In this document: one piece after another, positions 1 to 64,000 of the stretch | How positions within the stretch are numbered: the first letter of the stretch is position 1 | Layout of the letters: the number at the start of each line of letters is the position of its first letter | Origin: Oscillospiraceae bacterium | GTDB taxonomy: Bacteria > Bacillota > Clostridia > Oscillospirales > Ruminococcaceae | Direction: 5' to 3' | DNA: 64,000 nt | NCBI GenBank assembly: GCA_030539275.1 | Contig: JAUNSK010000017.1 | Coordinates: forward strand, 1 to 64,000 | The notes under the pieces: generated by a model | Database searches by the model: none | Seen by the model: only the letters and a program-made list of their open reading frames with translations | Told to the model about the DNA's origin: nothing | Translations under genes and position numbers: made by a program

Positions 1-429
1 GTTTCCGAAAGATTCTCTGAATACTGCACTTGACACACTGTATATCAAATAATCATCAGCTCCGTTGAAACCTTGATTATTTACAGAGAATGCCCACATT
101 CCAAAAAGAATAAATGCAAACAGAAGATCAAGAAACTGTATAAGTCCATTTGAAGTAACCGCGATATTTAATGCAAAAACTAAAGCTGTTCCAAATAAAA
201 TCAAACTTTTTTTTGTCTGTATTGCCTTATTCATTTTTACCATAGTCATAGAAACAACTGCTAGAATAAGCATAAAAAAAGCTGAAGCTATTCCGACACG
301 TGCAAAAAGTATAGTTTTTACAAAGAAAAAGCCTGAAAAACTGAACAGAATTGCAAAAATACTTTCTGAAAGTGAATAATTAATTTCCTTGGGCTTTTCT
401 GGATTTACACAAATTGAACTATCAGTCAT
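1..429 (-). CDS. Membrane protein of unknown family, partial at left edge
   Basis: The reading frame is open from an ATG at 429 to the window edge, so only about 143 N-terminal residues are visible. A short polar N-terminus carrying Asn, Pro and Lys is followed by several hydrophobic stretches rich in Phe, Ile and Leu, as in a polytopic inner-membrane protein. The best start is the third of three clustered ATG codons, because it sits about 9 nt after AGAGGA. It overlaps the end of the upstream XRE regulator by 8 bp, which implies translational coupling and membership of the same operon. I do not recognise the family. Clostridial genomes often place large membrane proteins beside XRE/DUF2975 pairs, but no function can be read from this fragment. 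Confidence 0.6.
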   Translation of the reverse strand, partial: MTDSSICVNPEKPKEINYSLSESIFAILFSFSGFFFVKTILFARVGIASAFFMLILAVVSMTMVKMNKAIQTKKSLILFGTALVFALNIAVTSNGLIQFLDLLFAFILFGMWAFSVNNQGFNGADDYLIYSVSSAVFRESFGN

Positions 430-643
430 TGTCATCATTCCTCTTTTCATAAGCAAGTATTTCGCCAGGCTGGCAATCAAGTATGTCACAAATTTTATTT
501 AGTGTGGAAAAGCGTATTGCCTTTGCTTTTCCGGTTTTAAGTATTGATAAATTTGCTGGTGTTATTTCAAGCTTTTCGGCAAGTTCTCCTGAAGAAATCT
601 TTCTTTGTGCCATAACCACATCAAGATTTACTATAATAGCCAT
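422..643 (-). CDS. Small XRE-family (Cro/C1 type) transcriptional regulator
   Basis: This 73-residue protein is almost entirely one helix-turn-helix domain. Ser-Gly-Glu-Leu-Ala-Glu-Lys-Leu forms the first helix of the motif and Thr-Pro-Ala-Asn-Leu-Ser-Ile-Leu the recognition helix. The ending Cys-Gln-Pro-Gly-Glu-Ile-Leu is typical of the YozG-like short XRE regulators that travel with DUF2975 membrane proteins. A DUF2975-like gene lies two genes upstream in the same direction. The ATG is preceded by a good AAGGAG-type site. Autoregulation of this operon is likely by family analogy but is inference; the signal is unknown. Confidence 0.85.
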   Translation of the reverse strand: MAIIVNLDVVMAQRKISSGELAEKLEITPANLSILKTGKAKAIRFSTLNKICDILDCQPGEILAYEKRNDDND

Positions 644-707
644 TTCAATTCTCCTTTGATGTATTTTATACGGATATTTAAGTTAATGAGGACAGATACA
701 TAATAAA

Positions 708-1196
708 TTAATTCGGGATATCTGTTTTTTCTTTTATATCAATAAATATTTTTTTAAATAAAAACCTACTAAAATAAGACAAGCCAATCATTGCATAAGC
801 AATCAATGTACATAATGTCGGCCAGAAGAAATAACCATCTAGAATGAACCCTAAATCAAATAATAAAGACATTTTAGAGATGAAATTCAATAACATCATA
901 AAAACAAAGGGGACACTAACAAACCATTTGAAAAAGGACTTTCTTTGAAAACCCGCAAACTTTATTGCCAAATACTCGGCAGTAAAATAAATCAAATCTA
1001 CAAGTGCAAGGGTGATTATACCGCATATAAGTAATATAAAATCATCAATGTAATTACCCGTTGCTTCATAATATATTTCAATTATATAGTCAGCCAGCAA
1101 CTCAATTACAAAAAGACACCATCCATATCCTGCTATACCTGTTGCAACAGCACTTATTAAAGCAACTGATACGCATTTTTTTGTACTGGGGTTCAT
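708..1196 (-). CDS. Hypothetical four-helix membrane protein
   Basis: This 162-residue protein has about four hydrophobic segments, near residues 10-35, 50-75, 85-110 and 120-145, and a lysine-rich C-terminal tail. No catalytic motif or known family is evident. The ATG overlaps the stop codon of the upstream DUF2975-like gene by 4 bp (ATGA), so the two are translationally coupled. A 64 bp gap separates it from the downstream XRE gene. Its size and topology resemble DUF2975 proteins, and it could be a diverged paralogue of its neighbour, but the sequence likeness is too weak to assert that. Confidence 0.6.
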   Translation of the reverse strand: MNPSTKKCVSVALISAVATGIAGYGWCLFVIELLADYIIEIYYEATGNYIDDFILLICGIITLALVDLIYFTAEYLAIKFAGFQRKSFFKWFVSVPFVFMMLLNFISKMSLLFDLGFILDGYFFWPTLCTLIAYAMIGLSYFSRFLFKKIFIDIKEKTDIPN

Positions 1197-1645
1197 ATTG
1201 TACCATCATTTTCTTCACGGATTTCTACTGCCTTACGGAATACATTTTTAAGTACCCTCAGAATAAGACCAAAGAATGCAGCTGCTGCAGCTATTACCAT
1301 AAAGTAATATTCCCATATACTATAAATTGCAGTTGCAATTCCGACAAAATAGCAGCACCATGAAAGAATACGGAGAATCCTTACATTTTCATCAATAAAA
1401 GCTTTATTTTTTCTTATGTTTTTCAATAACCTATCGAGAAAATAAAGAGCAGTAAATGCCAGAACCGCACAGAAATAAAATGTTATCAATAATGCAGCAG
1501 GGTTACACTCAGGTACCTGTATGGTATGTGCCTTAAGTCCGAAAGGAGCATAAACTGACGATGCAAGGAAAATAACTGCAAGTACTTTTACTATAACCGA
1601 TGAAAGAAGAAGTGACATTGAATCTGTCCATTTAGTTTTTTTCAT
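1193..1645 (-). CDS. DUF2975-like integral membrane protein
   Basis: The 150-residue product has four predicted membrane spans. The central segment (Asp-Glu-Asn-Val-Arg-Ile-Leu-Arg-Ile-Leu-Ser) is the recognisable signature of DUF2975 proteins, which are nearly always encoded beside a small XRE regulator, as here. The function of the family is unknown; a membrane partner that senses for, or is controlled by, the XRE protein is a common guess. The gene opens a four-gene minus-strand operon. It has a strong GGAGG site just upstream and a clear sigma-A promoter at 1705-1733. Confidence 0.65.
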   Translation of the reverse strand: MKKTKWTDSMSLLLSSVIVKVLAVIFLASSVYAPFGLKAHTIQVPECNPAALLITFYFCAVLAFTALYFLDRLLKNIRKNKAFIDENVRILRILSWCCYFVGIATAIYSIWEYYFMVIAAAAAFFGLILRVLKNVFRKAVEIREENDGTI

Positions 1646-1704
1646 ACTATAACCTCCACAAAAATAAATCGTTTTAAAAGCAGCGCTTACTTTTCAATAT
1701 CTGT

Positions 1705-1733
1705 ATAATAGCATACCATATATTAAATGTCAA
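1705..1733 (-). promoter_or_regulatory. Sigma-A promoter of the DUF2975/XRE operon
   Basis: On the minus strand TTGACA (1733-1728) is followed after exactly 17 bp by TATTAT (1710-1705). The -35 box is a perfect consensus match and the -10 matches at five of six positions. The expected start is near 1698, giving a leader of about 50 nt before the ATG at 1645. Confidence 0.75.
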
Positions 1734-1843
1734 TAGTTTTTTATTGTTTTTCAATAATTATTTTTTGTTTTGCAAGATAAAGCATAAAATCTGCCATCAC
1801 GTATAAATCTGTAAAAATGGATAAGAATACGCCGGGATGCACT

Positions 1844-1912
1844 AAAAAAAGCGGCCAAGCATTGATATGTACCCGGAATTCCGGGTACATATCACATTCG
1901 CTTAGCCGCTTT
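1844..1912 (-). terminator. Rho-independent terminator of pyrG containing a 30 bp perfect palindrome
   Basis: Downstream of pyrG, outer arms at 1900-1912 and 1848-1860 pair over 13 bp with one mismatch, and the minus-strand transcript then enters a run of seven T (1850-1844). Inside the loop, 1864-1893 is a perfect 30 bp palindrome centred on GGAATTCC. The whole element can therefore fold as a hairpin capped by a second, independent long hairpin. The intervening 1646-1978 gap holds only this element and the promoter at 1705-1733. Confidence 0.8.
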
Positions 1913-1978
1913 AAATGTTATTTAGTTTAACCACTTTTACCCGCTTTTTACGAAGCATTTTTATGCTCTGTACGGATA

Positions 1979-3923
<1,945 letters not shown>

Positions 3924-4940
3924 ATGTCAGTTAAAGTTGCAATTAACGGTTTTGGACGTATTGGACGTCTCGCATTCAGACAGATGTTTGGTGCTGAAGG
4001 ATATGAAGTAGTTGCTATCAACGATCTTACAAATCCTGCAATGCTCGCTCATCTTCTTAAGTATGACTCAGCTCAGGGCAGATATGCTCTCGCAGATAAG
4101 GTTTCATCTACAGATGATTCTATTATAGTTGACGGTAAGGAAATCAAGATCTATTCTAAGGCTAACGCTGCTGAACTTCCTTGGGGAGAAATCGGTGTAG
4201 ACGTTGTTCTTGAATGTACAGGTTTCTACTGCTCAAAAGAAAAGTCACAGGCTCATATCACAGCTGGTGCCAAGAAGGTTGTTATCTCAGCTCCTGCAGG
4301 AAATGATCTTAAGACTATCGTTTTCAGCGTAAATGAAAACACTCTTACAAAGGAAGATACAATCATTTCAGCTGCTTCATGCACAACAAACTGCCTCGCT
4401 CCTATGGCTAACGCTCTTAACAACTATGCTAAGATCCAGAGCGGTATCATGTCAACAATCCACGCTTACACAGGCGATCAGATGATTCTTGACGGACCAC
4501 ACAGAAAGGGCGATTTAAGAAGAGCAAGAGCTGGTGCTGTTAATATCGTACCAAACTCAACTGGTGCTGCCAAGGCTATCGGTCTTGTTATCCCAGAGCT
4601 CAACGGCAAGCTCATCGGTTCAGCTCAGAGAGTTCCTGTTCCAACAGGTTCAACAACAATCCTTACAGCTGTAGTTAAGGGCAATGATGTAACTGTTGAC
4701 GGAATCAACGCTGCTATGAAGGCTGCTGCTTCTGAATCATTCGGTTACAACACAGACCTCATCGTATCTTCAGATGTTATCGGCATCAGATACGGTTCAC
4801 TCTTTGATTCAACACAGACAATGGTTTCTCATATCGCTGACGATCTTTACGAAGTACAGGTTGTTTCATGGTACGATAACGAGAACTCATATACAAGCCA
4901 GATGGTAAGAACAATCAAGTATTTTGCTGAACTTGGCTAA
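3924..4940 (+). CDS. gap: Glyceraldehyde-3-phosphate dehydrogenase, NAD-dependent
   Basis: This is the glycolytic enzyme converting glyceraldehyde-3-phosphate, NAD+ and phosphate to 1,3-bisphosphoglycerate. The 338 residues match the usual GapA length. Visible features are the Rossmann motif Asn-Gly-Phe-Gly-Arg-Ile-Gly-Arg (8-15), an Asp at 34 that favours NAD over NADP, the active-site Ser-Cys-Thr-Thr-Asn-Cys with catalytic Cys153, and the general base His180. It is preceded by a strong RBS and followed by a terminator, so it is monocistronic. Codon use is biased toward a few abundant codons (GCT, AAG, ATC), as expected for a highly expressed gene. Confidence 0.97.
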
Positions 4941-4978
4941 TCAATAATCACTGTATTAAATTCACTATGCGACTTATC

Positions 4979-5011
4979 AAAGGACTGGCTTGCCGGTCCT
5001 TTGTTGTTTTT
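4979..5011 (+). terminator. Terminator downstream of gap
   Basis: Arms at 4979-4988 and 4993-5002 pair over 10 bp with one mismatch around a 4 nt loop, followed by GTTGTTTTT. It ends the gap transcript. Confidence 0.8.
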
Positions 5012-5076
5012 AAGCCGACGGGAAATATTACTGCGTATTTTCCGTAACAAAATCATGCAGAATAGAAGGAGAACAT

Positions 5077-6213
5077 ATGAAACTTAAGAAAATTATTGCT
5101 GCCTCAGCTGCAGCACTCATGAGTCTTTCAGCACTTCCTGCATTCAGCGCATCTGCAGCAGACCAGGATAACTTACTTATTCTTGGTGACAGCATTGCAA
5201 CCGGATATAACGCAACAACAAGTTTCGGTCAGATAGCTGCAGGTTACATGAACGGTGATTACACTAATCTCGCAGTAAATGGTCTTACAACAAGCGGGTT
5301 ATTATCGCAGATACAGAACGATAATGCAACCAAGGCTGCTGTAACGGCAACAGACAATATCGCCATCTCTATCGGTGGAAATGATTATCTTTCTATTTTC
5401 AGAGAGATCATCAGTCCATATTATACTGAAGGAGATACTGCCGCAACTCTGATGGAGAAGCTTAAAGCAGATTATTCTAATGTAGCAGCTAAACTTCCCA
5501 TGATAACAGGTGCTACAGATCCTGCAGTAGAAAATGTGCAGAAAACTGTAGACGCAATCAGAATCCTTAATCCTGATGCAGATATCAAGATCCTTGATCT
5601 TTACAGTCCTCTTGATGCACTTGATACAACTGATACTACAGTAAATGCACTGTACAGTCTTTCTGATTCAGTAATCAGTACTTATAATGCAAAACTTCAG
5701 CTTATCGAAAATGTCGATATTGTTCCGGTATATGAAGGTTTTAAAGGCAACAACGGAGTCTTCACTAATGTAAAAAATACAGATCCTCACCCGACAGACG
5801 CAGGACAGATCAAAATTGCAGCACTGGCTCTCGAAAAAATGACAGACGGCGATTATAAAACTATCCTTGGTACTATTTTAGGAAAAATGGATCCTGCTGA
5901 TGTAGCAAAGCTCCCTGCAGCACTTACTGACGGCATTGAAGTTATTACACCTGCTGTAACAACAACTACTGATGCAACTACTACTACAACAGCAGCAACA
6001 ACAACCACTGCTGCCGCAGTTACAACAACAGCTGCTGCAACAACTACTGCCAAGACAACAACAACACCTGCTCCTAAAACTACAACTAAAACAACAACAA
6101 AAGTTACAAGTGCCCCTAAGACATCTGATACAGGCATCAGCGCATCTCTTGCTGTCGCAAGTTTTGCAGGTGCCGCAGTTCTTGCTACAGTTTTAAAGCG
6201 CAAAAAGAAATAA
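5077..6213 (+). CDS. Secreted SGNH/GDSL-type hydrolase with Thr-rich linker and wall-anchor-like tail
   Basis: This is a probable extracellular esterase or lipase of the SGNH superfamily. Residues 1-28 form a signal peptide with a Lys-rich start, a hydrophobic core and an Ala-Ser-Ala-Ala cleavage region. The catalytic Ser lies in Leu-Gly-Asp-Ser-Ile (Ser39), the Gly/Asn blocks in Ser-Ile-Gly-Gly-Asn-Asp, and the Asp-x-x-His dyad in Asp-Pro-His-Pro-Thr near residue 238. Residues about 290-350 are a Thr/Ala-rich, likely glycosylated linker. The C-terminus has Ala-Pro-Lys-Thr-Ser-Asp-Thr-Gly, a hydrophobic stretch and a Lys/Arg tail, which looks like a non-canonical sortase signal or a plain membrane anchor. 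The substrate (acetylated polysaccharide, lipid or other) cannot be told from sequence. Confidence 0.85.
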   Translation: MKLKKIIAASAAALMSLSALPAFSASAADQDNLLILGDSIATGYNATTSFGQIAAGYMNGDYTNLAVNGLTTSGLLSQIQNDNATKAAVTATDNIAISIGGNDYLSIFREIISPYYTEGDTAATLMEKLKADYSNVAAKLPMITGATDPAVENVQKTVDAIRILNPDADIKILDLYSPLDALDTTDTTVNALYSLSDSVISTYNAKLQLIENVDIVPVYEGFKGNNGVFTNVKNTDPHPTDAGQIKIAALALEKMTDGDYKTILGTILGKMDPADVAKLPAALTDGIEVITPAVTTTTDATTTTTAATTTTAAAVTTTAAATTTAKTTTTPAPKTTTKTTTKVTSAPKTSDTGISASLAVASFAGAAVLATVLKRKKK

Positions 6214-6243
6214 AAAATTATAAAAAAAGATTCCCGTAAACAG

Positions 6244-6289
6244 CAGACAGTGCAGTATACTCATTAAGTACACTGCACTGTCTGTTTTT
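6244..6289 (+). terminator. Terminator between the SGNH hydrolase gene and hemW
   Basis: A perfect 13 bp stem (6244-6256 with 6272-6284) is followed by a T run at 6285-6289 on the plus strand. The convergent hemW gene ends inside the T run, so the hairpin may also slow minus-strand transcription, although no T tract follows it on that side. Confidence 0.8.
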
Positions 6290-7385
6290 ATATAAGATCT
6301 GATATTATTGAATTTGAAACAAGAAATCCTTCGCAGGTCAGGCGAAGTGTTCTGTTCTCATACTTCATAAGGCCTGCCTTTATATAACGCTTTGATCTGT
6401 CGATAAGCGTCTGCGCCATCTGCGGAAAAAGATCAACCCTGTATCCTTCAGTAAGCCTGAGTCTCAGCATTACATTTTCAACATACCCACCAGGATCCTC
6501 TTCACTTATTATTCTGTTCTGATACTCTTCATCAATAAATGATTCCAGACTTTCAGGCGTGTTGTATCTCAGTCCGTTAAAATATGAATGCGCCGCCGGA
6601 CCTATTCCAATATAATCCTCACAGCGCCAGTACTTCAGATTATGTCTGCTCTCATAACCCTTATAAGCAAAGTTTGATATTTCATACTGCATAATATTTT
6701 TTTTCTCAAGATCTCTGCATGTTAAAAGATACATATCTGCACTGGTATCTTCATCTGCAACTTCATTTCTCATCTCTTCACAGTCATATGCAGTCCCGTT
6801 TTCTATTTTGAGCATATAAGCTGATATATGTTTTACATCAAGAGCAGTTACCGCATCTATTGTATGCTCCAGTGACTGCATGGTCTGACCTTTTAACCCG
6901 ATCATAATATCAGCTGAAATATTTTCAAATCCGGCTGTACAGGCATATTCAACTGCATGTGCAGCCTCATCGAATGTATGAATGCGTCCGAGATCTTTAA
7001 GTTCTGAGTCACACGCCGACTGAATTCCGAATGACAGCCTGTTCATGCCAAGGCAGCGCAGCTGGGCCAGTTTTGCCGCATCTGCTGTCTTAGGATTTAT
7101 TTCTGCTGTGATCTCTGCTTTGTCAGGATCACATGCCTTAAGTATGACGCTGAATATCTTCCTGTAATTATCCACAGGAAGAAGTGACGGGGTTCCTCCG
7201 CCGAAATACACTGTATCAAAAAATATCTGAGGATTGTCATACAGATACTTTTCAATATTTCTGACAACAGCATCAGAATACTTTTCAAAAATATCATGGT
7301 CTAAAGAAGTCACAGAATAAAAATCACAGTACGGACACTTCTTTATGCAAAACGGAACATGAATATATAAACCAGTATTTTTCAT
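6288..7385 (-). CDS. hemW: Radical SAM heme chaperone HemW (HemN-like)
   Basis: The 365-residue protein begins with the HemW/HemN radical SAM cluster motif Cys-x3-Cys-x2-Cys in Pro-Phe-Cys-Ile-Lys-Lys-Cys-Pro-Tyr-Cys-Asp-Phe. Gly-Gly-Gly-Thr-Pro follows, and a C-terminal HemN domain is present. HemW proteins bind heme and are thought to insert it into hemoproteins; they lack coproporphyrinogen oxidase activity despite old annotations. The position just downstream of lepA is conserved in Firmicutes. The gene starts 1 bp after the zinc-ribbon gene ends and appears co-transcribed with it. Confidence 0.9.
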   Translation of the reverse strand: MKNTGLYIHVPFCIKKCPYCDFYSVTSLDHDIFEKYSDAVVRNIEKYLYDNPQIFFDTVYFGGGTPSLLPVDNYRKIFSVILKACDPDKAEITAEINPKTADAAKLAQLRCLGMNRLSFGIQSACDSELKDLGRIHTFDEAAHAVEYACTAGFENISADIMIGLKGQTMQSLEHTIDAVTALDVKHISAYMLKIENGTAYDCEEMRNEVADEDTSADMYLLTCRDLEKKNIMQYEISNFAYKGYESRHNLKYWRCEDYIGIGPAAHSYFNGLRYNTPESLESFIDEEYQNRIISEEDPGGYVENVMLRLRLTEGYRVDLFPQMAQTLIDRSKRYIKAGLMKYENRTLRLTCEGFLVSNSIISDLI

Positions 7386-7386
7386 A

Positions 7387-7698
7387 TCAGGTTATGTCTT
7401 TTCTGTTATTTTTGTCAAGGTCAAAAATAAACCCGTTCGCAAGCCAGCATATAATATTTACACCGATAAATAATACTACCATTATCCACGGATCTGCAAA
7501 CATCTTAAAATAATCTACGATGATAAGTATAAGAACGATCGTTGTCAGAATCGTTCTTAAAAGATTAGCCTTTAATCCATGCACGGCGTGCATGCCGCAT
7601 TTAGGACAGGATTTTCCTTTTGATGCCATTCCGCCTGTTGTCATCTTAGCCCAGAGGGAAAAAGTTTTTTCACCGCAATATGGACATCTGTATTTCAT
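7387..7698 (-). CDS. Zinc-ribbon membrane protein, hypothetical
   Basis: This 103-residue protein has an N-terminal zinc ribbon (Cys-Pro-Tyr-Cys-Gly and Cys-Pro-Lys-Cys-Gly, about 27 residues apart) and two hydrophobic segments near residues 48-65 and 70-90. It sits between lepA and hemW in one minus-strand run, with 17 bp and 1 bp gaps. The fold suggests a small metal-binding membrane protein. No specific function is recognisable, and the association with hemW may simply be operon position. Confidence 0.7.
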   Translation of the reverse strand: MKYRCPYCGEKTFSLWAKMTTGGMASKGKSCPKCGMHAVHGLKANLLRTILTTIVLILIIVDYFKMFADPWIMVVLFIGVNIICWLANGFIFDLDKNNRKDIT

Positions 7699-7715
7699 AA
7701 TCTGCGCACACCTTT

Positions 7716-9518
7716 CTATTCGTCAAGCTTGAGTACACTCATAAATGCTTCCTGTGGAACCTCTACACTTCCCAGCTGACGCATTCTCTTCTTACCTTCC
7801 TTCTGTTTTTCAAGAAGCTTCTTTTTACGTGTAATATCACCACCGTAGCATTTTGCAAGTACATCCTTGCGCATTGCCTTTATAGTTTCTCTGGCAATGA
7901 TCTTTCCGCCTATCGCTGCCTGTACCGGAATCTCAAACATCTGTCTCGGTATATTTTCCTTCAGCTTCTCAACCATCTTTCTGGCTCTTGCATATGCATT
8001 GTCCCTGTGAACGATAAATGACAGGGCATCGACAACATCTCCGTTGAGCATAATATCAAGCTTAACAAGATTTGATTTTTCATATCCTATGATCTCATAG
8101 TCAAAAGAAGCATAACCCTTTGTCCTTGATTTTAATGCATCAAAAAAGTCATATACAATTTCATTGAGCGGCAGTTCATATTTTATGCATACACGTGTAT
8201 CATCAAGATAATCAATGGTCTTGAATATTCCTCGCCTGTTCTGGCACAGTTCCATAATATTTCCGACATATTCAGACGGAGACAGAATCTCAGCCTTTAC
8301 CATAGGCTCCTCTGCCTGTGCTATAAGGGCAACATCCGGATAATTTGTAGGATTATCGATATAAACGACCTCACCGCTCGTAAGTGTGATCTTAAAGATA
8401 ACTGAAGGTGCGGTTGTTACAAGATCAAGATTATATTCTCTTTCAAGTCTCTCCTGAATGATCTCCATATGAAGAAGTCCAAGGAAACCGCATCTGAATC
8501 CGAAGCCGAGTGCTATTGATGTTTCAGGCTCAAATGACAGAGAGGCATCATTGAGCTGCAGTTTTTCAAGTGCATCCCTTAGATCAGAATATCTTGCACC
8601 GTCTGCAGGATAAATACCGCTGTATACCATAGGATTGACTTTTCTGTAGCCAGGAAGCGGTTCTTCACATGGATTTTCAGCATTTGTAACTGTATCTCCG
8701 ACCTGTGTATCACCCATATTCTTAATAGAAGCAGCAATATATCCAACCTCACCTGCTTTAAGAATTCCTGTATTTATATGATTAACAGCATCCATATAAC
8801 CTGTCTCAATTACATCAAATTTCGCACCGGTTGCCATCATTTTTATTCTGTCACCGATCTTTACTGTGCCTTCCTTGACTCTGATATATATAATAACGCC
8901 CTTATATGAATCATAGTAACTGTCAAATATCAGTGCCTGAAGAGGTGCCGTTTCATCGCCCTTCGGCGGCGGAACTTCCCTGACGACTTTCTCCATAACG
9001 GCTTCTATATTGATGCCCATTTTTGCTGATATTCTCGGTGCATCCATTGCCGGTATGCCGATTATGTTTTCTACCTCTGCACAGACTCTGTCAGGATCAG
9101 CTGAGGGAAGATCTATTTTATTTACAACAGGTACTACCTCCAGGTCATGGTCTATTGCAAGATATGTGTTGGCAAGTGTCTGAGCCTCTATTCCCTGTGA
9201 TGCGTCAACTACAAGAATTGCACCTTCACATGCAGCAAGCGATCTTGAGACTTCATAGTTAAAATCAACATGACCGGGGGTATCTATAAGATTAAAGATA
9301 TACTCCTGTGAATCCTCTGCCTTATATATAAGCCTTACGGCTCTTGCTTTTATTGTAATGCCTCTTTCTCTCTCTATGTCCATATTGTCAAGAAGCTGTT
9401 CTTCCATATCACGCTTTGCAACTGTTTCTGTCTTTTCAAGAATACGGTCTGCAAGTGTTGATTTGCCATGGTCTATATGAGCTATTATACAAAAATTCCT
9501 TATTTTATCATTAGCCAA
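7716..9518 (-). CDS. lepA: Elongation factor 4 (LepA), ribosome back-translocase GTPase
   Basis: This is a translational GTPase of 600 residues. G1 is Ala-His-Ile-Asp-His-Gly-Lys-Ser-Thr, followed by Asp-Thr-Pro-Gly-His and Asn-Lys-Ile-Asp. The EF-G-like domains and the LepA-specific C-terminal domain, ending near Arg-Lys-Lys-Lys-Leu-Leu-Glu-Lys-Gln, are all present. An ATG at 9533 would give five extra residues, but GGAGG lies inside that very codon region. A TTG at 9518, 7 nt after GGAGGT, gives the family N-terminus Ala-Asn-Asp-Lys-Ile-Arg-Asn-Phe, so I prefer TTG. It is the first gene of lepA-zinc ribbon-hemW, with a promoter at 9607-9635. Confidence 0.95.
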
Positions 9519-9606
9519 GAAAGTAACCTCCATCTGATGTGATTATGATTTTTTTATATTCTGAAAAAGCAAAATTATCTGTTCAGAATATGTCCGGCTA
9601 ATCTAG

Positions 9607-9635
9607 ATTATATCATACAAAGCCTTTAAAGTAAA
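9607..9635 (-). promoter_or_regulatory. Sigma-A promoter of lepA
   Basis: On the minus strand TTTACT (9635-9630), a 17 bp spacer and a perfect TATAAT (9612-9607) are present, with TG upstream of the -10 (extended -10). Confidence 0.75.
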
Positions 9636-9721
9636 GAATTAATTGTTTTATTAAATACTGTCAGTTATGGCTTTTACAATAGATGATTTTTTTCAGTCTG
9701 AGCCTCATAATAATTACCGTC

Positions 9722-9750
9722 AAAAAAAGAGACATGAAAAACATGCCCCT
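9722..9750 (-). terminator. Terminator of the FIST-EAL gene
   Basis: On the minus strand arms 9750-9742 and 9736-9728 pair, including two G-U wobbles, around a five-base loop of T. A run of seven T follows at 9728-9722. Confidence 0.75.
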
Positions 9751-9758
9751 TTTATCTT

Positions 9759-12284
9759 TTATTTATTGTACTTTTTCAGAAACTCGTCTATCTGATCAAA
9801 CGGAATAGGTTTTGAAAAATAATAGCCCTGAGAGTATTCTATGTTATTGCTCATTATAGTCTCCTGAAGATCATCTGATTCAACAAATTCTGCGATAAGC
9901 TCTACATTCAGCTTATCAGCCATGTAGATCACAGTTTCTGCTATACTTCTGTGAATCATACTCTTGTTGATATTTTTAATGATCTCTCCGTCTATCTTTA
10001 TAAAGTCAGGTCTGAGCTTTGCGATTTCTACGAGATTTGAGTATCCTGAACCAAAATCATCTATTGCAATTTTTATCTTATTGTCCGTAACATGCTTCAC
10101 AAACTCATACATAGATTCATAATTCTGAAGTTCTTCAGATTCTACTATTTCAAATATAAAATTCTGAGGATGCGACAGTGTTTTTATTCTCTTATAAATA
10201 AAATCCTTCATCTCATCACTATTTATATCATAGGCTGAAATATTTATTGAAACGATTTCATTTCTGTTGGAGAACAGATCAAAAACCTTTGCTATCATCT
10301 GTTTTGAGATCTGACAGTACAGTTTATAGTCCTTAGCGATCTTCATAAACTGTCCCGGAAGATATATCTCACCGTTTTTGCCCTGTATTCTCATAAGTGA
10401 TTCAAACTTGTTCACGCATGAAGAAACATTGCTGTATATAGGCTGAAAATATGGTATTACTCTGCTGCATGCAACAGCATCACTTATAATATCGACCCAC
10501 TTGATAGCCTCAGTAATTTTTTCTGTATCCTGCATCTCAGACTTGTACACCTGATAGCGCTTGCCCTCGTTGGACGCATTTATAAGTGTGATGCTTGCCT
10601 TTTCAATGAGTTTTTCATCTTCATCCAGAACGACTGATACATTATTGAGACATGTGACATGTAGTTCCTTGATATAAAATGTTCCATAGGTCTGATAGAA
10701 GTCCTCCGTGATATCCATGAACTTCTCTTTAGGAAAATCAGCTGTTGCTGCTATGAGAAATGTGCAGTTATTATAACTGTAAAAATTAAAATCATATTCT
10801 TCGAAAAAGTCTTTTGCATTTCTGATATTCTGCTTGAGGATTTTTTCGAAGTCGGCACTTCCATAATGTCCTCTAAGAATATCACCCTTCTCAATAGATA
10901 TCATGCATATCTTATTAAACTTTTTATCTTCATTGTCGTATGAGAACTTGGTTACCTCATAAAGACCTGTCTGTGCATCAAGAAAAACCTTCTGAACTGC
11001 TTCAGCTTCCTGTTTGAGGACCTGATTGCTCAGCTGCTCGTTTTTTGCAAGCATAGAATTGCTCTGCATCTTGAGTACATAATTGAGCACGTCTTTATTG
11101 TCATCCTTTATGTTCTCCATCTTTCTGAATGCTGAGTAGTCTATATTAATAAATCTTTGACTCTCTGCAAATGAAATTATAGAACATGTTCCGTTAAAAT
11201 ACTCATTTGTATCATTAACATGTCCTATTTCACCGCCCAGAAAGGCACCGCTTATATCTGTATTTGAAAACGGAGTCAGTTCCCATTCAGATCCATTATA
11301 CATGAGTGTTCTTTTCAGGCAGCATGAATAAACAAAAAGTGACTCAACAGGAACCTTGTCTATCTCCTTGCAGATTTTTTTGCATTCAAGAACGCTTGTC
11401 AGGGGGCTCAGATAACCGATCCTGAATCTTAGATTTTCAGGAAGAGCAGAATAATATAATTTTATACTGTCTGTCTGTGCAATAAAACGTGAAAATCTGC
11501 TTGAACCGTTATGTTCCTCAAGTATCAGTGGAAATTTAACAAGAATATCGTCTCTGGCATTTGATAGTTCGTCATTCATAACCGTAAGTTCTTTTACGCC
11601 AAGAAGGTTTCTGAACCAGTCAGCCGCTTTCTGCGAGTCTATTTCAGTGATATACTCACCATCTGTTCCGGTAATAGTATATATGTCACCTATTGCTTCA
11701 TGTCCCATAATGACATTTCCATAGGTCATAAGATCTTTGCCTTCTATTGTTACGATCATAAGTGCATCTCTGAATACACCGTCATTTGTAAAAACATATG
11801 AATCATTACATAATTCATTCTGGGCTGCAACAAGTCCTCCGGAAAGTTTTACACCGGGATATAATACATTGAACTCCTCAACATAAGCAAACGCATCCTT
11901 ATAGTAATCAGTGAAAAATACAAATGCAGCTTTCGTATTTTCATTGATAAATGCTTTTGATGCTTTTGCAAGTTCAACCGGAGTATATTTGCTCAGTCTG
12001 AGCATATCTACACCAAATTTACTATCATTGAAGCTGGTAATAGATATGAGACATTTTCTTTCGTATATTCTGCTGTTGCATATTACACCATAAGCTGTCG
12101 TACCAGCTACCGATGAGTTCGGAAATACTTTTAATATGTCTGTGGCTAAAGCCTGAGCCTGTACTGATGTATGTATTGATGTATGTATACGTATAAGATA
12201 TCTGCCTTGTGTATCCAGAGAATTTTCAGCAGCATATCTGATTAAATCGTGTGAATTTGTATATATCAAATTATATGTCTTCAT
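9759..12284 (-). CDS. FIST sensor - degenerate GGDEF - EAL cyclic-di-GMP phosphodiesterase
   Basis: The 841-residue protein has no obvious membrane segment. Residues about 1-385 resemble the FIST N and C small-ligand sensory domains (for example Ser-Ser-Val-Ala-Gly-Thr-Thr-Ala-Tyr-Gly and Leu-Ser-Gly-Gly). A helical linker (about 395-435) leads into a degenerate GGDEF domain (about 435-590) where the signature is Tyr-Asn-Asn-Cys-Thr-Phe, so no cyclase activity is expected. The EAL domain (596-841) looks catalytically complete: Glu-Ser-Leu at Glu628, Asn in Ser-Ile-Asn-Ile-Ser, Asp-Asp-Phe-Gly-Ser-Gly at 742-747, a Lys in Ile-Lys-Ile-Asp, and a C-terminal Glu-Phe-Val-Glu. It should hydrolyse cyclic-di-GMP under control of a cytoplasmic signal. 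The gene stands alone, with a GGAGGTGG site and its own terminator. Confidence 0.85.
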   Translation of the reverse strand: MKTYNLIYTNSHDLIRYAAENSLDTQGRYLIRIHTSIHTSVQAQALATDILKVFPNSSVAGTTAYGVICNSRIYERKCLISITSFNDSKFGVDMLRLSKYTPVELAKASKAFINENTKAAFVFFTDYYKDAFAYVEEFNVLYPGVKLSGGLVAAQNELCNDSYVFTNDGVFRDALMIVTIEGKDLMTYGNVIMGHEAIGDIYTITGTDGEYITEIDSQKAADWFRNLLGVKELTVMNDELSNARDDILVKFPLILEEHNGSSRFSRFIAQTDSIKLYYSALPENLRFRIGYLSPLTSVLECKKICKEIDKVPVESLFVYSCCLKRTLMYNGSEWELTPFSNTDISGAFLGGEIGHVNDTNEYFNGTCSIISFAESQRFINIDYSAFRKMENIKDDNKDVLNYVLKMQSNSMLAKNEQLSNQVLKQEAEAVQKVFLDAQTGLYEVTKFSYDNEDKKFNKICMISIEKGDILRGHYGSADFEKILKQNIRNAKDFFEEYDFNFYSYNNCTFLIAATADFPKEKFMDITEDFYQTYGTFYIKELHVTCLNNVSVVLDEDEKLIEKASITLINASNEGKRYQVYKSEMQDTEKITEAIKWVDIISDAVACSRVIPYFQPIYSNVSSCVNKFESLMRIQGKNGEIYLPGQFMKIAKDYKLYCQISKQMIAKVFDLFSNRNEIVSINISAYDINSDEMKDFIYKRIKTLSHPQNFIFEIVESEELQNYESMYEFVKHVTDNKIKIAIDDFGSGYSNLVEIAKLRPDFIKIDGEIIKNINKSMIHRSIAETVIYMADKLNVELIAEFVESDDLQETIMSNNIEYSQGYYFSKPIPFDQIDEFLKKYNK

Positions 12285-12373
12285 CTAACCACCTCCACGA
12301 TATAATGTTTATCATGTTACGTATATTATATCACATTAAAACGTATCAGTCTATATGTTTTGCACTTTTTTGT

Positions 12374-13225
12374 TTATTTTTTTTGGAATAATATATTTAA
12401 ATCCACAAAATTGTTAATTCCCTTTACTTTTCCCGAATCAGTGTACTGCCACATTGAAAACTGATATTCATATTCCGGTTTATCCTTGTATTCTGCAAGC
12501 CAGAACATTTTGTCAAGCATCTGTGTACGGTCATATCTGTCAAAATGTTCCCTGAGCAGATTCAGAGAAGAATAAATTATCGGAGTATAACCAGCCTCGG
12601 AAATATCTGTACAAAATGTATTTGCAATATCCGTCAGAGTCTGTCCGTCTATAAAATCAGTTCTGGCATCCGTGTGGGTAATATCCTCCCAGTCAAACGC
12701 TACAGGATATGTAATATTGTAATCTTTGATTTTATCTGCAACAAATCTGGCTTCCTCTTTTGCCTCTTCAACATTTATCGCCTGTGAAAAAAAATAAGCT
12801 CCAACGCCTATTCCTGCTTCATCCGCCTTCTTTGCATTTATATCAAAATATTCATCAAGATTTAGTTTTCCTTCTGTATATCCCCTGTAGCCTACTCTTA
12901 TCATTGCAAAATCTATTCCGGACTCTTTTACCTTCTTCCAGTCAATTTCCTTCTGTGCATATGAGACATCTATGCCAAGCTGAGAGCTGACGTCCCCGTT
13001 CTCATAATAATACTTGAAATCCCCCTGGGAAATAATTTTATCAAGATTGTATGTATGAACAGGTACTTCCGGTATGTATTCCTCAGATTCTGCTGAGGGC
13101 AGTGCTGCTTTTTGTGCTGATACAAATATAACAAAGACTGCTATCAATGAAACAGCACCAATGATCATGGCTGATACCGCAGCGGTTATCAGAATTTTTT
13201 TTACTACTGTGTTAATAATTATCAC
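12374..13225 (-). CDS. Membrane-anchored GH25 lysozyme-family muramidase
   Basis: Residues 10-37 form an N-terminal membrane anchor, a spacer runs to about 82, and a GH25 domain fills the rest. It includes Gly-Ile-Asp-Val-Ser (Asp86) and the catalytic pair in Phe-Asp-Trp-Glu (Asp178, Glu180), plus the C-terminal Met-Trp-Gln-Tyr. GH25 enzymes cleave the N-acetylmuramic acid to N-acetylglucosamine bond of peptidoglycan, so a role outside the membrane in wall turnover is likely. The start is uncertain: the GTG at 13225 overlaps its own AGGTGAT site, and an ATT nine bases on, or a downstream ATG, could be used instead. It follows nth convergently in function only; the two are 21 bp apart on the same strand. 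Confidence 0.88.
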   Translation of the reverse strand: MIIINTVVKKILITAAVSAMIIGAVSLIAVFVIFVSAQKAALPSAESEEYIPEVPVHTYNLDKIISQGDFKYYYENGDVSSQLGIDVSYAQKEIDWKKVKESGIDFAMIRVGYRGYTEGKLNLDEYFDINAKKADEAGIGVGAYFFSQAINVEEAKEEARFVADKIKDYNITYPVAFDWEDITHTDARTDFIDGQTLTDIANTFCTDISEAGYTPIIYSSLNLLREHFDRYDRTQMLDKMFWLAEYKDKPEYEYQFSMWQYTDSGKVKGINNFVDLNILFQKK

Positions 13226-13246
13226 CTATTCTATTGTCTTCTTTTT

Positions 13247-13894
13247 TTATTTATCGGTTTTATTTTCTTTTTCATAGTACTCGCAGATATTATTTATCTT
13301 GCAGATATCACACATTGGCTTGCGTGCCTTACAGATTTCCCTTCCGAACTCCACTATCCTGTGACAAAAATCTGATGTTTCCTCCGGTTCAAGAAGTTCA
13401 CGTATATCCTGCTCTACCTTGTGAGGTTCTTTATTGTCAGTCAGTCCTATCCTGCCTGTAATTCTTATACAGTGTGTATCGGTTACAACAGCAGGTTTTG
13501 AGAACACATCACCAAGTATTAGATTGGCTGTTTTCCTGCCGACTCCGTCAAGGCTCAGAAGATCCTCCATGTTCTCAGGGACCTTACCATCGAACTTCTC
13601 TATGAGCTGACCTGCCATGGACTTAATGTTTTTTGCCTTTGTTTTATAAAATCCACAAGGTCTTACTTCGTTTTCAAGCTCTTCAATATCCGCCTGCGCA
13701 AATTGTTCAAGTGTTGAAAACTTTTTAAAAAGTGTCTTTGTTACAATATTTACTCTCGCATCTGTGCACTGAGCTGCAAGTCTCGTAGCAACAAGCAGTT
13801 CATACGGTTTGCTGTAATCGAGCGTGCAGACTGCTGTCGGATACATGTCCTTCAGTCCGTCACAAGCAAATCTCGCTCTTTCTTTCCTGTTCAT
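13247..13894 (-). CDS. nth: Endonuclease III, DNA glycosylase/AP lyase
   Basis: This is a base-excision repair enzyme for oxidised pyrimidines. It shows the helix-hairpin-helix with catalytic Lys (Leu-Asp-Gly-Val-Gly-Arg-Lys-Thr-Ala), the catalytic Asp in Val-Thr-Asp-Thr-His-Cys, and a C-terminal 4Fe-4S motif Cys-x6-Cys-x2-Cys-x5-Cys. The length, 215 residues, is standard. I place the start at 13894 (Met-Asn-Arg-Lys-Glu-Arg) rather than 13903, because GGAGG lies only 3 nt from the latter. Its first 35 bp overlap the end of the Nudix gene, so translation is probably coupled. Confidence 0.95.
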   Translation of the reverse strand: MNRKERARFACDGLKDMYPTAVCTLDYSKPYELLVATRLAAQCTDARVNIVTKTLFKKFSTLEQFAQADIEELENEVRPCGFYKTKAKNIKSMAGQLIEKFDGKVPENMEDLLSLDGVGRKTANLILGDVFSKPAVVTDTHCIRITGRIGLTDNKEPHKVEQDIRELLEPEETSDFCHRIVEFGREICKARKPMCDICKINNICEYYEKENKTDK

Positions 13895-14702
13895 AAAAAT
13901 CATGTGCCTCCATTAACACTATCATATCCTGAGGGTAATTAAGCTTTTTCATTGCCTCATCATATGTCAGCAGCCAGCTGTCTGAAATTTCAGTTTGCTG
14001 AAGTTTGACAGCACTTGATGAACAGCTTGCCAGAAAGTATACAGCTCTTTTCTTTTTGTCTTCACTTGAGCTGTACTGATACTCCGTCCTGAACCCATCT
14101 GAAATCTGTGCTGCTATTCCTGTTTCCTCATAAATTTCGCGTACTGCAGTCTCCTGCTCAGTCTCACCAAATTCTATATGACCCTTAGGGAAACCTATAT
14201 GTCCTGTCAATGCATTTTCTACTAAAAGAAAACGAGGCTCTTTAATGTCGTGGCATAAAAGCACAGCACCGCATACCTTTTCCATATAAAACTCATAGTC
14301 ACTCTCATGCTGTCTCTCGAAAAATCTCAGACATTCACGTATCTGCGGCTCATAAAAGCATTTTCCGAGCGGTGATGCAACAAGAAGAACGGATGAATCC
14401 TTTTTTCTTTTTATTGTACACAGAATAGTGCCCTCAAAAGTATTTGATGTATTTTCAGCACCAAGAATATATACAATATGTCTTCTACGGCCATAGTCCT
14501 TTTCTGCAGCCAGATATCCGATATTTACTGTATATGTAATATTTTTATGTCTTATATTTCTTGATCCCTGTTTTCTGTCAATTGTTATATTGGCAGTTTT
14601 CCCTAAAGGAGAATTTTTCTTCATACATCTGCTCTTATCCACGTCATGTTTCCTTTCGAATATGAACTTATCCCTCAGATTTATATGCTCTAATTTTAAC
14701 AT
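13860..14702 (-). CDS. Fusion of inorganic-pyrophosphatase-like domain and Nudix hydrolase
   Basis: Two domains are visible. Residues about 28-130 resemble the short soluble inorganic pyrophosphatase-like proteins of clostridia: Leu-Gly-Lys, Asp-Arg-Lys-Gln-Gly-Ser, Val-Asn-Ile-Gly-Tyr, Tyr-Ile-Leu-Gly, then a Leu-Val-Ala-Ser-Pro block. The Asp-x-Asp-x-x-Asp metal site is replaced by basic residues (Gly-Arg-Arg-Arg-His), so it is probably not catalytic. Residues about 140-275 are a Nudix domain with a full box, Gly-x5-Glu-x7-Arg-Glu-x2-Glu-Glu-x-Gly. The start is unclear: the ATG at 14702 lacks an RBS, a GTG near 14642 has an AGG 9 nt upstream, and Met27 (14624) matches the family N-terminus. 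It probably sanitises nucleotides or hydrolyses dinucleoside polyphosphates; the substrate is unknown. Confidence 0.75.
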   Translation of the reverse strand: MLKLEHINLRDKFIFERKHDVDKSRCMKKNSPLGKTANITIDRKQGSRNIRHKNITYTVNIGYLAAEKDYGRRRHIVYILGAENTSNTFEGTILCTIKRKKDSSVLLVASPLGKCFYEPQIRECLRFFERQHESDYEFYMEKVCGAVLLCHDIKEPRFLLVENALTGHIGFPKGHIEFGETEQETAVREIYEETGIAAQISDGFRTEYQYSSSEDKKKRAVYFLASCSSSAVKLQQTEISDSWLLTYDEAMKKLNYPQDMIVLMEAHDFYEQERKSEICL

Positions 14703-14756
14703 ATTACAAATATTTAATCAATACGGTAAGCTCATTTTTGCGTGCAAAGATAATCC

Positions 14757-14792
14757 AAAAAAAATGGCTGTACCACTATATACAGCCATTTT
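14757..14792 (-). terminator. Terminator downstream of yqeY
   Basis: A perfect 12 bp stem (14792-14781 with 14772-14761) with an 8 nt loop is followed on the minus strand by T residues down to 14757. Confidence 0.8.
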
Positions 14793-14823
14793 TCAAACAT
14801 AAGGAACAAAAAGATTCACAATA

Positions 14824-15264
14824 TTACTTTGCACATATTTCACTGACGATTCGGCTTATTATCTTTCCGTCTGCCTTTGATCCGAGCTCACCCATTATAG
14901 TTTTCATAATGAGTCCCTTATTTCCGCTTTTAACAACATCAGAAAACTTTTCTTCTATTACAGCTCTTATCTCCTGCTCTGACATCTGAACAGGTGCAAA
15001 CTCACTGATCACTGCTGCCTTTTTCTCATACTCTGCCTTGAGTTCCGGACGTGAATCAGGACATGTATCAACCTGTTCCTTAGCAGACTTGAGTTCCTTG
15101 AGTATTGTCTTGTCTACCATTTCATCAGGGATGTCTTCTCTGACGCCCTCATCAATAGCTATTTTTTTAACTGCTGCTATAAGACCTGAGATGGCTTCCT
15201 TGCGGTCCTTATCCTTCGCTTTCATAGCTGCAATCATTTCTTTTTGAAGTGTTTTGAATTCCAT
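14824..15264 (-). CDS. yqeY: GatB/YqeY domain protein
   Basis: This 146-residue helical protein has the YqeY signature: an N-terminal Lys-Ala-Lys-Asp-x2-Arg-Lys-Glu-Ala-Ile-Ser block, then Glu-Phe-Ala-Pro-Val-Gln-Met-Ser-Glu-Gln-Glu-Ile, and a C-terminal Met-Lys-Thr-Ile-Met-Gly-Glu-Leu-Gly-Ser-Lys-Ala-Asp-Gly. This fold equals the tail domain of GatB, which binds the tRNA elbow in the amidotransferase. Stand-alone YqeY is common in Firmicutes, often near rpsU, and has no proven role. Here it is monocistronic. Confidence 0.92.
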   Translation of the reverse strand: MEFKTLQKEMIAAMKAKDKDRKEAISGLIAAVKKIAIDEGVREDIPDEMVDKTILKELKSAKEQVDTCPDSRPELKAEYEKKAAVISEFAPVQMSEQEIRAVIEEKFSDVVKSGNKGLIMKTIMGELGSKADGKIISRIVSEICAK

Positions 15265-15363
15265 AATAATTTCCTCCGTTTGTATTTATATCTATATACA
15301 TTTTATCACAACAGAATATACAATGCAATCAATAATTTACCGCGCTTTTTTTGCAAATACTAC

Positions 15364-15398
15364 AAAACCCTGACTGCTATTAAATCAGCCAGGGTTTT
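15364..15398 (-). terminator. Terminator of the dockerin-protein gene
   Basis: A 13 bp stem with one mismatch (15398-15386 with 15376-15364) lies 30 bp after the stop codon, with the four T at the base of the stem followed by GTAG. The stretch from 15265 to 15428 holds nothing else apart from the yqeY leader. Confidence 0.65.
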
Positions 15399-15428
15399 GC
15401 TTTATATTGAAAGAGTGATGAAATTATC

Positions 15429-16631
15429 TTAATGCGCCGGTATTTCAGCCCCGCCCCATTCAATTACCGTATATCCTTTTCTTTCAAACGGCTCAAGGAT
15501 CTGTTCCTCGACCTCTTCGTATTCATGCAGCGGCTTGAATACCATAAACACTCTCTGCATACTGTCTGGTGCGGGAGTAACATCAAGCTTTGCATAATCC
15601 TCATATGCATCAGTCTGGAATGCGATAAAGTTGTAGGCATTTGACTCCATTTTAGGCATCCAGAATACTATAAAATCGTTATACTCCTTTGGCGTGAGTC
15701 CCAGATATTCGAGTTTATCCTGCAGAAACTCTACAGTGTCAGTTCCCTTTACTACAAAGCCCTTTGACATATCCCATTCCTGTGTGCAGTCTGATTCCCA
15801 GAATAAGTATGAGTATTCACGTCCGTCTTTATCATGCATGGTTGAATCCGGCTCAGCAGTTACATTCCATCCTGTATCCTCAGGATACTGCGGATATGTA
15901 TATGTCAGTTTTCCTTTCCGGTTCAGAGTCAGTCGTACATTTATATCAGTCTTTTCCTGAGGATACAGATAAATAACCGGCTTGTAGGTCGCTGTTGTAA
16001 CAGGTTTTGTACTTGGCGGGAAAGTCGTTGAATCAGAATTATCATTATAATTATATCCTTCGATCAGAAGGCTCTGGTTGTTGTACTCATTCCTTGGTAC
16101 AAGCAGTGTTGCAATACAATAATCACCTTCTGAATTATCTGCTGAGGTTTCCAGTAATGATGCTGTGATAGTATCATCCATAATATTTATATTATCCATG
16201 GTCAGTCTGCAGTAATGATCTTTATCCGTAGTAAACAGATACAGAGCATAGTCATTAAACTTGTCATCCATATCATTGCATAGTTCCTGTGCCTCATAAG
16301 ACTGACCTATGCCAAGTTCATTAATATACGTTTTCAGATCATTGCTGTTTTCGATTATCTGTATTCTTTTTGGGAGTGAGACGATATTAACAGGATACAT
16401 GTCAGTTACTTTTATAGGTTCAGTATAATCATCAGTGCCCAGAAGAATAGACTTGAGCGTAATAAAATCAACCACATTTACACTGCCGTCCATATTTACA
16501 TCACCGCGTATCGTACTGACCGCTGCTGATAAAACCCTGATATCAGCAAAGCAGTCACCTGCAGCATACCCGGTAGTAATGCATGCCAGACAAGCTGCGG
16601 TAAACAGCGCAGTTTTTCTGCCTTTTTTCAT
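15429..16631 (-). CDS. Secreted protein with a single dockerin-type repeat and an unknown C-terminal domain
   Basis: The 400-residue product has a signal peptide (1-30, cut near Ala-Gly-Asp-Cys-Phe-Ala). One dockerin type I calcium-binding repeat follows at about 42-66 (Gly-Asp-Val-Asn-Met-Asp-Gly-Ser-Val-Asn, then Asp-Phe-Ile-Thr-Leu-Lys-Ser). Functional cellulosomal dockerins normally have two such repeats, and I see no second. Residues about 70-200 are a globular region of unknown type, followed by a Ser/Thr/Pro spacer (about 201-217). The C-terminal domain begins Lys-Pro-Val-Ile-Tyr-Leu-Tyr-Pro, is rich in Tyr and Trp, and ends Val-Ile-Glu-Trp-Gly-Gly-Ala-Glu. I recognise no enzyme in it. 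Attachment to a cohesin is possible but unproven. Confidence 0.7.
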   Translation of the reverse strand: MKKGRKTALFTAACLACITTGYAAGDCFADIRVLSAAVSTIRGDVNMDGSVNVVDFITLKSILLGTDDYTEPIKVTDMYPVNIVSLPKRIQIIENSNDLKTYINELGIGQSYEAQELCNDMDDKFNDYALYLFTTDKDHYCRLTMDNINIMDDTITASLLETSADNSEGDYCIATLLVPRNEYNNQSLLIEGYNYNDNSDSTTFPPSTKPVTTATYKPVIYLYPQEKTDINVRLTLNRKGKLTYTYPQYPEDTGWNVTAEPDSTMHDKDGREYSYLFWESDCTQEWDMSKGFVVKGTDTVEFLQDKLEYLGLTPKEYNDFIVFWMPKMESNAYNFIAFQTDAYEDYAKLDVTPAPDSMQRVFMVFKPLHEYEEVEEQILEPFERKGYTVIEWGGAEIPAH

Positions 16632-16645
16632 ATTAATTTTCCCCC

Positions 16646-16695
16646 TTAAAGTATTAATATATTGTCTTTTTATGTTTCTGTCATTAATACTTTAA
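16646..16695 (-). promoter_or_regulatory. Promoter flanked by a perfect 13 bp inverted repeat, upstream of the dockerin gene
   Basis: Arms 16646-16658 and 16683-16695 are exact inverted copies (TTAAAGTATTAAT and its complement) separated by 24 bp. On the minus strand a promoter lies across them: ATGACA (16684-16679), a 17 bp spacer and TATATT (16661-16656). Each arm thus overlaps one promoter hexamer, which is the layout of an operator bound by a dimer or a looped tetramer. A hairpin role in RNA is less likely, because half of it lies upstream of the expected start. Confidence 0.55.
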
Positions 16696-16713
16696 CGAAA
16701 TGGAAAAAGCTAC

Positions 16714-16745
16714 AAAAAAACTGCACAGTAAAACTGCGCAGTTTT
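16714..16745 (-). terminator. Terminator of the [FeFe]-hydrogenase operon
   Basis: Arms 16745-16733 and 16729-16717 pair over 13 bp with one mismatch and a tiny loop, followed by a run of seven T on the minus strand (16720-16714). Confidence 0.8.
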
Positions 16746-16793
16746 CATATAATTTTGATTCAAAGGCTTTTATAATCAGCCCTTAAATTTTTA

Positions 16794-18539
16794 TTACTTG
16801 TTGATTGTTCTCTTTACATATGTTGTATGGAGAATCTCGTGTGCCTTATGGCTGCCTGGTTCGCCAAGATATTCAGCGTAAAGCTTCTTGATTGACTCAT
16901 TTTTGTGAGACATTCTTACTGTAGCTGCACTGTCGAGGTCATAAAGAGCTTTACCTCTTAATGCTCTGATATCTGTGAAGTTTCTTACGCTAGCTGGCTG
17001 CTGTGGCTGTCCGCCGCCGTTTACACAGCCGCCCGGGCATCCCATGATCTCGATGAACTGGTAATCAGCTTCACCGTTCTTAACCTTTGTAAGAAGTTCT
17101 CTTGCATTTGCAAGACCGCTTGCTACTGCAACCTTAACTGTAAGGCCGGCAACTTCATAAGTTGCTTCCTTGATTCCGTCCATTCCACGTACATCAGTAA
17201 ATTCTACACTTGCAGGATCACTGTTTGTAAGTGTTGCAACAGCAGTTCTGAGAGCTGCTTCCATAACACCGCCTGTAACACCGAAGATTACAGCTGCGCC
17301 TGTTGATTCACCCATAGGATCATCAAACTGACCGTCTTCAAGACCTAAGAAGTTGATGCCTGCTCTGTTGATCATTCTTGCAAGTTCTCTTGTTGTGATA
17401 GCGATATCAACATCAGGAACACCTGCTGCATTCTGATCATCACGGCCGATCTCAAACTTCTTTGCTGTACATGGCATTACGCTTACCATTACGATATCCT
17501 TAGGATCAATGCCCATCTTCTCTGCATAGTAAGTCTTAGCTATAGCACCGAACATCTGCTGAGGTGATTTGCAGCTTGAGAGGTTTTCTGTCATATCAGG
17601 GAAGTAGTGTTCACAGTACTTTATCCATCCTGGTGAACATGATGTGATAAGAGGAAGCTTTCCGCCGTTCTGTACTCTGTCAAGGAATTCATGAGCTTCT
17701 TCCATGATAGTAAGGTCAGCAGCAAAGTCTGTATCAAATACCTTTGCAAAACCAAGCTTCTTAAGTGCTGTTACCATCTTGCCCTGTACGCTTGTTCCGA
17801 TCGGAAGACCGAATGCTTCACCAAGAGCTGCTCTTACTGCAGGAGCTGTCTGAACGATAACGTGCTTTGAAGGATCTGCAAGTGCTACAAATACTTCCTT
17901 AGTGTTGTCCTTCTCGCTGATAGCGCCTGTAGGACATACTGCTATACACTGACCGCATGATACACAGCTTGTTTCGCCGAGTCCCATACCGAAAGCGCTG
18001 CTGATGTTTGTCTTGAATCCACGTTCGTTGGCACCTATTACACCGATGCCCTGAACCTTTGCACATACTGCTGAGCAGCGTCTGCAGAGGATACATTTAT
18101 TATTGTCACGATACATATGAGCTGCACTGTCATCTATATCATATACGTTGTTTTCGCCGTCAAAATAGCCTTCGTCCTCAACACCGAGATCCTTGGCAAG
18201 CTTCTGAAGTTCACAGTTTCCGCTTCTTACGCATGACAGACATTTTCTTTCATGTGTAGAAAGGATCAGCTGGAGAGTTTTCTTTCTTGAATCAAGTACC
18301 TTAGGTGTATTTGTGAATACCTCCATGCCTTCGCTTACAGGATATACACATGCTGCTGCAAGGCTTCTTGCACCCTTTACTTCTACGATACACATACGGC
18401 ATGCACCGATAGCATTTATATCTTTCAAGAAGCAGAGAGTAGGGATATCTATATTAGCTTTATGAGCAGCTTCAAGGATCGTTGTGCCTGCCGGTACAGA
18501 AATATCTATACCATTAATTTTAAGATTAATATTTTCCAT
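16794..18539 (-). CDS. hydA: NADH-linked [FeFe]-hydrogenase catalytic subunit (HydA/HndD type)
   Basis: This catalytic subunit of the soluble multimeric hydrogenase has 581 residues. In order it carries a 2Fe-2S ferredoxin domain (Cys36, 47, 50, 64), a His-Cys3 4Fe-4S site (His96, Cys100, 103, 109), two 4Fe-4S ferredoxin motifs near 147-205, and the H-cluster domain. The H-cluster motifs read Thr-Ser-Cys-Ser-Pro-Gly-Trp, Met-Pro-Cys-Thr-Ala-Lys-Lys-Phe-Glu, and Glu-Ile-Met-Gly-Cys-Pro-Gly-Gly-Cys-Val-Asn-Gly-Gly-Gly-Gln-Pro. A small C-terminal lid domain follows. With HydB and HydC it should couple NADH and ferredoxin oxidation to hydrogen formation, or the reverse. The operon order is hydC-HATPase-hydD-hydB-hydA, with a 14 bp gap after hydB and a good AGGAAG site. 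Confidence 0.95.
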   Translation of the reverse strand: MENINLKINGIDISVPAGTTILEAAHKANIDIPTLCFLKDINAIGACRMCIVEVKGARSLAAACVYPVSEGMEVFTNTPKVLDSRKKTLQLILSTHERKCLSCVRSGNCELQKLAKDLGVEDEGYFDGENNVYDIDDSAAHMYRDNNKCILCRRCSAVCAKVQGIGVIGANERGFKTNISSAFGMGLGETSCVSCGQCIAVCPTGAISEKDNTKEVFVALADPSKHVIVQTAPAVRAALGEAFGLPIGTSVQGKMVTALKKLGFAKVFDTDFAADLTIMEEAHEFLDRVQNGGKLPLITSCSPGWIKYCEHYFPDMTENLSSCKSPQQMFGAIAKTYYAEKMGIDPKDIVMVSVMPCTAKKFEIGRDDQNAAGVPDVDIAITTRELARMINRAGINFLGLEDGQFDDPMGESTGAAVIFGVTGGVMEAALRTAVATLTNSDPASVEFTDVRGMDGIKEATYEVAGLTVKVAVASGLANARELLTKVKNGEADYQFIEIMGCPGGCVNGGGQPQQPASVRNFTDIRALRGKALYDLDSAATVRMSHKNESIKKLYAEYLGEPGSHKAHEILHTTYVKRTINK

Positions 18540-18553
18540 CTATGCTTCCTCCA

Positions 18554-20344
18554 TTATTTCTTGATGATTGCGCCGAATTTACATTTTTCCATACAAGCAC
18601 CGCACTTCAGGCACTTATCCTTGTCGATAACGTGAGGATTCTTGACTGTTCCTGTAATTGCGCCTGCAGGACAGACTCTAGAACAAGCTGTACAACCCTT
18701 ACATTTATCAGCCTGGATCTCGTAGCTGAGGAGGCTCTTACATACGCCGGCCGGACATCTCTTGTCAACAATGTGAGCGATATACTCATCTCTGAAGTAA
18801 CGAAGAGTTGAAAGAACCGGGTTAGGTGCTGTCTGGCCAAGACCGCACAGAGCGTTTGCCTTGATATATGCACTGAGTTCTTCAAGTTTGTCAAGATCTT
18901 CAAGTGTTCCCTGACCCTTTGTGATCTTGTCGAGGATCTCATACATACGCTTTGTACCAACACGGCATGGAGTACATTTACCGCATGATTCATCAACAGT
19001 GAACTCAAGGAAGAACTTGGCGATATCAACCATACAGTTGTCTTCATCCATTACGATAAGTCCGCCTGAACCCATCATTGAACCGATACTGATAAGGTTA
19101 TCATAGTCGATTGGAATATCAAAGTGTTCAACAGGAATACATCCGCCTGAAGGACCGCCTGTCTGGGCTGCCTTGAACTTCTTGCCGTTCGGGATACCGC
19201 CGCCTATTTCCTCTACAACTTCACGAAGTGTTGTACCCATCGGTACTTCAACAAGACCTGTGTTCTTGATCTTACCGCCGAGAGCAAATACCTTTGTTCC
19301 CTTTGACTTTTCAGTACCCATTGATGCAAACCACTGTGCACCATTGATGATGATCTGAGGAATATTTGCATATGTTTCAACGTTATTGAGTATTGTAGGC
19401 TTCTGGAAAAGACCTTTTTCTGCCGGGAACGGAGGACGTGGACGAGGTTCACCTCTGTGGCCTTCGATAGATGTCATAAGAGCAGTTTCTTCGCCGCAAA
19501 CAAATGCACCTGCACCAAGTCTTAAGTCTATATCAAAGTCAAATCCTGTTCCGAAGATATCCTTGCCGAGAAGTCCGTATTCACGAGCCTGCCTGATAGC
19601 GATCTGAAGTCTGCCTACAGCGATAGGATACTCAGCACGAACATATATGTAACCCTGGTTAGCACCGATTGCATAACCTGCAATTGCCATAGCTTCAAGA
19701 ACTACATGCGGATCACCTTCGAGAACTGAACGGTCCATAAATGCACCCGGGTCACCTTCATCAGCGTTGCAGCATACATATTTCTGGCCTTCCTTGACAA
19801 TGTTCTTTGCAAGCTTCCACTTGAGACCTGTCGGGAATCCGCCGCCGCCTCTTCCGCGAAGACCACTGTCGAGAAGTGTCTGGATAACATCATCACGAGA
19901 CATTTCTGTGAGAGCCTTGCCCAGAGCTTCATAACCGCCTCTTCCGATATATTCATCTATACATTCAGGATTGATAACGCCGCAGTTTCTGAGAGCAACA
20001 CGGTGCTGTTTCTTGTAGAACTGAGTTTCATTAAGGGACTTGATCTCATCTTCCTTAACTGTCTCTTTATAAAGAAGGCGCTTAACAACACGGCCTTTAA
20101 GGAGATGCTCTGAAACGATCTCAGGGATATCATCAACCTTGACCATTGAGTAGAAGCTTCCCTCCGGATATACGATCATTATAGGACCTAATGCGCAAAG
20201 ACCGAAACAACCTGTCTTTACAACCTGGACTTCACTTGAGAGTCCGTTTTTTTCTATTTCACTTACAAGTGCTTTTTCTATTTCAGCACTTCCAGAAGAA
20301 GTACAACCTGTACCACCACAAATTAAAACATGAGAACGATACAT
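18554..20344 (-). CDS. hydB: Hydrogenase NADH-binding flavoprotein subunit (HydB/HndC, NuoF-like)
   Basis: The 596-residue protein has an N-terminal thioredoxin-like 2Fe-2S domain (Cys near 9, 14, 46, 50). A NuoF-like core follows with the FMN/NADH glycine motif Gly-Arg-Gly-Gly-Gly-Gly-Phe-Pro-Thr-Gly and a second block, Gly-Ala-Gly-Ala-Tyr-like Gly-Ala-Gly-Ala-Phe-Val-Cys-Gly-Glu-Glu-Thr. The 4Fe-4S motif Cys-Gly-Lys-Cys-Thr-Pro-Cys comes next, then two C-terminal ferredoxin motifs. It accepts electrons from NADH through FMN and is the proposed site of flavin- or cluster-based bifurcation in HydABC enzymes. That this operon bifurcates is inferred from homology, not seen. Confidence 0.94.
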   Translation of the reverse strand: MYRSHVLICGGTGCTSSGSAEIEKALVSEIEKNGLSSEVQVVKTGCFGLCALGPIMIVYPEGSFYSMVKVDDIPEIVSEHLLKGRVVKRLLYKETVKEDEIKSLNETQFYKKQHRVALRNCGVINPECIDEYIGRGGYEALGKALTEMSRDDVIQTLLDSGLRGRGGGGFPTGLKWKLAKNIVKEGQKYVCCNADEGDPGAFMDRSVLEGDPHVVLEAMAIAGYAIGANQGYIYVRAEYPIAVGRLQIAIRQAREYGLLGKDIFGTGFDFDIDLRLGAGAFVCGEETALMTSIEGHRGEPRPRPPFPAEKGLFQKPTILNNVETYANIPQIIINGAQWFASMGTEKSKGTKVFALGGKIKNTGLVEVPMGTTLREVVEEIGGGIPNGKKFKAAQTGGPSGGCIPVEHFDIPIDYDNLISIGSMMGSGGLIVMDEDNCMVDIAKFFLEFTVDESCGKCTPCRVGTKRMYEILDKITKGQGTLEDLDKLEELSAYIKANALCGLGQTAPNPVLSTLRYFRDEYIAHIVDKRCPAGVCKSLLSYEIQADKCKGCTACSRVCPAGAITGTVKNPHVIDKDKCLKCGACMEKCKFGAIIKK

Positions 20345-20411
20345 AATTTAATTCCTTTCAGCTCATCCAAACGGAGCGTTTTTATAATAAAGTACGTACT
20401 GTTTAAATATA

Positions 20412-20774
20412 TCAGAGTTTTATAAGGTATTCGGAAACTATCTGTCCGCGGATAAGATGCTGGTCGATAACTTCAGCAGCCTTCTCTGCAGTCATATGTG
20501 CATAAGTAACCTTTTCCTTGCCAGGCTGATATATTTCAACGATCGGCTCATACTGGCACAAACCGATACAGCCCGTCTGTGTAACCATGACATTCTCAAG
20601 TTTCTTATCAGCTATGCCCTGTGCAAAAGCCTGAAGAACCGGTCTTGCACCTGCTGCAATACCGCATGTTGCCATGCCGACAACTATTCTAGTGCCTGAT
20701 TCACTTTCAAGACGCACTTCAACCTGATTCTGCATTCTTTCTTTTATCGCTCTTAACTCTTCAAGAGATTTCAT
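20412..20774 (-). CDS. Thioredoxin-like 2Fe-2S ferredoxin subunit (HndB type)
   Basis: This 120-residue protein carries a thioredoxin-fold 2Fe-2S domain with Cys in Met-Ala-Thr-Cys-Gly-Ile-Ala-Ala and in Gly-Cys-Ile-Gly-Leu-Cys-Gln-Tyr. Such short subunits occur in four-subunit NAD(P)-linked hydrogenases (HndB of Desulfovibrio) and beside HydABC in clostridia. It probably relays electrons within the complex. It lies between the HATPase gene and hydB, with a 67 bp gap before hydB. Confidence 0.88.
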   Translation of the reverse strand: MKSLEELRAIKERMQNQVEVRLESESGTRIVVGMATCGIAAGARPVLQAFAQGIADKKLENVMVTQTGCIGLCQYEPIVEIYQPGKEKVTYAHMTAEKAAEVIDQHLIRGQIVSEYLIKL

Positions 20775-20806
20775 AAATTCTCCTCCTTGCTTAATTAGAT
20801 GCTTAC

Positions 20807-21364
20807 TCAGAGTAAGACACCACAGTCAATTTCGGTCTTGTTTTCCTCGAGATAATCTCTGATAAAATCAGATACCTCAGGAGCATCAAACGGGATATCG
20901 CCAAGTATTTTGCTTAACTCTTTTGTATCAAGGACAAATTTCCTTGAGTCAACGCAATATGTATAAACAAAATTTATCTGCTGATTCAGTGTAATAAGTG
21001 AATGAATGGTCGAGGTCATGTCGCCAAGCGGCATTCTGTCAATACTGGAAATAACAAAAACTGCTGTAACAGTTGTTCCTGCACCCTGCTCTGATATGAT
21101 ATCAAAGCTTCCTCCGGTATCCTCTGCTGCCTGTTTGAAAAACGAAACGCCCAATCCGACCTTTCTGGTAGTTCTTGTAGTATAAAAAGGATCGGTAACT
21201 CCGGCGAGCTGTTCACTGCTCATTCCACAGCCGTCATCCTCAACAGTCACTGTCAGCTTGTCTGCGGAAATATCCGCTGTAACAGATATATTTATGTTCT
21301 CAGCACCTGCACGCACAGAATTCTGTGCAACATCAAGAATGTTGAGAGAAATTTCTGTCATCAT
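20807..21364 (-). CDS. HATPase-fold protein in the hydrogenase operon
   Basis: The 185-residue protein is mainly a GHKL/HATPase_c domain. The N box is Leu-Asp-Val-Ala-Gln-Asn-Ser, the G1 box Asp-Asp-Gly-Cys-Gly-Met, and a later glycine block reads Lys-Val-Gly-Leu-Gly-Val-Ser-Phe. A C-terminal extension of about 70 residues is unassigned. There is no phosphoacceptor His domain, so it is not a full sensor kinase. Small HATPases of this kind are commonly encoded between the NuoE-like and 2Fe-2S subunits of clostridial hydrogenases. Their role is unknown; a regulatory ATPase or anti-sigma-like kinase is possible. It starts 5 bp after the NuoE-like gene. Confidence 0.8.
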   Translation of the reverse strand: MMTEISLNILDVAQNSVRAGAENINISVTADISADKLTVTVEDDGCGMSSEQLAGVTDPFYTTRTTRKVGLGVSFFKQAAEDTGGSFDIISEQGAGTTVTAVFVISSIDRMPLGDMTSTIHSLITLNQQINFVYTYCVDSRKFVLDTKELSKILGDIPFDAPEVSDFIRDYLEENKTEIDCGVLL

Positions 21365-21369
21365 GTTAA

Positions 21370-21870
21370 TCAGTCATTGTATTTGTTCAGGATATCTTCA
21401 ACATCATCTACTGTCAGACGACCGTAAACTTCATCATTAACTGTCATAACAGGAGCAAGTCCGCATGCGCCTATGCAGCGGCATGCTGTAAGAGAAAACT
21501 TTCCGTCAGGTGTGCATCCACCGCTCTCGATCCCAAGCTTTTCCTGGAGTTTGTTAAAAATATCACCAGAACCTTTAACATAACACGCAGTACCAAGGCA
21601 AACAGAGATCTCATATTTTCCCTTTGGATAAAGAGAAAACTGTGCATAGAATGTAGCTACGCCGTAAACTTCCTCAAGAGGAATGTTCATTTCATCAGAA
21701 ATAATTGTCTGTACTTCAACAGGCAGATAGCCATATATCTCCTGTGCTTTCTGCATTACAGGCATCAATGCACCTTTTTCATTTTTCTTTGCAGCAATCA
21801 CTTTTAAGAGTTCTGCTTTTTGCTGTTCAGTGCCGTTAAAAGGAACTGTTTTTTTAGTTTGTGAACTCAT
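21370..21870 (-). CDS. hydC: Hydrogenase 2Fe-2S subunit (HydC/HndA, NuoE-like)
   Basis: This 166-residue NuoE-family protein has an N-terminal helical part followed by a thioredoxin-like 2Fe-2S domain. The cluster ligands are in Cys-Leu-Gly-Thr-Ala-Cys and in Cys-Arg-Cys-Ile-Gly-Ala-Cys, with the family spacing of the outer Cys pairs. It completes the electron path between the flavoprotein and the catalytic subunit. It is the first gene of the minus-strand hydrogenase operon, with a strong AAGGAGG site and a promoter near 21954. Confidence 0.94.
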   Translation of the reverse strand: MSSQTKKTVPFNGTEQQKAELLKVIAAKKNEKGALMPVMQKAQEIYGYLPVEVQTIISDEMNIPLEEVYGVATFYAQFSLYPKGKYEISVCLGTACYVKGSGDIFNKLQEKLGIESGGCTPDGKFSLTACRCIGACGLAPVMTVNDEVYGRLTVDDVEDILNKYND

Positions 21871-21953
21871 TAATTGAACCTCCTTGATTTTAATGGTATT
21901 TACCTAAATTTTTACAAAGATAATTTATAATAAATACATACTTATACTCGTAA

Positions 21954-21959
21954 ATTATA
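21954..21959 (-). promoter_or_regulatory. Extended -10 promoter of the hydrogenase operon
   Basis: Minus-strand TGA-TATAAT is a perfect extended -10 (hexamer 21959-21954). The -35 region is weak, as often with extended -10 promoters. The leader before hydC is about 75 nt. Confidence 0.55.
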
Positions 21960-22003
21960 TCATATTGGAAGCTAAAAATCCATTCAAAATATCTACTAAC
22001 AAT

Positions 22004-22021
22004 TTGTTAAACATTTAGTAA
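22004..22021. promoter_or_regulatory. Rex-like operator candidate between divergent hydrogenase promoters
   Basis: The 18-mer TTGTTAA-ACAT-TTAGTAA matches the clostridial Rex pattern TTGTTAA-N4-TTAACAA with a perfect left half and 5 of 7 in the right half. It lies between the two divergent promoters, about 45 bp from the hydrogenase -10 and 63 bp from the -35 of the opposite operon. Rex, an NADH/NAD+ sensor, is known to repress hydrogenase genes in clostridia. The rest of 21871-22176 holds only the two promoters. Confidence 0.4.
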
Positions 22022-22083
22022 ATGTGTACATTTTTATTACAGGAGCCTTCTTAAGATAAAAATCTGATGCACACTTTTTTCCC

Positions 22084-22113
22084 TTTACATTTATTAGTGA
22101 TTCATGATATAAT
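22084..22113 (+). promoter_or_regulatory. Promoter of the hydrogen-sensing cassette
   Basis: TTTACA (22084-22089), an 18 bp spacer and TATAAT (22108-22113) are preceded by TG at the extended position. The GGAGG site for the first gene is near 22165. Confidence 0.7.
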
Positions 22114-22176
22114 TATTACATAAATAACGTCCATAAATATCAATTATTCATATACTACAATTTCGGAGGATATATT

Positions 22177-22527
22177 ATGACAGTCAATGATATTAAAAAT
22201 CTTCTTCATGCAGACGTTCTGTGCTGCGAAGACTGCCTTGAACATCAGGTTCATACAGCCTGCGGCTCTGATATGATGAGTGATGTCCTTGCCTTTGTCA
22301 AGGATCAGTCTGTCCTTATCACCGGTCTGTGCAATCCCCAGGTCATCAGAACTGCAGAAATGATGGATATTAAGTGTATTGTTTTTGTCAGAGGAAAAAC
22401 ACCGGACAACCAGATGATACAGATAGCCGGCGAATGCAGAATCCCGCTGCTTACAACCTCATACAGAATGTTCACTGCCTGCGGACTTCTGTATACAAAC
22501 GGACTGAGCGGAGGTAATACAAATTGA
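22177..22527 (+). CDS. DRTGG-like domain protein
   Basis: This 116-residue protein resembles the DRTGG domains found beside [FeFe]-hydrogenases and in regulatory CBS or phosphotransacetylase proteins. Marks are Val-Leu-Ile-Thr-Gly-Leu-Cys-Asn-Pro-Gln-Val, Ile-Val-Phe-Val-Arg-Gly-Lys, and the ending Ile-Pro-Leu-Leu-Thr-Thr-Ser-Tyr-Arg-Met-Phe. It is Cys-rich near the N-terminus (Leu-Cys-Cys-Glu-Asp-Cys). The family is presumed to bind a small ligand; the actual ligand is unknown. It is the first gene of the plus-strand cassette and overlaps the next gene by 4 bp (TTGA). Confidence 0.7.
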   Translation: MTVNDIKNLLHADVLCCEDCLEHQVHTACGSDMMSDVLAFVKDQSVLITGLCNPQVIRTAEMMDIKCIVFVRGKTPDNQMIQIAGECRIPLLTTSYRMFTACGLLYTNGLSGGNTN

Positions 22528-22946
22528 CAGATGAGATCGTACTCGAATACCATGTTTCTGGTGATGATTTTACAAGGGCCGGTGAAGCTTCGAGCGATAT
22601 AAAGGACAAACTCAAAAAAATCGGTCTGTCACCTGAGAAGATCCGTAAAGTTGTTATTGCAATATATGAGGGTGAGATCAATATGGTGATCCATGCTCAT
22701 GGAGGCAGGATCACTGTCACAGTGAGTGAAAACGAGATAACAATGGTCCTTGCAGACAAGGGACCTGGTATAAAGGATATAGAGCTTGCTATGCAGGAGG
22801 GGTACTCAACTGCACCTGACAACGTCCGCTCACTTGGATTCGGAGCCGGAATGGGACTTCCGAATATGAAAAAATATACTGATGAAATGGATATACAGTC
22901 ACAGCCGGGTACAGGAACCACCGTTACTATGAAAGTAAGGCTCTGA
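22524..22946 (+). CDS. RsbW/RsbT-like ATP-binding protein, copy 1
   Basis: This 140-residue HATPase_c_2 protein is related to anti-sigma kinases (SpoIIAB, RsbW, RsbT). Motifs are the N box Tyr-Glu-Gly-Glu-Ile-Asn-Met-Val-Ile-His, Asp-Lys-Gly-Pro-Gly-Ile, and Gly-Phe-Gly-Ala-Gly-Met-Gly-Leu-Pro-Asn-Met. It starts with TTG, 9 nt after GGAGG, overlapping the upstream stop. A clear paralogue lies at 25350 in the same operon. Such kinases normally act on a STAS-domain antagonist or a sigma factor, but neither is encoded here, so the partner may be elsewhere or may be one of the neighbours. Confidence 0.85.
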   Translation: MTDEIVLEYHVSGDDFTRAGEASSDIKDKLKKIGLSPEKIRKVVIAIYEGEINMVIHAHGGRITVTVSENEITMVLADKGPGIKDIELAMQEGYSTAPDNVRSLGFGAGMGLPNMKKYTDEMDIQSQPGTGTTVTMKVRL

Positions 22947-22989
22947 TAAACCTGCTGTACGCGAAAATATTATGAAATCAGGTGATAAT

Positions 22990-24279
22990 ATGAGTTCAGA
23001 ATTTTATCATTCGGTACATCTGGATGTTGATCTGTGTATGGGATGCATCAACTGTATAAAAAGATGTCCGACACAGGCGATCCGCGTTCAGAATTCCAAG
23101 GCAAGAATAATCAAGGAATTCTGCATTGACTGCGGCGAATGCATCAGAATTTGTCCGCATCACGCCAAGACTGCAACATATGACTCTCTGGATGTTCTGA
23201 AAGATTTTGAATATACAGTTGCCCTGCCTGCACCTTCACTATATGCTCAGTTCAATCATCTTGACGATGTAAATATTGTTCTGAGCGCACTGAGGCTTCT
23301 TGGCTTCGATGATGTCTATGAAGTCAGTGCAGCAGCAGAAATGATTTCAGAAATGTCCAGAAACCATATAAAAGAGAATCCTGATTCAAAACCGTTTATA
23401 AGTACCGCATGTCCGAGTGTTGTAAGACTCATACGTGTCAGGTTTCCAAATCTTATTGACCATCTTCTGCCGTTTGTAGCTCCTATTGATCTGGCAGCTC
23501 TTATGGCCAGAAAAAAAGCAGTGCAGCTTACCGGACTTAATCCTGATCAGATAGGAATCATATTTATTTCACCATGCCCGGCTAAGGTCACCGCCTGCAA
23601 GGAGCCTCTTGGAAGTGAAACATCAAATATTGATGCGGTAGTTGCAATAAAAGAGGTATATCCTCGCCTTCTCCCGCTTATGAAAACAGTATGTGAAAAT
23701 CCTGATACCAATGCTATCTCCGGCCGTATCGGTGTAGGATGGGGAGGCAGCGGCGGAGAAGCTGCCGGACTCCTCACAGACAGTTACCTTGCAGCTGACG
23801 GCATTGAAAACGTAATTAGGGTGCTTGAGGACCTTGAGGATCAGAAGTTCACGGATCTTGACTTTATTGAGCTTAATGCCTGCAACGGCGGATGCGTAGG
23901 GGGGGTCCTGTGTGTGGAAAACCCCTATGTTGCACAGGCAAAGCTTAAAAAGCTGTGCCGATATCTTCCTATATCGAGAAACCATATCGGAAAAGAAATA
24001 TTAAGCGGTGCACTTCTGGACAAGAAAATCGAATATGAACCCGTTTACAGACTCGGTTCAAATTTATCCGAAAGCATTGCTATGATGGCTAAAATAGATG
24101 AACTGTGCAAAAAATTCCCGGGTCTTGACTGCGGATTCTGCGGTGCACCGACTTGCCGTGCACTTGCTGAAGATATTGCAAGAGGAGCCGCAGTAGAAAG
24201 TGACTGCGTACCTCTGTTCAGAAAGTCTATGAAGAATCTTTCAGAGATCATATCACTGAGCAACAGAAAGGAAGAATAA
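22990..24279 (+). CDS. [FeFe]-hydrogenase-like iron-sulfur protein, putative sensory (HydS-like)
   Basis: The protein has about 429 residues from Met at 22990 (AGGTGAT site just upstream); an in-frame ATG at 22972 is less likely. In order: two 4Fe-4S ferredoxin motifs (Cys-Met-Gly-Cys-Ile-Asn-Cys and Cys-Ile-Asp-Cys-Gly-Glu-Cys), a hydrogenase H-cluster-like domain, and a C-terminal 4Fe-4S motif Cys-x2-Cys-x4-Cys as in RnfB or AcsC. The H-cluster motifs are altered: Ser-Thr-Ala-Cys-Pro-Ser, Ser-Pro-Cys-Pro-Ala-Lys, and Asn-Ala-Cys-Asn-Gly-Gly-Cys-Val-Gly-Gly. Cysteines able to hold a cluster remain, but the first Cys of the usual Cys-Cys-Pro is Ala and the Met and Gly-Gly-Gly-Gln-Pro residues are gone. 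Such changes fit a sensor better than a catalyst. Confidence 0.8.
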   Translation: MSSEFYHSVHLDVDLCMGCINCIKRCPTQAIRVQNSKARIIKEFCIDCGECIRICPHHAKTATYDSLDVLKDFEYTVALPAPSLYAQFNHLDDVNIVLSALRLLGFDDVYEVSAAAEMISEMSRNHIKENPDSKPFISTACPSVVRLIRVRFPNLIDHLLPFVAPIDLAALMARKKAVQLTGLNPDQIGIIFISPCPAKVTACKEPLGSETSNIDAVVAIKEVYPRLLPLMKTVCENPDTNAISGRIGVGWGGSGGEAAGLLTDSYLAADGIENVIRVLEDLEDQKFTDLDFIELNACNGGCVGGVLCVENPYVAQAKLKKLCRYLPISRNHIGKEILSGALLDKKIEYEPVYRLGSNLSESIAMMAKIDELCKKFPGLDCGFCGAPTCRALAEDIARGAAVESDCVPLFRKSMKNLSEIISLSNRKEE

Positions 24280-24280
24280 A

Positions 24281-24628
24281 ATGACACCAAGTCAGCTTGC
24301 TGATAAACTGGAATACAGAATAATCAATATGGACAAAACAGATGAAAAACAGATAGCCGGACCATTCTGCTGTGACCTTCTAAGTCTTGCCATGAGCCGT
24401 CTGCCTGCAGGCTGTGCCTGGGTAACTGTCATGGCAAACATCAATACTCTTGCAGTTGCCAGTCTTACAGATGCCGCATGCATCGTGCTTGCTGAAAATG
24501 CCGTACTTGATGATGCAGCGGTCAGCAAAGCCTGCGAACAGCAGATAACAGTTCTCTGTTCGGACAAGCCTGTTTTTGAAACATCACTTGAGATATACGA
24601 GGCTGTAAATGATAAAGCTGTCTTATGA
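24281..24628 (+). CDS. Second DRTGG-like small protein
   Basis: This 115-residue protein is similar in size and layout to the first gene of the cassette. Marks are Ala-Trp-Val-Thr-Val-Met-Ala-Asn-Ile-Asn-Thr-Leu-Ala-Val-Ala, Cys-Ile-Val-Leu-Ala-Glu-Asn, and a closing Gln-Gln-Ile-Thr-Val-Leu-Cys-Ser-Asp-Lys-Pro-Val-Phe-Glu-Thr. I read it as a diverged DRTGG-type ligand-binding domain, not enzymatic. It begins 1 bp after the hydrogenase-like gene and overlaps the PHP gene by 20 bp, so all three are tightly coupled. Confidence 0.6.
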   Translation: MTPSQLADKLEYRIINMDKTDEKQIAGPFCCDLLSLAMSRLPAGCAWVTVMANINTLAVASLTDAACIVLAENAVLDDAAVSKACEQQITVLCSDKPVFETSLEIYEAVNDKAVL

Positions 24629-25331
24629 TATGCATATACATTCATGCCTTTCACCATGCGGTGATGATGACATGACACCTGCAAATATTGCAGGTATGGC
24701 TCACATCAACGGACTTGATGTAATCGCTCTGACTGATCACAACAGCTGTCTGAACTGCCCGGCTATTGTAAGTCAGGCACAAAAGTACGGAATAATTGCA
24801 ATTCCAGGTGCCGAGATCACTACAAGTGAGGAAATTCACATGCTCTGCCTTTTTGAAACACTTGAAGACGCACTTGATTTTGGCCGGCACATATATGAGT
24901 GTCTGCCGAATATAATAAATCAGGACCGTATCTTCGGACGGCAGCAGATTGTAGATGAAGAAGACAATCCTGCCGGATGTATTGACAAGCTGCTGATAAA
25001 TGCTGCGAGTATAAGCATCGATGATCTTCCTGCAGCCGCAGCTTCATACAACGGGATATGTATCCCTGCTCATATAAACAAACCGTCAGACAGTATTCTC
25101 TCGGTGTTTGGTGTTATTCCTCCGACAGCTGAGTTCAATATAGCCGAGATAAACAGGTGCGATGATATTAACGCACTTATGCAGAAGCATGAATACCTCA
25201 GAAAATGCAGGATCATTTCTGACTCGGATGCCCATTATCTTACCGATATTAATGAACCGGTAAACTATATTGAAACGCGTGAAAAGAGTATAGAAAGCAT
25301 TTTTGAATCACTTCGCACCAATAAATCCTGA
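24609..25331 (+). CDS. PHP-domain metal-dependent phosphoesterase
   Basis: The 240-residue protein has the PHP motifs: Met-His-Ile-His-Ser at the N-terminus, Thr-Asp-His-Asn near 43, Pro-Gly-Ala-Glu-Ile-Thr (Glu ligand), Pro-Ala-His-Ile-Asn, and Ser-Asp-Ser-Asp-Ala-His near the C-terminus. These form a three-metal site for phosphoester hydrolysis. Stand-alone relatives include RNase AM-like and histidinol-phosphatase-like enzymes. PHP proteins recur next to hydrogenase and RsbW-like genes in clostridia, but the substrate there is not known. The ATG at 24609 has GAGG 7 nt upstream. Confidence 0.85.
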   Translation: MIKLSYDMHIHSCLSPCGDDDMTPANIAGMAHINGLDVIALTDHNSCLNCPAIVSQAQKYGIIAIPGAEITTSEEIHMLCLFETLEDALDFGRHIYECLPNIINQDRIFGRQQIVDEEDNPAGCIDKLLINAASISIDDLPAAAASYNGICIPAHINKPSDSILSVFGVIPPTAEFNIAEINRCDDINALMQKHEYLRKCRIISDSDAHYLTDINEPVNYIETREKSIESIFESLRTNKS

Positions 25332-25349
25332 TGAAAGGAGAAATTTAAA

Positions 25350-25781
25350 ATGAATGAGGAATATAAAGAAGATTTTCCTGTAAATCCGAACAATTTTACA
25401 GATGCCGGGAATGTATCTGAACAGATACGTCTGAAGCTCATAGAAATGAAGATAAATCCGGAGATAATCAGAAGAGTCACAATGGCTGTATATGAGTGTG
25501 AACTTAACATGATAATTCATGCAAACGGCGGACTGATATGTGCACAGATAAAGGATGGAAGCATCGAGGTGGAGGCTGCTGACAACGGTCCGGGCATTGA
25601 AGATATAGAACAGGCTACTACAGAAGGTTTCACAACTATATCCCCTGATTCCGATATGGTTGAAAAGGGTATAGGAAAAGGCATGGGTTTTACCAAGATA
25701 AAAAAATGTACAGATAAGTTCGAAATTGAATCTGAGGTAGGCTTCGGCACTACGATCAGATTTGGGATCAGGCTTTCATAA
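25350..25781 (+). CDS. RsbW/RsbT-like ATP-binding protein, copy 2
   Basis: This 143-residue paralogue of the protein at 22524 has the same HATPase_c_2 motifs: Tyr-Glu-Cys-Glu-Leu-Asn-Met-Ile-Ile-His, Asp-Asn-Gly-Pro-Gly-Ile-Glu-Asp-Ile, and Gly-Ile-Gly-Lys-Gly-Met-Gly-Phe. Residues needed for ATP binding appear intact in both copies, so they are not simply an active/inactive pair. It has a strong AAAGGAG site and is the last gene of the cassette, followed by a long terminator hairpin. Confidence 0.85.
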   Translation: MNEEYKEDFPVNPNNFTDAGNVSEQIRLKLIEMKINPEIIRRVTMAVYECELNMIIHANGGLICAQIKDGSIEVEAADNGPGIEDIEQATTEGFTTISPDSDMVEKGIGKGMGFTKIKKCTDKFEIESEVGFGTTIRFGIRLS

Positions 25782-25787
25782 AAAGAC

Positions 25788-25829
25788 AAGAATGAGCGGC
25801 ATACATTTTACTGTATGCCGCTCATTCTT
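25788..25829. terminator. Bidirectional terminator between the sensing cassette and the U32 peptidase gene
   Basis: A perfect 18 bp stem (25788-25805 with 25812-25829) has a 6 nt loop. T residues follow on both strands (25831-25834 on plus; 25784-25781 on minus), matching its place between convergent genes. Confidence 0.9.
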
Positions 25830-25843
25830 ATTTTGCGTGGTCT

Positions 25844-27055
25844 TTATTTCTGGGTTCTTATTATTGCACCTTCAGGAAAGACAAGATCAGACTCAATTGA
25901 AAAATTCATCATCGCATGATTTGCACTTTCTATCGGGGCATTATTTTCATCAAACAGCTTGTCAGCTTTGAATGTAACAGGTTTTGCGCCGGGTGAAAAT
26001 ACTTCAACTGTATCTCCTGCCATGAACTTATTTCTCTGAACTGCAAATATTCTGCCGTTTTCACACTTTTCAATTACTCCGACAACATCATATTCGCGGA
26101 TATAGCCGCCTGTTTCATAATACTGACTGTCATTCGGATGACCAAAGAAAAATCCTGTGCAGTATTTTCTGTGGCTGACCTTGTAGACTTCATCGTGTAT
26201 CCATCCCGGAAGTTCAAAGCTGCCGCCGCAGTTATCATAATAATCAACTGCCAGTCTGTAGGCATTTGTGATAACAGATACATAATATGCAGATTTTGCA
26301 CGGCCTTCTATCTTAAGGCTGTACACACCTGCCTTATGAAGCTTGTCTATATGGTCTATCATGCACAGATCCTTGGAATTGAGTATATATGTGCCCTGTT
26401 CATCCTCAAACACAGGAAAGAACTGACCGTCTCTCTTCTCCTCCATCAGATGATAGCCCCATCTGCATGGCTGTGCACATTCGCCTCTGTTCGGATCTCT
26501 GTTTGTAAGGTAGCTTGACAGGAGGCATCTTCCTGAGAATGACATGCACATTGCACCGTGTACAAAAGCTTCAATTTCAAGATCTGATGGTGTTTTTGCA
26601 CGTATCTCTGCAATTTCATCAAGAGACAGTTCCCTTGCGAGTACCACCCTTGAGCAGCCCATATCATAAAGTGCTCTCGCTGTAACATAGTTGACTATAC
26701 CAGTCTGTGTAGAAGCATGTATCTCCATATCAGGTGCATATTTTTTTATGAGATTTATAAGTCCGATGTCAGCTGCAATAACCGCATCTACCTTACATTC
26801 AACAGCCTCTTCAATAAACTGCTGAAAATGAGGGATCTCATTATTTCTCGGGAGAGTATTGCATGTAAGATATACTTTTTTGTCAAGGGCATGTGCCATA
26901 GTTACAGCCTCTCTGAGGCCGTCAAGGTCAAAGTTTGACGGTGATGCCCTCATTCCGAAGCTTTTGCGTCCAAGATATACTGCATCTGCACCATACTGCA
27001 GTGCGCTTATGAGTCTTTCACGATCACCGACAGGTGACAGCACTTCAAGATTCAA
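25844..27055 (-). CDS. Peptidase U32 family protein (TrhP/YrrO-like)
   Basis: The 403-residue protein has the U32 signature Glu-x-Phe-x-His-Gly-Ala-Met-Cys-Met-Ser-Phe-Ser-Gly-Arg-Cys-Leu-Leu-Ser, followed by Arg-Gly-Glu-Cys-Ala-Gln-Pro-Cys-Arg-Trp, whose Cys residues may hold an iron-sulfur cluster. A C-terminal beta domain follows. Members annotated as collagenase-like are now linked to tRNA uridine 5-hydroxylation in E. coli and Bacillus (TrhP). That role is plausible here but not provable. It starts 16 bp after mltG. Confidence 0.88.
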   Translation of the reverse strand: MNLEVLSPVGDRERLISALQYGADAVYLGRKSFGMRASPSNFDLDGLREAVTMAHALDKKVYLTCNTLPRNNEIPHFQQFIEEAVECKVDAVIAADIGLINLIKKYAPDMEIHASTQTGIVNYVTARALYDMGCSRVVLARELSLDEIAEIRAKTPSDLEIEAFVHGAMCMSFSGRCLLSSYLTNRDPNRGECAQPCRWGYHLMEEKRDGQFFPVFEDEQGTYILNSKDLCMIDHIDKLHKAGVYSLKIEGRAKSAYYVSVITNAYRLAVDYYDNCGGSFELPGWIHDEVYKVSHRKYCTGFFFGHPNDSQYYETGGYIREYDVVGVIEKCENGRIFAVQRNKFMAGDTVEVFSPGAKPVTFKADKLFDENNAPIESANHAMMNFSIESDLVFPEGAIIRTQK

Positions 27056-27071
27056 TATAATTCCTCCATAA

Positions 27072-28412
27072 TTAATCTGATTGTTCCTGACCTTCGTCTG
27101 ATTTTACGATATTTGCCTCATGTTCTTCCAGGGTCTCTGCATAGTAAACTTCTTTTGTTGATGTATTTGCGCAGAAATAATAATAGTTTGTTTCCTTAGG
27201 ATTCAGTACTGCATCAATAGCTTCCAGGCCAGGATTGCATATTGGTCCAGGAGGAAGTCCTCCCGACACATATGTATCATATGCTTCCATCATAGAATCA
27301 TTTAGAGTATCACCTTTTGCAATTACATCAGTAGCATATTGTTCTGTTGTATCGGATTCAAGTCTCGGGAACTCATCAGAATGCGTCAGTCTGTTTTCAA
27401 AAACAGATGCAACGTAGTACATATCAGATATGTCAGCGGCTTCTTTCTGAACAATTGATGCAAGTGTAATTACCTGATTCATTGTCATACCTTTTTCTTT
27501 TGCTTTTGCGATCTGCTCTGCACCGAATTTTTCTTCAAAGTTATCGTAGAACTTTCTTATAATGATCTCATACTCTTCCTGGGGCAGAGATTCAATATCA
27601 TCAGCTACATAAAATTCGTATGTATCAGGGAAAAGGTAACCTTCCATCCTGTAATATCTCAGATCAAGTGCGGTAAGCTTCGGAATCTGTTTTTCAAATT
27701 CATAATCATCAAGTCCGTTATTAAAATAATATAAGAACTTATCAGCTACACAAACATTATTCTTTTCAAGTTCCTTAGCAGCTTCATTCAGATTCCAACC
27801 CTCACTGATCGTAACCAGTACAGTTTCACGCTGCTGGTTTTCTTCACTTTCCAGTTCATTTATTATCGCAAGATAACCCATATCAGGTCTGAGAATATGA
27901 GTTCCGTCAATAAATTTTCCGTCTGCTTTTTTTACCTTTGTCAGAAGCTTGAAGAGTGCAGGAACCTTGATTATTTCCTCTCTTCCCTTCTTTTCCTGAT
28001 CGATAGTCATAATGTCTATGATATCACTTACAGTTGCGCCCTGAGGAATTTCTATTATGTAAGATGAAGAGCTCTTATTGATGCCTATCATTTCACGTAC
28101 AAGAAAAATCACGCACATAGCACAGACTACTGATACTGCAAGGATCATTGTTGCAAATACAATTCCAAGTGAGACCCTGTTGGTTTTCTCAGGTTTAATA
28201 TACCTGAGTTTTTTCTTATTCTTCCACTGAGGGCTTTTTTTGCCATTGTTTCCTGTTCTGCTGCTTTGTTCCTGATTTCTTCTTCTTTCTTTTTCTGCCA
28301 GCACACGTTTTCTGAGTTCTTCGCTGTCAATTTCCGTTTTTTCAGACGAGTGACCAGTTTGAACCTGATCATTGAGCTCATCATTTTCATGGTTAATAGT
28401 CTTATTATCCAT
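27072..28412 (-). CDS. mltG: Endolytic murein transglycosylase MltG
   Basis: The 446-residue protein has a charged cytoplasmic N-terminus of about 80 residues, one membrane helix (about 84-108) and an extracellular YceG domain. The catalytic Glu lies in Ala-Ser-Ile-Val-Gln-Lys-Glu-Ala, followed by Val-Phe-Glu-Asn-Arg-Leu and the conserved Gly-Leu-Pro-Pro-Gly-Pro-Ile-Cys-Asn-Pro-Gly. MltG cuts nascent glycan strands at the membrane and helps set chain length. Its start overlaps the end of the 5-FCL gene by 8 bp. Confidence 0.94.
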   Translation of the reverse strand: MDNKTINHENDELNDQVQTGHSSEKTEIDSEELRKRVLAEKERRRNQEQSSRTGNNGKKSPQWKNKKKLRYIKPEKTNRVSLGIVFATMILAVSVVCAMCVIFLVREMIGINKSSSSYIIEIPQGATVSDIIDIMTIDQEKKGREEIIKVPALFKLLTKVKKADGKFIDGTHILRPDMGYLAIINELESEENQQRETVLVTISEGWNLNEAAKELEKNNVCVADKFLYYFNNGLDDYEFEKQIPKLTALDLRYYRMEGYLFPDTYEFYVADDIESLPQEEYEIIIRKFYDNFEEKFGAEQIAKAKEKGMTMNQVITLASIVQKEAADISDMYYVASVFENRLTHSDEFPRLESDTTEQYATDVIAKGDTLNDSMMEAYDTYVSGGLPPGPICNPGLEAIDAVLNPKETNYYYFCANTSTKEVYYAETLEEHEANIVKSDEGQEQSD

Positions 28413-28983
28413 TGATATTGATAGTTCCTTTCTCTGTAATAATTGTATTTACCCTGATATCATGATCCTGCGCCGGAACTGCATCACACAGCAGTCTGCT
28501 GTAACATATGCCTATCCTGCCTGTCATATCACTCCGGCTTAAATATCTGTCATAAAATCCTCCGCCATATCCTATCCTGTAACCTCTGCTGTCAAATGAT
28601 AATGCCGGTACTATGCAGACTGCATACTGTGTATCAGCAGCCAGCCTGCTCTCATCATAGTCCGGTTCTGGTATTCCGTAAGATGATTTTTTTAGCTTGT
28701 CAGGATCATCAATATAAAAAAAGTTCATTATACCATGTTTTTCACATCTCGGTACAGCAGTTCTTTTATTATGTGCAATAGAATATTTTATTAGCTCCAT
28801 TGTGTCCGGTTCATCGCCGAAAGATACAAAACTCAGAACTGTTGAGGCTTCGATAAACAGCTGCGAATTAATAATCCCTGTAAATATCTTTTTGTCTGCT
28901 TCAGCTTTTTCCTGTGGATTTCTGAACAGTTCATGTCTGAGACTTTTCATAGCTCGTCTGAGCTCATTTTTTTCATCTGTCAT
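28405..28983 (-). CDS. 5-formyltetrahydrofolate cyclo-ligase
   Basis: It converts 5-formyl-THF to 5,10-methenyl-THF with ATP. The protein is about 192 residues with the N-terminal Lys-Asn-Glu-Leu-Arg-Arg-Ala-Met-Lys-Ser-Leu-Arg and the C-terminal Arg-Ile-Gly-Tyr-Gly-Gly-Gly-Phe-Tyr-Asp-Arg-Tyr-Leu ATP/folate site. The start is uncertain: a TTG at 28998 overlaps the upstream stop, while the ATG at 28983 gives the more usual N-terminus; neither has a strong RBS, suggesting coupling to the DJ-1 gene. It belongs to the run thyX-DUF2156-DJ-1-5-FCL-mltG-U32. Confidence 0.92.
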   Translation of the reverse strand: MTDEKNELRRAMKSLRHELFRNPQEKAEADKKIFTGIINSQLFIEASTVLSFVSFGDEPDTMELIKYSIAHNKRTAVPRCEKHGIMNFFYIDDPDKLKKSSYGIPEPDYDESRLAADTQYAVCIVPALSFDSRGYRIGYGGGFYDRYLSRSDMTGRIGICYSRLLCDAVPAQDHDIRVNTIITEKGTINING

Positions 28984-28990
28984 AATGTTG

Positions 28991-29533
28991 TCAGTCAAGC
29001 ATAAGTGACTGTGCTAGCACATCACTTCTCTGCTTTGAGACCAGCAGCTCAACAAGCTTGAGTGCAAACTCAAATACAGTTCCCGGTCCCTTTGAAGTAA
29101 TTATATTCCCGCTGACACAGACCTTTTTATCTGAAAGCTCTGCTCCTGCAAGCTGACTCTCAAAACCTGCAAAACATGTGGCTTCAAGGCCTGCAAGGAG
29201 TTGTCTGCGGCCGAGTATTGACGGTGCAGCGCAGATTGCAGCTATATAGATCTTTTTCTGGACACAGAAGCTTATAGCATCCTGTACGGTGCTTGATCTT
29301 TCAAGATTGAGCGTTCCTGGCATTCCTCCCGGAAGGACAATCATCTGTACTGAAGAGTCGAGTACTACGTCATCATCTGATATATCCGCCTTGACAAGTA
29401 TACCATGTGAACCTCTGACAGCATCAGTTCCTATTCCGACAGTCATTACATCAAGCTCACAGCGGCGAAGAAGATCAACTGTTGCTAGTGCCTCTGTTTC
29501 TTCAAAACCGTCAGCTAAAAAAACATATATCAT
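28991..29533 (-). CDS. DJ-1/PfpI family protein
   Basis: This 180-residue DJ-1 superfamily protein has the nucleophile-elbow Cys101 in Ala-Ala-Ile-Cys-Ala-Ala-Pro, the Glu partner in Asp-Gly-Phe-Glu-Glu-Thr-Glu, and the Leu-Pro-Gly-Gly-Met-Pro-Gly loop. This is the YajL/ThiJ-like DJ-1 subgroup. Activities claimed for the group include glyoxalase, deglycase and chaperone, and they remain disputed. It sits between a DUF2156 gene (24 bp away or less) and the 5-FCL gene. Confidence 0.9.
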   Translation of the reverse strand: MIYVFLADGFEETEALATVDLLRRCELDVMTVGIGTDAVRGSHGILVKADISDDDVVLDSSVQMIVLPGGMPGTLNLERSSTVQDAISFCVQKKIYIAAICAAPSILGRRQLLAGLEATCFAGFESQLAGAELSDKKVCVSGNIITSKGPGTVFEFALKLVELLVSKQRSDVLAQSLMLD

Positions 29534-29557
29534 ATTTATCCGTCCTTTATAATGTAT

Positions 29558-30451
29558 TTATTTCTTGCTGTTTATTGTGACTATATCCTTCTTAAGCATC
29601 ATAACGGGATTATAGGATCTTTTGGATTTACGAAGTCCCTCTATTCCCATATCCTCTTCTCTGTTGATATACCTGCATCCGTCAGAAAAATGTCTTACAA
29701 ACTCTGTGCACATAGCCGGATACGAACCTGTAAACTCAGGCGATGCCTTTTCAATGTGAACTACAAGTGTATCGGAATTTACCTTTTCTCCTATGGAGAT
29801 CGCAGCAATATCTTTATCGACACGAAGAATACCTCCGCATAATCCCAGATCAGCGTAATTCATAAAATACGTATGAATAGCAAACTGCTCAGCAACACCT
29901 GATTCTGAAGCATATCTGTGATTCAGATTATAGTCGTCTGTGCAGAATGATATGCAGTCATCAATATTGTCATATGTTATGTTCTCAAAACTCCAGTTGT
30001 ATTTTCTGAAATTATTTGTATGATTTTTTTTGGAATGATACTTTCGTCCCTTATATTCTGCAAGATCCTCAGCCAGATAAATATAGTCATACTGGCCTTC
30101 ATCCTGTTTAATATGAATATTGTCATCTGAGAAAGTTTCCCGGATAACTTTAATGCGCCTGTCATCTGCATTCCATATAACAAGTTCTTGTCCCTTGCAA
30201 AGAGCATATTCCTGCATCTGTGAAAGAACATCAGAGTAATCACCGCTGCCTGCCGGAAACGTGAAAACCAAACCGTGTTTCTCTGATACAGTAATTACAA
30301 AATCCTTGTACCTGCAGATCTTCGAATCTGAATATCTGCTCCATGCCATCATATTTGCAAAACAATATTCACTGCCCATAAAATCAGATTGTTTTAATAA
30401 TTTGTCGACCCACTCCTTGTCATCCAAAGTTATTTTTTTAAAATCAAGCAT
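29558..30451 (-). CDS. DUF2156 (GNAT-fold, LPG synthase C-terminal-like) protein
   Basis: The product, about 297 residues, matches the DUF2156 pattern of clostridia: an N-terminal Glu-Tyr-Cys-Phe-Ala-Asn-Met-Met-Ala-Trp, a central Tyr-Lys-Gly-Arg-Lys-Tyr-His-Ser-Lys-Lys-Asn-His, and a C-terminal Tyr-Ile-Asn-Arg-Glu-Glu-Asp-Met-Gly-Ile-Glu-Gly-Leu-Arg-Lys-Ser-Lys. The fold is a double GNAT, related to the catalytic part of lysylphosphatidylglycerol synthase, but without the membrane flippase. The acyl or aminoacyl substrate is unknown. A TTG at 30457 is possible, but the ATG at 30451 has AGAGGA at 9 nt; it overlaps thyX by 8 bp. Confidence 0.85.
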   Translation of the reverse strand: MLDFKKITLDDKEWVDKLLKQSDFMGSEYCFANMMAWSRYSDSKICRYKDFVITVSEKHGLVFTFPAGSGDYSDVLSQMQEYALCKGQELVIWNADDRRIKVIRETFSDDNIHIKQDEGQYDYIYLAEDLAEYKGRKYHSKKNHTNNFRKYNWSFENITYDNIDDCISFCTDDYNLNHRYASESGVAEQFAIHTYFMNYADLGLCGGILRVDKDIAAISIGEKVNSDTLVVHIEKASPEFTGSYPAMCTEFVRHFSDGCRYINREEDMGIEGLRKSKRSYNPVMMLKKDIVTINSKK

Positions 30452-31226
30452 TTGCAATATTCCTCTTTACCTCTGCATAATGTGCAGTGATCTCAGCTGC
30501 TTTTCCGCATGTCATTTTTCCTTCGGTACACCTGCCGCTCATAACGCATGACGGTCCGGCTTTTTTAAATAATGAAGGTGCTACAGCAACACACAGCTTC
30601 AGCATATCATCAGCAGCTGCCTTGATCTCCCACTGTGCTCTGAGGCAACATCTCATTCTGAAAAAATTAAGCAGACTTCGGGCATTCATTGTAACAACCA
30701 TTTTGGTTTCACATGCGTTCGGAAGAACAAAGCGGGCATCCTCAATTGCTTTTTTCTCAGCTCGTGAGCGTGCAGTTTTTTCGTCAATGCCGGATGAAAT
30801 AAATTCATCATAGTGCTTTTGTTCAAGAAGATCTGCCAGTTTATTATATGCATCAAGTGACGATTTCATAGAATCATTAAATAATTTTTTGCATTCTTCA
30901 TTGTTTTCGATTTCCGGAGGAGTTATAAAAACAAAATTGTCCTGTTTGACATATCTCTGACTCTGCACCGAATATGATGCCAGTCTGTGTCTTGTGATCT
31001 GTGCAAGAAAAGTTCTTGATACACCCTCTATGCCAAATGTAAATGTCACATGCTCTATAGGGCTTTCATGTCCGAGTGATGACAGCATCTCTACAAATTT
31101 CTGACTTTTTTCATCGTCAAGTCCGTCCATCAGCTGAGCTGCCGAGCTGTCGGAATAGCATATTTTTGCCGCTGCAGCAACAATTTTCTCAGGCTGTGGT
31201 GTATGTGATATCAACGTTACTTTCAA
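30444..31226 (-). CDS. thyX: Flavin-dependent thymidylate synthase
   Basis: ThyX makes dTMP from dUMP using methylene-THF, NADPH and FAD. The ThyX motif is present as Arg-His-Arg-Leu-Ala-Ser-Tyr-Ser-Val-Gln-Ser-Gln-Arg, and the C-terminal half has Cys-Arg-Cys-like Phe-Arg-Met-Arg-Cys-Cys-Leu-Arg-Ala-Gln-Trp-Glu. The length is 260 residues. The start codon is TTG at 31226, about 10 nt after AAAGGA. The 5-FCL gene in the same run fits a shared folate theme. No classical ThyA is in this window. Confidence 0.95.
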   Translation of the reverse strand: MKVTLISHTPQPEKIVAAAAKICYSDSSAAQLMDGLDDEKSQKFVEMLSSLGHESPIEHVTFTFGIEGVSRTFLAQITRHRLASYSVQSQRYVKQDNFVFITPPEIENNEECKKLFNDSMKSSLDAYNKLADLLEQKHYDEFISSGIDEKTARSRAEKKAIEDARFVLPNACETKMVVTMNARSLLNFFRMRCCLRAQWEIKAAADDMLKLCVAVAPSLFKKAGPSCVMSGRCTEGKMTCGKAAEITAHYAEVKRNIANA

Positions 31227-31394
31227 ACTTTTTCCATCCTTTATTGTACCTGATACTTATAAAGCATATTATATATACCAGATTTTATTATATATTTAAA
31301 CGCATTACAAATATTAAAAATACAATGCATTTATTATTTTAACATTTTTGACGCTAAAAATCAATAATAAAAAAATAGTGCTGTTATTAAAATT

Positions 31395-31427
31395 GCGGCA
31401 TGTACAGTATATATCTGCACATGCCGC
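31395..31427 (-). terminator. Hairpin downstream of the dGTPase-like gene
   Basis: A 13 bp stem with one mismatch (31427-31415 with 31407-31395) starts 7 bp after the stop codon. The T-rich tail is modest on the minus strand but strong on the plus strand (31430-31436). The rest of 31227-31394 is AT-rich leader of thyX with no clear gene. Confidence 0.6.
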
Positions 31428-31433
31428 CGTTTT

Positions 31434-32834
31434 TTATATTATTCCATTAAGTGTCTTATAAAGGTTCTTGGCTTCATTATCTGTCATTTCACAGATAAAA
31501 TCAGTCACCATCATAAAACGCAGATACAGCTTTTGGGCATCATCTTCATCCTTAGCATATCTGTGATATATATTTTTAAATCTGTCAGGAATTATTGAAA
31601 GATATTTTTCGTACATGTCATCCTGTTTATTATCAGTGTCATAGTTTACAGCTGCATTGATAAAACAGTTGAGAAGAAAACCGAATATTGTTTTGGCACT
31701 GATCTCAATGTTCAGAATGCACGGAGCAAAAAATGCAAATCTCTTTTCAACATCATTAAAAGCCCTCAGGATAATCCTGCACCAGGAATCACTTACAATA
31801 TCGCCTGTATATGTACCCTTCATTATCTTGTCATAGTTGTCTGCAAAGCATACTGCAGCAAATTCGGCAAGCTGATTCTGAAGTGATGATATCCACATCC
31901 TTATAGCACGTACCTCAGCATCCTGATAGCTGTCCTTTCTTGCATTTTCGTAACAGATCCCAAGATTCTTGACTATATATGCAAACCTTTTGTATTCCTC
32001 AGGAGTTACTGCATCACCAAGATATTCTTCTTTTCTCAGTTCACTCAGAAGATCAAGACATGTTATTCTTCCTTTTTTGACTGAGTCCTCCATTACTGCT
32101 GTCATTGAGGCAATCCTTTCAGCCGCATCAAGGACATATGTAAGCGGATGGCGGCAGTTTGCTGTTCCTGCTGCTTCCTGGATCTTTGCAACCTGTGAAC
32201 GTTCAGAATAAAAGTAACCCGTCTTTTTTATTCCGTTTTCAGCTCTTATCTGTGTTGATGAAGCAGCATATCTTATCAGAACGCTCAGAACCGATGAACT
32301 CAATGAAAAATGGTCATTATCAAGCTTGATCACACAGCGCAGAGACTGAGCCAGTGATGAAAAATTGTACAGATCGCCCGTCATTTCCTTGCTCAGTACT
32401 TCCGTTACAGGCGTTCCCCTGTACATTACCTTGTCAAGATTTGTACGGTACCACATTTTTATTGCTTCTTCTCCGAAATGTCCGAATGCAGGCTGACCTA
32501 TATCATGCAGCATTGCAGCACACATCAGAAGCTCACTTATCTGGTACATAATTATCTCATTAAATGCTGTATTTTTTCTGGACTTTATTACTTGTACGAC
32601 CATTCTCTGAGCAATAAGCTTTGAAATCGCGCTTACCTCCGCTGAATGTGTGTATCTTGTTCGGATAAGATCATTGCATCCCAGAGGAAATATCTGCGTC
32701 TTCTCGTGCATACTTCTTAGCTGCTGTGACATAATTATCTGTTTATAATCATTTGCAAAGCCAGAAGTAATCTCTGAATCATCACTATTGCTGTCTGAAA
32801 TCTTCTGTTCTGATAATAAATTAGCCCATCTCAA
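31434..32834 (-). CDS. dGTPase-like HD-domain nucleotidohydrolase
   Basis: The protein is about 466 residues. HD-domain ligands are seen in Arg-Thr-Arg-Tyr-Thr-His-Ser, Met-Leu-His-Asp-Ile-Gly-Gln-Pro-Ala-Phe-Gly-His and a later Asp near Ala-Ala-Glu-Arg-Ile-Ala. The N-terminal Arg-Trp-Ala-Asn-Leu-Leu-Ser and the Gln-Leu-Arg-Ser-Met region match dNTP triphosphohydrolases (Dgt). It should cut dNTPs to nucleosides and triphosphate. A TTG at 32834 with GGGGGA 8 nt upstream fits better than the TTG at 32852, which overlaps the RBS. Confidence 0.85.
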   Translation of the reverse strand: MRWANLLSEQKISDSNSDDSEITSGFANDYKQIIMSQQLRSMHEKTQIFPLGCNDLIRTRYTHSAEVSAISKLIAQRMVVQVIKSRKNTAFNEIIMYQISELLMCAAMLHDIGQPAFGHFGEEAIKMWYRTNLDKVMYRGTPVTEVLSKEMTGDLYNFSSLAQSLRCVIKLDNDHFSLSSSVLSVLIRYAASSTQIRAENGIKKTGYFYSERSQVAKIQEAAGTANCRHPLTYVLDAAERIASMTAVMEDSVKKGRITCLDLLSELRKEEYLGDAVTPEEYKRFAYIVKNLGICYENARKDSYQDAEVRAIRMWISSLQNQLAEFAAVCFADNYDKIMKGTYTGDIVSDSWCRIILRAFNDVEKRFAFFAPCILNIEISAKTIFGFLLNCFINAAVNYDTDNKQDDMYEKYLSIIPDRFKNIYHRYAKDEDDAQKLYLRFMMVTDFICEMTDNEAKNLYKTLNGII

Positions 32835-32869
32835 AAATATTTTCCCCCTCAAATACAGACTGATTGAGT

Positions 32870-33178
32870 TTATTTTTTATTTCTGTTTCTTAAAAATTCT
32901 GCAAATTCTTTCAGAAGCTTTATGTCATCATCACTTAGTGATGAAGGCAGTTCAAATCCTTTGTGCCTGTACGAAATCTTTTTATCTGTCAGTCCCAGCA
33001 GAAAATCAAGTGAAACATCAAACAGCTGCGCTATTCTGATTTTCATTTCATCATCCGGAACACTAATGTCACGCTCATAAGATGAAATAGTATGATGAGA
33101 AATCGAAAGCTTCGCAGCAAGATCTTTCTGCGTCATTCCGGCATCTTTTCTCAGCTCCTGTAGACGTTCCCCAACCAT
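32870..33178 (-). CDS. XRE-family transcriptional regulator
   Basis: This 102-residue protein has an N-terminal Cro/C1 helix-turn-helix: Leu-Arg-Lys-Asp-Ala-Gly-Met-Thr-Gln-Lys-Asp-Leu-Ala-Ala-Lys-Leu, then Ser-His-His-Thr-Ile-Ser-Ser-Tyr-Glu-Arg. A short C-terminal helix ends in basic residues. The frame extends upstream to 33244, but AAAGGAG lies 8 nt before the ATG at 33178. It may form an operon with the dGTPase-like gene (35 bp gap). Its target is unknown; the position beside flgM is suggestive only. Confidence 0.88.
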   Translation of the reverse strand: MVGERLQELRKDAGMTQKDLAAKLSISHHTISSYERDISVPDDEMKIRIAQLFDVSLDFLLGLTDKKISYRHKGFELPSSLSDDDIKLLKEFAEFLRNRNKK

Positions 33179-33325
33179 CGTAATTCTCCTTTTAGCAATA
33201 AAATTACAGTATATAGAAAAATTTCTTTTTAAGAAATTATACAACAGATAAAAAAATTTTTTACAAAAAGCACATAAAAATTCTATTTTTATTTATTTTT
33301 TCATAAGTTTCTACACACTTTTACT

Positions 33326-33360
33326 CACAAAAAAAGCAGACGTTGTCTGCCTTTTTTGTG
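33326..33360. terminator. Bidirectional terminator downstream of flgM
   Basis: A GC core of 6 bp (33336-33341 with 33345-33350) and a 3 nt loop are flanked by runs of A and T that extend the stem and give a T tract on both strands. Confidence 0.75.
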
Positions 33361-33386
33361 TAAATTCTTAGCTTAAGGCTGGTATA

Positions 33387-33689
33387 CTACAGGCCTATAT
33401 GCTGTAATATTGCATCTGCCACATCACGGGCAGAAACATTATATGTTCCGCTGCGTATCTGGGCCTTGAGAGCATCGATTCTCTCCTGTGATGCACCTGT
33501 GTTTATCTGTGAAGCAATCTCTTTTACACCGCAGTCAAGCTTATTGAATGCAGCTGCTTCAGGGCTGATTGATACAGAATCATTTTTTCCGCCGTTTAAC
33601 GGTGATTTTACTGAACCCGGCTTTGCATTTTTATTATTTATCGCCTGTGTTCTCATATATCCGCTGCACGGATTAAAATCAATATTCAT
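33387..33689 (-). CDS. flgM: Anti-sigma-28 factor FlgM
   Basis: This 100-residue protein has a disordered N-terminal half and the FlgM core: Asp-Ser-Val-Ser-Ile-Ser-Pro-Glu-Ala, then Ile-Asp-Ala-Leu-Lys-Ala-Gln-Ile-Arg-Ser-Gly-Thr-Tyr-Asn-Val and Asp-Val-Ala-Asp-Ala-Ile. FlgM binds FliA and is exported through the completed secretion apparatus to release it. The ATG at 33689 has GGAG at 9 nt, so three extra in-frame upstream residues are excluded. Its presence beside fliA and the export genes implies the locus keeps secretion-coupled sigma-28 control. Confidence 0.9.
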   Translation of the reverse strand: MNIDFNPCSGYMRTQAINNKNAKPGSVKSPLNGGKNDSVSISPEAAAFNKLDCGVKEIASQINTGASQERIDALKAQIRSGTYNVSARDVADAILQHIGL

Positions 33690-33822
33690 AGAAAACAACT
33701 CCTTTCAGTTGCCTAAAATATAAACCTCCGAAAAACCATCCCATCACCATATTATATATCGAAACTTTATGATATTTTTCTATACTATAATAACGATTAT
33801 TTTTGTTAAATGTCCGGTACCA

Positions 33823-33851
33823 TTGAAAAGGAGGGAGAATTTTGCTATAAT
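33823..33851 (+). promoter_or_regulatory. Sigma-A promoter of parA-comFB
   Basis: TTGAAA (33823-33828), a 17 bp spacer and a perfect TATAAT (33846-33851) are preceded by TGC (extended -10). The GAGG site at 33874-33877 serves the ATG at 33885. The flgM gene diverges from the same region, where a TATAAT is also visible on the minus strand (33756-33751) but without a good -35. Confidence 0.8.
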
Positions 33852-33884
33852 TTATATATTATTAATGATTTGCGAGGTTTTATC

Positions 33885-34649
33885 ATGGCTTTAGTCATCT
33901 CTGTTGTTACACAAAAGGGCGGCGTCGGCAAAACAACAGCCGCCAATGCACTTTCATCAGTTATCAGAGCTTCAGGAAAAAAAATTCTTGCAGTTGATTT
34001 TGACCCTCAGGCCAATCTGTCTTATAGCTTCGGGGCAGATACAACTGATTCCCTCACAATATATAATGTACTCAGAGGGGACGCACCGGCAGGCGAATGT
34101 ATAATTTCAACAGCAGTCGGAGATATAATTGCTTGTGACATTCTGCTTAACTCTGCTGAACTTGAATTTGTCAGTGACAGCAGAGAATATCTTCTCAAGA
34201 ATGCTCTGAAGAGCATTATGAAAAATTATGATTACATAATAATCGACTGTCCTCCGGGACTTGGAATACTTACAGCATGTGCACTGTGCACATCTGATTA
34301 TGTTATTGTTCCGATGCTTCCTGATTCCTTCAGTCTGCAGGGTATCGTTCTTATCAACGATACTATAAACAGAGTCAGAAAGTCATGCAACCCTAACGTC
34401 CAGATTGCAGGAGTACTTATCAACCGCTTCAGTCCGTTTAGCCGTCATCACCGGGAAGCCAGAAAAACAGCCGATATGATCGCCGGGAAATGCGGCATAA
34501 GAGTATTTGATACCATTATCCGTTCATGTCCTGCACTGTCAGAAGCACATACACTTCAGACTGATATCACTGAGTACAGACGCTGCAGACGCGCAATGAA
34601 CGACTATATGCGGCTTTTTCATGAAATGCAGCAAAAACAAATTATATAA
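33885..34649 (+). CDS. ParA/Soj-family ATPase without ParB partner
   Basis: This 254-residue P-loop ATPase has the deviant Walker A Lys-Gly-Gly-Val-Gly-Lys-Thr-Thr (11-18), Asp-Phe-Asp-Pro-Gln-Ala-Asn, and Walker B Ile-Ile-Asp-Cys-Pro-Pro-Gly. The Asp-Pro-Gln-Ala-Asn block is typical of ParA/Soj rather than FlhG or MinD. No parB or centromere-like repeat is near. Upstream frame to 33810 is non-coding leader, since promoter and RBS lie inside it. It is co-transcribed with comFB and lies between flgM and the flagellar-type export operon. It may position the secretion machine, as FlhG does, or act in chromosome partitioning. Confidence 0.85.
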   Translation: MALVISVVTQKGGVGKTTAANALSSVIRASGKKILAVDFDPQANLSYSFGADTTDSLTIYNVLRGDAPAGECIISTAVGDIIACDILLNSAELEFVSDSREYLLKNALKSIMKNYDYIIIDCPPGLGILTACALCTSDYVIVPMLPDSFSLQGIVLINDTINRVRKSCNPNVQIAGVLINRFSPFSRHHREARKTADMIAGKCGIRVFDTIIRSCPALSEAHTLQTDITEYRRCRRAMNDYMRLFHEMQQKQII

Positions 34650-34663
34650 CAGGAGGCACAAAA

Positions 34664-35047
34664 ATGTCAGAAAAAAAGAAACTGTCCGATATAAACAAAA
34701 ATCTTATGTTCAGCAAGATCATGCCGTCTTATAAAGCGTCAGCTGAAGGCTCCTGCACCCAGGGGTCTGCAAATCCTGAATCTGAAAATCTCCAGTATAT
34801 AAATATAAATGAACTGATAATCATCTCTTCAGCTGAGCGTATCATGACTGCACTCAGATGTTGCCGGTGCAGCAGATGTATGCGTACTGTCATTCTTGAT
34901 GCACTCAACCGTATACCTGCAGATTACATATACACAACTCACACTGATGCACTCAGGGCAGCAGGGCAGCAGCCGACAAGCCTTATAACTGATACCATTG
35001 TCAACTGCGCCTTGTCACTCAAGTCAAAAGGAGTTCACGCAAATTAA
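34664..35047 (+). CDS. ComFB-family protein
   Basis: The 127-residue protein carries the ComFB signature: Cys-Cys-Arg-Cys-Ser-Arg-Cys (Cys66, 67, 69, 72) followed by Asp-Ala-Leu-Asn-Arg-Ile-Pro-Ala-Asp-Tyr. In Bacillus, comFB lies in the comF operon next to yvyF-flgM, so closeness to flgM has precedent. Recent work proposes ComFB proteins as cyclic dinucleotide receptors. If so, this would link the locus to cyclic-di-GMP; the window also encodes an EAL phosphodiesterase. The N-terminal 45 residues are low-complexity. It ends 11 bp from the convergent fliA stop. Confidence 0.8.
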   Translation: MSEKKKLSDINKNLMFSKIMPSYKASAEGSCTQGSANPESENLQYININELIIISSAERIMTALRCCRCSRCMRTVILDALNRIPADYIYTTHTDALRAAGQQPTSLITDTIVNCALSLKSKGVHAN

Positions 35048-35058
35048 TTATAAATGTC

Positions 35059-35835
35059 TTATACGTCAATATAGTCAACAAGACATTTTCTAAGCTTTGA
35101 TACAGCTCTGGCATTAATCTGTGAAACTCTCTGAATACTTACTTCTATAACCTTTGAAATATCACTGAGAGTAAGGTTTTCAAAGTAATACAGGGTAAGT
35201 ACAAGTCTTTCTCTTTCTTCAAGATTTTCTATGGCTGTCTTGAGCATCCTGCGCAGTTCATTTTTCATCAGCATGTTTTCAGGCATAGCACTGTCATTTG
35301 ATGACATCACCATAAGCTCTCCTGCATTTGATACATTCTGCAGCAGCTCCTCAAAGGAAAATGTCACAGCACTTGCTGATTCATAGCTGTACTGTCTGAG
35401 TTTTTCAACAGGAATCTCCATCTTTGCGGCAAGTTCTGCCTCTGTAGGCTCTCTTTTAAGTCTTGAACACAGCTCCGCTCTTGAATCTGATATTTCCTTT
35501 GCCATTGCACGGACTCTTCTTGGGATCCAGTCCTGCTTGCGGACAAAGTCAATAACACCACCCCTTATACGCATAAACGCATAAGACTCAAATTTTATAT
35601 TTCTCTCAGGGTCAAATTTTTCTATACAGTCAATAAGCACCAGTATCCCCTGGTTTACCATATCCTCAAGCTGAGCATACCCAGCAGTAACACCCCTCAG
35701 CTGAAATGCCACAGTTTTTGGTATATAACTGTACAGCATTATCAGTTTGTTTCTTATCCCCATGTCTTTTGTCGCCATATACTTCGAATGAAGATCATTG
35801 AACTCTTCTTCAGACAACGGTGTTTTGTCAGTCAT
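35059..35835 (-). CDS. fliA: Sigma-28 (FliA/WhiG-type) RNA polymerase sigma factor
   Basis: The protein is about 258 residues with sigma-70 regions 2 (Leu-Glu-Asp-Met-Val-Asn-Gln-Gly, Phe-Glu-Ser-Tyr-Ala-Phe-Met-Arg-Ile-Arg-Gly), 3 (Asp-Trp-Ile-Pro-Arg-Arg-Val-Arg) and 4 (Leu-Ser-Asp-Ile-Ser-Lys-Val-Ile-Glu-Val-Ser). The Asp-Trp-Ile-Pro-Arg block is characteristic of FliA. A GTG at 35844 is possible, but the ATG at 35835 follows AGAGGTGG at 5-6 nt. It is the last gene of the export operon. By eye I found no convincing sigma-28 promoter in the window. Confidence 0.93.
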   Translation of the reverse strand: MTDKTPLSEEEFNDLHSKYMATKDMGIRNKLIMLYSYIPKTVAFQLRGVTAGYAQLEDMVNQGILVLIDCIEKFDPERNIKFESYAFMRIRGGVIDFVRKQDWIPRRVRAMAKEISDSRAELCSRLKREPTEAELAAKMEIPVEKLRQYSYESASAVTFSFEELLQNVSNAGELMVMSSNDSAMPENMLMKNELRRMLKTAIENLEERERLVLTLYYFENLTLSDISKVIEVSIQRVSQINARAVSKLRKCLVDYIDV

Positions 35836-35850
35836 CTCAACCACCTCTCA

Positions 35851-37902
35851 CTAACTAATTGTAATATTTCCAAGTGACTTAACATGAACCTGAGAATCAA
35901 TTTCACTTAATGAAAGTACCACTGCATCCGGATAGTATCTTTCCAGAAGGCGTTTAAGCATAAGACGCACCTTCGGAGAAGTCAGAATGACTGCACTGCC
36001 GGTTTGTTCAGCGGCTTTTTTTATCTCATTTCCAGCAGATAAAATAAGACTGTGCAGATCGCTTCGGCTTAAATCTATGTAGGTACCTTCATTATTCTTA
36101 ACAACGCAGCTGAGTATTTTATTTTCAGTGTCAGGATCAAGTCCGATAACATCCATCATATTTCTTTTTGCATACTTGTGTGATATTACCCTCTTAAGTG
36201 AGGTCCTGACACGCTCTGTCATATCGTCAATATTTTTTGTCTGCTTTGCACAGTCGGAGAGTGTACTCAGTATCGTTTCCAGATCACGTACAGGAATATT
36301 TTCCTTAAGCAGACCGGACAATACCTTGTGAAGGTCGCCCACTGTCACCAGTGACGGTATCACATCATCGACAAGAGCTTCATTATTTTTTCTCAGGTTG
36401 TCGATCATTCTGTACACTTCAGTTCTGGTAAGTATCTCATATGCATGGTTACTGATAACCTCACATAGGTGCGTTATAATAAGAGAGCATGGGTCTACAA
36501 CAGTATAACCCTTCAGCTCAGCCTCACAACGTTTTTCTTCATCGATCCATTTTGCATCTGCACCAAAAACAGGATCCTTTACATAAGTACCCTGGATATT
36601 AATATCAGATAAATTATCAGAAAGAACGAGCAGTCGTCCGTCCGAAATTTCACCGCTCACGATCTCTTCGCCTTTTATACAGATACGGTACTGGTCAAAT
36701 CCTATCTCTTTTGAATCATTAAGCTTTACAGCTGGAATTATTATACCGAGTTCATGTGCATACTGCTTTCTGACTGCTGCTATCTGTTCAAGCATTTTCT
36801 GCGCATTCTCATCTTCAATCATTGAAATAAGGCCATAACCGAAATCTATATTCATATGTTCTATATCAAGAAGCCTGTAAAGATCAGCTGCGCTGTCGTC
36901 CGTATTCTGAACAGATGGCCGGGTTTCCTGAGTTTCGTCTGTATCATCAGCATTTTTTTTGTGCACAGATAATTTATAAATTCCTGCTGCTATCAGCAGT
37001 GACGACACGATAAGTATCTGTACCGGCGGAAATCCTGCAAAAAGAAGGATGAGCAATACTGAACCGGCTATAATAAATGAGATCGGCTGAGATGAAAACT
37101 GTACTGCAAGATCTGTTCCCAGATCCTCCTTTGCAGTTTTGCGTGTTATGATTATTCCGGCAGAAACACTTGTAAGAAGAGCCGGTATCTGTGAAACAAG
37201 ACCATCGCCAACAGTCGCTGTGCTGTATGTGCTTATTATCTGTGAAAAACTGCCGCTTCCTGATAATTTTCCGATGCATATTCCTCCTATAAGGTTTACA
37301 AAGGTAACTATCAGAGATATGACTGCATCACCCTTGACGAACTTGGAGGCACCGTCCATGGCCCCGAAGAATGCCGACTCACGCTGGATCTTTAAGCGCA
37401 GTGCCGCAGCTTCCTGTTCATCAATAGCCCCGTTGTTGAGATCTGAGTCAATGGCCATCTGTTTTCCTGGCAGCGCATCAAGAGTAAATCTTGCTGATAC
37501 TTCTGCAATACGTTCAGCACCTTTGGTGATAACCAGGAACTGAACCAGTACTATTATCAGAAATATTACAAGTCCGACTATAACATTGTCCTTTATAACA
37601 AGGCTTCCGAAAACCTTTATGACCTGTCCGGCATTGCCCTTATTCATAAGTATACTGCGCGTTGATGAAATATTAAGTCCCAGCCTGAATACCGTCATAA
37701 GCAGCAGCAGTGCAGGAAAAGCTGAAAACTCCAGCGGCTCCTTTATGTACATAGCCATAAGAAGTATTATCATTGACAGTCCGAGCTGTACTATAAACAG
37801 AAAATCGAGTAACACAGAGGGCACAGATATAATAAACAGCAGTACGATCATCACTACAAAAACAGCTGTACTTTTTCCCAGTATGTTGGTCAGTCTTTTC
37901 AA
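35851..37902 (-). CDS. flhA: Flagellar-type export gate protein FlhA
   Basis: This 683-residue protein has normal length: about eight membrane segments in residues 1-320, including the FHIPEP signature (Met-Thr-Val-Phe-Arg-Leu-Gly-Leu-Asn-Ile-Ser-Ser-Thr-Arg), then a full cytoplasmic ring-forming domain. FlhA forms the nonameric docking ring for chaperone-substrate complexes. The likely start is TTG at 37902, overlapping the flhB stop (TTGA). It looks intact, unlike FlhB and FliF. Confidence 0.95.
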   Translation of the reverse strand: MKRLTNILGKSTAVFVVMIVLLFIISVPSVLLDFLFIVQLGLSMIILLMAMYIKEPLEFSAFPALLLLMTVFRLGLNISSTRSILMNKGNAGQVIKVFGSLVIKDNVIVGLVIFLIIVLVQFLVITKGAERIAEVSARFTLDALPGKQMAIDSDLNNGAIDEQEAAALRLKIQRESAFFGAMDGASKFVKGDAVISLIVTFVNLIGGICIGKLSGSGSFSQIISTYSTATVGDGLVSQIPALLTSVSAGIIITRKTAKEDLGTDLAVQFSSQPISFIIAGSVLLILLFAGFPPVQILIVSSLLIAAGIYKLSVHKKNADDTDETQETRPSVQNTDDSAADLYRLLDIEHMNIDFGYGLISMIEDENAQKMLEQIAAVRKQYAHELGIIIPAVKLNDSKEIGFDQYRICIKGEEIVSGEISDGRLLVLSDNLSDINIQGTYVKDPVFGADAKWIDEEKRCEAELKGYTVVDPCSLIITHLCEVISNHAYEILTRTEVYRMIDNLRKNNEALVDDVIPSLVTVGDLHKVLSGLLKENIPVRDLETILSTLSDCAKQTKNIDDMTERVRTSLKRVISHKYAKRNMMDVIGLDPDTENKILSCVVKNNEGTYIDLSRSDLHSLILSAGNEIKKAAEQTGSAVILTSPKVRLMLKRLLERYYPDAVVLSLSEIDSQVHVKSLGNITIS

Positions 37903-38972
37903 ATCACTTCAAATCCTTTTTCTTTATTATCATAAACCTCAGCAAGCATCCCCGCAACTGCATAATAGTATTTCTGCGGTATTTTCTGACCGGGTTTCGT
38001 ACTCAAAAATATCGCGCGGGCAAGTTCAGGATAGTTGAATATTGCAATATTTTGTTTTCTGGCTCTGGCCCTGATTATGCGGGCAGATGAATCTTTTCCT
38101 GATGAGATCACAACAGGTGCCTGATGAACAGCTCTGTCATATCCCAGTGCAACTGCATATCCGCCGTCTGAACAGATCACAAGCTCAGTATCTGTTTCAT
38201 CTGATACATTAACGGATGAATCTGCATTATGGCGCGAAAGCATTGCATCTCTTACATACGGATCCGCCTGATCATCTTTGATTTCATCCTTTATCTCCTG
38301 CTTTGTCATTCTGATTTTTCTCATATGTCTTATGTACTCAGCCAGATAATCTGCAGCAGCAAGAATTGTCAGAGCTGCTAGCGTACGTGTTATTATTTCT
38401 GCCACAGCTGCAGCTATAAATGAAAAAGATTCAGACAAGCTCATATCAGCAAGCGTCTGAAGAACCGTAATTCTTTTATTAAGACACAGCAAAATGATCA
38501 GTAATACTGTAACTATCTTTAAAGCAGCTGCTGTAAGAGACCATAACCCGGATAATGAAAATACCCTTCCTATACTCAGACGCGGACTGATCCTATGTGT
38601 ATCAGGCACAACTGACTGCGGCCTTATACTGAATCTGGTCTGAAGAAATGTTGCCGCAGCTGCTGCCGCACCAACTGCGGCTCCTGCAGGAATTACAGCA
38701 AACAGAAATCTTGAAGCACAGTATGAATATGTCTGTCGTGTATCTTCAGCACTGAGTGATGTCCGGCTTCCTGCCTCTGTAAAAAAACAGGTTATCAGAG
38801 ATTCAAGCATATCGCGTATCATCGGATACACCGCTCTCAATACCAGAAAAAAAACTGTTAGTGTAAAAAGTGAGATCACTTCACGGCTTACTGGTATAAG
38901 TCCTTCCCTGCGCGCTTTGATTTTTCTTTTTCTGGTAGGCTTTTCAGTTTTCTGAGAAACATCTGAGTCCAG
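37899..38972 (-). CDS. flhB: Export gate protein FlhB lacking the NPTH self-cleavage motif
   Basis: The protein, about 357 residues, has the FlhB charged N-terminus (Lys-Thr-Glu-Lys-Pro-Thr), four membrane helices and the cytoplasmic domain. Where FlhB/SctU proteins have Asn-Pro-Thr-His-Tyr-Ala-Val-Ala, this one reads Ser-Asp-Gly-Gly-Tyr-Ala-Val-Ala (codons 38171-38160, residues 268-271), so the Asn-Pro bond cut during substrate switching is absent. Flanking residues through Ala-Pro-Val-Val and the C-terminal Gly-Gln-Lys-Ile-Pro are well kept. The start is unusual: an open frame reaches 39080, but family length and an AAGAGGTGG site favour CTG at 38972; TTG at 38996 is the alternative. Confidence 0.88.
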   Translation of the reverse strand: MDSDVSQKTEKPTRKRKIKARREGLIPVSREVISLFTLTVFFLVLRAVYPMIRDMLESLITCFFTEAGSRTSLSAEDTRQTYSYCASRFLFAVIPAGAAVGAAAAAATFLQTRFSIRPQSVVPDTHRISPRLSIGRVFSLSGLWSLTAAALKIVTVLLIILLCLNKRITVLQTLADMSLSESFSFIAAAVAEIITRTLAALTILAAADYLAEYIRHMRKIRMTKQEIKDEIKDDQADPYVRDAMLSRHNADSSVNVSDETDTELVICSDGGYAVALGYDRAVHQAPVVISSGKDSSARIIRARARKQNIAIFNYPELARAIFLSTKPGQKIPQKYYYAVAGMLAEVYDNKEKGFEVI

Positions 38973-38988
38973 TTTTACCACCTCTTGT

Positions 38989-39765
38989 TCATACAAGCGA
39001 GCATAGAGACCGCTGCATGGAATCAAACATAGAAATAATATAGTTCTCCAGAAATACAGTAACCGGTTTTGCCATTGCAAGCATTACTATCATAAAAACT
39101 ATTATTTTTATCTGCATATTCATAACAAACATATTGAACTCAGGAATAAGTCTCATAAGAATCCCCATACCTGTTTCAACTATAAGCGCTGCAGCTATAA
39201 AAGGAACTGCAAGTCTGACTGCAAGTGAAAAAACGCTGATAAATAGTTCTATTCCATACTGTGACACACTCTGAAGGCTCAGCCCGGACATTCCCGCACT
39301 GACAGTGTCATATGACGATATAAGAAGTCTTATAAACACAAGATGACTGTTTGTTATAAATATATAGACAAGAAAGAGAATATGCAGCAGTTTTCCCGTT
39401 ACTGACTGAGCTGTCCCTGAAAGAGGATCAAATACTCTGCCCATGAGAAGACCTGACTGCTCATCAATAATATCACCTGCAAATGAAAGCATATAGAAGT
39501 AAATATTAAATACATATGCCAGCACAAATCCAACAGCCAGCTCACTGGTTATACATAACAGCAGCTCAGGAATATTGACAATATCACATGTTATTCCTGT
39601 AAATGGCATAAGAAGCAGTGAAATGCCTGCCGCTGCAGCTGTTTTTACAGCGAAGCTTACCTGGCTTCGGGAAATAACAGGATTAAAAAATACTATAGCT
39701 GAGATTCTTGCCAGCACTAAAATGTATGAATAAAAATTATCTGCAGTAAACTGTAACTGTGCCAA
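38989..39765 (-). CDS. fliR: Export gate protein FliR
   Basis: This 258-residue membrane protein of the FliP-FliQ-FliR gate has about six hydrophobic segments. The N-terminal Tyr-Ile-Leu-Val-Leu-Ala-Arg-Ile-Ser-Ala and Phe-Asn-Pro-Val, and the C-terminal Leu-Arg-Leu-like Met-Arg-Leu-Ile-Pro-Glu-Phe-Asn-Met-Phe, are FliR marks. The open frame extends to 39840 inside fliQ. A TTG at 39765, 8 nt after AGGAG, gives the normal length. It starts 11 bp after fliQ ends. Confidence 0.92.
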   Translation of the reverse strand: MAQLQFTADNFYSYILVLARISAIVFFNPVISRSQVSFAVKTAAAAGISLLLMPFTGITCDIVNIPELLLCITSELAVGFVLAYVFNIYFYMLSFAGDIIDEQSGLLMGRVFDPLSGTAQSVTGKLLHILFLVYIFITNSHLVFIRLLISSYDTVSAGMSGLSLQSVSQYGIELFISVFSLAVRLAVPFIAAALIVETGMGILMRLIPEFNMFVMNMQIKIIVFMIVMLAMAKPVTVFLENYIISMFDSMQRSLCSLV

Positions 39766-39776
39766 ACTATCAGCTC

Positions 39777-40040
39777 CTATAAAGACGCAATTGCAGTGAA
39801 AATTCCACTGAAAAATTCTACACATACACTTACCATCCATGTTCCGAGCGTCAGAAATACCACAGCCACAGCAATTATCTTAGGAACAAATGTCAGTGAC
39901 TGTTCATGGATCTGTGTTACTGACTGAAACACTGATACTATAAGCCCTGCAGCAATACTGACAAGCAGTACCGGTGCTGAAATTTTAAATGCTGTGTAAA
40001 CAGCGGAAGTAAAGATACTGAGTATCTGTGACTTGCTCAT
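39777..40040 (-). CDS. fliQ: Export gate protein FliQ
   Basis: This 87-residue protein has two membrane helices. FliQ marks are Ala-Pro-Val-Leu-Leu-Val-Ser-Ile-Ala-Ala-Gly-Leu, Val-Ser-Val-Phe-Gln-Ser-Val-Thr-Gln-Ile-His-Glu-Gln-Ser-Leu, and Phe-Val-Pro-Lys. Four FliQ subunits wrap the FliP-FliR helical core. A GGGGG-type RBS precedes the ATG. It looks intact. Confidence 0.95.
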   Translation of the reverse strand: MSKSQILSIFTSAVYTAFKISAPVLLVSIAAGLIVSVFQSVTQIHEQSLTFVPKIIAVAVVFLTLGTWMVSVCVEFFSGIFTAIASL

Positions 40041-40059
40041 AATTATTACGCCCCCCGTT

Positions 40060-40839
40060 TCAGTTAAAGCTGACTATCAGCGACTTTATAAGAAGATTCC
40101 ATCCGTCTGCAAGAATAAAGAGCATGAGTTTGAACGGCATAGAGATCATCGCAGGCGGAAGCATAACCATTCCCATTGACATAAGCGTACTTGACACCAC
40201 AAGATCTATAATTATAAACGGTATGTATAAAAGAAAGCCTATTATAAATGCTCTCTTGAGTTCACTTGTTACAAATGCCGGAGTAACTACCCATATGCTC
40301 AGCTGTGTCAGTTTTTCCCTGGAATCATACTGCGACTTGTCTATGATCCCTCTGTCATCAGCAACAGACATGAACATGTCAAGGTCATCCTTGTATACCT
40401 GTTTGAGCATGAAAACCTTGAGCGGCTCAGATCCTTTGTCAACAGCCTCCTGAAATGTTATGTCTCCGGCCTTGTACGGCTTGTACGCCTGGGTATTTAT
40501 CTGGGTGAATACAGGAAGCATAATAAATACGGAAATAAATGCTGAAAGACCTATTATGACCTGATTCGGCGGAGAACCTGATGTACCTATCGCATTTCTC
40601 AGAAATGAAAAGGCAATTACTATCCTTGTAAAGCATGTCATCATGAGCAGCATAGTCGGGATAAGAACTACAACGCACAGAAGAAACAAAAGATCTGTTA
40701 TCCCGCTGTCCTGACCGCCCGTTTGTGAATCGACCTTGATATTTACGGAAGATTCCGCCGATACAGTCGATGACATAATAAATATCAGAAACAACACAGT
40801 AATAAGTGAAAAAACAAAGCAGACAATACTGCGTTTCAT
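40060..40839 (-). CDS. fliP: Export gate protein FliP
   Basis: The 259-residue protein has a cleavable-type signal sequence (1-28, ending Thr-Val-Ser-Ala), a short extracytoplasmic loop and four membrane helices. FliP signature blocks Thr-Cys-Phe-Thr-Arg-Ile-Val-Ile-Ala, Ser-Pro-Pro-Asn-Gln-Val and Val-Val-Ser-Ser-Thr-Leu-Met-Ser-Met-Gly-Met-Val-Met-Leu-Pro-Pro are complete. An in-frame GTG at 40893 lies within AGAGGTGAT and inside fliO, so I use the ATG at 40839, although its own RBS is weak. FliP forms the core channel of the gate. Confidence 0.94.
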   Translation of the reverse strand: MKRSIVCFVFSLITVLFLIFIMSSTVSAESSVNIKVDSQTGGQDSGITDLLFLLCVVVLIPTMLLMMTCFTRIVIAFSFLRNAIGTSGSPPNQVIIGLSAFISVFIMLPVFTQINTQAYKPYKAGDITFQEAVDKGSEPLKVFMLKQVYKDDLDMFMSVADDRGIIDKSQYDSREKLTQLSIWVVTPAFVTSELKRAFIIGFLLYIPFIIIDLVVSSTLMSMGMVMLPPAMISMPFKLMLFILADGWNLLIKSLIVSFN

Positions 40840-40858
40840 TTTATGATCAAAGATCCGT

Positions 40859-41263
40859 TTATTTAGAGTCTGAGCTGTTTTTATACTTATCACCTCTGTT
40901 TTTTATTGTTCCTATTCTTTCTTTAGCGGCTTCTTTCAGAATTTCATAGAAATCACCGCCGCTGCTTTTGTCACTGCTGCTTTCAAGATTCAGCTCATCG
41001 CTGTCAAGATCACATATATACTCTAAATGCTCCTTGCCTGAGCCAACCAGCAGATACTTCTGACCTGCCCTGATTATCATAAGGTATTTGTCAGGACCTG
41101 CCGGCATACTCTCAATTATCCTTAGATTTTTTCCGTTTGCCGACGGGCGCCCGTAACGTTTTCCTATCAGCTTTGTTGAAATATATGCAAGATAAAGAAT
41201 TATAATAAAAACCAGAACAGCAGCAAGAACGCTGAAAACACTTCCTATTGCGGATTCTCCCAA
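40859..41263 (-). CDS. fliO: FliO/FliZ-type gate assembly protein
   Basis: This protein of about 134 residues has one N-terminal membrane helix (about 8-28), then a short beta domain (Lys-Asn-Leu-Arg-Ile-Ile-Glu-Ser, Lys-Tyr-Leu-Met-Ile-Ile-Arg-Ala-Gly) and a charged tail. FliO is a transient chaperone for FliP pentamer assembly. It probably starts at TTG 41263, since GGAG lies 8 nt upstream and the GTG at 41272 has no RBS. It directly precedes fliP. Confidence 0.82.
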   Translation of the reverse strand: MGESAIGSVFSVLAAVLVFIIILYLAYISTKLIGKRYGRPSANGKNLRIIESMPAGPDKYLMIIRAGQKYLLVGSGKEHLEYICDLDSDELNLESSSDKSSGGDFYEILKEAAKERIGTIKNRGDKYKNSSDSK

Positions 41264-41289
41264 AAAAATCACTCCAGAATGAATATTTG

Positions 41290-41634
41290 TTAAACAAGCT
41301 CTGTAATTTTAATACTTACGCCTCTCTGATCAGCTGCTATGTCTCCATGAGCTATGATCTTTGAATTGATAACCAGATCTGATTTTGCGCCGACAGGCTT
41401 GTCAAGCTTGACTACGCATCCTGCCCTGAGTCTGAGCAAATCGCTCAGAAGAATACTTGTACGTCCGATCTCTCCTCGTACTTCTGCTGTTACATCTGAA
41501 AGTGCACTCAGACTGATTTTTTTGTTATCTGTTGCTGCAGGCTGATCCCCGGCAAAGTCAGGAAACCTGACCGCAGCATATCTGGAATTGTCATCTGCCT
41601 CTGGAATTTCGTTATGAGTTGATTCATTATTCAT
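41290..41634 (-). CDS. fliN: FliN/SpoA-domain protein (C-ring or sorting platform)
   Basis: The 114-residue protein has a polar N-terminus and a single SpoA domain at about 40-114: Ser-Asp-Val-Thr-Ala-Glu-Val-Arg-Gly-Glu-Ile-Gly-Arg-Thr, then Leu-Arg-Leu-Arg-Ala-Gly-Cys-Val-Val-Lys-Leu-Asp-Lys-Pro. In flagella FliN works with FliM, and in injectisomes SctQ carries two SpoA domains. No FliM or SctQ is in the locus, so this would be a FliN-only platform for the FliH/FliI complex. The gene stands exactly where fliK through fliM/fliY normally sit. Confidence 0.85.
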   Translation of the reverse strand: MNNESTHNEIPEADDNSRYAAVRFPDFAGDQPAATDNKKISLSALSDVTAEVRGEIGRTSILLSDLLRLRAGCVVKLDKPVGAKSDLVINSKIIAHGDIAADQRGVSIKITELV

Positions 41635-41693
41635 TAAAATTTCATCCGGTTCCTTTCAGTCTGAATCTTATTTCTGAATAAACATCAGTCTGA

Positions 41694-42182
41694 CTATATA
41701 TCTGATGTTTCTTCCGCAGCCGGTTCATTTATGTCCGGATTTTTGCCGGAAGATATATGATGCGATATAAATTCTTCTATATAATTCTGATTTTCTTTGT
41801 CAAGTCTGTGAAGATACTCAGACTTCTGCTTTTCCTCAAGCTTTGCAAGTTCAGTACATTCATATGATATTTCTATCACTGTCTTCTGCTGTACTTCTAT
41901 AGACTTTTTTACATTTTCAATTTTTGCAGCGATATCAGTCAGTTCATTTCTGAGTGCACTCTTTTTGATCTCAAGCAGCTGCATGTCAACAACCCTTACT
42001 CCGCTCATCATTCTGGAATTAAGGTCAAAGCAGATCTTCTCTGACTGCTGCATGACAGACTGCTGGGTGAGTATCAGAGCATTCAGCTTTACATGAAGCC
42101 TCATCAGAGTGTTCTTTTCTTTTTTAATCTGCTGATTTTTGTATTCTTTCATTTTTTCCAGTGAAAATTTAAAATCATTCAT
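41694..42182 (-). CDS. fliJ: FliJ-like coiled-coil export protein
   Basis: This 162-residue, almost wholly helical protein begins Phe-Lys-Phe-Ser-Leu-Glu-Lys-Met-Lys-Glu-Tyr-Lys, the usual FliJ opening (Leu-x-Lys-Val-x-x-x-Lys). It has two long coiled-coil helices and an acidic tail. FliJ is the stalk that links the FliI hexamer to FlhA. It starts 12 bp after fliI. Sequence conservation in the family is low, so the call rests on position and coiled-coil form as well as on the N-terminus. Confidence 0.82.
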   Translation of the reverse strand: MNDFKFSLEKMKEYKNQQIKKEKNTLMRLHVKLNALILTQQSVMQQSEKICFDLNSRMMSGVRVVDMQLLEIKKSALRNELTDIAAKIENVKKSIEVQQKTVIEISYECTELAKLEEKQKSEYLHRLDKENQNYIEEFISHHISSGKNPDINEPAAEETSDI

Positions 42183-42194
42183 TTAAAACCCAGC

Positions 42195-43520
42195 CTACTC
42201 AAAAATTTTTCGCATGATACTTATTGTTTCTTCCATTGAAAAGCGTTCGTTAATATCCTGTTTTAAAAATTCATTTATACTTTCAAGCCTGCTTATGGCA
42301 TAATCAAGTTCAGGATTGGTTCCGGTCTTATAAGCACCTATTGAAATAAGATCCTGATTCTCTTCATATACTGACATGATCTTTCTGATCTTCCCGGCAG
42401 TTTCTTTCTGATCGTCTGAAATTATTTCTGACATCAGTCTGCTGATGCTTGAAAGAATATCGATTGCCGGATAGTGATTTCTCATGGCCATGTTCCTTGA
42501 CATCATTATATGACCATCTATTATTCCTCTTACGGTATCAGAGATCGGTTCGTTGCTGTCATCGCCCTCGACAAGTACTGTAAAAATACCTGTTATCGAA
42601 CCTGTTTCAAAGTTGCCGCATCTCTCAAGAAGCTTTGGCAGTGACGCATAAATCGAAGGGGTATATCCTCTTGCGATAGGAGGCTCACCGGCACTCAGAC
42701 CTATTTCACGCTCTGCCATGCAGAAACGTGTAAGCGAATCCATCATCAGCAGAACGTCTTTTCCCTGATCCTTGAAGTATTCGGCTATTGCTGTTGCAGT
42801 CTGAGCACATTTTGATCTCATCATCGCGGGCTGGTCAGATGTTGCTACTACAAGGACACTGCGGCTTATACCTTCATCTCCGAGATCTCTGTTGATGAAT
42901 TCCATCAGTTCTCTGCCGCGCTCGCCAACCATTGCGATAACATTAACATCTGCATTGATGTTTCTTGCTATCATACCCATGAGTATGCTCTTTCCTACTC
43001 CGCTTCCGGCAAATATACCCATTCTCTGTCCTTTGCCTACAGTCAGCATTCCGTCTATCGCCTTTATTCCGAATTCAACCGGTTCTCTGATCGGAGGACG
43101 TTTCATAGGATTTGACGGCCTGCCGTTTATCGAGTAAAATGTCTGACCCTCGATCTCTCCCTTGCCGTCTATAGGATTACCGACAGCATCTATTGTCCTC
43201 CCTATAAGCTGAGGACTCATTTTTATTTTTAGTTTTTCACCTGTATTGCTGACAAAGCTTCCATATCCGATACCTGTTATATCACCATATGGCATCAGCA
43301 GTACTTTTCCATTTCTGAAGCCGACTACTTCAGACATAATGCTTTTTTTATCTGTGCCGGCTATAGATATATTGCAAACATCACCTATATTACATGAGAT
43401 TCCGGATGCTTCAACAGTGAGCCCGACAATCTGTTCAATTTTCCCCAGTGTAGTATAAAAGTTGTTAAGCCTCATACTTCTTCTGAGGTTTTTCTGTGAC
43501 AGCCCGTGTATCTGACTCAT
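42195..43520 (-). CDS. fliI: Flagellar-type export ATPase FliI
   Basis: The protein has about 441 residues. Walker A is Gly-Ser-Gly-Val-Gly-Lys-Ser, Walker B Val-Leu-Leu-Met-Met-Asp-Ser, with the Thr-Arg-Phe block and Gly-Glu-Pro-Pro-Ile-Ala-Arg-Gly-Tyr-Thr-Pro-Ser typical of FliI/SctN. It appears active. Several Met codons compete as start: 43520 has GAGG at 9 nt; 43475 would give a shorter N-terminus overlapping the fliH stop. Either way it overlaps fliH, implying coupled translation. Confidence 0.95.
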   Translation of the reverse strand: MSQIHGLSQKNLRRSMRLNNFYTTLGKIEQIVGLTVEASGISCNIGDVCNISIAGTDKKSIMSEVVGFRNGKVLLMPYGDITGIGYGSFVSNTGEKLKIKMSPQLIGRTIDAVGNPIDGKGEIEGQTFYSINGRPSNPMKRPPIREPVEFGIKAIDGMLTVGKGQRMGIFAGSGVGKSILMGMIARNINADVNVIAMVGERGRELMEFINRDLGDEGISRSVLVVATSDQPAMMRSKCAQTATAIAEYFKDQGKDVLLMMDSLTRFCMAEREIGLSAGEPPIARGYTPSIYASLPKLLERCGNFETGSITGIFTVLVEGDDSNEPISDTVRGIIDGHIMMSRNMAMRNHYPAIDILSSISRLMSEIISDDQKETAGKIRKIMSVYEENQDLISIGAYKTGTNPELDYAISRLESINEFLKQDINERFSMEETISIMRKIFE

Positions 43521-44226
43521 ACTCATCATCCTCATCGGTAAATTCGTTAAAATACTTTCGAATATTCTGCAGCTGTGTCAATACAGAAGCGACTATTACG
43601 CCCTCTGCTGTATGAATAACACATGTACCCTTATCTGCATCGCGTCTGAGTTCCACCTCTACACGCTGATCCTCTTTTGCATCCGAAAGCTCCTTTTCAA
43701 GCTGTGCAGCTGACTCCCTGAGTTTATCTGATACCTCAACCTTTATCCACTGGGCATCGCGTATTGATCTTATCGCCCTCTGGACCAGTGAAAATAACAT
43801 TTTATCATCGTCATCAAGCTTTTTGCAGACGAGTTTTTCTGCCACATCCACTGCCAGTCCTCTTAGTTCCTTCGCATATATGTCAAAATACTCTTCCTGC
43901 TCTTTTTTTATCTGGGCAAGTGTCTTTTCTATACTGTTAAGCCCTCTGCAAAGTATATCATTTCTGGCAGCAGTTCCTTCCTGATAACCAGTGTTATATG
44001 CTTTTTTATAGATCTCCTCGGTTTTTTTCTCTGCCTGAGAAATCATAAGCCCGCACTGTCTTGATGCATCTTCAAGAAGCTGCCCGGCATCAGGACTCTG
44101 TATATATGTATCTGTCTGACATGACATCTGTGCTGTTTTAGCCGAATCCGGATGCTGTGTGTAATCCGGAATTATGACAGGCTGGTCTGACTTTGATATT
44201 TCCTGTTTTTTTATTATCCGGCCCAC
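43465..44226 (-). CDS. fliH: FliH-like negative regulator of the export ATPase
   Basis: The 253-residue protein has a polar N-terminal part, a long central helix containing Lys-Lys-Ala-Tyr-Asn-Thr-Gly-Tyr-Gln-Glu-Gly, and a C-terminal FliH/V-ATPase-E-like domain (Val-Ala-Glu-Lys-Leu-Val-Cys-Lys-Lys, Leu-Val-Gln-Arg-Ala-Ile). FliH dimers tether FliI to FliN. The start is GTG at 44226 with AGGA 9 nt upstream. It follows fliF after only 22 bp, so there is no room for the fliG gene that normally separates them. Confidence 0.88.
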   Translation of the reverse strand: MGRIIKKQEISKSDQPVIIPDYTQHPDSAKTAQMSCQTDTYIQSPDAGQLLEDASRQCGLMISQAEKKTEEIYKKAYNTGYQEGTAARNDILCRGLNSIEKTLAQIKKEQEEYFDIYAKELRGLAVDVAEKLVCKKLDDDDKMLFSLVQRAIRSIRDAQWIKVEVSDKLRESAAQLEKELSDAKEDQRVEVELRRDADKGTCVIHTAEGVIVASVLTQLQNIRKYFNEFTDEDDEYESDTRAVTEKPQKKYEA

Positions 44227-44248
44227 TTAGATACATCCTTTCCTGACG

Positions 44249-45295
44249 TTAAGATTTTTTATCATCCTTTATCATTTTTCTGATGATATCAGCAGCTGCC
44301 TTCGGATCTTCTTTTATTAATTTGCTGATATCTTCTTTTTTTATTTTTTCTTTAGAAACGCAGCGTGTTTTGCCGGAAAGCATATCTGCATATTCGTTGT
44401 TTTCTCTTTCAAGCCTGGATATTCTCAGGTTTGCCCTTATGCTGTTGATAACCGCAGCAAGCGTAATAAGAAACAGAACAGCGCATACCCATAACATTGC
44501 AGTTTCCCTTGAAGTAAACGGAATGTCCTGTGTATCATTTTCCGGCTGTGTCTGAGCCGGCTGTTCATCAGACGGTAAAGTTTCCTGTACTTTGTCCTGT
44601 GCTGCTGATACAGGAACTGACTGTCCTATTTCAATTCCGGTAGCTGCATTTATTACTGTTACATCATCGGGCTCCATCTGCTGGGCACTGAATGCTACAA
44701 GTTTTTTCACAGCATCCGCCTGTTTAACATCAAAAGCATCCGGATCCTTAAGCGTCAGCATAACACTGGCTGTTGCTTTGTCCGGATTATCATCCCACAC
44801 GTAATCGGTCTCCTGAGGCACGCTTATTGTTACAACAGCACTTCTTATGTTATCTATTCTTTTAATGGTTGTCTGGAGTCTGTCCTGAAGCTCAAATCTG
44901 AGTGCCTGTTTTTTCTCAAAATCGCTCATTGTCATACTGAGATTATCAAAAAAAGTACCGTATGAAGGAGTTGACTGCGGATAGCCCATTTCAGCAAGCT
45001 CATATACTATCTCGTCCCATTGATCACTTCGTACCTCGATCTCACCATCAGAGCTTATCCTGGCATCAGCATTCATATTTTTCAGCTGAACAAATACATC
45101 TGTAGCCTCGCTTTTTGTCATGCCCGGAAATAATTCTATCCAGGATGCAGACTGTCTGTTAAGGAAAAACGTAATGCATGCTGCGCCCATTGCTATTGCA
45201 ATAACACTCAGTGCAAACAGCGTTTTCTGCTTTGATGACATTTTATGATATGTACTGTTGAGCTTTGAAATTATATTATTTTCTGATTCTTTCAT
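44249..45295 (-). CDS. fliF: Shortened FliF (MS-ring protein without RBM3/collar)
   Basis: FliF is usually 520-570 residues; this one has 348. TM1 (26-45), RBM1 (about 52-113) and RBM2 (about 125-225) of the YscJ/FliF family are well conserved, with Leu-Phe-Pro-Gly-Met, Asp-Phe-Glu-Lys-Lys-Gln-Ala-Leu-Arg-Phe-Glu-Leu-Gln and Ala-Ser-Val. A Gln/Pro/Glu linker of about 40 residues then leads to TM2 (about 265-284). The RBM3 and beta-collar region is absent. The C-terminal tail still resembles the FliG-binding end (Ile-Lys-Glu-Asp-Pro-Lys-Ala-Ala-Ala-Asp-Ile-Ile-Arg). The frame is continuous, so this is not a frameshift product. Confidence 0.85.
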   Translation of the reverse strand: MKESENNIISKLNSTYHKMSSKQKTLFALSVIAIAMGAACITFFLNRQSASWIELFPGMTKSEATDVFVQLKNMNADARISSDGEIEVRSDQWDEIVYELAEMGYPQSTPSYGTFFDNLSMTMSDFEKKQALRFELQDRLQTTIKRIDNIRSAVVTISVPQETDYVWDDNPDKATASVMLTLKDPDAFDVKQADAVKKLVAFSAQQMEPDDVTVINAATGIEIGQSVPVSAAQDKVQETLPSDEQPAQTQPENDTQDIPFTSRETAMLWVCAVLFLITLAAVINSIRANLRISRLERENNEYADMLSGKTRCVSKEKIKKEDISKLIKEDPKAAADIIRKMIKDDKKS

Positions 45296-45315
45296 TTTTA
45301 ACTCATTTCCGATTA

Positions 45316-45609
45316 TTAAATCTGCATTTCAGTTATGTTTTTATATGCCTCAACGGCACGGCTGATTATCTGGGATTTGATACCCAGCTCAAGTTCCTTT
45401 ATCTGAACAGAGTCAGAAGTATCGATCGGAACAGTAATTTGTGATATATCCTTAACGGCACTGCTCTGTACTGTCTGTGTCACACTATCAAGAATATCAC
45501 TGAAGCTGATCTTATCGCCGCTGCCTTCTGATACTCCTGAAATATTTGACTTTGACAGGGAATTTATCTTTGAAATACCGGCCGGAGAAACTGAAAATGA
45601 AAAATCCAT
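45316..45609 (-). CDS. fliE: FliE, rod/MS-ring adaptor
   Basis: This 97-residue protein has the FliE C-terminal pattern Phe-Ser-Asp-Ile-Leu, then Lys-Ser-Gln-Ile-Ile-Ser-Arg-Ala-Val-Glu-Ala-Tyr-Lys-Asn-Ile-Thr-Glu-Met-Gln-Ile. It is normally the first protein exported, joining gate and rod. The frame extends to 45696, but a GGCGGTG site and family length place the start at 45609, after the promoter. It is the first gene of the export operon. The usual partners flgB and flgC are not upstream. Confidence 0.85.
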   Translation of the reverse strand: MDFSFSVSPAGISKINSLSKSNISGVSEGSGDKISFSDILDSVTQTVQSSAVKDISQITVPIDTSDSVQIKELELGIKSQIISRAVEAYKNITEMQI

Positions 45610-45667
45610 AAAATTACACCGCCATGTCATATTAACAAATTTATAATATGGAAAACTATATATTTTC

Positions 45668-45696
45668 ATTATACTATAAATAACTTTAAATTTCAA
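45668..45696 (-). promoter_or_regulatory. Sigma-A promoter of the export operon
   Basis: Minus-strand TTGAAA (45696-45691), a 17 bp spacer and a perfect TATAAT (45673-45668). The leader to fliE is about 50 nt. The operon is thus probably vegetative, not dependent on sigma-28. Confidence 0.8.
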
Positions 45697-45761
45697 GTAA
45701 AGATTGGTGAGTAAATGTTATCTTTATTATACAAATAATCAGGAATATAATTGTAACATAT

Positions 45762-45797
45762 AAAAACCAGGTGCATTTATATAAACGCACCTGGTTT
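45762..45797 (-). terminator. Terminator of the GH13 gene
   Basis: A perfect 11 bp stem (45797-45787 with 45774-45764) is followed by TTTTT on the minus strand. Confidence 0.8.
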
Positions 45798-45812
45798 CAT
45801 AATTATGTAAAA

Positions 45813-47120
45813 TCAATATACCTTCCACAAATGAGCACTGTATGGTGCCAGTTCACTTCCTCCGCCGAAATCGTGTTCTGTACCATCAATAAGATCTGTT
45901 GCTCTTTGGGCACCTGCATCAAAGTGTGCTGTATAAGTCTGACCGTCAGCATTTACAGCTGCAATGACTCTTTCACCGTCAGCCTCTCTCTCAAAAATAC
46001 ACTGTCTGTTTGTAAGATGAAGTATTTTAAATCCTCCGTAGCATAGTGCCCTGCTGTCTTTGTGTGCCTGTGCAAGACTCCCGATCCACTTTGTCAGATC
46101 GTTTTGCTGCGGTTCGTCAAAGCATACCCTGAGAGCAGGATCACCGTCAGACTTCATAGCTTTTGTTCCCCATTCACTTCCGTAGTATACGCAAGGTATT
46201 CCCGGCATTGCAAACATAAGAGCATAAATAAGCTTTAGATGCCCGGGGTCAGTAAGCTGACTTGCTATCCTTGAAACGTCATGATTATCAACGAAAGACA
46301 GCAGATGCATTCCGCGGTATCTACACCACTGTTCAGGTCCGAACTGATTTTTGAGTGAATGGCAGATCTCGAACATATTCATACAGTTAAAGCTCGAGTA
46401 AAGTCCTTTATAACATTCATAATTTGTTGCGCTGTCAAGCATTTCATTATTTACAAACATGCTGTAATCGCCGTGAAGAAGTTCTCCGAGAAGGAAGAAA
46501 TCCTTTTTCTGAGAATCACAGAATCTGCGCAGACGTTTTATAAACTCCTTGTCAAGACAATATGCTACGTCAAGACGGATTCCGTCAATATCAAATTCCT
46601 CAATCCACTTTCCGACACACTCAAGGATATGATTTACTACCTCTTCATTTCTGAGATTGAGCTTAACAAGATCATAGCAGCCTTCCCAGCCCTCATACCA
46701 TAAGCCGTCATTATAGCATGAGTTGCCTGCAAAGTTTATATTGAACCAGTTTATATATCTTGAGTTTTCACGTTTTTCAAGAACGTCTCTGAACGCCCAG
46801 AACCCTCTTCCCACGTGATTGAATACTCCGTCAAGTACAACTCTGATATCATTTTCATGAAGCTTCTGACATACATTCTGAAAGTCTTTGTTTGATCCGA
46901 GTCTTGCATCAATTTTAGTGTAGTCTCTTGTATTGTATCCGTGAGTATCAGATTCAAAAACAGGTGAAAAATATACAGCATTGCATCCTGTCTGTCTGAT
47001 ATGTGGTATCCATGAGATGACCTTAGTAATATTATTTACAACCTTACCGTCATTCTCATAGGATGCTCCGCAGAATCCAAGCGGATATATCTGGTAAAAT
47101 ACACTTTCGTAAGCCCACAT
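45813..47120 (-). CDS. GH13 alpha-amylase-family glycosidase, intracellular
   Basis: The 435-residue TIM-barrel enzyme has no signal peptide. Catalytic residues of GH13 are all visible: nucleophile Asp184 in Gly-Ile-Arg-Leu-Asp-Val-Ala, acid/base Glu213 in Leu-Leu-Gly-Glu-Leu-Leu-His, and the transition-state Asp in Phe-Val-Asp-Asn-His-Asp. It also has Asp-Gly-Val-Phe-Asn-His and a small C-terminal beta domain. It should act on imported maltodextrins. The start at 47120 (Met-Trp-Ala-Tyr-Glu-Ser) is preferred, because GGAGGA lies between it and the ATG at 47135. Confidence 0.92.
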   Translation of the reverse strand: MWAYESVFYQIYPLGFCGASYENDGKVVNNITKVISWIPHIRQTGCNAVYFSPVFESDTHGYNTRDYTKIDARLGSNKDFQNVCQKLHENDIRVVLDGVFNHVGRGFWAFRDVLEKRENSRYINWFNINFAGNSCYNDGLWYEGWEGCYDLVKLNLRNEEVVNHILECVGKWIEEFDIDGIRLDVAYCLDKEFIKRLRRFCDSQKKDFFLLGELLHGDYSMFVNNEMLDSATNYECYKGLYSSFNCMNMFEICHSLKNQFGPEQWCRYRGMHLLSFVDNHDVSRIASQLTDPGHLKLIYALMFAMPGIPCVYYGSEWGTKAMKSDGDPALRVCFDEPQQNDLTKWIGSLAQAHKDSRALCYGGFKILHLTNRQCIFEREADGERVIAAVNADGQTYTAHFDAGAQRATDLIDGTEHDFGGGSELAPYSAHLWKVY

Positions 47121-47232
47121 AAGCAAATCCTCCATAGCTAAGATATTTACAAAAATAAGTATTGCATATTGTATATTATACTATTTTTATATACAAAAAT
47201 CAATAACATATTCGTCAGTATTTCTTCATACA

Positions 47233-47263
47233 TTTATGAGTTAAGAGATAAAAAACTCATAAA
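47233..47263. repeat. Inverted repeat between rpsU terminator and GH13 gene
   Basis: Perfect 10 bp arms TTTATGAGTT (47233-47242) and its complement (47254-47263) are separated by 11 bp. It may be an operator or a second weak hairpin. It lies just after the T tract of the rpsU terminator and about 113 bp upstream of the GH13 start. Confidence 0.4.
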
Positions 47264-47307
47264 TAAAAAAAGTAACAGCAGATACTTCTAGCATCTGCTG
47301 TTACTTT
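47264..47307 (-). terminator. Terminator of rpsU
   Basis: A perfect 15 bp stem (47307-47293 with 47283-47269) with a 9 nt loop is followed by six T on the minus strand (47269-47265 and beyond). Confidence 0.88.
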
Positions 47308-47328
47308 CCGCTTTATTAAAGCCCCATA

Positions 47329-47502
47329 TTAATACTTGCGTTTACGAGCTGCCTCGGATTTTTTCTTACGTTTAACCGAAGGCTTTTCGTAGTGTTCTCT
47401 CTTACGAACTTCAGCAATAACGCCATCCTTTGCGCAAGATCTCTTAAAGCGCTTAAGGGCAGTGTCTAAAGATTCGTTTTTACCAACACGTACTTCTGCC
47501 AT
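47329..47502 (-). CDS. rpsU: 30S ribosomal protein S21
   Basis: This 57-residue basic protein reads [11 protein letters not shown] at the start, has Leu-Lys-Arg-Phe-Lys-Arg-Ser-Cys in the middle and ends Ala-Arg-Lys-Arg-Lys-Tyr. This is the standard S21 of Firmicutes. S21 helps the 30S subunit in initiation. The RBS is a strong GGGAGG. The gene has its own promoter and terminator, and lies alone between leuS and the GH13 gene. Confidence 0.96.
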
Positions 47503-47694
47503 TTTATTCCCTCCCTTTGCCGCTAAGACAGAGGTTATATACTAAACCATTTGCAATATTTCTAAAACAAATGTCAGTCGTCAATAATTATTTCCTCTGT
47601 GATTCAGGTTGAGACAAAATACATATGATTGACAGACCGAGTGGTCAAACCATCTTAACAAAAACATCTACAACCTAATGAATAACATGAACTT

Positions 47695-47724
47695 ATTTTA
47701 ACATACTATTCTAACGCTTGTCAA
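47695..47724 (-). promoter_or_regulatory. Sigma-A promoter of rpsU with long leader
   Basis: Minus-strand TTGACA (47724-47719), an 18 bp spacer and TAAAAT (47700-47695). The leader to rpsU is about 185 nt (47503-47688) and has no gene; I saw no clear riboswitch in it, though a regulatory structure is possible. No hairpin terminator for leuS was seen before this promoter. Confidence 0.75.
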
Positions 47725-47752
47725 GACCAATTTGGCTTTATCCGTCAATTTG

Positions 47753-50164
47753 TTACTTTGCCACAAAATTCACTAACTTATTTGGTACATATATCTGCTT
47801 TAAAATTGTCTTTCCTTCTACAGCTTCTGCGATCTTATTGTCTGAAAGTGCAATTTTCAGCACGTCATCTTTAGCGCTGTCAGGAGCAATTGTAATCTTT
47901 GTCTTGATCTTTCCGTTTATCTGAACAACTATTTCGATCATATCATCAACACAGAGTGCTTCATCATATGCAGGCCATTTCTGATTGTGAATAAATCCTT
48001 CATAACCGCATGCACTGTAAAGCTCTTCAGTAATGTGAGGAGCAAACGGATTGAGAATGAGAAGAAGATCTCTGAATTCTTTTCTGTTGATGCTTCCTAC
48101 AGAATTTATTTCATTGAGGAGTGCCATCATAGCTGCAATTGCAGTATTGAACTTAAGTGACTCTATATCCTCTGATACTTTTTTGATTGTCTTATTGAAT
48201 GAAGCAGTAAGTTCTTTGCGGTATTCATCACCGTCAATGAGATTTTCCTGAAGACTCCAGATCTTTTCGAGGAATCTCTTACAGCCCTTTATGCTTGCAT
48301 TGCTCCATGGTGCAGTCTTTTCAAAGTCACCGATAAACATCTCATAGAGTCTGAGAGTATCAGCACCGTACTCTGCAATAACATCATCAGGATTTATTAC
48401 ATTTCCTCTGGACTTGGACATCTTCTCACCGTTTTCACCAAGAATAAATCCGTGACTGGTACGTCTCATATATGGTTCCTTCTGACTTGTAACACCGATA
48501 TCATAAAGGAACTTATGCCAGAAACGTGAATAGAGAAGATGAAGCGTTGTGTGCTCCATACCGCCGTTATACCAGTCAACCGGCATCCAGTAGTCAAGTG
48601 CTTCCTTTGATGCAAGTTCCTTGTCATTGTGAGGATCACAGTAACGAAGGAAATACCATGATGAACCGGCCCACTGAGGCATAGTATCAGTTTCACGTTT
48701 TGCAGGTCCGCCGCATGTCGGACATGTTGTATTTATAAAGCTTTCAAGTGTGGAAAGCGGACTCTCACCGTTGTCTGTAGGCATATAGCTGTCAACTTCA
48801 GGAAGTGTAAGCGGAAGCTGACTCTCATCAAGAGGAACATATCCGCACTTGTCACAGTGAACTATCGGAATAGGTTCACCCCAGTATCTCTGTCTTGAGA
48901 ATACCCAGTCCCTGAGCTTGAAGTTTACCTTAGGAGTTCCCTTGCCAGTTTCCTTAAGCCATTCCTTGATCTTTTCCTTTGCCTCCTCAACGCTTAAGCC
49001 ATTGAGGAAATCACTGTTTACCATTGTGCCTGTAGCACAGTCTGTAAATGCTTCCTTTGTTACATCTCCGCCGCTTACAACTTCAATGATAGGAAGGTCA
49101 AATACCTTGGCAAAATCGTAGTCTCTTGTATCATGAGCCGGAACAGCCATAATAGCGCCTGTACCATAAGACATAAGTACATAGTCAGAAATAAATATCG
49201 GAATCTCTCTGCCGTTTACAGGATTATATGCCTTAACGCCCTGAAGCTTAACGCCTGTTTTTTCCTTTACGATCTCAGTTCTTTCAAAATCTGATTTCTT
49301 TGCAGCCTTTTCCTGATATGCCTTTATCTCATCTTTGTTTTCAAGTATATCTGCCCACTTTGCGATATATGGATGTTCAGGTGAAATTACCATATATGTT
49401 GCACCGAAAAGTGTATCAGGACGTGTTGTATATACAGTGAGCTTGTCGCCACTGACTGAAGTTTCAAAATCAACCTCTGCACCTGTTGAACGTCCTATCC
49501 AGTTTGTCTGTGTTGACTTGATCCTGTCAAGATAGTTTACGTCCGCCAGATCATCAAGAAGTCTCTGTGCATATTCTGTGATCTTAAGCATCCACTGGGA
49601 TTTTACTTTTCTGATTACTTCTCCGCCGCAGCGTTCACATACACCGCCGACAACTTCTTCATTTGCAAGAACGACCTTGCATGATGTACACCAGTTTACT
49701 GCCATTTCCTTTTTGTAGGCAAGACCTTTTTTGAACATCTGAAGGAATATCCACTGTGTCCATTTGAAATAATCCTTATCAGTAGTATTTATCTCACGGT
49801 CCCAGTCAAATGAAAGTCCGAGTGCCTTGAGCTGGCCTTTGAATCTTGCTATATTATTCTGCGTTACTATAGCAGGATGGATCTTGTTTTTTATAGCATA
49901 GTTTTCAGTAGGAAGGCCGAAAGCATCCCAACCCATCGGGAAAAGAACGTTGTATCCCTCGAGACGTCTTTTTCTTGATACTATATCCATTGCAGTATAC
50001 GGACGCGGATGTCCTATATGAAGTCCCTTTCCTGACGGATAAGGAAATTCAACCAGAGCATAAAACTTTGGCTTTGTATAGTCATTGCTTGCCCTGAAGC
50101 ATTTTTCTTCGTCCCATATCTTCTGCCACTTTGATTCGACAGCAGTATAATCATATCTGTTCAT
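47753..50164 (-). CDS. leuS: Leucyl-tRNA synthetase
   Basis: This class I synthetase has 803 residues. The HIGH motif is in [11 protein letters not shown] and KMSKS in [10 protein letters not shown]. A zinc ribbon (Cys-Thr-Ser-Cys, Cys-Glu-Arg-Cys-Gly) and the CP1 editing domain with the Asp-rich loop ([10 protein letters not shown]) are present, followed by the anticodon-binding and C-terminal domains. Only 36 bp separate it from rsfS, so there is no space for a T-box leader, and it depends on upstream transcription. Confidence 0.97.
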
Positions 50165-50200
50165 TTATTCAAGCTCCTTTGTATAGTACAGTATTGTCTG

Positions 50201-50554
50201 TTATCCAAGCAGTTTTTCAACGTCAACATGCTCACCGTCAGCCCATAGTCGTTCAAGCTGATAGAACTCACGTGTTTCCTTATAGAAAACGTGAACAACA
50301 ATATCAGAGTAATCAAGAATGATCCAGTTTGAACCGCTGTATCCTTCCTTGCGTGTAGGTTCTATCCCTGCCTGTGACAGCTGATATTCGACCTCGTCAG
50401 CGAGTGTTCGTGTATGTGTAGTGCTGGTACCGTTTGCTATTACAAAGTAATCTGTAAGAACAGTAAGATCCTTAATACCAAGTACTTCAATATTTTCAGC
50501 CTTTTTGCTCTCTAGTGCCTTAACTACATTTATAAGTTTATTATTTATTTCCAT
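50201..50554 (-). CDS. rsfS: Ribosomal silencing factor RsfS
   Basis: This protein of about 117 residues has family marks Lys-Ala-Glu-Asn-Ile-Glu-Val-Leu-Gly-Ile, Thr-Asp-Tyr-Phe-Val-Ile-Ala-Asn-Gly-Thr-Ser, Trp-Ile-Ile-Leu-Asp-Tyr and Val-Val-His-Val-Phe. It binds uL14 and blocks subunit joining under starvation. A start at 50554, with GGAG 5 nt upstream, is preferred over 50572. The order yqeK-LCP-rsfS-leuS is usual for Ruminococcaceae-like genomes. Confidence 0.93.
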   Translation of the reverse strand: MEINNKLINVVKALESKKAENIEVLGIKDLTVLTDYFVIANGTSTTHTRTLADEVEYQLSQAGIEPTRKEGYSGSNWIILDYSDIVVHVFYKETREFYQLERLWADGEHVDVEKLLG

Positions 50555-50577
50555 ATTTTCTCCATTTATCAAATCAT

Positions 50578-51678
50578 TTAATCTTCATTTCGCGGAACAC
50601 TTGGTGTTTCACCGTCTACTATCTGCTGGAAGTTGGAAACGTCATCATCATAGTAGCTTGTTGTGTTCTTAACTTCTACTATATCAAGTTCATCAGCAGA
50701 CATTTCTGCCTGATAAGGTCTGAAGTATTCGTTAAGTACATCTACTGTCTCCTGCTTATGAATAGACCATCCGTAGTATTCGTTGATAACTCCCGGTTCA
50801 AGTGATTCACCCGGAACCATTCTGACTGTAACATTAGACATATCAATGGTCTGGGCAAAATCTGAAAGTTTTCCGATTTCGCCGATCTCAAGGTCTGACA
50901 TAAGATATTCACTGAGTGTCGGATATATCTTAAGTATTTTGAGTGTTCCGAGATCCTTTACTTTCTGCATTGCAGCTGCAAGAAAATATCTCTGTGCCTT
51001 TACACGTCCGATATCACCCTCAAGATAATCATGTCTGAATCTTACAAACCATTCTGACTGTTCGCCTGTAAGAGTCTGCTGTCCTGCATATATGATCTTG
51101 TCTGCTTCATATATAATATCTTCCGGAACATTGATCGGGATTCCTCCCATCTTATCAACAACAGGTGCAACATCTGTACACTTTATGGCAATATAACTGT
51201 CTATCGGTATACCGAACATATCCCTTACACAGCTTACTACCTTGTTGATCCCTGTACCGCCTGCTGTTCCCTCAGAATATACACTGTTTATTTTTCCTGT
51301 TGCATTATTAGTATATTCATATCCGACATAACTGTCTCTTGGTATCTGAAGAATGTTCATTTTTCCGCCGGCAAGATCAAATACAACCAGCATCATAACA
51401 TCCGTATTAAGTCCTTCTTCATCCATTCCGAGTGCCAGAACTGTATACTGTCCTTCAATATACTGGTTAAGCTCAAGTCCGTCATAAACGGGTACTTCTG
51501 AAGGTTTCAGAAGATAATTGCTTGTGTCCTCCTCAAGTGCTCCCTGCTTGAGCACAAATGGCTGCTGTGAATCAAGCATTGGTTTTACCATTGTCCTGAT
51601 CAGCACGCATGCAAATACTATTGTAAACAGCAGGATAAAACCGTCTCTGAAGATTCTGATCTTTTTAGCTTTTGTCAT
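50578..51678 (-). CDS. LytR-CpsA-Psr (LCP) family wall glycopolymer transferase
   Basis: The protein, about 366 residues, has a short basic N-terminus, one membrane helix (about 10-32) and an extracellular LCP domain. That domain has Val-Leu-Ala-Leu-Gly-Met-Asp, Asp-Val-Met-Met-Leu, Ile-Pro-Arg-Asp-Ser-Tyr-Val, Ile-Asn-Ser-Val-Tyr and Arg-Phe-Arg-His-Asp. LCP enzymes attach secondary polymers to peptidoglycan. The ATG at 51678 has GGAAGG 8 nt upstream. The C-terminus is acidic and Ser-rich. Overlap with the frame of yqeK disappears if this start is used. Confidence 0.92.
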   Translation of the reverse strand: MTKAKKIRIFRDGFILLFTIVFACVLIRTMVKPMLDSQQPFVLKQGALEEDTSNYLLKPSEVPVYDGLELNQYIEGQYTVLALGMDEEGLNTDVMMLVVFDLAGGKMNILQIPRDSYVGYEYTNNATGKINSVYSEGTAGGTGINKVVSCVRDMFGIPIDSYIAIKCTDVAPVVDKMGGIPINVPEDIIYEADKIIYAGQQTLTGEQSEWFVRFRHDYLEGDIGRVKAQRYFLAAAMQKVKDLGTLKILKIYPTLSEYLMSDLEIGEIGKLSDFAQTIDMSNVTVRMVPGESLEPGVINEYYGWSIHKQETVDVLNEYFRPYQAEMSADELDIVEVKNTTSYYDDDVSNFQQIVDGETPSVPRNED

Positions 51679-51692
51679 ATATATTTCCTTCC

Positions 51693-52271
51693 TTAAATGC
51701 ATTTACTTTGAATATAAAGATACTGGTTATACGCCTGTATTGTGTACTCGGGAATAAGTCCTTTTTTCTCTATGACGCTCTGGATTGAGAAAACCAGTCC
51801 ATCCAGCATTGCCTGATTCAAATCGATGTATGCTGTTCTGCGCATTTTTTTTACATCCTTATATGTCCTGTCTGCAGATATCAGATCCCCCATATATACG
51901 ATCTCTTCGAGCCTTGACATTCCTGCCCTGGCTACAGTATGAAATCTTACTGAATTTATTATGTCTGCATCTGTAATGTTTAAAGTGTCTTTTATATATG
52001 CCGCTCCCGCAACTCCATGCCACAGACCTTTTGTCTCTTTTTCAGCCCGTGTCATCATAAGCCCGCTCTGGTATGCCATCTGCCGGAGTTCCTCAGTGTC
52101 CAGCTCCTTGCAAATGTCATGAATCAGTCCCGCAAAATACGCCTTTTCCTCATCTTCACTGTACTGCTTTGCTAGATTACGGCATTCATCAGCTACATTG
52201 AGCGAATGAATATAGCGTTTTTGGGAGAGTCTCTGATTTAATAGTTTTTTTATACTTTCGATATCGTACAA
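51693..52271 (-). CDS. yqeK: YqeK-family HD hydrolase, dinucleoside tetraphosphatase
   Basis: The 192-residue HD protein has His in Tyr-Ile-His-Ser-Leu-Asn-Val-Ala, the His-Asp pair in Gly-Leu-Ile-His-Asp-Ile-Cys-Lys-Glu, Leu-Trp-His-Gly, and Arg-Phe-His-Thr-Val-Ala. YqeK cuts Ap4A symmetrically to ADP. It lies next to nadD, a conserved pairing in Firmicutes. Confidence 0.93.
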   Translation of the reverse strand: MYDIESIKKLLNQRLSQKRYIHSLNVADECRNLAKQYSEDEEKAYFAGLIHDICKELDTEELRQMAYQSGLMMTRAEKETKGLWHGVAGAAYIKDTLNITDADIINSVRFHTVARAGMSRLEEIVYMGDLISADRTYKDVKKMRRTAYIDLNQAMLDGLVFSIQSVIEKKGLIPEYTIQAYNQYLYIQSKCI

Positions 52272-52292
52272 AGAAAAATCACCAGCCTGCTG

Positions 52293-52892
52293 TTAATCAG
52301 TATAAAGATTCATTAATGTTATATATTGTACTACTTTTTCTGCTAAATAGCAAGAATATTTTTCGCGATTTTTGATTTTGGAACGTATTTCTGTCGATGA
52401 AACAGGATATGGAGGTGACCCGATAATGTGTACCTTTCCATACTGCTGCAGCTCCTGTGTTTTCTTCCTGAGTCTGTCATTTTCACCGTTTTCACGTGAC
52501 ATAACTGCAAGTCTGACATTCTTAAGAATGTCCTGATACCTGTACCACGTATCAAAAGAAAACAGCATGTCGCTCCCTATCAGCAGATAAAGCGTATCAT
52601 CAGGATACATCTGCCTGAAATGAAGCACTGTATATATGGAATAGCTCTTTGATGTCTGTGTCATCTCAAAGTCACTGACCTCAAGATCATCATGACCCGA
52701 CACTGCAAGTCTGCACATTTCAAGACGAATGTCATTGGCGGCCAGTTCACGTGATGACTTATGAGGAGGAATATTTGCAGGAACAAATATAACCTTGTCA
52801 AGACCCAGCTCCTTTTTTGCATTGAGTGCAAGGTTAAGATGTCCGTTATGGACAGGATTAAAACTGCCTCCGAAAATTCCTATTGATTTCAT
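52293..52892 (-). CDS. nadD: Nicotinate-nucleotide adenylyltransferase
   Basis: This 199-residue enzyme of NAD synthesis has Gly-Gly-Ser-Phe-Asn-Pro-Val-His-Asn-Gly-His (nucleotidyltransferase HxGH), Pro-Pro-His-Lys and the C-terminal Ile-Ser-Ser-Thr-like Pro-Val-Ser-Ser-Thr-Glu-Ile-Arg. The start overlaps the yhbY stop by 4 bp (ATGA). Confidence 0.95.
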   Translation of the reverse strand: MKSIGIFGGSFNPVHNGHLNLALNAKKELGLDKVIFVPANIPPHKSSRELAANDIRLEMCRLAVSGHDDLEVSDFEMTQTSKSYSIYTVLHFRQMYPDDTLYLLIGSDMLFSFDTWYRYQDILKNVRLAVMSRENGENDRLRKKTQELQQYGKVHIIGSPPYPVSSTEIRSKIKNREKYSCYLAEKVVQYITLMNLYTD

Positions 52893-53185
52893 CTGAAGTC
52901 AATATCCAGAACCGGGTCCTTTTTGTTCATCTTGAAAAGAACAAATTTGCTTCCTATTACCATGACTACTTCTGATGATGTTTTTTCAGCAAGTTCATAA
53001 GCTGCTTCCTTTGCAGAATATGCACTGTTGTCAAGAACCTTGACTTTTATAAGCTCTCTTGCTCTGAGAGCGTCACTCAGCTGTGATATAAGAGTTTCGG
53101 AAATTCCGCCCTTTCCTACCTGAAAAATTGTGTCGTAGCCTGCTGCGATCGATTTGAGCTGTGCTCTTTGTTTACTTGTTAACAT
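52889..53185 (-). CDS. yhbY: YhbY-family RNA-binding protein (CRM domain)
   Basis: This 98-residue single CRM-domain protein has Leu-Thr-Ser-Lys-Gln-Arg-Ala at the start and the Gln-Val-Gly-Lys-Gly-Gly-Ile RNA-binding loop. It is associated with pre-50S ribosomal subunits. It is coupled to nadD and separated from rdgB by 1 bp. Confidence 0.92.
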   Translation of the reverse strand: MLTSKQRAQLKSIAAGYDTIFQVGKGGISETLISQLSDALRARELIKVKVLDNSAYSAKEAAYELAEKTSSEVVMVIGSKFVLFKMNKKDPVLDIDFR

Positions 53186-53186
53186 A

Positions 53187-53774
53187 TCAGTTTTTCTCTC
53201 CCTTAATTATTTGCGCGAACTTTCTCAAAGCATCAGCACGATGGCTGACTGAGTTTTTCTCCTGCGAAGTGAGCTGTGCGAATGACCTGTCACCGTACAT
53301 AAAGACAGGGTCATATCCGAAGCCGTTGTTTCCTGCAGGCTTTGTACCTATAATGCCCTCACATGTTCCTCTTACTGTTACAGCAGAAGAATCATTATCA
53401 ATGAAGCAGATAACACAAACAAATCTTGCTGTTCTTTTTTCGTGAGGTATGCCTGACAACTCACTCAGCAGCTTTGCACATCTTGCCTCATCATCTGCAT
53501 CCTCCCCGGCATAGCGGTGTGAATATACTCCGGGGGCTCCGTCAAGTGCATCTACCTCAAGGCCACTGTCATCAGCTATTACCGCACAGTGTTTCATATC
53601 ATAGATGGCCTTTGCCTTGATCAGTGCATTTTCTTCAAAGGTCCTGCCTGTCTCGTCTATTTCTGTTGTAATTCCGGCTTCCGAGAGTGATATCACATCA
53701 TATCCGAGAGGTTCAAGTATCTTTTTTATTTCAGCGATCTTATGCTGATTGTTTGATGCTAAAATTACATTCAT
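53187..53774 (-). CDS. rdgB: XTP/dITP pyrophosphatase
   Basis: This 195-residue Ham1/RdgB house-cleaning enzyme removes non-canonical purine nucleotides. Marks are Ala-Ser-Asn-Asn-Gln-His-Lys-Ile-Ala-Glu, Ala-Asp-Asp-Ser-Gly-Leu-Glu-Val-Asp-Ala-Leu, Gly-Phe-Gly-Tyr-Asp-Pro-Val-Phe and Ser-His-Arg-Ala-like Val-Ser-His-Arg-Ala-Asp-Ala. It follows ftsY after 8 bp. Confidence 0.95.
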   Translation of the reverse strand: MNVILASNNQHKIAEIKKILEPLGYDVISLSEAGITTEIDETGRTFEENALIKAKAIYDMKHCAVIADDSGLEVDALDGAPGVYSHRYAGEDADDEARCAKLLSELSGIPHEKRTARFVCVICFIDNDSSAVTVRGTCEGIIGTKPAGNNGFGYDPVFMYGDRSFAQLTSQEKNSVSHRADALRKFAQIIKGEKN

Positions 53775-53782
53775 AAATTAAC

Positions 53783-55240
53783 CTACTTCTTTTTCTTCTT
53801 TTTGAACAGATTTCCGAAGAATGATTTTTTCTTTTTAGGTTCATCCTCTTCTTCATTTTCTTCGCTGACGGACTGTTCTTCATCATCTGATGTCTGCTCA
53901 TCAGCCGTGTTATTTTTCTCAGTTTCTTCAGCCGGTGACTGATCCTGAATTTCATCTGACTGCATTGAAATCTCACCGGACTCAGCAGCAGGCTGATCTT
54001 CAGATTCCGTATGCAGTGAATCATTTTCAGAAACAGCTTCCTCCTGTACAGTTTCCTCTTTCTCTTCATCAGAAACCGACTGTACAGTTAAAATTTCTTC
54101 TTCAGCATTATTGTCCTCATCCTCAGCGGATTCATTCTCATCTGACTGCAGATCAGAAACCTTAATATCATCTTCATCTGATGAAGAAATATCCTGAGTT
54201 TCTTCTTCTCCGGCTTCTTCATCCCGAGCATCTGTGTTTTCATCTTCCTGAACCCGGGTATCCGAGTCTGTCAGTTCTTCATCAGTCTTTGCAGCATCAG
54301 TTTCCTTATCACGTGCAGACTGTTCAAGTACGTCATCACCAAACAGTGCATCTACAAAGTCAGCACTGTTGAATGACTGAAGGTCGTCAATTTTCTCACC
54401 GAGACCGATAAGCTTAACAGGGATATTCAGTTCGTTTTTGATTGAAATAACGATACCGCCCTTTGCAGTTCCGTCAAGCTTTGTCAGTACTATTCCTGTT
54501 ATATCAGCAGCTTCCTTGAAAAGCTTTGCCTGATTGACTGCATTCTGACCTGTAGTCGCATCAAGTACCAGAAGTATTTCACGTGAACAGCCTTCTGCCT
54601 GCTGATTTATTATTCTGTTTATCTTTGCAAGCTCATCCATGAGGTTTTTCTTATTATGCAGTCTTCCAGCAGTATCAACGATAAGTACATCACAGCCTCT
54701 TGCCTTTGCTGCGCTAAGACCGTCATATACTACTGCCGCTGCATCTGAACCCTCTGCATGCTTGACGATATTTACTCCGGCACGCTCTGTCCAGACCTCA
54801 AGCTGATCTATTGCAGCTGCTCTGAATGTATCAGCAGCGGCAACCAGAACATTTTTGCCCTCATTTTTAAGCTTGTAGCACAGCTTTCCTATAGTAGTAG
54901 TCTTTCCTGCACCGTTTACGCCTATAACCATAATTACTGCAGGCTTTTCTGACAGATCAAGCTCAGTATCATCGCCCATCATTTCAGCAACAATTTCATG
55001 GATCAGGCGCATGATCTCATTAGGATTCTTAATTCCCTGTTCCTTGATCTTTTTTCTGAGCTGACTGCATATCTCAACTGATGTTTCAACTCCGACATCA
55101 CTCATGATCAGAGTTTCCTCAAGCTGTTCAAACAGATCCTCATCTATCTTGGTAAATGAATTGAGCAGAAGCTCTATCTTTGATACCATCTGCTGTTTGG
55201 TTTTCTGAAGTCCCTTTTTAATTTTACTAAACAGTCCCAT
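53783..55240 (-). CDS. ftsY: Signal recognition particle receptor FtsY with acidic C-terminal tail
   Basis: Residues 1-300 are the NG GTPase core: Gly-Val-Asn-Gly-Ala-Gly-Lys-Thr-Thr (107-115), Asp-Thr-Phe-Arg-Ala-Ala-Ala, Asp-Thr-Ala-Gly-Arg (189-193) and Thr-Lys-Leu-Asp-Gly. It starts with a basic amphipathic helix (Gly-Leu-Phe-Ser-Lys-Ile-Lys-Lys-Gly) that can bind membrane. Unlike most FtsY, where any acidic region is N-terminal, this one has an acidic Glu/Asp/Ser tail at about 303-466, then Lys4-Ser-Phe-Phe-Gly-Asn-Leu-Phe-Lys6. The tail uses ordinary codons and an intact frame. It lies between smc and rdgB, the usual place. Confidence 0.95.
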   Translation of the reverse strand: MGLFSKIKKGLQKTKQQMVSKIELLLNSFTKIDEDLFEQLEETLIMSDVGVETSVEICSQLRKKIKEQGIKNPNEIMRLIHEIVAEMMGDDTELDLSEKPAVIMVIGVNGAGKTTTIGKLCYKLKNEGKNVLVAAADTFRAAAIDQLEVWTERAGVNIVKHAEGSDAAAVVYDGLSAAKARGCDVLIVDTAGRLHNKKNLMDELAKINRIINQQAEGCSREILLVLDATTGQNAVNQAKLFKEAADITGIVLTKLDGTAKGGIVISIKNELNIPVKLIGLGEKIDDLQSFNSADFVDALFGDDVLEQSARDKETDAAKTDEELTDSDTRVQEDENTDARDEEAGEEETQDISSSDEDDIKVSDLQSDENESAEDEDNNAEEEILTVQSVSDEEKEETVQEEAVSENDSLHTESEDQPAAESGEISMQSDEIQDQSPAEETEKNNTADEQTSDDEEQSVSEENEEEDEPKKKKSFFGNLFKKKKKK

Positions 55241-55260
55241 GATAAATTACCTCCGTTGTA

Positions 55261-58200
55261 TTATTGCATTTCATCAGGTATATCTGCCTGATTCATTTTT
55301 AAAAGCTTCGATACGCCATTGAACTGCATTGTAACGCCGTACAGAACATTTGCAAGCTCCATCGTACCGCGTCTGTGTGTAACCAGTATAAACTGTGTTG
55401 TATTAACAAAATTTTTGAGGTACATGGCATATTTACGTACATTAACTTCATCGAGAGCCGCATCTATCTCATCAAGTATACAAAACGGCGCCGGCTTTAT
55501 TTTAAGAATTGCGAAGTATATGGCTATTGCTACAAAGGCCTGCTCTCCGCCTGACAGGGCAATAAGATTTTTTATCACCTTACCCGGCGGTGCAACAACG
55601 ATTTCTATACCTGATTCGAGAAGATTGTCAGGATCAGTAAGTACAAGATCTGCTTTGCCTCCGCCGAACAGATCAGCAAATATCTCCTTGAAGTTTTCAT
55701 TTATCTGTTTAAATGACTCAGCAAACAGTGTCTGCATATCACTTGTCAGATCACTGATAAGCTTAAGCAGTTCCTTTTTCGAAATTTCTACATCTGAAAG
55801 CTGCTGTGACAGAAAGCTGTACCTCTCAGAGACCTCTTTATACTCTTCAATCGCAGCAACATTTACATGACCGAGTGCTTTGATTTTTGATTTGATCTCA
55901 TTGAGCTGTTTCTGAGCTGTTAGTACATTGTCAAGCTTTGACGCGGTACTTTCAGCTTCTGAACGTGTCATCTCATAGTTATCCCACAGCTGACTAATCA
56001 TTGTATCAAAATCGCGCTGTGCAGCCATCTTTCTTTCATCTATTCGCGACAGTTCCCTTGAAAGCCGTTCCTTTTCATCACTTATCTGCTTTGAATCATT
56101 TCTCAGCTGTGTAGTCATCGCTTCCTGCTTGTCATGCTGCTGAGCAAGAAGCTTTACCTGTTCATGGAAACCGGAGATATCAGACTGATTTTTATCATAC
56201 AGTTTCTGATTTTCTTCTATAGCTGCTTTTTTCTCTGATATAGATTTTTTACAGTCTTCTATCTGTATTTTCAGCTGCTTTGCACTGCGAGAAATATCTG
56301 TTACTGAATCCGAACTGCTTTCAATTTCCTTTTCGATCGACTGTGTATCCTTGAGAACCTCCATACGTTTTATCTTAAGCTCTGACATTTTTTCAGTCAG
56401 CTGTGAACGTTTGAGAGTGATAGAGTCGATAATATTCTGCTGTGATTCAATCTTTGTCTGTGCAGCCTGAAGCTTGCGGGTTATTTCGTCGAGTTTTTTT
56501 CTGGATGCCGCAGCCTTAGCGTTGTTTTCTGTTATTCTGGTCTTCAGACGTGCGATATTCTCATCAAGCTTTTGTTTTGTATCAGTGTCCTGAGATAAAA
56601 ACATGTCAAGACTTTTTATTTCAGATCTGAAGCTTATTCTGTCCTCATTTATCTGCTGCTGATGATGCCTTACATCCTCAATTTCGAGTTTAAGCTTCTG
56701 TGCCTGGGCAAGTACTGTCTCAGACTGTTTCTCAAGCTCACTTTTTTTTATTTCCAGTGAGGATATTTCCTTCTTTATAATGTTTATATCATTTTTTCTT
56801 GTAAGAACACCTGTTGAATGAACAGCAGAACCTCCGGTAAATGAACCGCCGGCATTTATGACCTGTCCGTCAAGCGTAACTATACGGAATTTATATCCGT
56901 ACTTTTTTGCTGTTACAGTTGCATAGTCAATATCTTCTACAACAGCGATCCTGCCTAGAAGACTGCTTATTACCGCTCTGTATCTGTCATCGCATGATAC
57001 AAGCTCATTGGCTGTTCCTACAAAGCCGTCCTCATTCATAACTTTTTTATCGTAAAACTCCTGTGCTTTGACCGATGTCAGAGGGAGGAATGTTGCTCTT
57101 CCCTTTTTCATTTCTTTGAGAAGCGATATACATCTCTTTGCAGTTTCTTCATTTTCAACGATAATATTCTGGAGTGCACCGCCGAGTGCAGTTTCTATTG
57201 CCAGAGCATATCTGGTATCAACACTTATTATCTGGGCAACAGTTCCCAGTATACCGGAAATACGTGATGATTTTGAGGCTTTGATCACTTCTTTAACACT
57301 GTAGTTAAAGCCTTCCATGCTGTTTTCAAGATCAGTCAGAAGTTTTTGTCTCTGTTCTTTTTCTTTTATGCTCAGTATTGTCTTTTCAATCAGAGTTTTA
57401 TTTTCATCAAAACTTTCTTTTCTTTTCCTGTACACAGCATCAAGACCGGCAAGACGGTTCTCATTTTCCTGCGTCATCTTGTCTGCTTCTTTTATTGCAG
57501 ACAGTGTCTCATCCTTTTCACTCTTATTATGCAGTATTTTTTCATTTACCTCTGCAAGAGCTGCAAGACTTTCGTCAAGCTGGTGCTGAGATTCGCTTAT
57601 TGATGTTTCAGCTGAGGCGATCGCCAGTTTTTCTTCACTCTGATGCATATAGAGCATATTGACCGTGTCGCCCTTTTCATCAAAGCTTTTTTCAATACTG
57701 CGGCTCTGCTCATCAAGAAGCCTGGAGCTGTCCTGGGCTTTATCAAGTTCCTGCTGTATATCACTGTACAGTTTTTTAGTCTGTGCAAGCTTCAGCTTAA
57801 GTTCTTCTATTTTAAGACAAATAGTCTTTTTTGAATTTTCATTCTGTGACTGCTTTTCATTAACTGTACTGATCAGTTCCTCGTGATGCATTATTTCATT
57901 TGACAAAACTGCAATACCGGCTTTGTACTCAGATGATTTCTTTTCTGCTTCAATTATCAGAGACTGCACTTCATCTGTTCTGACTGTGCTCTCACGCATT
58001 TTCTGATAGCACTGCCTGATTTTCTCTTCCTGGAGTGCTGCCTTGTTTTCTGTATCCTCATACTGAGCTGCAAATATCAGTGCATCCTCAGCAAACTTAT
58101 TTATAACACCCGAAAGTTCAGTGAGCTTATGGACCCACAGCGATACCTCAAGTGTTTTTCTTTCTCCGGCGAGGCTTACAAATTTCTGCGCTTTTTCTGA

Positions 58201-58824
58201 CTGTTCCCTGAGCGGACCGACTCTTGACTCAAGTTCTGATACTATATCCTGAAGTCTGTTGATATTCTCCTGAGCCTGCACAAGCTTTCGTTCAGCCTCT
58301 GATTTTTTATACCTGAACTTTGAAATACCGGCTGCTTCTTCGAAAATATCCCTTCGGTCCGTACTTTTGGCACTGACTATCTCCGCTATTCTGCCCTGTC
58401 CGATAATTGAATATCCGTCTCTTCCGAGTCCTGTATCCATAAAAAGCTCATTTATATCCTTAAGTCGTACACTGCGGCCGTTTATTCTGTATTCACTTTC
58501 TCCGCTTCTGTAGAGTTTTCTTGTGACAGCAACTTCTTTATCATTATCCTGAAGTTCTCCGGAACTGTTGTCTATCACCAGAGTAACAGACGCAAATCCG
58601 ACTGCCTTTCGTGCTGTAGTCCCGGAAAAAATAACATCCTCCATCTTGCTGCCTCTGAGTGTTTTTGTTGACTGTTCTCCAAGCACCCATCTTACTGCAT
58701 CACCTATGTTACTTTTTCCGCTGCCGTTAGGGCCCACTACACCTGTCAGTCCCTGATCAAAAGTCAGCTTAACCTTGTCAGGAAAAGACTTAAATCCCTG
58801 CAATTCAAGTGATTTTAAATACAT
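55261..58824 (-). CDS. smc: Chromosome partition protein Smc
   Basis: This 1187-residue SMC ATPase has Walker A Gly-Pro-Asn-Gly-Ser-Gly-Lys-Ser-Asn near 31-39, two long coiled coils, a hinge at about 515-670 with Gly-rich turns (Gly-Gly-Ser-Phe-Thr-Gly-Gly), the signature Leu-Ser-Gly-Gly-Glu-Gln and Walker B Cys-Ile-Leu-Asp-Glu-Ile-Asp. With ScpAB it compacts and segregates the chromosome. The ATG at 58824 follows AAGGAAG at 7 nt, overlapping the upstream radical SAM gene by 20 bp. Confidence 0.97.
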   Translation of the reverse strand: MYLKSLELQGFKSFPDKVKLTFDQGLTGVVGPNGSGKSNIGDAVRWVLGEQSTKTLRGSKMEDVIFSGTTARKAVGFASVTLVIDNSSGELQDNDKEVAVTRKLYRSGESEYRINGRSVRLKDINELFMDTGLGRDGYSIIGQGRIAEIVSAKSTDRRDIFEEAAGISKFRYKKSEAERKLVQAQENINRLQDIVSELESRVGPLREQSEKAQKFVSLAGERKTLEVSLWVHKLTELSGVINKFAEDALIFAAQYEDTENKAALQEEKIRQCYQKMRESTVRTDEVQSLIIEAEKKSSEYKAGIAVLSNEIMHHEELISTVNEKQSQNENSKKTICLKIEELKLKLAQTKKLYSDIQQELDKAQDSSRLLDEQSRSIEKSFDEKGDTVNMLYMHQSEEKLAIASAETSISESQHQLDESLAALAEVNEKILHNKSEKDETLSAIKEADKMTQENENRLAGLDAVYRKRKESFDENKTLIEKTILSIKEKEQRQKLLTDLENSMEGFNYSVKEVIKASKSSRISGILGTVAQIISVDTRYALAIETALGGALQNIIVENEETAKRCISLLKEMKKGRATFLPLTSVKAQEFYDKKVMNEDGFVGTANELVSCDDRYRAVISSLLGRIAVVEDIDYATVTAKKYGYKFRIVTLDGQVINAGGSFTGGSAVHSTGVLTRKNDINIIKKEISSLEIKKSELEKQSETVLAQAQKLKLEIEDVRHHQQQINEDRISFRSEIKSLDMFLSQDTDTKQKLDENIARLKTRITENNAKAAASRKKLDEITRKLQAAQTKIESQQNIIDSITLKRSQLTEKMSELKIKRMEVLKDTQSIEKEIESSSDSVTDISRSAKQLKIQIEDCKKSISEKKAAIEENQKLYDKNQSDISGFHEQVKLLAQQHDKQEAMTTQLRNDSKQISDEKERLSRELSRIDERKMAAQRDFDTMISQLWDNYEMTRSEAESTASKLDNVLTAQKQLNEIKSKIKALGHVNVAAIEEYKEVSERYSFLSQQLSDVEISKKELLKLISDLTSDMQTLFAESFKQINENFKEIFADLFGGGKADLVLTDPDNLLESGIEIVVAPPGKVIKNLIALSGGEQAFVAIAIYFAILKIKPAPFCILDEIDAALDEVNVRKYAMYLKNFVNTTQFILVTHRRGTMELANVLYGVTMQFNGVSKLLKMNQADIPDEMQ

Positions 58825-59827
58825 CAACAACTTCCTTCTGCGAATCTTTTATGATAAATTCTCTTTCAGACAATGAATCATCCTGTCTGAACCTGATGTT
58901 TATTCCCTTCGCACTAAAATATTCTGTATTTGAATGCTTCTGTCCTACAGCACAGCTTATAAAACGATTTGCAACATATACCTCATAATTACCCTTCTGA
59001 GTAATATGTTTTTCAAGGTTTGTTCTGAAGCTGTAGCTTTCTACCAGTTCTCTGAAAGCAGGATGATAGTATCCTGCAACTGCATCTGATTCAACCATTT
59101 CCGATGCATGAAGACCGCATTTGATGATTTTTATTCCGCTATTCGTAAACCTGTCATATATTTCACTGCAGAGCTTTACCATATCCTCAAGCGGATAAAT
59201 TTCATAGCTTCCTTCCCTGTACAGCTGCGCAAGCCTTGTATGCTCAAGCACCACTACCGGATATATTCTTACAGTATCCGGCCCAAGCTTTATTATCTCA
59301 TCACAAGTATACAGATCTTTTTGCGGTGACGAGCCGTATAGTCCCGTCATCATCTGTGCACCGAGTTCAAATCCCCTGCTTTTTATAAGTGCAGATGATT
59401 CACGGATGCATGAAACATTATGACCGCGTTCATTTTTACTGAGAACATCCTCAACCATGCTCTGACAGCCCAGTTCTATTGCAGTTACATGGTACCTTTC
59501 AAGAATATCAAGTATTTTTTCACTGATGCAGTCAGGTCTTGTTGAGACCCTTATGCCTCTGAAACCCTGAGGCCCTGTATACTTCTGTACACACTCAAGC
59601 AGAGATATCATGTATTCAGGATCAATTGCAGTAAAACTGCCTCCGAAAAAAGCTATTTCTGCATTTTCCTTGTCTTCTATCTGCTGTGCTGCCTGTGCGC
59701 ACACAGCTGTTACATAATCTGTTCCGGGAGCTGACTGTGTTCCGCTGATAGTCCTCTGGTTGCAGAAACTGCACATGTTGGGACATCCTATATGAGGTAT
59801 AAATACTGAAACGTTACTGTGCTTCAT
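58805..59827 (-). CDS. Elp3-like radical SAM protein without acetyltransferase domain
   Basis: The 340-residue protein has the cluster motif Cys-x3-Cys-x2-Cys in Ile-Gly-Cys-Pro-Asn-Met-Cys-Ser-Phe-Cys-Asn-Gln, followed by Phe-Phe-Gly-Gly-Ser-Phe-Thr-Ala and Ile-Glu-Leu-Gly-Cys-Gln-Ser-Met. This resembles the radical SAM half of Elp3, but the GNAT half is absent. The gene between rnc and smc is conserved in clostridia. A tRNA modification role is likely but not shown. Confidence 0.85.
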   Translation of the reverse strand: MKHSNVSVFIPHIGCPNMCSFCNQRTISGTQSAPGTDYVTAVCAQAAQQIEDKENAEIAFFGGSFTAIDPEYMISLLECVQKYTGPQGFRGIRVSTRPDCISEKILDILERYHVTAIELGCQSMVEDVLSKNERGHNVSCIRESSALIKSRGFELGAQMMTGLYGSSPQKDLYTCDEIIKLGPDTVRIYPVVVLEHTRLAQLYREGSYEIYPLEDMVKLCSEIYDRFTNSGIKIIKCGLHASEMVESDAVAGYYHPAFRELVESYSFRTNLEKHITQKGNYEVYVANRFISCAVGQKHSNTEYFSAKGINIRFRQDDSLSEREFIIKDSQKEVVDVFKIT

Positions 59828-60497
59828 AACCCATTAACTCCAGAGCCTCACGTGCTGCCATCTGCTCAGCTTCCTTTTTGCTTTTTCCTGTTCCTTTTCC
59901 TATGACATTTGAATTAAGGCAGACCTGTACTGTAAATGCCTTGTTGTGATCAGGTCCGCTCTGATCAACAATGATATATTCAACCTTCTCTTCAGGATTC
60001 TGCTGAATTACTTCCTGAAGAATCGTCTTGTAGTCGTTGAATGCTGCATGCTTCTGTGCATCCAGATCCTCAGGGATAAAACGGAGGATATGATTTTTTG
60101 CAGCCTCAAGTCCGCCGTCAAGATATACAGCAGCTATGAGTGCCTCAAATGCATCTGCAAGAATTGAGGTACGTTCCCTGCCGCCGGTATTTTCCTCACC
60201 CTTTCCGAGCAGCAGATAATGTCCCAGATCAATCTGTTTTGCAAATACATAAAGTGATTTTTCGCATACAAGTGAAGCTCTTATTTTTGTCAGATCACCT
60301 TCTGGAAAATGTGAAAAATGCTCGAAGAGGTACTGCGATACTACTATTGACAAAACACTGTCACCGAGAAATTCCAGACGTTCATTGCTCTTTCTGTTTC
60401 TCTTGTTTTCATTTGCATATGATGAATGCGACAGTGCTTCTGTAAGCAGTTTCTTGTTTTTGAAGGTATAATGAATACTTTCTTCCAGCTCAGTCAT
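59814..60497 (-). CDS. rnc: Ribonuclease III
   Basis: This 227-residue enzyme has catalytic signature Glu-Arg-Leu-Glu-Phe-Leu-Gly-Asp-Ser-Val-Leu (about 41-51), the second acidic site Asp-Ala-Phe-Glu-Ala, and a C-terminal double-stranded RNA-binding domain (Lys-Gly-Thr-Gly-Lys-Ser-Lys-Lys-Glu-Ala-Glu). It cleaves rRNA precursors and other duplex RNA. It is 3 bp from plsX; the acpP gene commonly found between them is missing. Confidence 0.96.
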   Translation of the reverse strand: MTELEESIHYTFKNKKLLTEALSHSSYANENKRNRKSNERLEFLGDSVLSIVVSQYLFEHFSHFPEGDLTKIRASLVCEKSLYVFAKQIDLGHYLLLGKGEENTGGRERTSILADAFEALIAAVYLDGGLEAAKNHILRFIPEDLDAQKHAAFNDYKTILQEVIQQNPEEKVEYIIVDQSGPDHNKAFTVQVCLNSNVIGKGTGKSKKEAEQMAAREALELMGYEAQ

Positions 60498-60500
60498 TTC

Positions 60501-61502
60501 CTAGTCCTCCTTCTGAGATCCTATATAATCCGATATCTGATTGATTACTCCGCCGTCAACACACTGCTTAGCCTGACGAATCGCATTGAAAAATGCAGTG
60601 CTGTCAGAACTTCCGTGTGCTTTAATAACAGGCTTTGAGATTCCCATAAGAACTGCACCGCCCACCTCAGAATAATCCATCTTCTTTTTAAAATCCTTGA
60701 TCTCATTCATAATAAGTACTGCAGCAAGCTTATTCTTGAGTTTGTTTGTAAGCATATGCTTGAGAGTTTTGGCAAAAAACAGGCCCATTCCCTCGTACAG
60801 CTTCAGTGCAATGTTGCCCGTATAACCGTCTGCAACAACTATGTCACACTTTGAGAAAGGAAGTTCTCTTGCTTCGATATTTCCGCAGAAGTTTATTGGT
60901 GCCTTTGACAGCAGCTTATATGCCTCGACCTCAAGATCACGGCCCTTTGTATCCTCAGCACCTATGTTGAGAAGACCTACTCTTGGTTTTTCGATCTCCA
61001 TTACTCTTTCCATATATGCTGTCGCCATAACAGCAAACTGTACAAGCATTTCAGGTCTGCAGTCAGCATTTGCCCCTGCATCAAGCAGCATTACATACCC
61101 GTCACTTGCCGGAATAAGAGGTGCCAGAGCAGCTCTCTTTATTCCCTTGATCCTCTTTGCTATAAAAGTTGCGCCTACTACAAGTGCCCCTGTGCTTCCC
61201 GCACTTACAAATGCATCACCCTGTGAATCATGCAGAAGTTTGAGTCCGACTGCCATAGATGATTCAGGCTTCTTTTTTATTACGTCTGTCGGATCATCAT
61301 GTATGTCTATTACATCAGGTGCATTGACTATATCTATTCCTGCAAGACTAAGTTTTGCTTTGTCTGCAGACTCCTGTATAAGCTTTTCGTTTCCGACAAG
61401 CGTGATCTTGACTCCAAGGTTTTCTACTGCCATAACACTTGCCGCAATTACTGCATCCGGAGCATTATCGCCTCCGAATGCATCAACTATAATATTTATC
61501 AT
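60501..61502 (-). CDS. plsX: Phosphate acyltransferase PlsX
   Basis: This 333-residue protein makes acyl-phosphate from acyl-ACP for phospholipid synthesis. Marks are Val-Asp-Ala-Phe-Gly-Gly-Asp-Asn-Ala-Pro, Ser-Ala-Gly-Ser-Thr-Gly-Ala, Leu-Leu-Asp-Ala-Gly-Ala-Asn and Val-Ala-Asp-Gly-Tyr-Thr-Gly-Asn. Its ATG overlaps the trmFO stop by 4 bp. The acyl carrier protein gene must be elsewhere. Confidence 0.95.
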   Translation of the reverse strand: MINIIVDAFGGDNAPDAVIAASVMAVENLGVKITLVGNEKLIQESADKAKLSLAGIDIVNAPDVIDIHDDPTDVIKKKPESSMAVGLKLLHDSQGDAFVSAGSTGALVVGATFIAKRIKGIKRAALAPLIPASDGYVMLLDAGANADCRPEMLVQFAVMATAYMERVMEIEKPRVGLLNIGAEDTKGRDLEVEAYKLLSKAPINFCGNIEARELPFSKCDIVVADGYTGNIALKLYEGMGLFFAKTLKHMLTNKLKNKLAAVLIMNEIKDFKKKMDYSEVGGAVLMGISKPVIKAHGSSDSTAFFNAIRQAKQCVDGGVINQISDYIGSQKED

Positions 61503-62815
61503 AATTTAACTCCCCCGAGCGTTTGTGCTAATTTATCAAGTGATCTCTCAGCATACTTCTCATACTTGACCTTTTTATCGCGGATTCTCTCCGGGAGCTC
61601 AGGCAGTATGCCCATATTGCAGCCCATAGGCTGAAAGCTGCCATTGTTGTATGAGTCACTGATATATGCACTGAGTGCGCCTGTCATCGTTTCACACGGT
61701 AAGATTAATTCAGGCTGTGATTTTATTTTGAGCGCCATATTTTTACCGGCCATAATTCCGCTTGCAGCAGATTCTATGTAGCCCTCTACACCTGTTATCT
61801 GACCTGCAAAGAATACTCCCGGACGCTCTCTCATTTCATAGGTAGGCTTAAGAAGTGCCGGACTGTTAATAAAGGAATTTCTGTGCATAACGCCATATCT
61901 CAGAAATTCGGCATTTTCAAGTCCCGGAATAAGAGAAAATACCCTTTTCTGTTCCCCGAACCTGAGATTTGTCTGAAATCCGACCAGATTGTACATTGTG
62001 CCTTCTTTATTTTCCTTGCGCAGCTGAACAACTGCATACGGTCTTTTTCCTGTTCTTTTATCAATAAGTCCGACAGGTTTCAGAGGACCGAATCTCATTG
62101 TGTCCTCCCCGCGTCCGGCAAGGACTTCAACAGGCATGCAGCCTTCATATACCTTAAATGCCTCTTTGTCAAATTCCTTAAGCTGCGCGGTCTGGGCATT
62201 TATAAGTTCATTGTAAAAGTTCTCATACTCTTCCTTATTCATAGGACAGTTTATATAATCCGCATCACCTTTGTCATAACGTGATGCAAAGAATATCTTT
62301 TCTTTGTCAAGGCTGTCATATGATACGATAGGTGCTGCTGCATCAAAGAAACTGAGATAGCTGCCGCACGCATCAGAAATACTCTTCGCAAGCGGTCCTG
62401 ATGTAAGCGGTCCTGTTGCTATAATAACATAACCCTCAGGTATCTCTTCTACCTCTTCACTGACAACGGTTATCAGCGGATCTGATGTTATCTTTTCTGT
62501 TATCATGTCAGAGAATTTTTTTCTGTCAACTGCAAGTGCACCGCCTGCTTCTACCTGGGTCTGCTCTGCACATGGTATTATCAGGGACCCCATAGCCTTC
62601 ATCTCTGCTTTCAGAAGACCTGCCGCACTGTCAAGTCTTGAAGCCTTGAGAGAGTTTGAACATACAAGTTCAGCAAATCCGCTGTAATGATGTGCAGGAG
62701 AATATTTTACAGGTTTCATTTCATATAGTCTTGTTTCGATTCCCGCCTGAGCGAGCTGCCATGCAGCTTCACATCCGGCAAGTCCGGCGCCTATTACATT
62801 TACAGACACAGCCAT
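61499..62815 (-). CDS. trmFO: Folate- and FAD-dependent tRNA m5U54 methyltransferase
   Basis: This 438-residue flavoprotein has N-terminal Gly-Ala-Gly-Leu-Ala-Gly-Cys-Glu-Ala dinucleotide fold, Cys in Leu-Val-Cys-Ser-Asn-Ser-Leu-Lys, and C-terminal Gly-Gln-Ile-Thr-Gly-Val-Glu-Gly-Tyr. TrmFO methylates U54 of the T loop using methylene-THF, replacing the SAM-dependent TrmA. Its position after topA is conserved in Firmicutes. Confidence 0.96.
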   Translation of the reverse strand: MAVSVNVIGAGLAGCEAAWQLAQAGIETRLYEMKPVKYSPAHHYSGFAELVCSNSLKASRLDSAAGLLKAEMKAMGSLIIPCAEQTQVEAGGALAVDRKKFSDMITEKITSDPLITVVSEEVEEIPEGYVIIATGPLTSGPLAKSISDACGSYLSFFDAAAPIVSYDSLDKEKIFFASRYDKGDADYINCPMNKEEYENFYNELINAQTAQLKEFDKEAFKVYEGCMPVEVLAGRGEDTMRFGPLKPVGLIDKRTGKRPYAVVQLRKENKEGTMYNLVGFQTNLRFGEQKRVFSLIPGLENAEFLRYGVMHRNSFINSPALLKPTYEMRERPGVFFAGQITGVEGYIESAASGIMAGKNMALKIKSQPELILPCETMTGALSAYISDSYNNGSFQPMGCNMGILPELPERIRDKKVKYEKYAERSLDKLAQTLGGVKL

Positions 62816-62831
62816 TATCTACATATCCTCC

Positions 62832-64000
62832 TTAAAGATTGCGTTCATATCCGCAGCCCGGCTTTTCACACAGAAGTTTTCCGGACTTTCCGCCTTTTTT
62901 AAACAGCGAGCATCCGCATTTCGGACATTTGTCCTCAACAGGTGTATGCCAGGTCATAAACGTACACTCCGGATACTTTTCACATCCGAAAAAGTTTCTG
63001 CCTTTTTTGGACTTCTGTGCAATTACCTTGTTTCCGCATATTGGACATATACCTTTGGTGGCCTGAACGATCTTCTTGGTATTTGTACACTCAGGGAATC
63101 CCGGACATGCAAGAAACTTTCCGAATCTTCCGATCTTTATGACCATGTTTTTTCCGCACACGTCACAGATAACATCTGTCTGCTCATCAGGTACTTTTAC
63201 ACGCTTGCCCTCCATGGCAACCTCTGCCTTGTCAAGAGTAGAGTTAAAGTCAACATAAAAGTCCTTAAGCATGCTTCTCCAGTCAGTATCACCCTTTTCA
63301 ACATCATCAAGACGTGTTTCCATATCAGCTGTAAACTTGGCATCTACGATTTTTTTGAAATGTTCTCTCATAAGTTCAGTAGTGACCTCACCGAGTGCTG
63401 TAGGCTTAAGCTGTTTGCCGTCACGTTCAACATACATTCTTGATGTTATTGTAGTAATTGTCGGAGCGTAAGTACTAGGTCTTCCTATACCATTTTCTTC
63501 AAGTGTCTTGATCAGAGTAGCTTCCGTGAATCTTGAAGGAGGCTGTGTGAAGTGCTGGTTTGGATCGAGAGACTTTATCTTGAGCACCTGACCCTCTTCA
63601 AGCGGCGGAAGTTCCTTGTTTTCTTCTTCATCCTTGGTATCCTTGGCCTCAACATACAGTACTGTAAATCCTTTGAACTTAACTGTATATCCGGAAGCAT
63701 TGAACTGACAGTTGCCGGCCGTTATCTCTGCAGACATTGTATCAAGCAGCGCATTAGCCATCTGACTTGCAATAAAACGTTCCCATATAAGCTTGTATAT
63801 CTTGTACTGATCAGTTGTAAGACTGTCCTTTACTGACTCAGGATCAAGTTCCGGCATTGAAGGACGAATCGCTTCATGCGCATCCTGTGCATTTTTCTTG
63901 GACTTGTATACGCGCGGAGTTTCAGGAACATATTCACTTCCGTACTTTTGATTTATATACGCGGTGGCTGCTGCCTGTGCCTCAGCAGAAACACGCAGGC
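62832..64000 (-). CDS. topA: DNA topoisomerase I, partial (C-terminal part)
   Basis: The frame is open from the stop at 62832 to the right edge, about 389 residues, so the N-terminal Toprim domain and the active-site Tyr lie outside. Near the edge Arg-Val-Ser-Ala-Glu-Ala and Ala-Gln-Asp-Ala-His-Glu-Ala-Ile-Arg-Pro are typical topoisomerase IA segments, as is Gly-Ile-Gly-Arg-Pro-Ser-Thr-Tyr-Ala. Three C-terminal zinc ribbons follow (Cys-x2-Cys pairs with Pro-Glu-Cys). TopA relaxes negative supercoils. It leads the topA-trmFO-plsX-rnc run, 16 bp from trmFO. An internal ATG at 63857 is not the true start. Confidence 0.96.
   Translation of the reverse strand, partial: LRVSAEAQAAATAYINQKYGSEYVPETPRVYKSKKNAQDAHEAIRPSMPELDPESVKDSLTTDQYKIYKLIWERFIASQMANALLDTMSAEITAGNCQFNASGYTVKFKGFTVLYVEAKDTKDEEENKELPPLEEGQVLKIKSLDPNQHFTQPPSRFTEATLIKTLEENGIGRPSTYAPTITTITSRMYVERDGKQLKPTALGEVTTELMREHFKKIVDAKFTADMETRLDDVEKGDTDWRSMLKDFYVDFNSTLDKAEVAMEGKRVKVPDEQTDVICDVCGKNMVIKIGRFGKFLACPGFPECTNTKKIVQATKGICPICGNKVIAQKSKKGRNFFGCEKYPECTFMTWHTPVEDKCPKCGCSLFKKGGKSGKLLCEKPGCGYERNL

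What the first reader, a model, noticed from the sequence alone, without database searches (positions are those of the whole stretch)
33387..45609. Compact flagellar-type III secretion locus without motor, switch or hook genes
The sequence shows an intact gate (FliP, FliQ, FliR, FlhB, FlhA), FliO, ATPase complex (FliH, FliI, FliJ), FliE, a short FliF, one FliN, sigma-28 and FlgM. It shows no fliG, fliM, fliK, flgB-E, fliL, mot, che or flagellin gene in or near it. Clostridial fla operons normally carry these inside the fliF-fliO interval, which here is closed up to gaps or overlaps of tens of bp. Together with altered FliF and FlhB this suggests a reduced or repurposed export system (non-flagellar, or a very divergent flagellum) in a Ruminococcus-like host, many of which are described as non-motile.
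Basis: partly seen in the sequence, partly recalled or inferred. Interest (0 to 1): 0.88.

Follow-up and report, generated by a model that had tools for sequence, protein, structure and literature searches.

The report
Flagellum stripped to its export machine
This bacterium seems to have thrown away its swimming tail and motor but kept, trimmed and protected by selection, the protein-export machine at the tail's base, a possible natural re-run of how flagella turn into secretion devices.

Summary
Window 33387-45696 carries FlgM, sigma-28, FlhA, FlhB, FliR/Q/P/O, FliN, FliJ/I/H, a short FliF and FliE, all open. The 3.68 Mb draft genome has no rod, FliG_C or Flagellin_N match; of ten congeners 9, 10 and 10 have one. 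The locus lies at the congeners' flagellar site, so it arose in place. Correction: switch genes are not all gone. Another contig holds FliM, FliY and, in the congeners' fliG neighbourhood, a 173-aa FliG without the torque domain. FliF lacks its collar domain but keeps its tail; FliM lacks the N-terminal CheY-binding peptide; FlhB has SDGG for the self-cleavage motif NPTH (Asn-Pro is kept in the 142 other FlhB rows examined). FlhA and FliP keep 93/100 and 35/35 conserved positions. Most of these genes evolve fast, yet under purifying selection. Best reading: a non-rotary, flagellum-derived type III export machine with a static C-ring, kept for secretion under sigma-28/FlgM control; substrates unknown, function untested, MotA/B not searched genome-wide. 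Closest precedent: flagellum-less Lysobacter enzymogenes OH11. New variant of a known kind.

The parts
33387..33698 (-). flgM, anti-sigma-28 (103 aa); N-terminal MNIDFN and the C-terminal region resemble congeners
   Evidence: Pfam FlgM 51 bits; alignment with 5 congeners, mean 48% identity; a CGATATATA element upstream is shared with 3 of 5 congeners
33810..34649 (+). ParA-like ATPase, neighbour of flgM in congener G199 too
   Evidence: Pfam AAA_31 172.8 bits; synteny
34664..35047 (+). ComFB-like protein (127 aa; 282-codon frame in congener G199)
   Evidence: Pfam ComFB 32 bits
35059..35844 (-). sigma-28 / SigD (261 aa)
   Evidence: Pfam sigma-70 regions; NCBIfam FliA_WhiG 211.7, over its cut-off 189.6
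35851..37902 (-). flhA (683 aa), export gate
   Evidence: FHIPEP 759.5 bits; 93 of 100 conserved columns kept
37899..39080 (-). flhB (393 aa in the longest frame; frames of 5 congeners 357-366); NPTH replaced by SDGG
   Evidence: Bac_export_2 249.7 bits; alignments
38989..39840 (-). fliR
   Evidence: Bac_export_1 163.6 bits
39777..40040 (-). fliQ
   Evidence: Bac_export_3 89.7 bits
40060..40893 (-). fliP; all 35 conserved columns kept
   Evidence: FliP 252.1 bits
40859..41272 (-). fliO
   Evidence: FliO 49.8 bits
41290..41634 (-). fliN (114 aa)
   Evidence: FliMN_C 50.6 bits
41694..42182 (-). fliJ
   Evidence: FliJ 22.4 bits, under the cut-off of 28.4; position after fliI; mean 35% identity to congeners
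42195..43535 (-). fliI, export ATPase
   Evidence: ATP-synt_ab 292.5 and T3SS_ATPase_C 90.9 bits; FliI_clade2 638.8, over cut-off 629.8; mean 78% identity to congeners
43465..44226 (-). fliH
   Evidence: FliH 33.6 bits
44249..45295 (-). short fliF (348 aa): first membrane helix, YscJ_FliF part (RBM1-2), linker, second helix and C-terminal tail; no PF08345 (RBM3/collar)
   Evidence: low-confidence single-sequence model with fitting secondary structure
45316..45696 (-). fliE (longest frame 126 aa), the only axial protein found
   Evidence: FliE 20.0 bits, under the cut-off of 22.4; C-terminal end like congeners G096 and G203
31434..32852 (-). HD-domain protein that flanks the filament-gene cluster in G199 (synteny marker)
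45813..47135 (-). alpha-amylase family gene between leuS and the locus, as in congener G199 (synteny marker)
47753..50164 (-). leuS, next to the flagellar operon in congeners G096, G181, G197 and G199 too (synteny marker)

Best explanation
The locus is the remnant, formed in place and kept by selection, of the genus's flagellar system: a flagellum-derived type III export machine that no longer builds or turns a flagellum. Shown by sequence: no rod, hook or filament match and no FliG torque domain were found, and the che genes that follow fliG in congener G203 are not beside the truncated fliG. The gate (FlhA, FlhB, FliPQR, FliO), the ATPase complex (FliHIJ), a single-ring FliF (RBM1-2) with its C-terminal tail, FliE, and C-ring proteins (mini-FliG, FliM, FliY, FliN) remain. 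FliM lacks the N-terminal CheY-binding peptide and FlhB its self-cleavage motif, while FlhB keeps the residues that published work names as the early-substrate pocket. Inferred: FliF and the C-ring form a static base and sorting platform. FliHIJ and the FlhA/FlhB gate push early-type substrates (FliE and so far unidentified proteins) through the cytoplasmic membrane. The gate cannot make the rod/hook-to-filament switch and no longer needs to. Sigma-28 and FlgM still time part of it. Whether FlgM is exported is open.
For: Flg_bb_rod 0, FliG_C 0, Flagellin_N 0 in a genome 96% complete; 9, 10 and 10 of 10 congeners have a match, though in 3 of them Flagellin_N may only be seeing FlgL. Synteny: leuS-(amy)-fla operon; HD...flgM-parA-comFB; pduL/nic/nampt/mtn/DUF4026-fliG occur in congeners with the missing genes between or beside them. 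Domain-level trimming in FliF, FliG and FliM. FlhB SDGG; Asn-Pro kept in the 142 other FlhB rows of at least 330 aa (133 of 134 distinct sequences). FlhA 93/100, FliP 35/35, FlhB 22/34 conserved columns kept; pocket A, P, A, L kept. Selection, 13 genes against 3-4 congeners: identity 0.38 at 4-fold sites, 0.746 at second codon positions; aa identity to congeners 0.51 against 0.72 among congeners, while 4 control genes give 0.702 and 0.701. With 0.1 random substitutions per site about 35 stops would be expected in 3,673 codons; these frames have none. Published: an autocleavage-deficient FlhB is deficient in secreting late substrates, FlgM being one (passages of PMC7911332 and PMC13344023).
Against: No substrate, chaperone, expression or secretion data. 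No other genome with this compact set was found, so it cannot be compared within its own lineage. FlgM is a late substrate in Salmonella, yet the FlhB here should not switch; keeping both is unexplained. The fast evolution could partly be relaxed constraint; FlhA's 93% kept columns equals the lowest of the other rows. No enriched sigma-28 regulon was found. MotA/MotB, FliK, FlgD and chaperones were not searched genome-wide. The tree is quick, the support of the own row's place is 84, and the tool warns about its long branch.
Confidence: 0.62

Rival explanations
1. Relic: a flagellar system on its way out, whose export genes have simply not been lost yet and do nothing useful.
For: Lower identity to congeners than congeners have among themselves in the flagellar genes; the species has lost flagellar genes; a published survey of another phylum reads divergence of flagellar genes in host-associated bacteria as relaxed constraint (abstract of PMC13063649).
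Against: 14 open frames in the window plus 3 on contig C8; purifying signal; dozens of stops expected without selection; gate residues kept; losses fall at domain borders and in matching partners.
Confidence: 0.17
2. Regulatory device: the main job left is to export FlgM, or hold it back, and so set sigma-28 activity; the regulon has nothing to do with motility.
For: flgM and sigD are the regulatory flagellar genes kept in the window; both ends of FlgM are like those of congeners and the upstream CGATATATA element occurs in 3 of 5 congeners.
Against: FlhB without NPTH should be poor at late substrates such as FlgM, going by Salmonella; no enriched regulon was found with a simple pattern.
Confidence: 0.12
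3. Membrane-structure platform: the gate complex serves nanotubes or the hat-shaped membrane structure reported from bacteria with flagellar type III genes, not protein secretion as such.
For: PMC9380563 (abstract and introduction seen) reports a hat-shaped structure related to flagellar type III genes and mentions nanotube reports.
Against: As far as I recall such roles were tied to gate proteins; here the ATPase complex, FliE, FliF, C-ring proteins, sigma-28 and FlgM are kept too. Not tested.
Confidence: 0.07
4. The organism is still flagellated: rod, hook, filament and stator genes lie in the missing 4% of the genome or are too diverged to be found.
For: PF00460 missed G087, whose rod-like frames can be read by eye; MotA/B not searched genome-wide.
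Against: FliG_C scores 131 bits or more in all 10 congeners and flagellin 125 bits or more in 7 of 10; the sites where rod, hook, hook-cap, filament-cap and che genes stand in congeners are closed up or empty in three places; FliF lacks PF08345 and FliG its torque domain.
Confidence: 0.03
5. Assembly or binning artefact joining pieces of a flagellar operon.
For: The genome is a draft of 49 contigs with 3.6% estimated contamination.
Against: Reduction is seen at three ancestral sites on two contigs; trimming lies within single genes; flanks match congeners; the own FlhA groups with the genus, support 84.
Confidence: 0.02

Closest known systems
Bacterial flagellar type III export apparatus (fT3SS), as in the congeners of this genome
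   Same: Homologous part by part; of the proteins given to NCBIfam the best type III match is the flagellar, not the injectisome, model; same genomic sites as in congeners.
   Different: No rod, hook or filament gene and no FliG torque domain found; FliF without PF08345 (RBM3); FliM without CheY peptide; FlhB without NPTH.
FT3SS-like genes of non-flagellated Lysobacter enzymogenes OH11 (PMC7277350; abstract and section 3.1 read)
   Same: Flagellar export genes kept without flagella; there they still secrete a test flagellin, and some affect twitching.
   Different: The OH11 genes do not form an operon; Lysobacter is a diderm (recalled). Here there is a compact operon plus trimmed C-ring proteins and sigma-28/FlgM, in a lineage whose FlhA relatives include Bacillota such as Oribacterium.
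Non-flagellar T3SS / injectisome (PMC3459982, passages read)
   Same: Convergent in outline: a single ring without RBM3 as in SctJ, gate, ATPase complex, SctQ-like FliM/FliY/FliN, and no torque domain.
   Different: No secretin, SctD or needle gene among the annotated neighbours; NF-T3SS were found only in diderms in that study; sequences are flagellar.
Myxococcales NF-T3SS (same paper, passage read)
   Same: An export core without outer-membrane channel or needle subunit.
   Different: A separate lineage of the NF-T3SS; here a derivation inside a flagellated genus.
Gate-complex structures: nanotubes (recalled) and the hat-like structure (PMC9380563, abstract and introduction read)
   Same: A proposed use for flagellar type III proteins other than flagella.
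   Different: Not tested here; more parts than a gate are kept.

Membership tests
Bacterial flagellum | Export gate FlhA, FlhB, FliP, FliQ, FliR | tested here: met
Bacterial flagellum | Rod and hook proteins | tested here: not met
   PF00460: 0 matches in G000, 9 of 10 congeners positive; a weaker test because the model is short
Bacterial flagellum | Flagellin | tested here: not met
   PF00669: 0 in G000; 10 of 10 congeners have a match, 7 of them at 125 bits or more, 3 only at 33-56 bits, which may be FlgL
Bacterial flagellum | FliG with torque-generating C-terminal domain | tested here: not met
   PF01706: 0 in G000, 10 of 10 congeners; the 173-aa FliG on C8 has FliG_M 72.4 bits and FliG_C only 21.4, under the cut-off of 23.3
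Bacterial flagellum | Stator MotA/MotB | tested here: inconclusive
   Absent from the locus; in congener G197 they lie between flgE and fliN. No genome-wide search was made.
Bacterial flagellum | FlhB self-cleavage motif NPTH | tested here: not met
   SDGG; 139 of 143 FlhB rows have NPTH, three have NPEH or NPVH, and this one has neither Asn nor Pro
Non-flagellar T3SS (injectisome) | Gate and ATPase sequences of the NF-T3SS kind | tested here: not met
   FlhA 739.8 against SctV 576.6, FliI 638.8 against SctN 561.0 bits; FlhA falls beside its own genus in a tree without injectisome rows
Non-flagellar T3SS (injectisome) | SctJ-type single ring without RBM3/collar | tested here: met
Non-flagellar T3SS (injectisome) | Needle subunit, translocon, secretin | tested here: inconclusive
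   None among the neighbours given to Pfam; not searched genome-wide
Flagellar export apparatus kept without flagella (Lysobacter OH11 type) | Export genes present, flagellin gene not found | tested here: met
Flagellar export apparatus kept without flagella (Lysobacter OH11 type) | Secretion of a test flagellin dependent on flhB/fliI | not testable with these tools
   needs an experiment

The most novel reading that the evidence does not exclude
A flagellum has been turned, within one otherwise flagellated genus and in what is probably a single-membrane bacterium, into a non-rotary type III secretion machine. It lost rod, hook, filament, FliG torque domain, CheY input, FliF collar and the FlhB substrate switch, and converged on the layout of an injectisome base with a static sorting platform. 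If it secretes, it would be a recent and independent repeat of the flagellum-to-secretion-system transition, with the intermediate stage still readable.
Probability: 0.5. Interest if true: 0.9.

Novelty: new variant of a known kind. Interest (0 to 1): 0.77.

Why it matters
How a rotary flagellum became a secretion device has had to be inferred from very old branches. Here a cut-down version sits beside flagellated congeners at the same genomic sites, so each loss can be listed. It also gives a natural test of which parts are needed for export alone (FliE, RBM1-2 of FliF, mini-FliG, FliM/FliY/FliN, FliHIJ) and which serve assembly, switching and rotation (RBM3, NPTH and FliK, FliG_C, the CheY peptide). 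A type III export machine without a flagellum in a probably monoderm lineage would be a secretion route that annotation can easily overlook: FlhA, FlhB, FliF, FliE and FliN here score under the curated NCBIfam cut-offs of their flagellar models.

Tried and rejected
Contamination or transfer from another genus: judged unlikely. FlhA groups beside the genus (support 84) and the flanks match congeners. LeuS alone is a weak marker: 87%, 85% and 81% to three congeners, 61-62% to six others, no full-length match in G200, and 83% and 82% to genomes of two other genera.

A second full flagellar set elsewhere in the genome: one FlhA only, no rod, FliG_C or Flagellin_N match.

Other genomes with the same reduction: in the family sample 68 of 197 genomes have FlhA and 64 have a rod match. 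Six have FlhA without a rod match: G000, G037 (a 17-bit FlhA match under the cut-off) and four genomes of 0.7-0.9 Mb (G068, G160, G087, G174). Of these four I read only G087 frame by frame, by eye: its operon has a long FliF, a FliG-like frame and rod/hook-like frames, i.e. apparently an ordinary flagellum missed by the short model. The other three have a long FliF; their rod genes were not read. In the class sample 148 of 391 genomes have a YscJ_FliF match. Apart from two matches under the cut-off (the only one of G257 and a second one in G596), the frames listed are 478 aa or longer except G000 (359) and G376 (306), which lies at the end of its contig.

Sigma-28 regulon: 52 sites for TAAA-N13..15-CCGATA in the own genome against 32 for the reversed control. 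Of the 52, 43 lie inside a frame of at least 90 aa; of the 9 others, 5 stand 58-163 bases before a frame. Not pursued. The flgM upstream element itself does not fit that pattern.

Structure: FliF folded alone gave mean pLDDT 58. The secondary structure fits, but the model is too poor for a fold search, so none was run.

Tree: quick method only; no injectisome rows.

FliM alignment: the row of congener G201 was a wrong frame (146 aa) and says nothing. Selection test: FliE was left out; controls are leuS and three genes found only in G096 and G181.

Literature: searches gave listings; one search listed nothing. Seen beyond the listing: PMC7277350 (abstract, section 3.1), PMC9380563 (abstract, introduction), PMC13063649 (abstract), PMC3459982, PMC7911332 and PMC13344023 (passages). 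No listed title describes such a system in a monoderm; this is not proof of absence.

Full report
What is there. The window holds one run of minus-strand genes: fliE, fliF, fliH, fliI, fliJ, fliN, fliO, fliP, fliQ, fliR, flhB, flhA, sigD (45696 down to 35059), then comFB and parA on the other strand, then flgM (33387-33698) on the minus strand. Pfam supports each gene; FliJ and FliE are under their cut-offs and lean on gene order as well. The genes from sigD to fliE overlap or are at most 59 bases apart.

What the rest of the genome has. The genome (G000, 3,680,885 bases in 49 contigs, 96% complete) has one FlhA and no match to Flg_bb_rod, FliG_C or Flagellin_N. Of the ten other genomes held for the genus, 9 have FlhA, 9 have rod matches, 10 have FliG_C and 10 have Flagellin_N matches. 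In three of them (G198, G202, G204) the only Flagellin_N match is 33-56 bits and may be FlgL. The one without FlhA and rod, G200, is 81% complete. The rod model is short and missed at least one genome whose rod-like frames can be read by eye, so the FliG and flagellin results carry more weight.

Switch genes elsewhere. A search with a congener's whole FliG found a 173-aa relative on contig C8 (L278:10515-11036, minus strand). It has the middle domain (FliG_M 72.4 bits) with the EHPQ motif, a first part that aligns with the start of the N domain, and ends before the C-terminal domain (that EHPQ binds FliM and FliG_C makes torque is recalled). In five congeners fliG lies beside DUF4026 and, as far as the stretches reach, mtn, nampt, nic and pduL; in G203 it is followed by cheA, cheW, cheR, cheB and cheW. 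Here the same neighbours, plus one dockerin-like protein, lead to the short fliG, and no che gene follows. The same contig carries fliM (303 aa) and fliY (318 aa) after a pyruvate formate-lyase and a radical-SAM gene. The genome has three FliMN_C proteins, as have seven of the ten congeners; G200 has two, G203 and G204 one each. So C-ring proteins are kept. In the alignment own FliM starts after the peptide that reads LSQHQIDE or FSQNTI(D/N) in four congeners and LSQAEIDA in E. coli, and the frame just upstream of its start shows no such peptide. That this peptide binds CheY-P is recalled.

Formed in place. In congeners G096, G181, G197 and G199 leuS stands beside the flagellar operon; in G199 the amylase gene lies between them, as in the window. 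In G199 another cluster reads HD gene, fliS, fliD, fliW, a Flagellin_N protein placed like flgL, flgK, flgN, flgM, parA, comFB, with some frames of no flagellar match in between. The window has HD gene, a small HTH gene, flgM, parA, comFB; the filament and hook-cap genes and their chaperones are not there. In G197 the fliJ-fliN interval holds fliK, flgD, flgE, motA, motB and others; here it is 59 bases. In G197 the two clusters lie about 2 Mb apart on one contig; in the window their remnants lie side by side. A third site, on C8, is trimmed.

Matching losses inside proteins. FliF keeps the first membrane helix and the YscJ_FliF part (RBM1-2), lacks about 190 residues including PF08345, and keeps the second helix and a tail (KEDPKAAADIIRKMIK) like the congeners' AKKNPEIAAALIRSMMK; that this tail binds FliG, and the RBM names, are recalled. 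FlhB reads SDGG where the five aligned congeners read NPTH. Of 143 FlhB rows of at least 330 aa in the loci fetched (134 distinct sequences), 139 have NPTH, three have NPEH or NPVH, and only this one lacks Asn-Pro. The residues named in a passage of PMC13344023 as the early-substrate pocket (A, P, A, L) are kept. FlhA keeps 93 of 100 columns conserved in at least 95% of 147 homologues, FliP 35 of 35, FliQ 8 of 9, FliR 6 of 7, FlhB 22 of 34. The 93% of FlhA equals the lowest value among the other rows; FlhB's 65% is far under their lowest (88%).

Selection. Over 13 genes (FliE left out) and three or four congeners, amino-acid identity to congeners is 0.51, against 0.72 among congeners. FliI, FliP and FliH differ least from the congeners' own level. 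In four neighbouring control genes the two values are 0.702 and 0.701; three of these were found only in G096 and G181. So the speed-up is not a property of the whole genome region. Identity at second codon positions is 0.746 and at 4-fold sites 0.38, which means amino-acid changes are still being removed. A simple random-substitution count gives about 35 stops at 0.1 substitutions per site and 142 at 0.6 over 3,673 codons. Caveat: the frames were chosen because they are open. In the FlhA tree the own row joins nine congener rows (support 84) on a branch of 1.94, theirs being 0.008-0.18; the tool warns about this long branch.

How it may work. A review and a research paper state that FlhB must cleave itself between Asn269 and Pro270 for the switch to late substrates, among them FlgM and flagellin, and that cleavage-deficient FlhB is deficient in secreting them (passages of PMC7911332 and PMC13344023). 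A machine without hook and filament has no use for the switch, and the motif is gone. The static base would be FliF plus mini-FliG, FliM, FliY and FliN; FliHIJ deliver and FlhA/FlhB/FliPQR translocate. FliE is the only axial protein found. The substrates are unknown. Why FlgM is kept, with both ends like those of congeners and a CGATATATA element upstream as in three of five congeners, is the main open point: either the gate's preference has changed or FlgM now acts only inside the cell.

What is known. L. enzymogenes OH11 keeps flagellar export genes without flagella; they are not in an operon, still secrete a test flagellin, and some affect twitching (PMC7277350, abstract and section 3.1). 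A survey of type III systems found the non-flagellar kind only in diderms (PMC3459982, passages). In the class sample no other genome has a short FliF over the cut-off that is not cut by a contig end (148 of 391 genomes with a match). I file it as a new variant of the flagellar export apparatus: it may work like the base of a secretion system, but by sequence it is not an injectisome and by content no longer a flagellum.

Noticed in passing
L040 and L214 (genome G087), also L036, L041, L042: Four genomes of 0.7-0.9 Mb in the same family (G068, G160, G087, G174) carry flagellar operons yet give no PF00460 match; in G087 rod- and hook-like frames are readable by eye, so the short Pfam model seems to miss them.
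   Followed up: partly
L278:4190-7216 and 11133-12167 (own genome, contig C8): A cellulase-like protein and two more secreted-looking proteins with dockerin-like parts (by eye; one Dockerin_1 match under its cut-off) lie around the mini-FliG and fliM/fliY genes; possibly a cellulosome-type fibre degrader.
   Followed up: no
window 47753-50164: LeuS is 81-87% identical to three congeners but only 61-62% to six others, as if leuS had been replaced in part of the genus.
   Followed up: no
G202:C58:11113-13126: A congener's flhA is split into two pieces (725 and 102 bits): possibly a broken gene or a sequencing error.
   Followed up: no
window 34664-35047: The ComFB-like protein is 127 aa here, while frames of congeners G197 and G199 are about 280 codons; the part before the ComFB domain is shorter here.
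   Followed up: no
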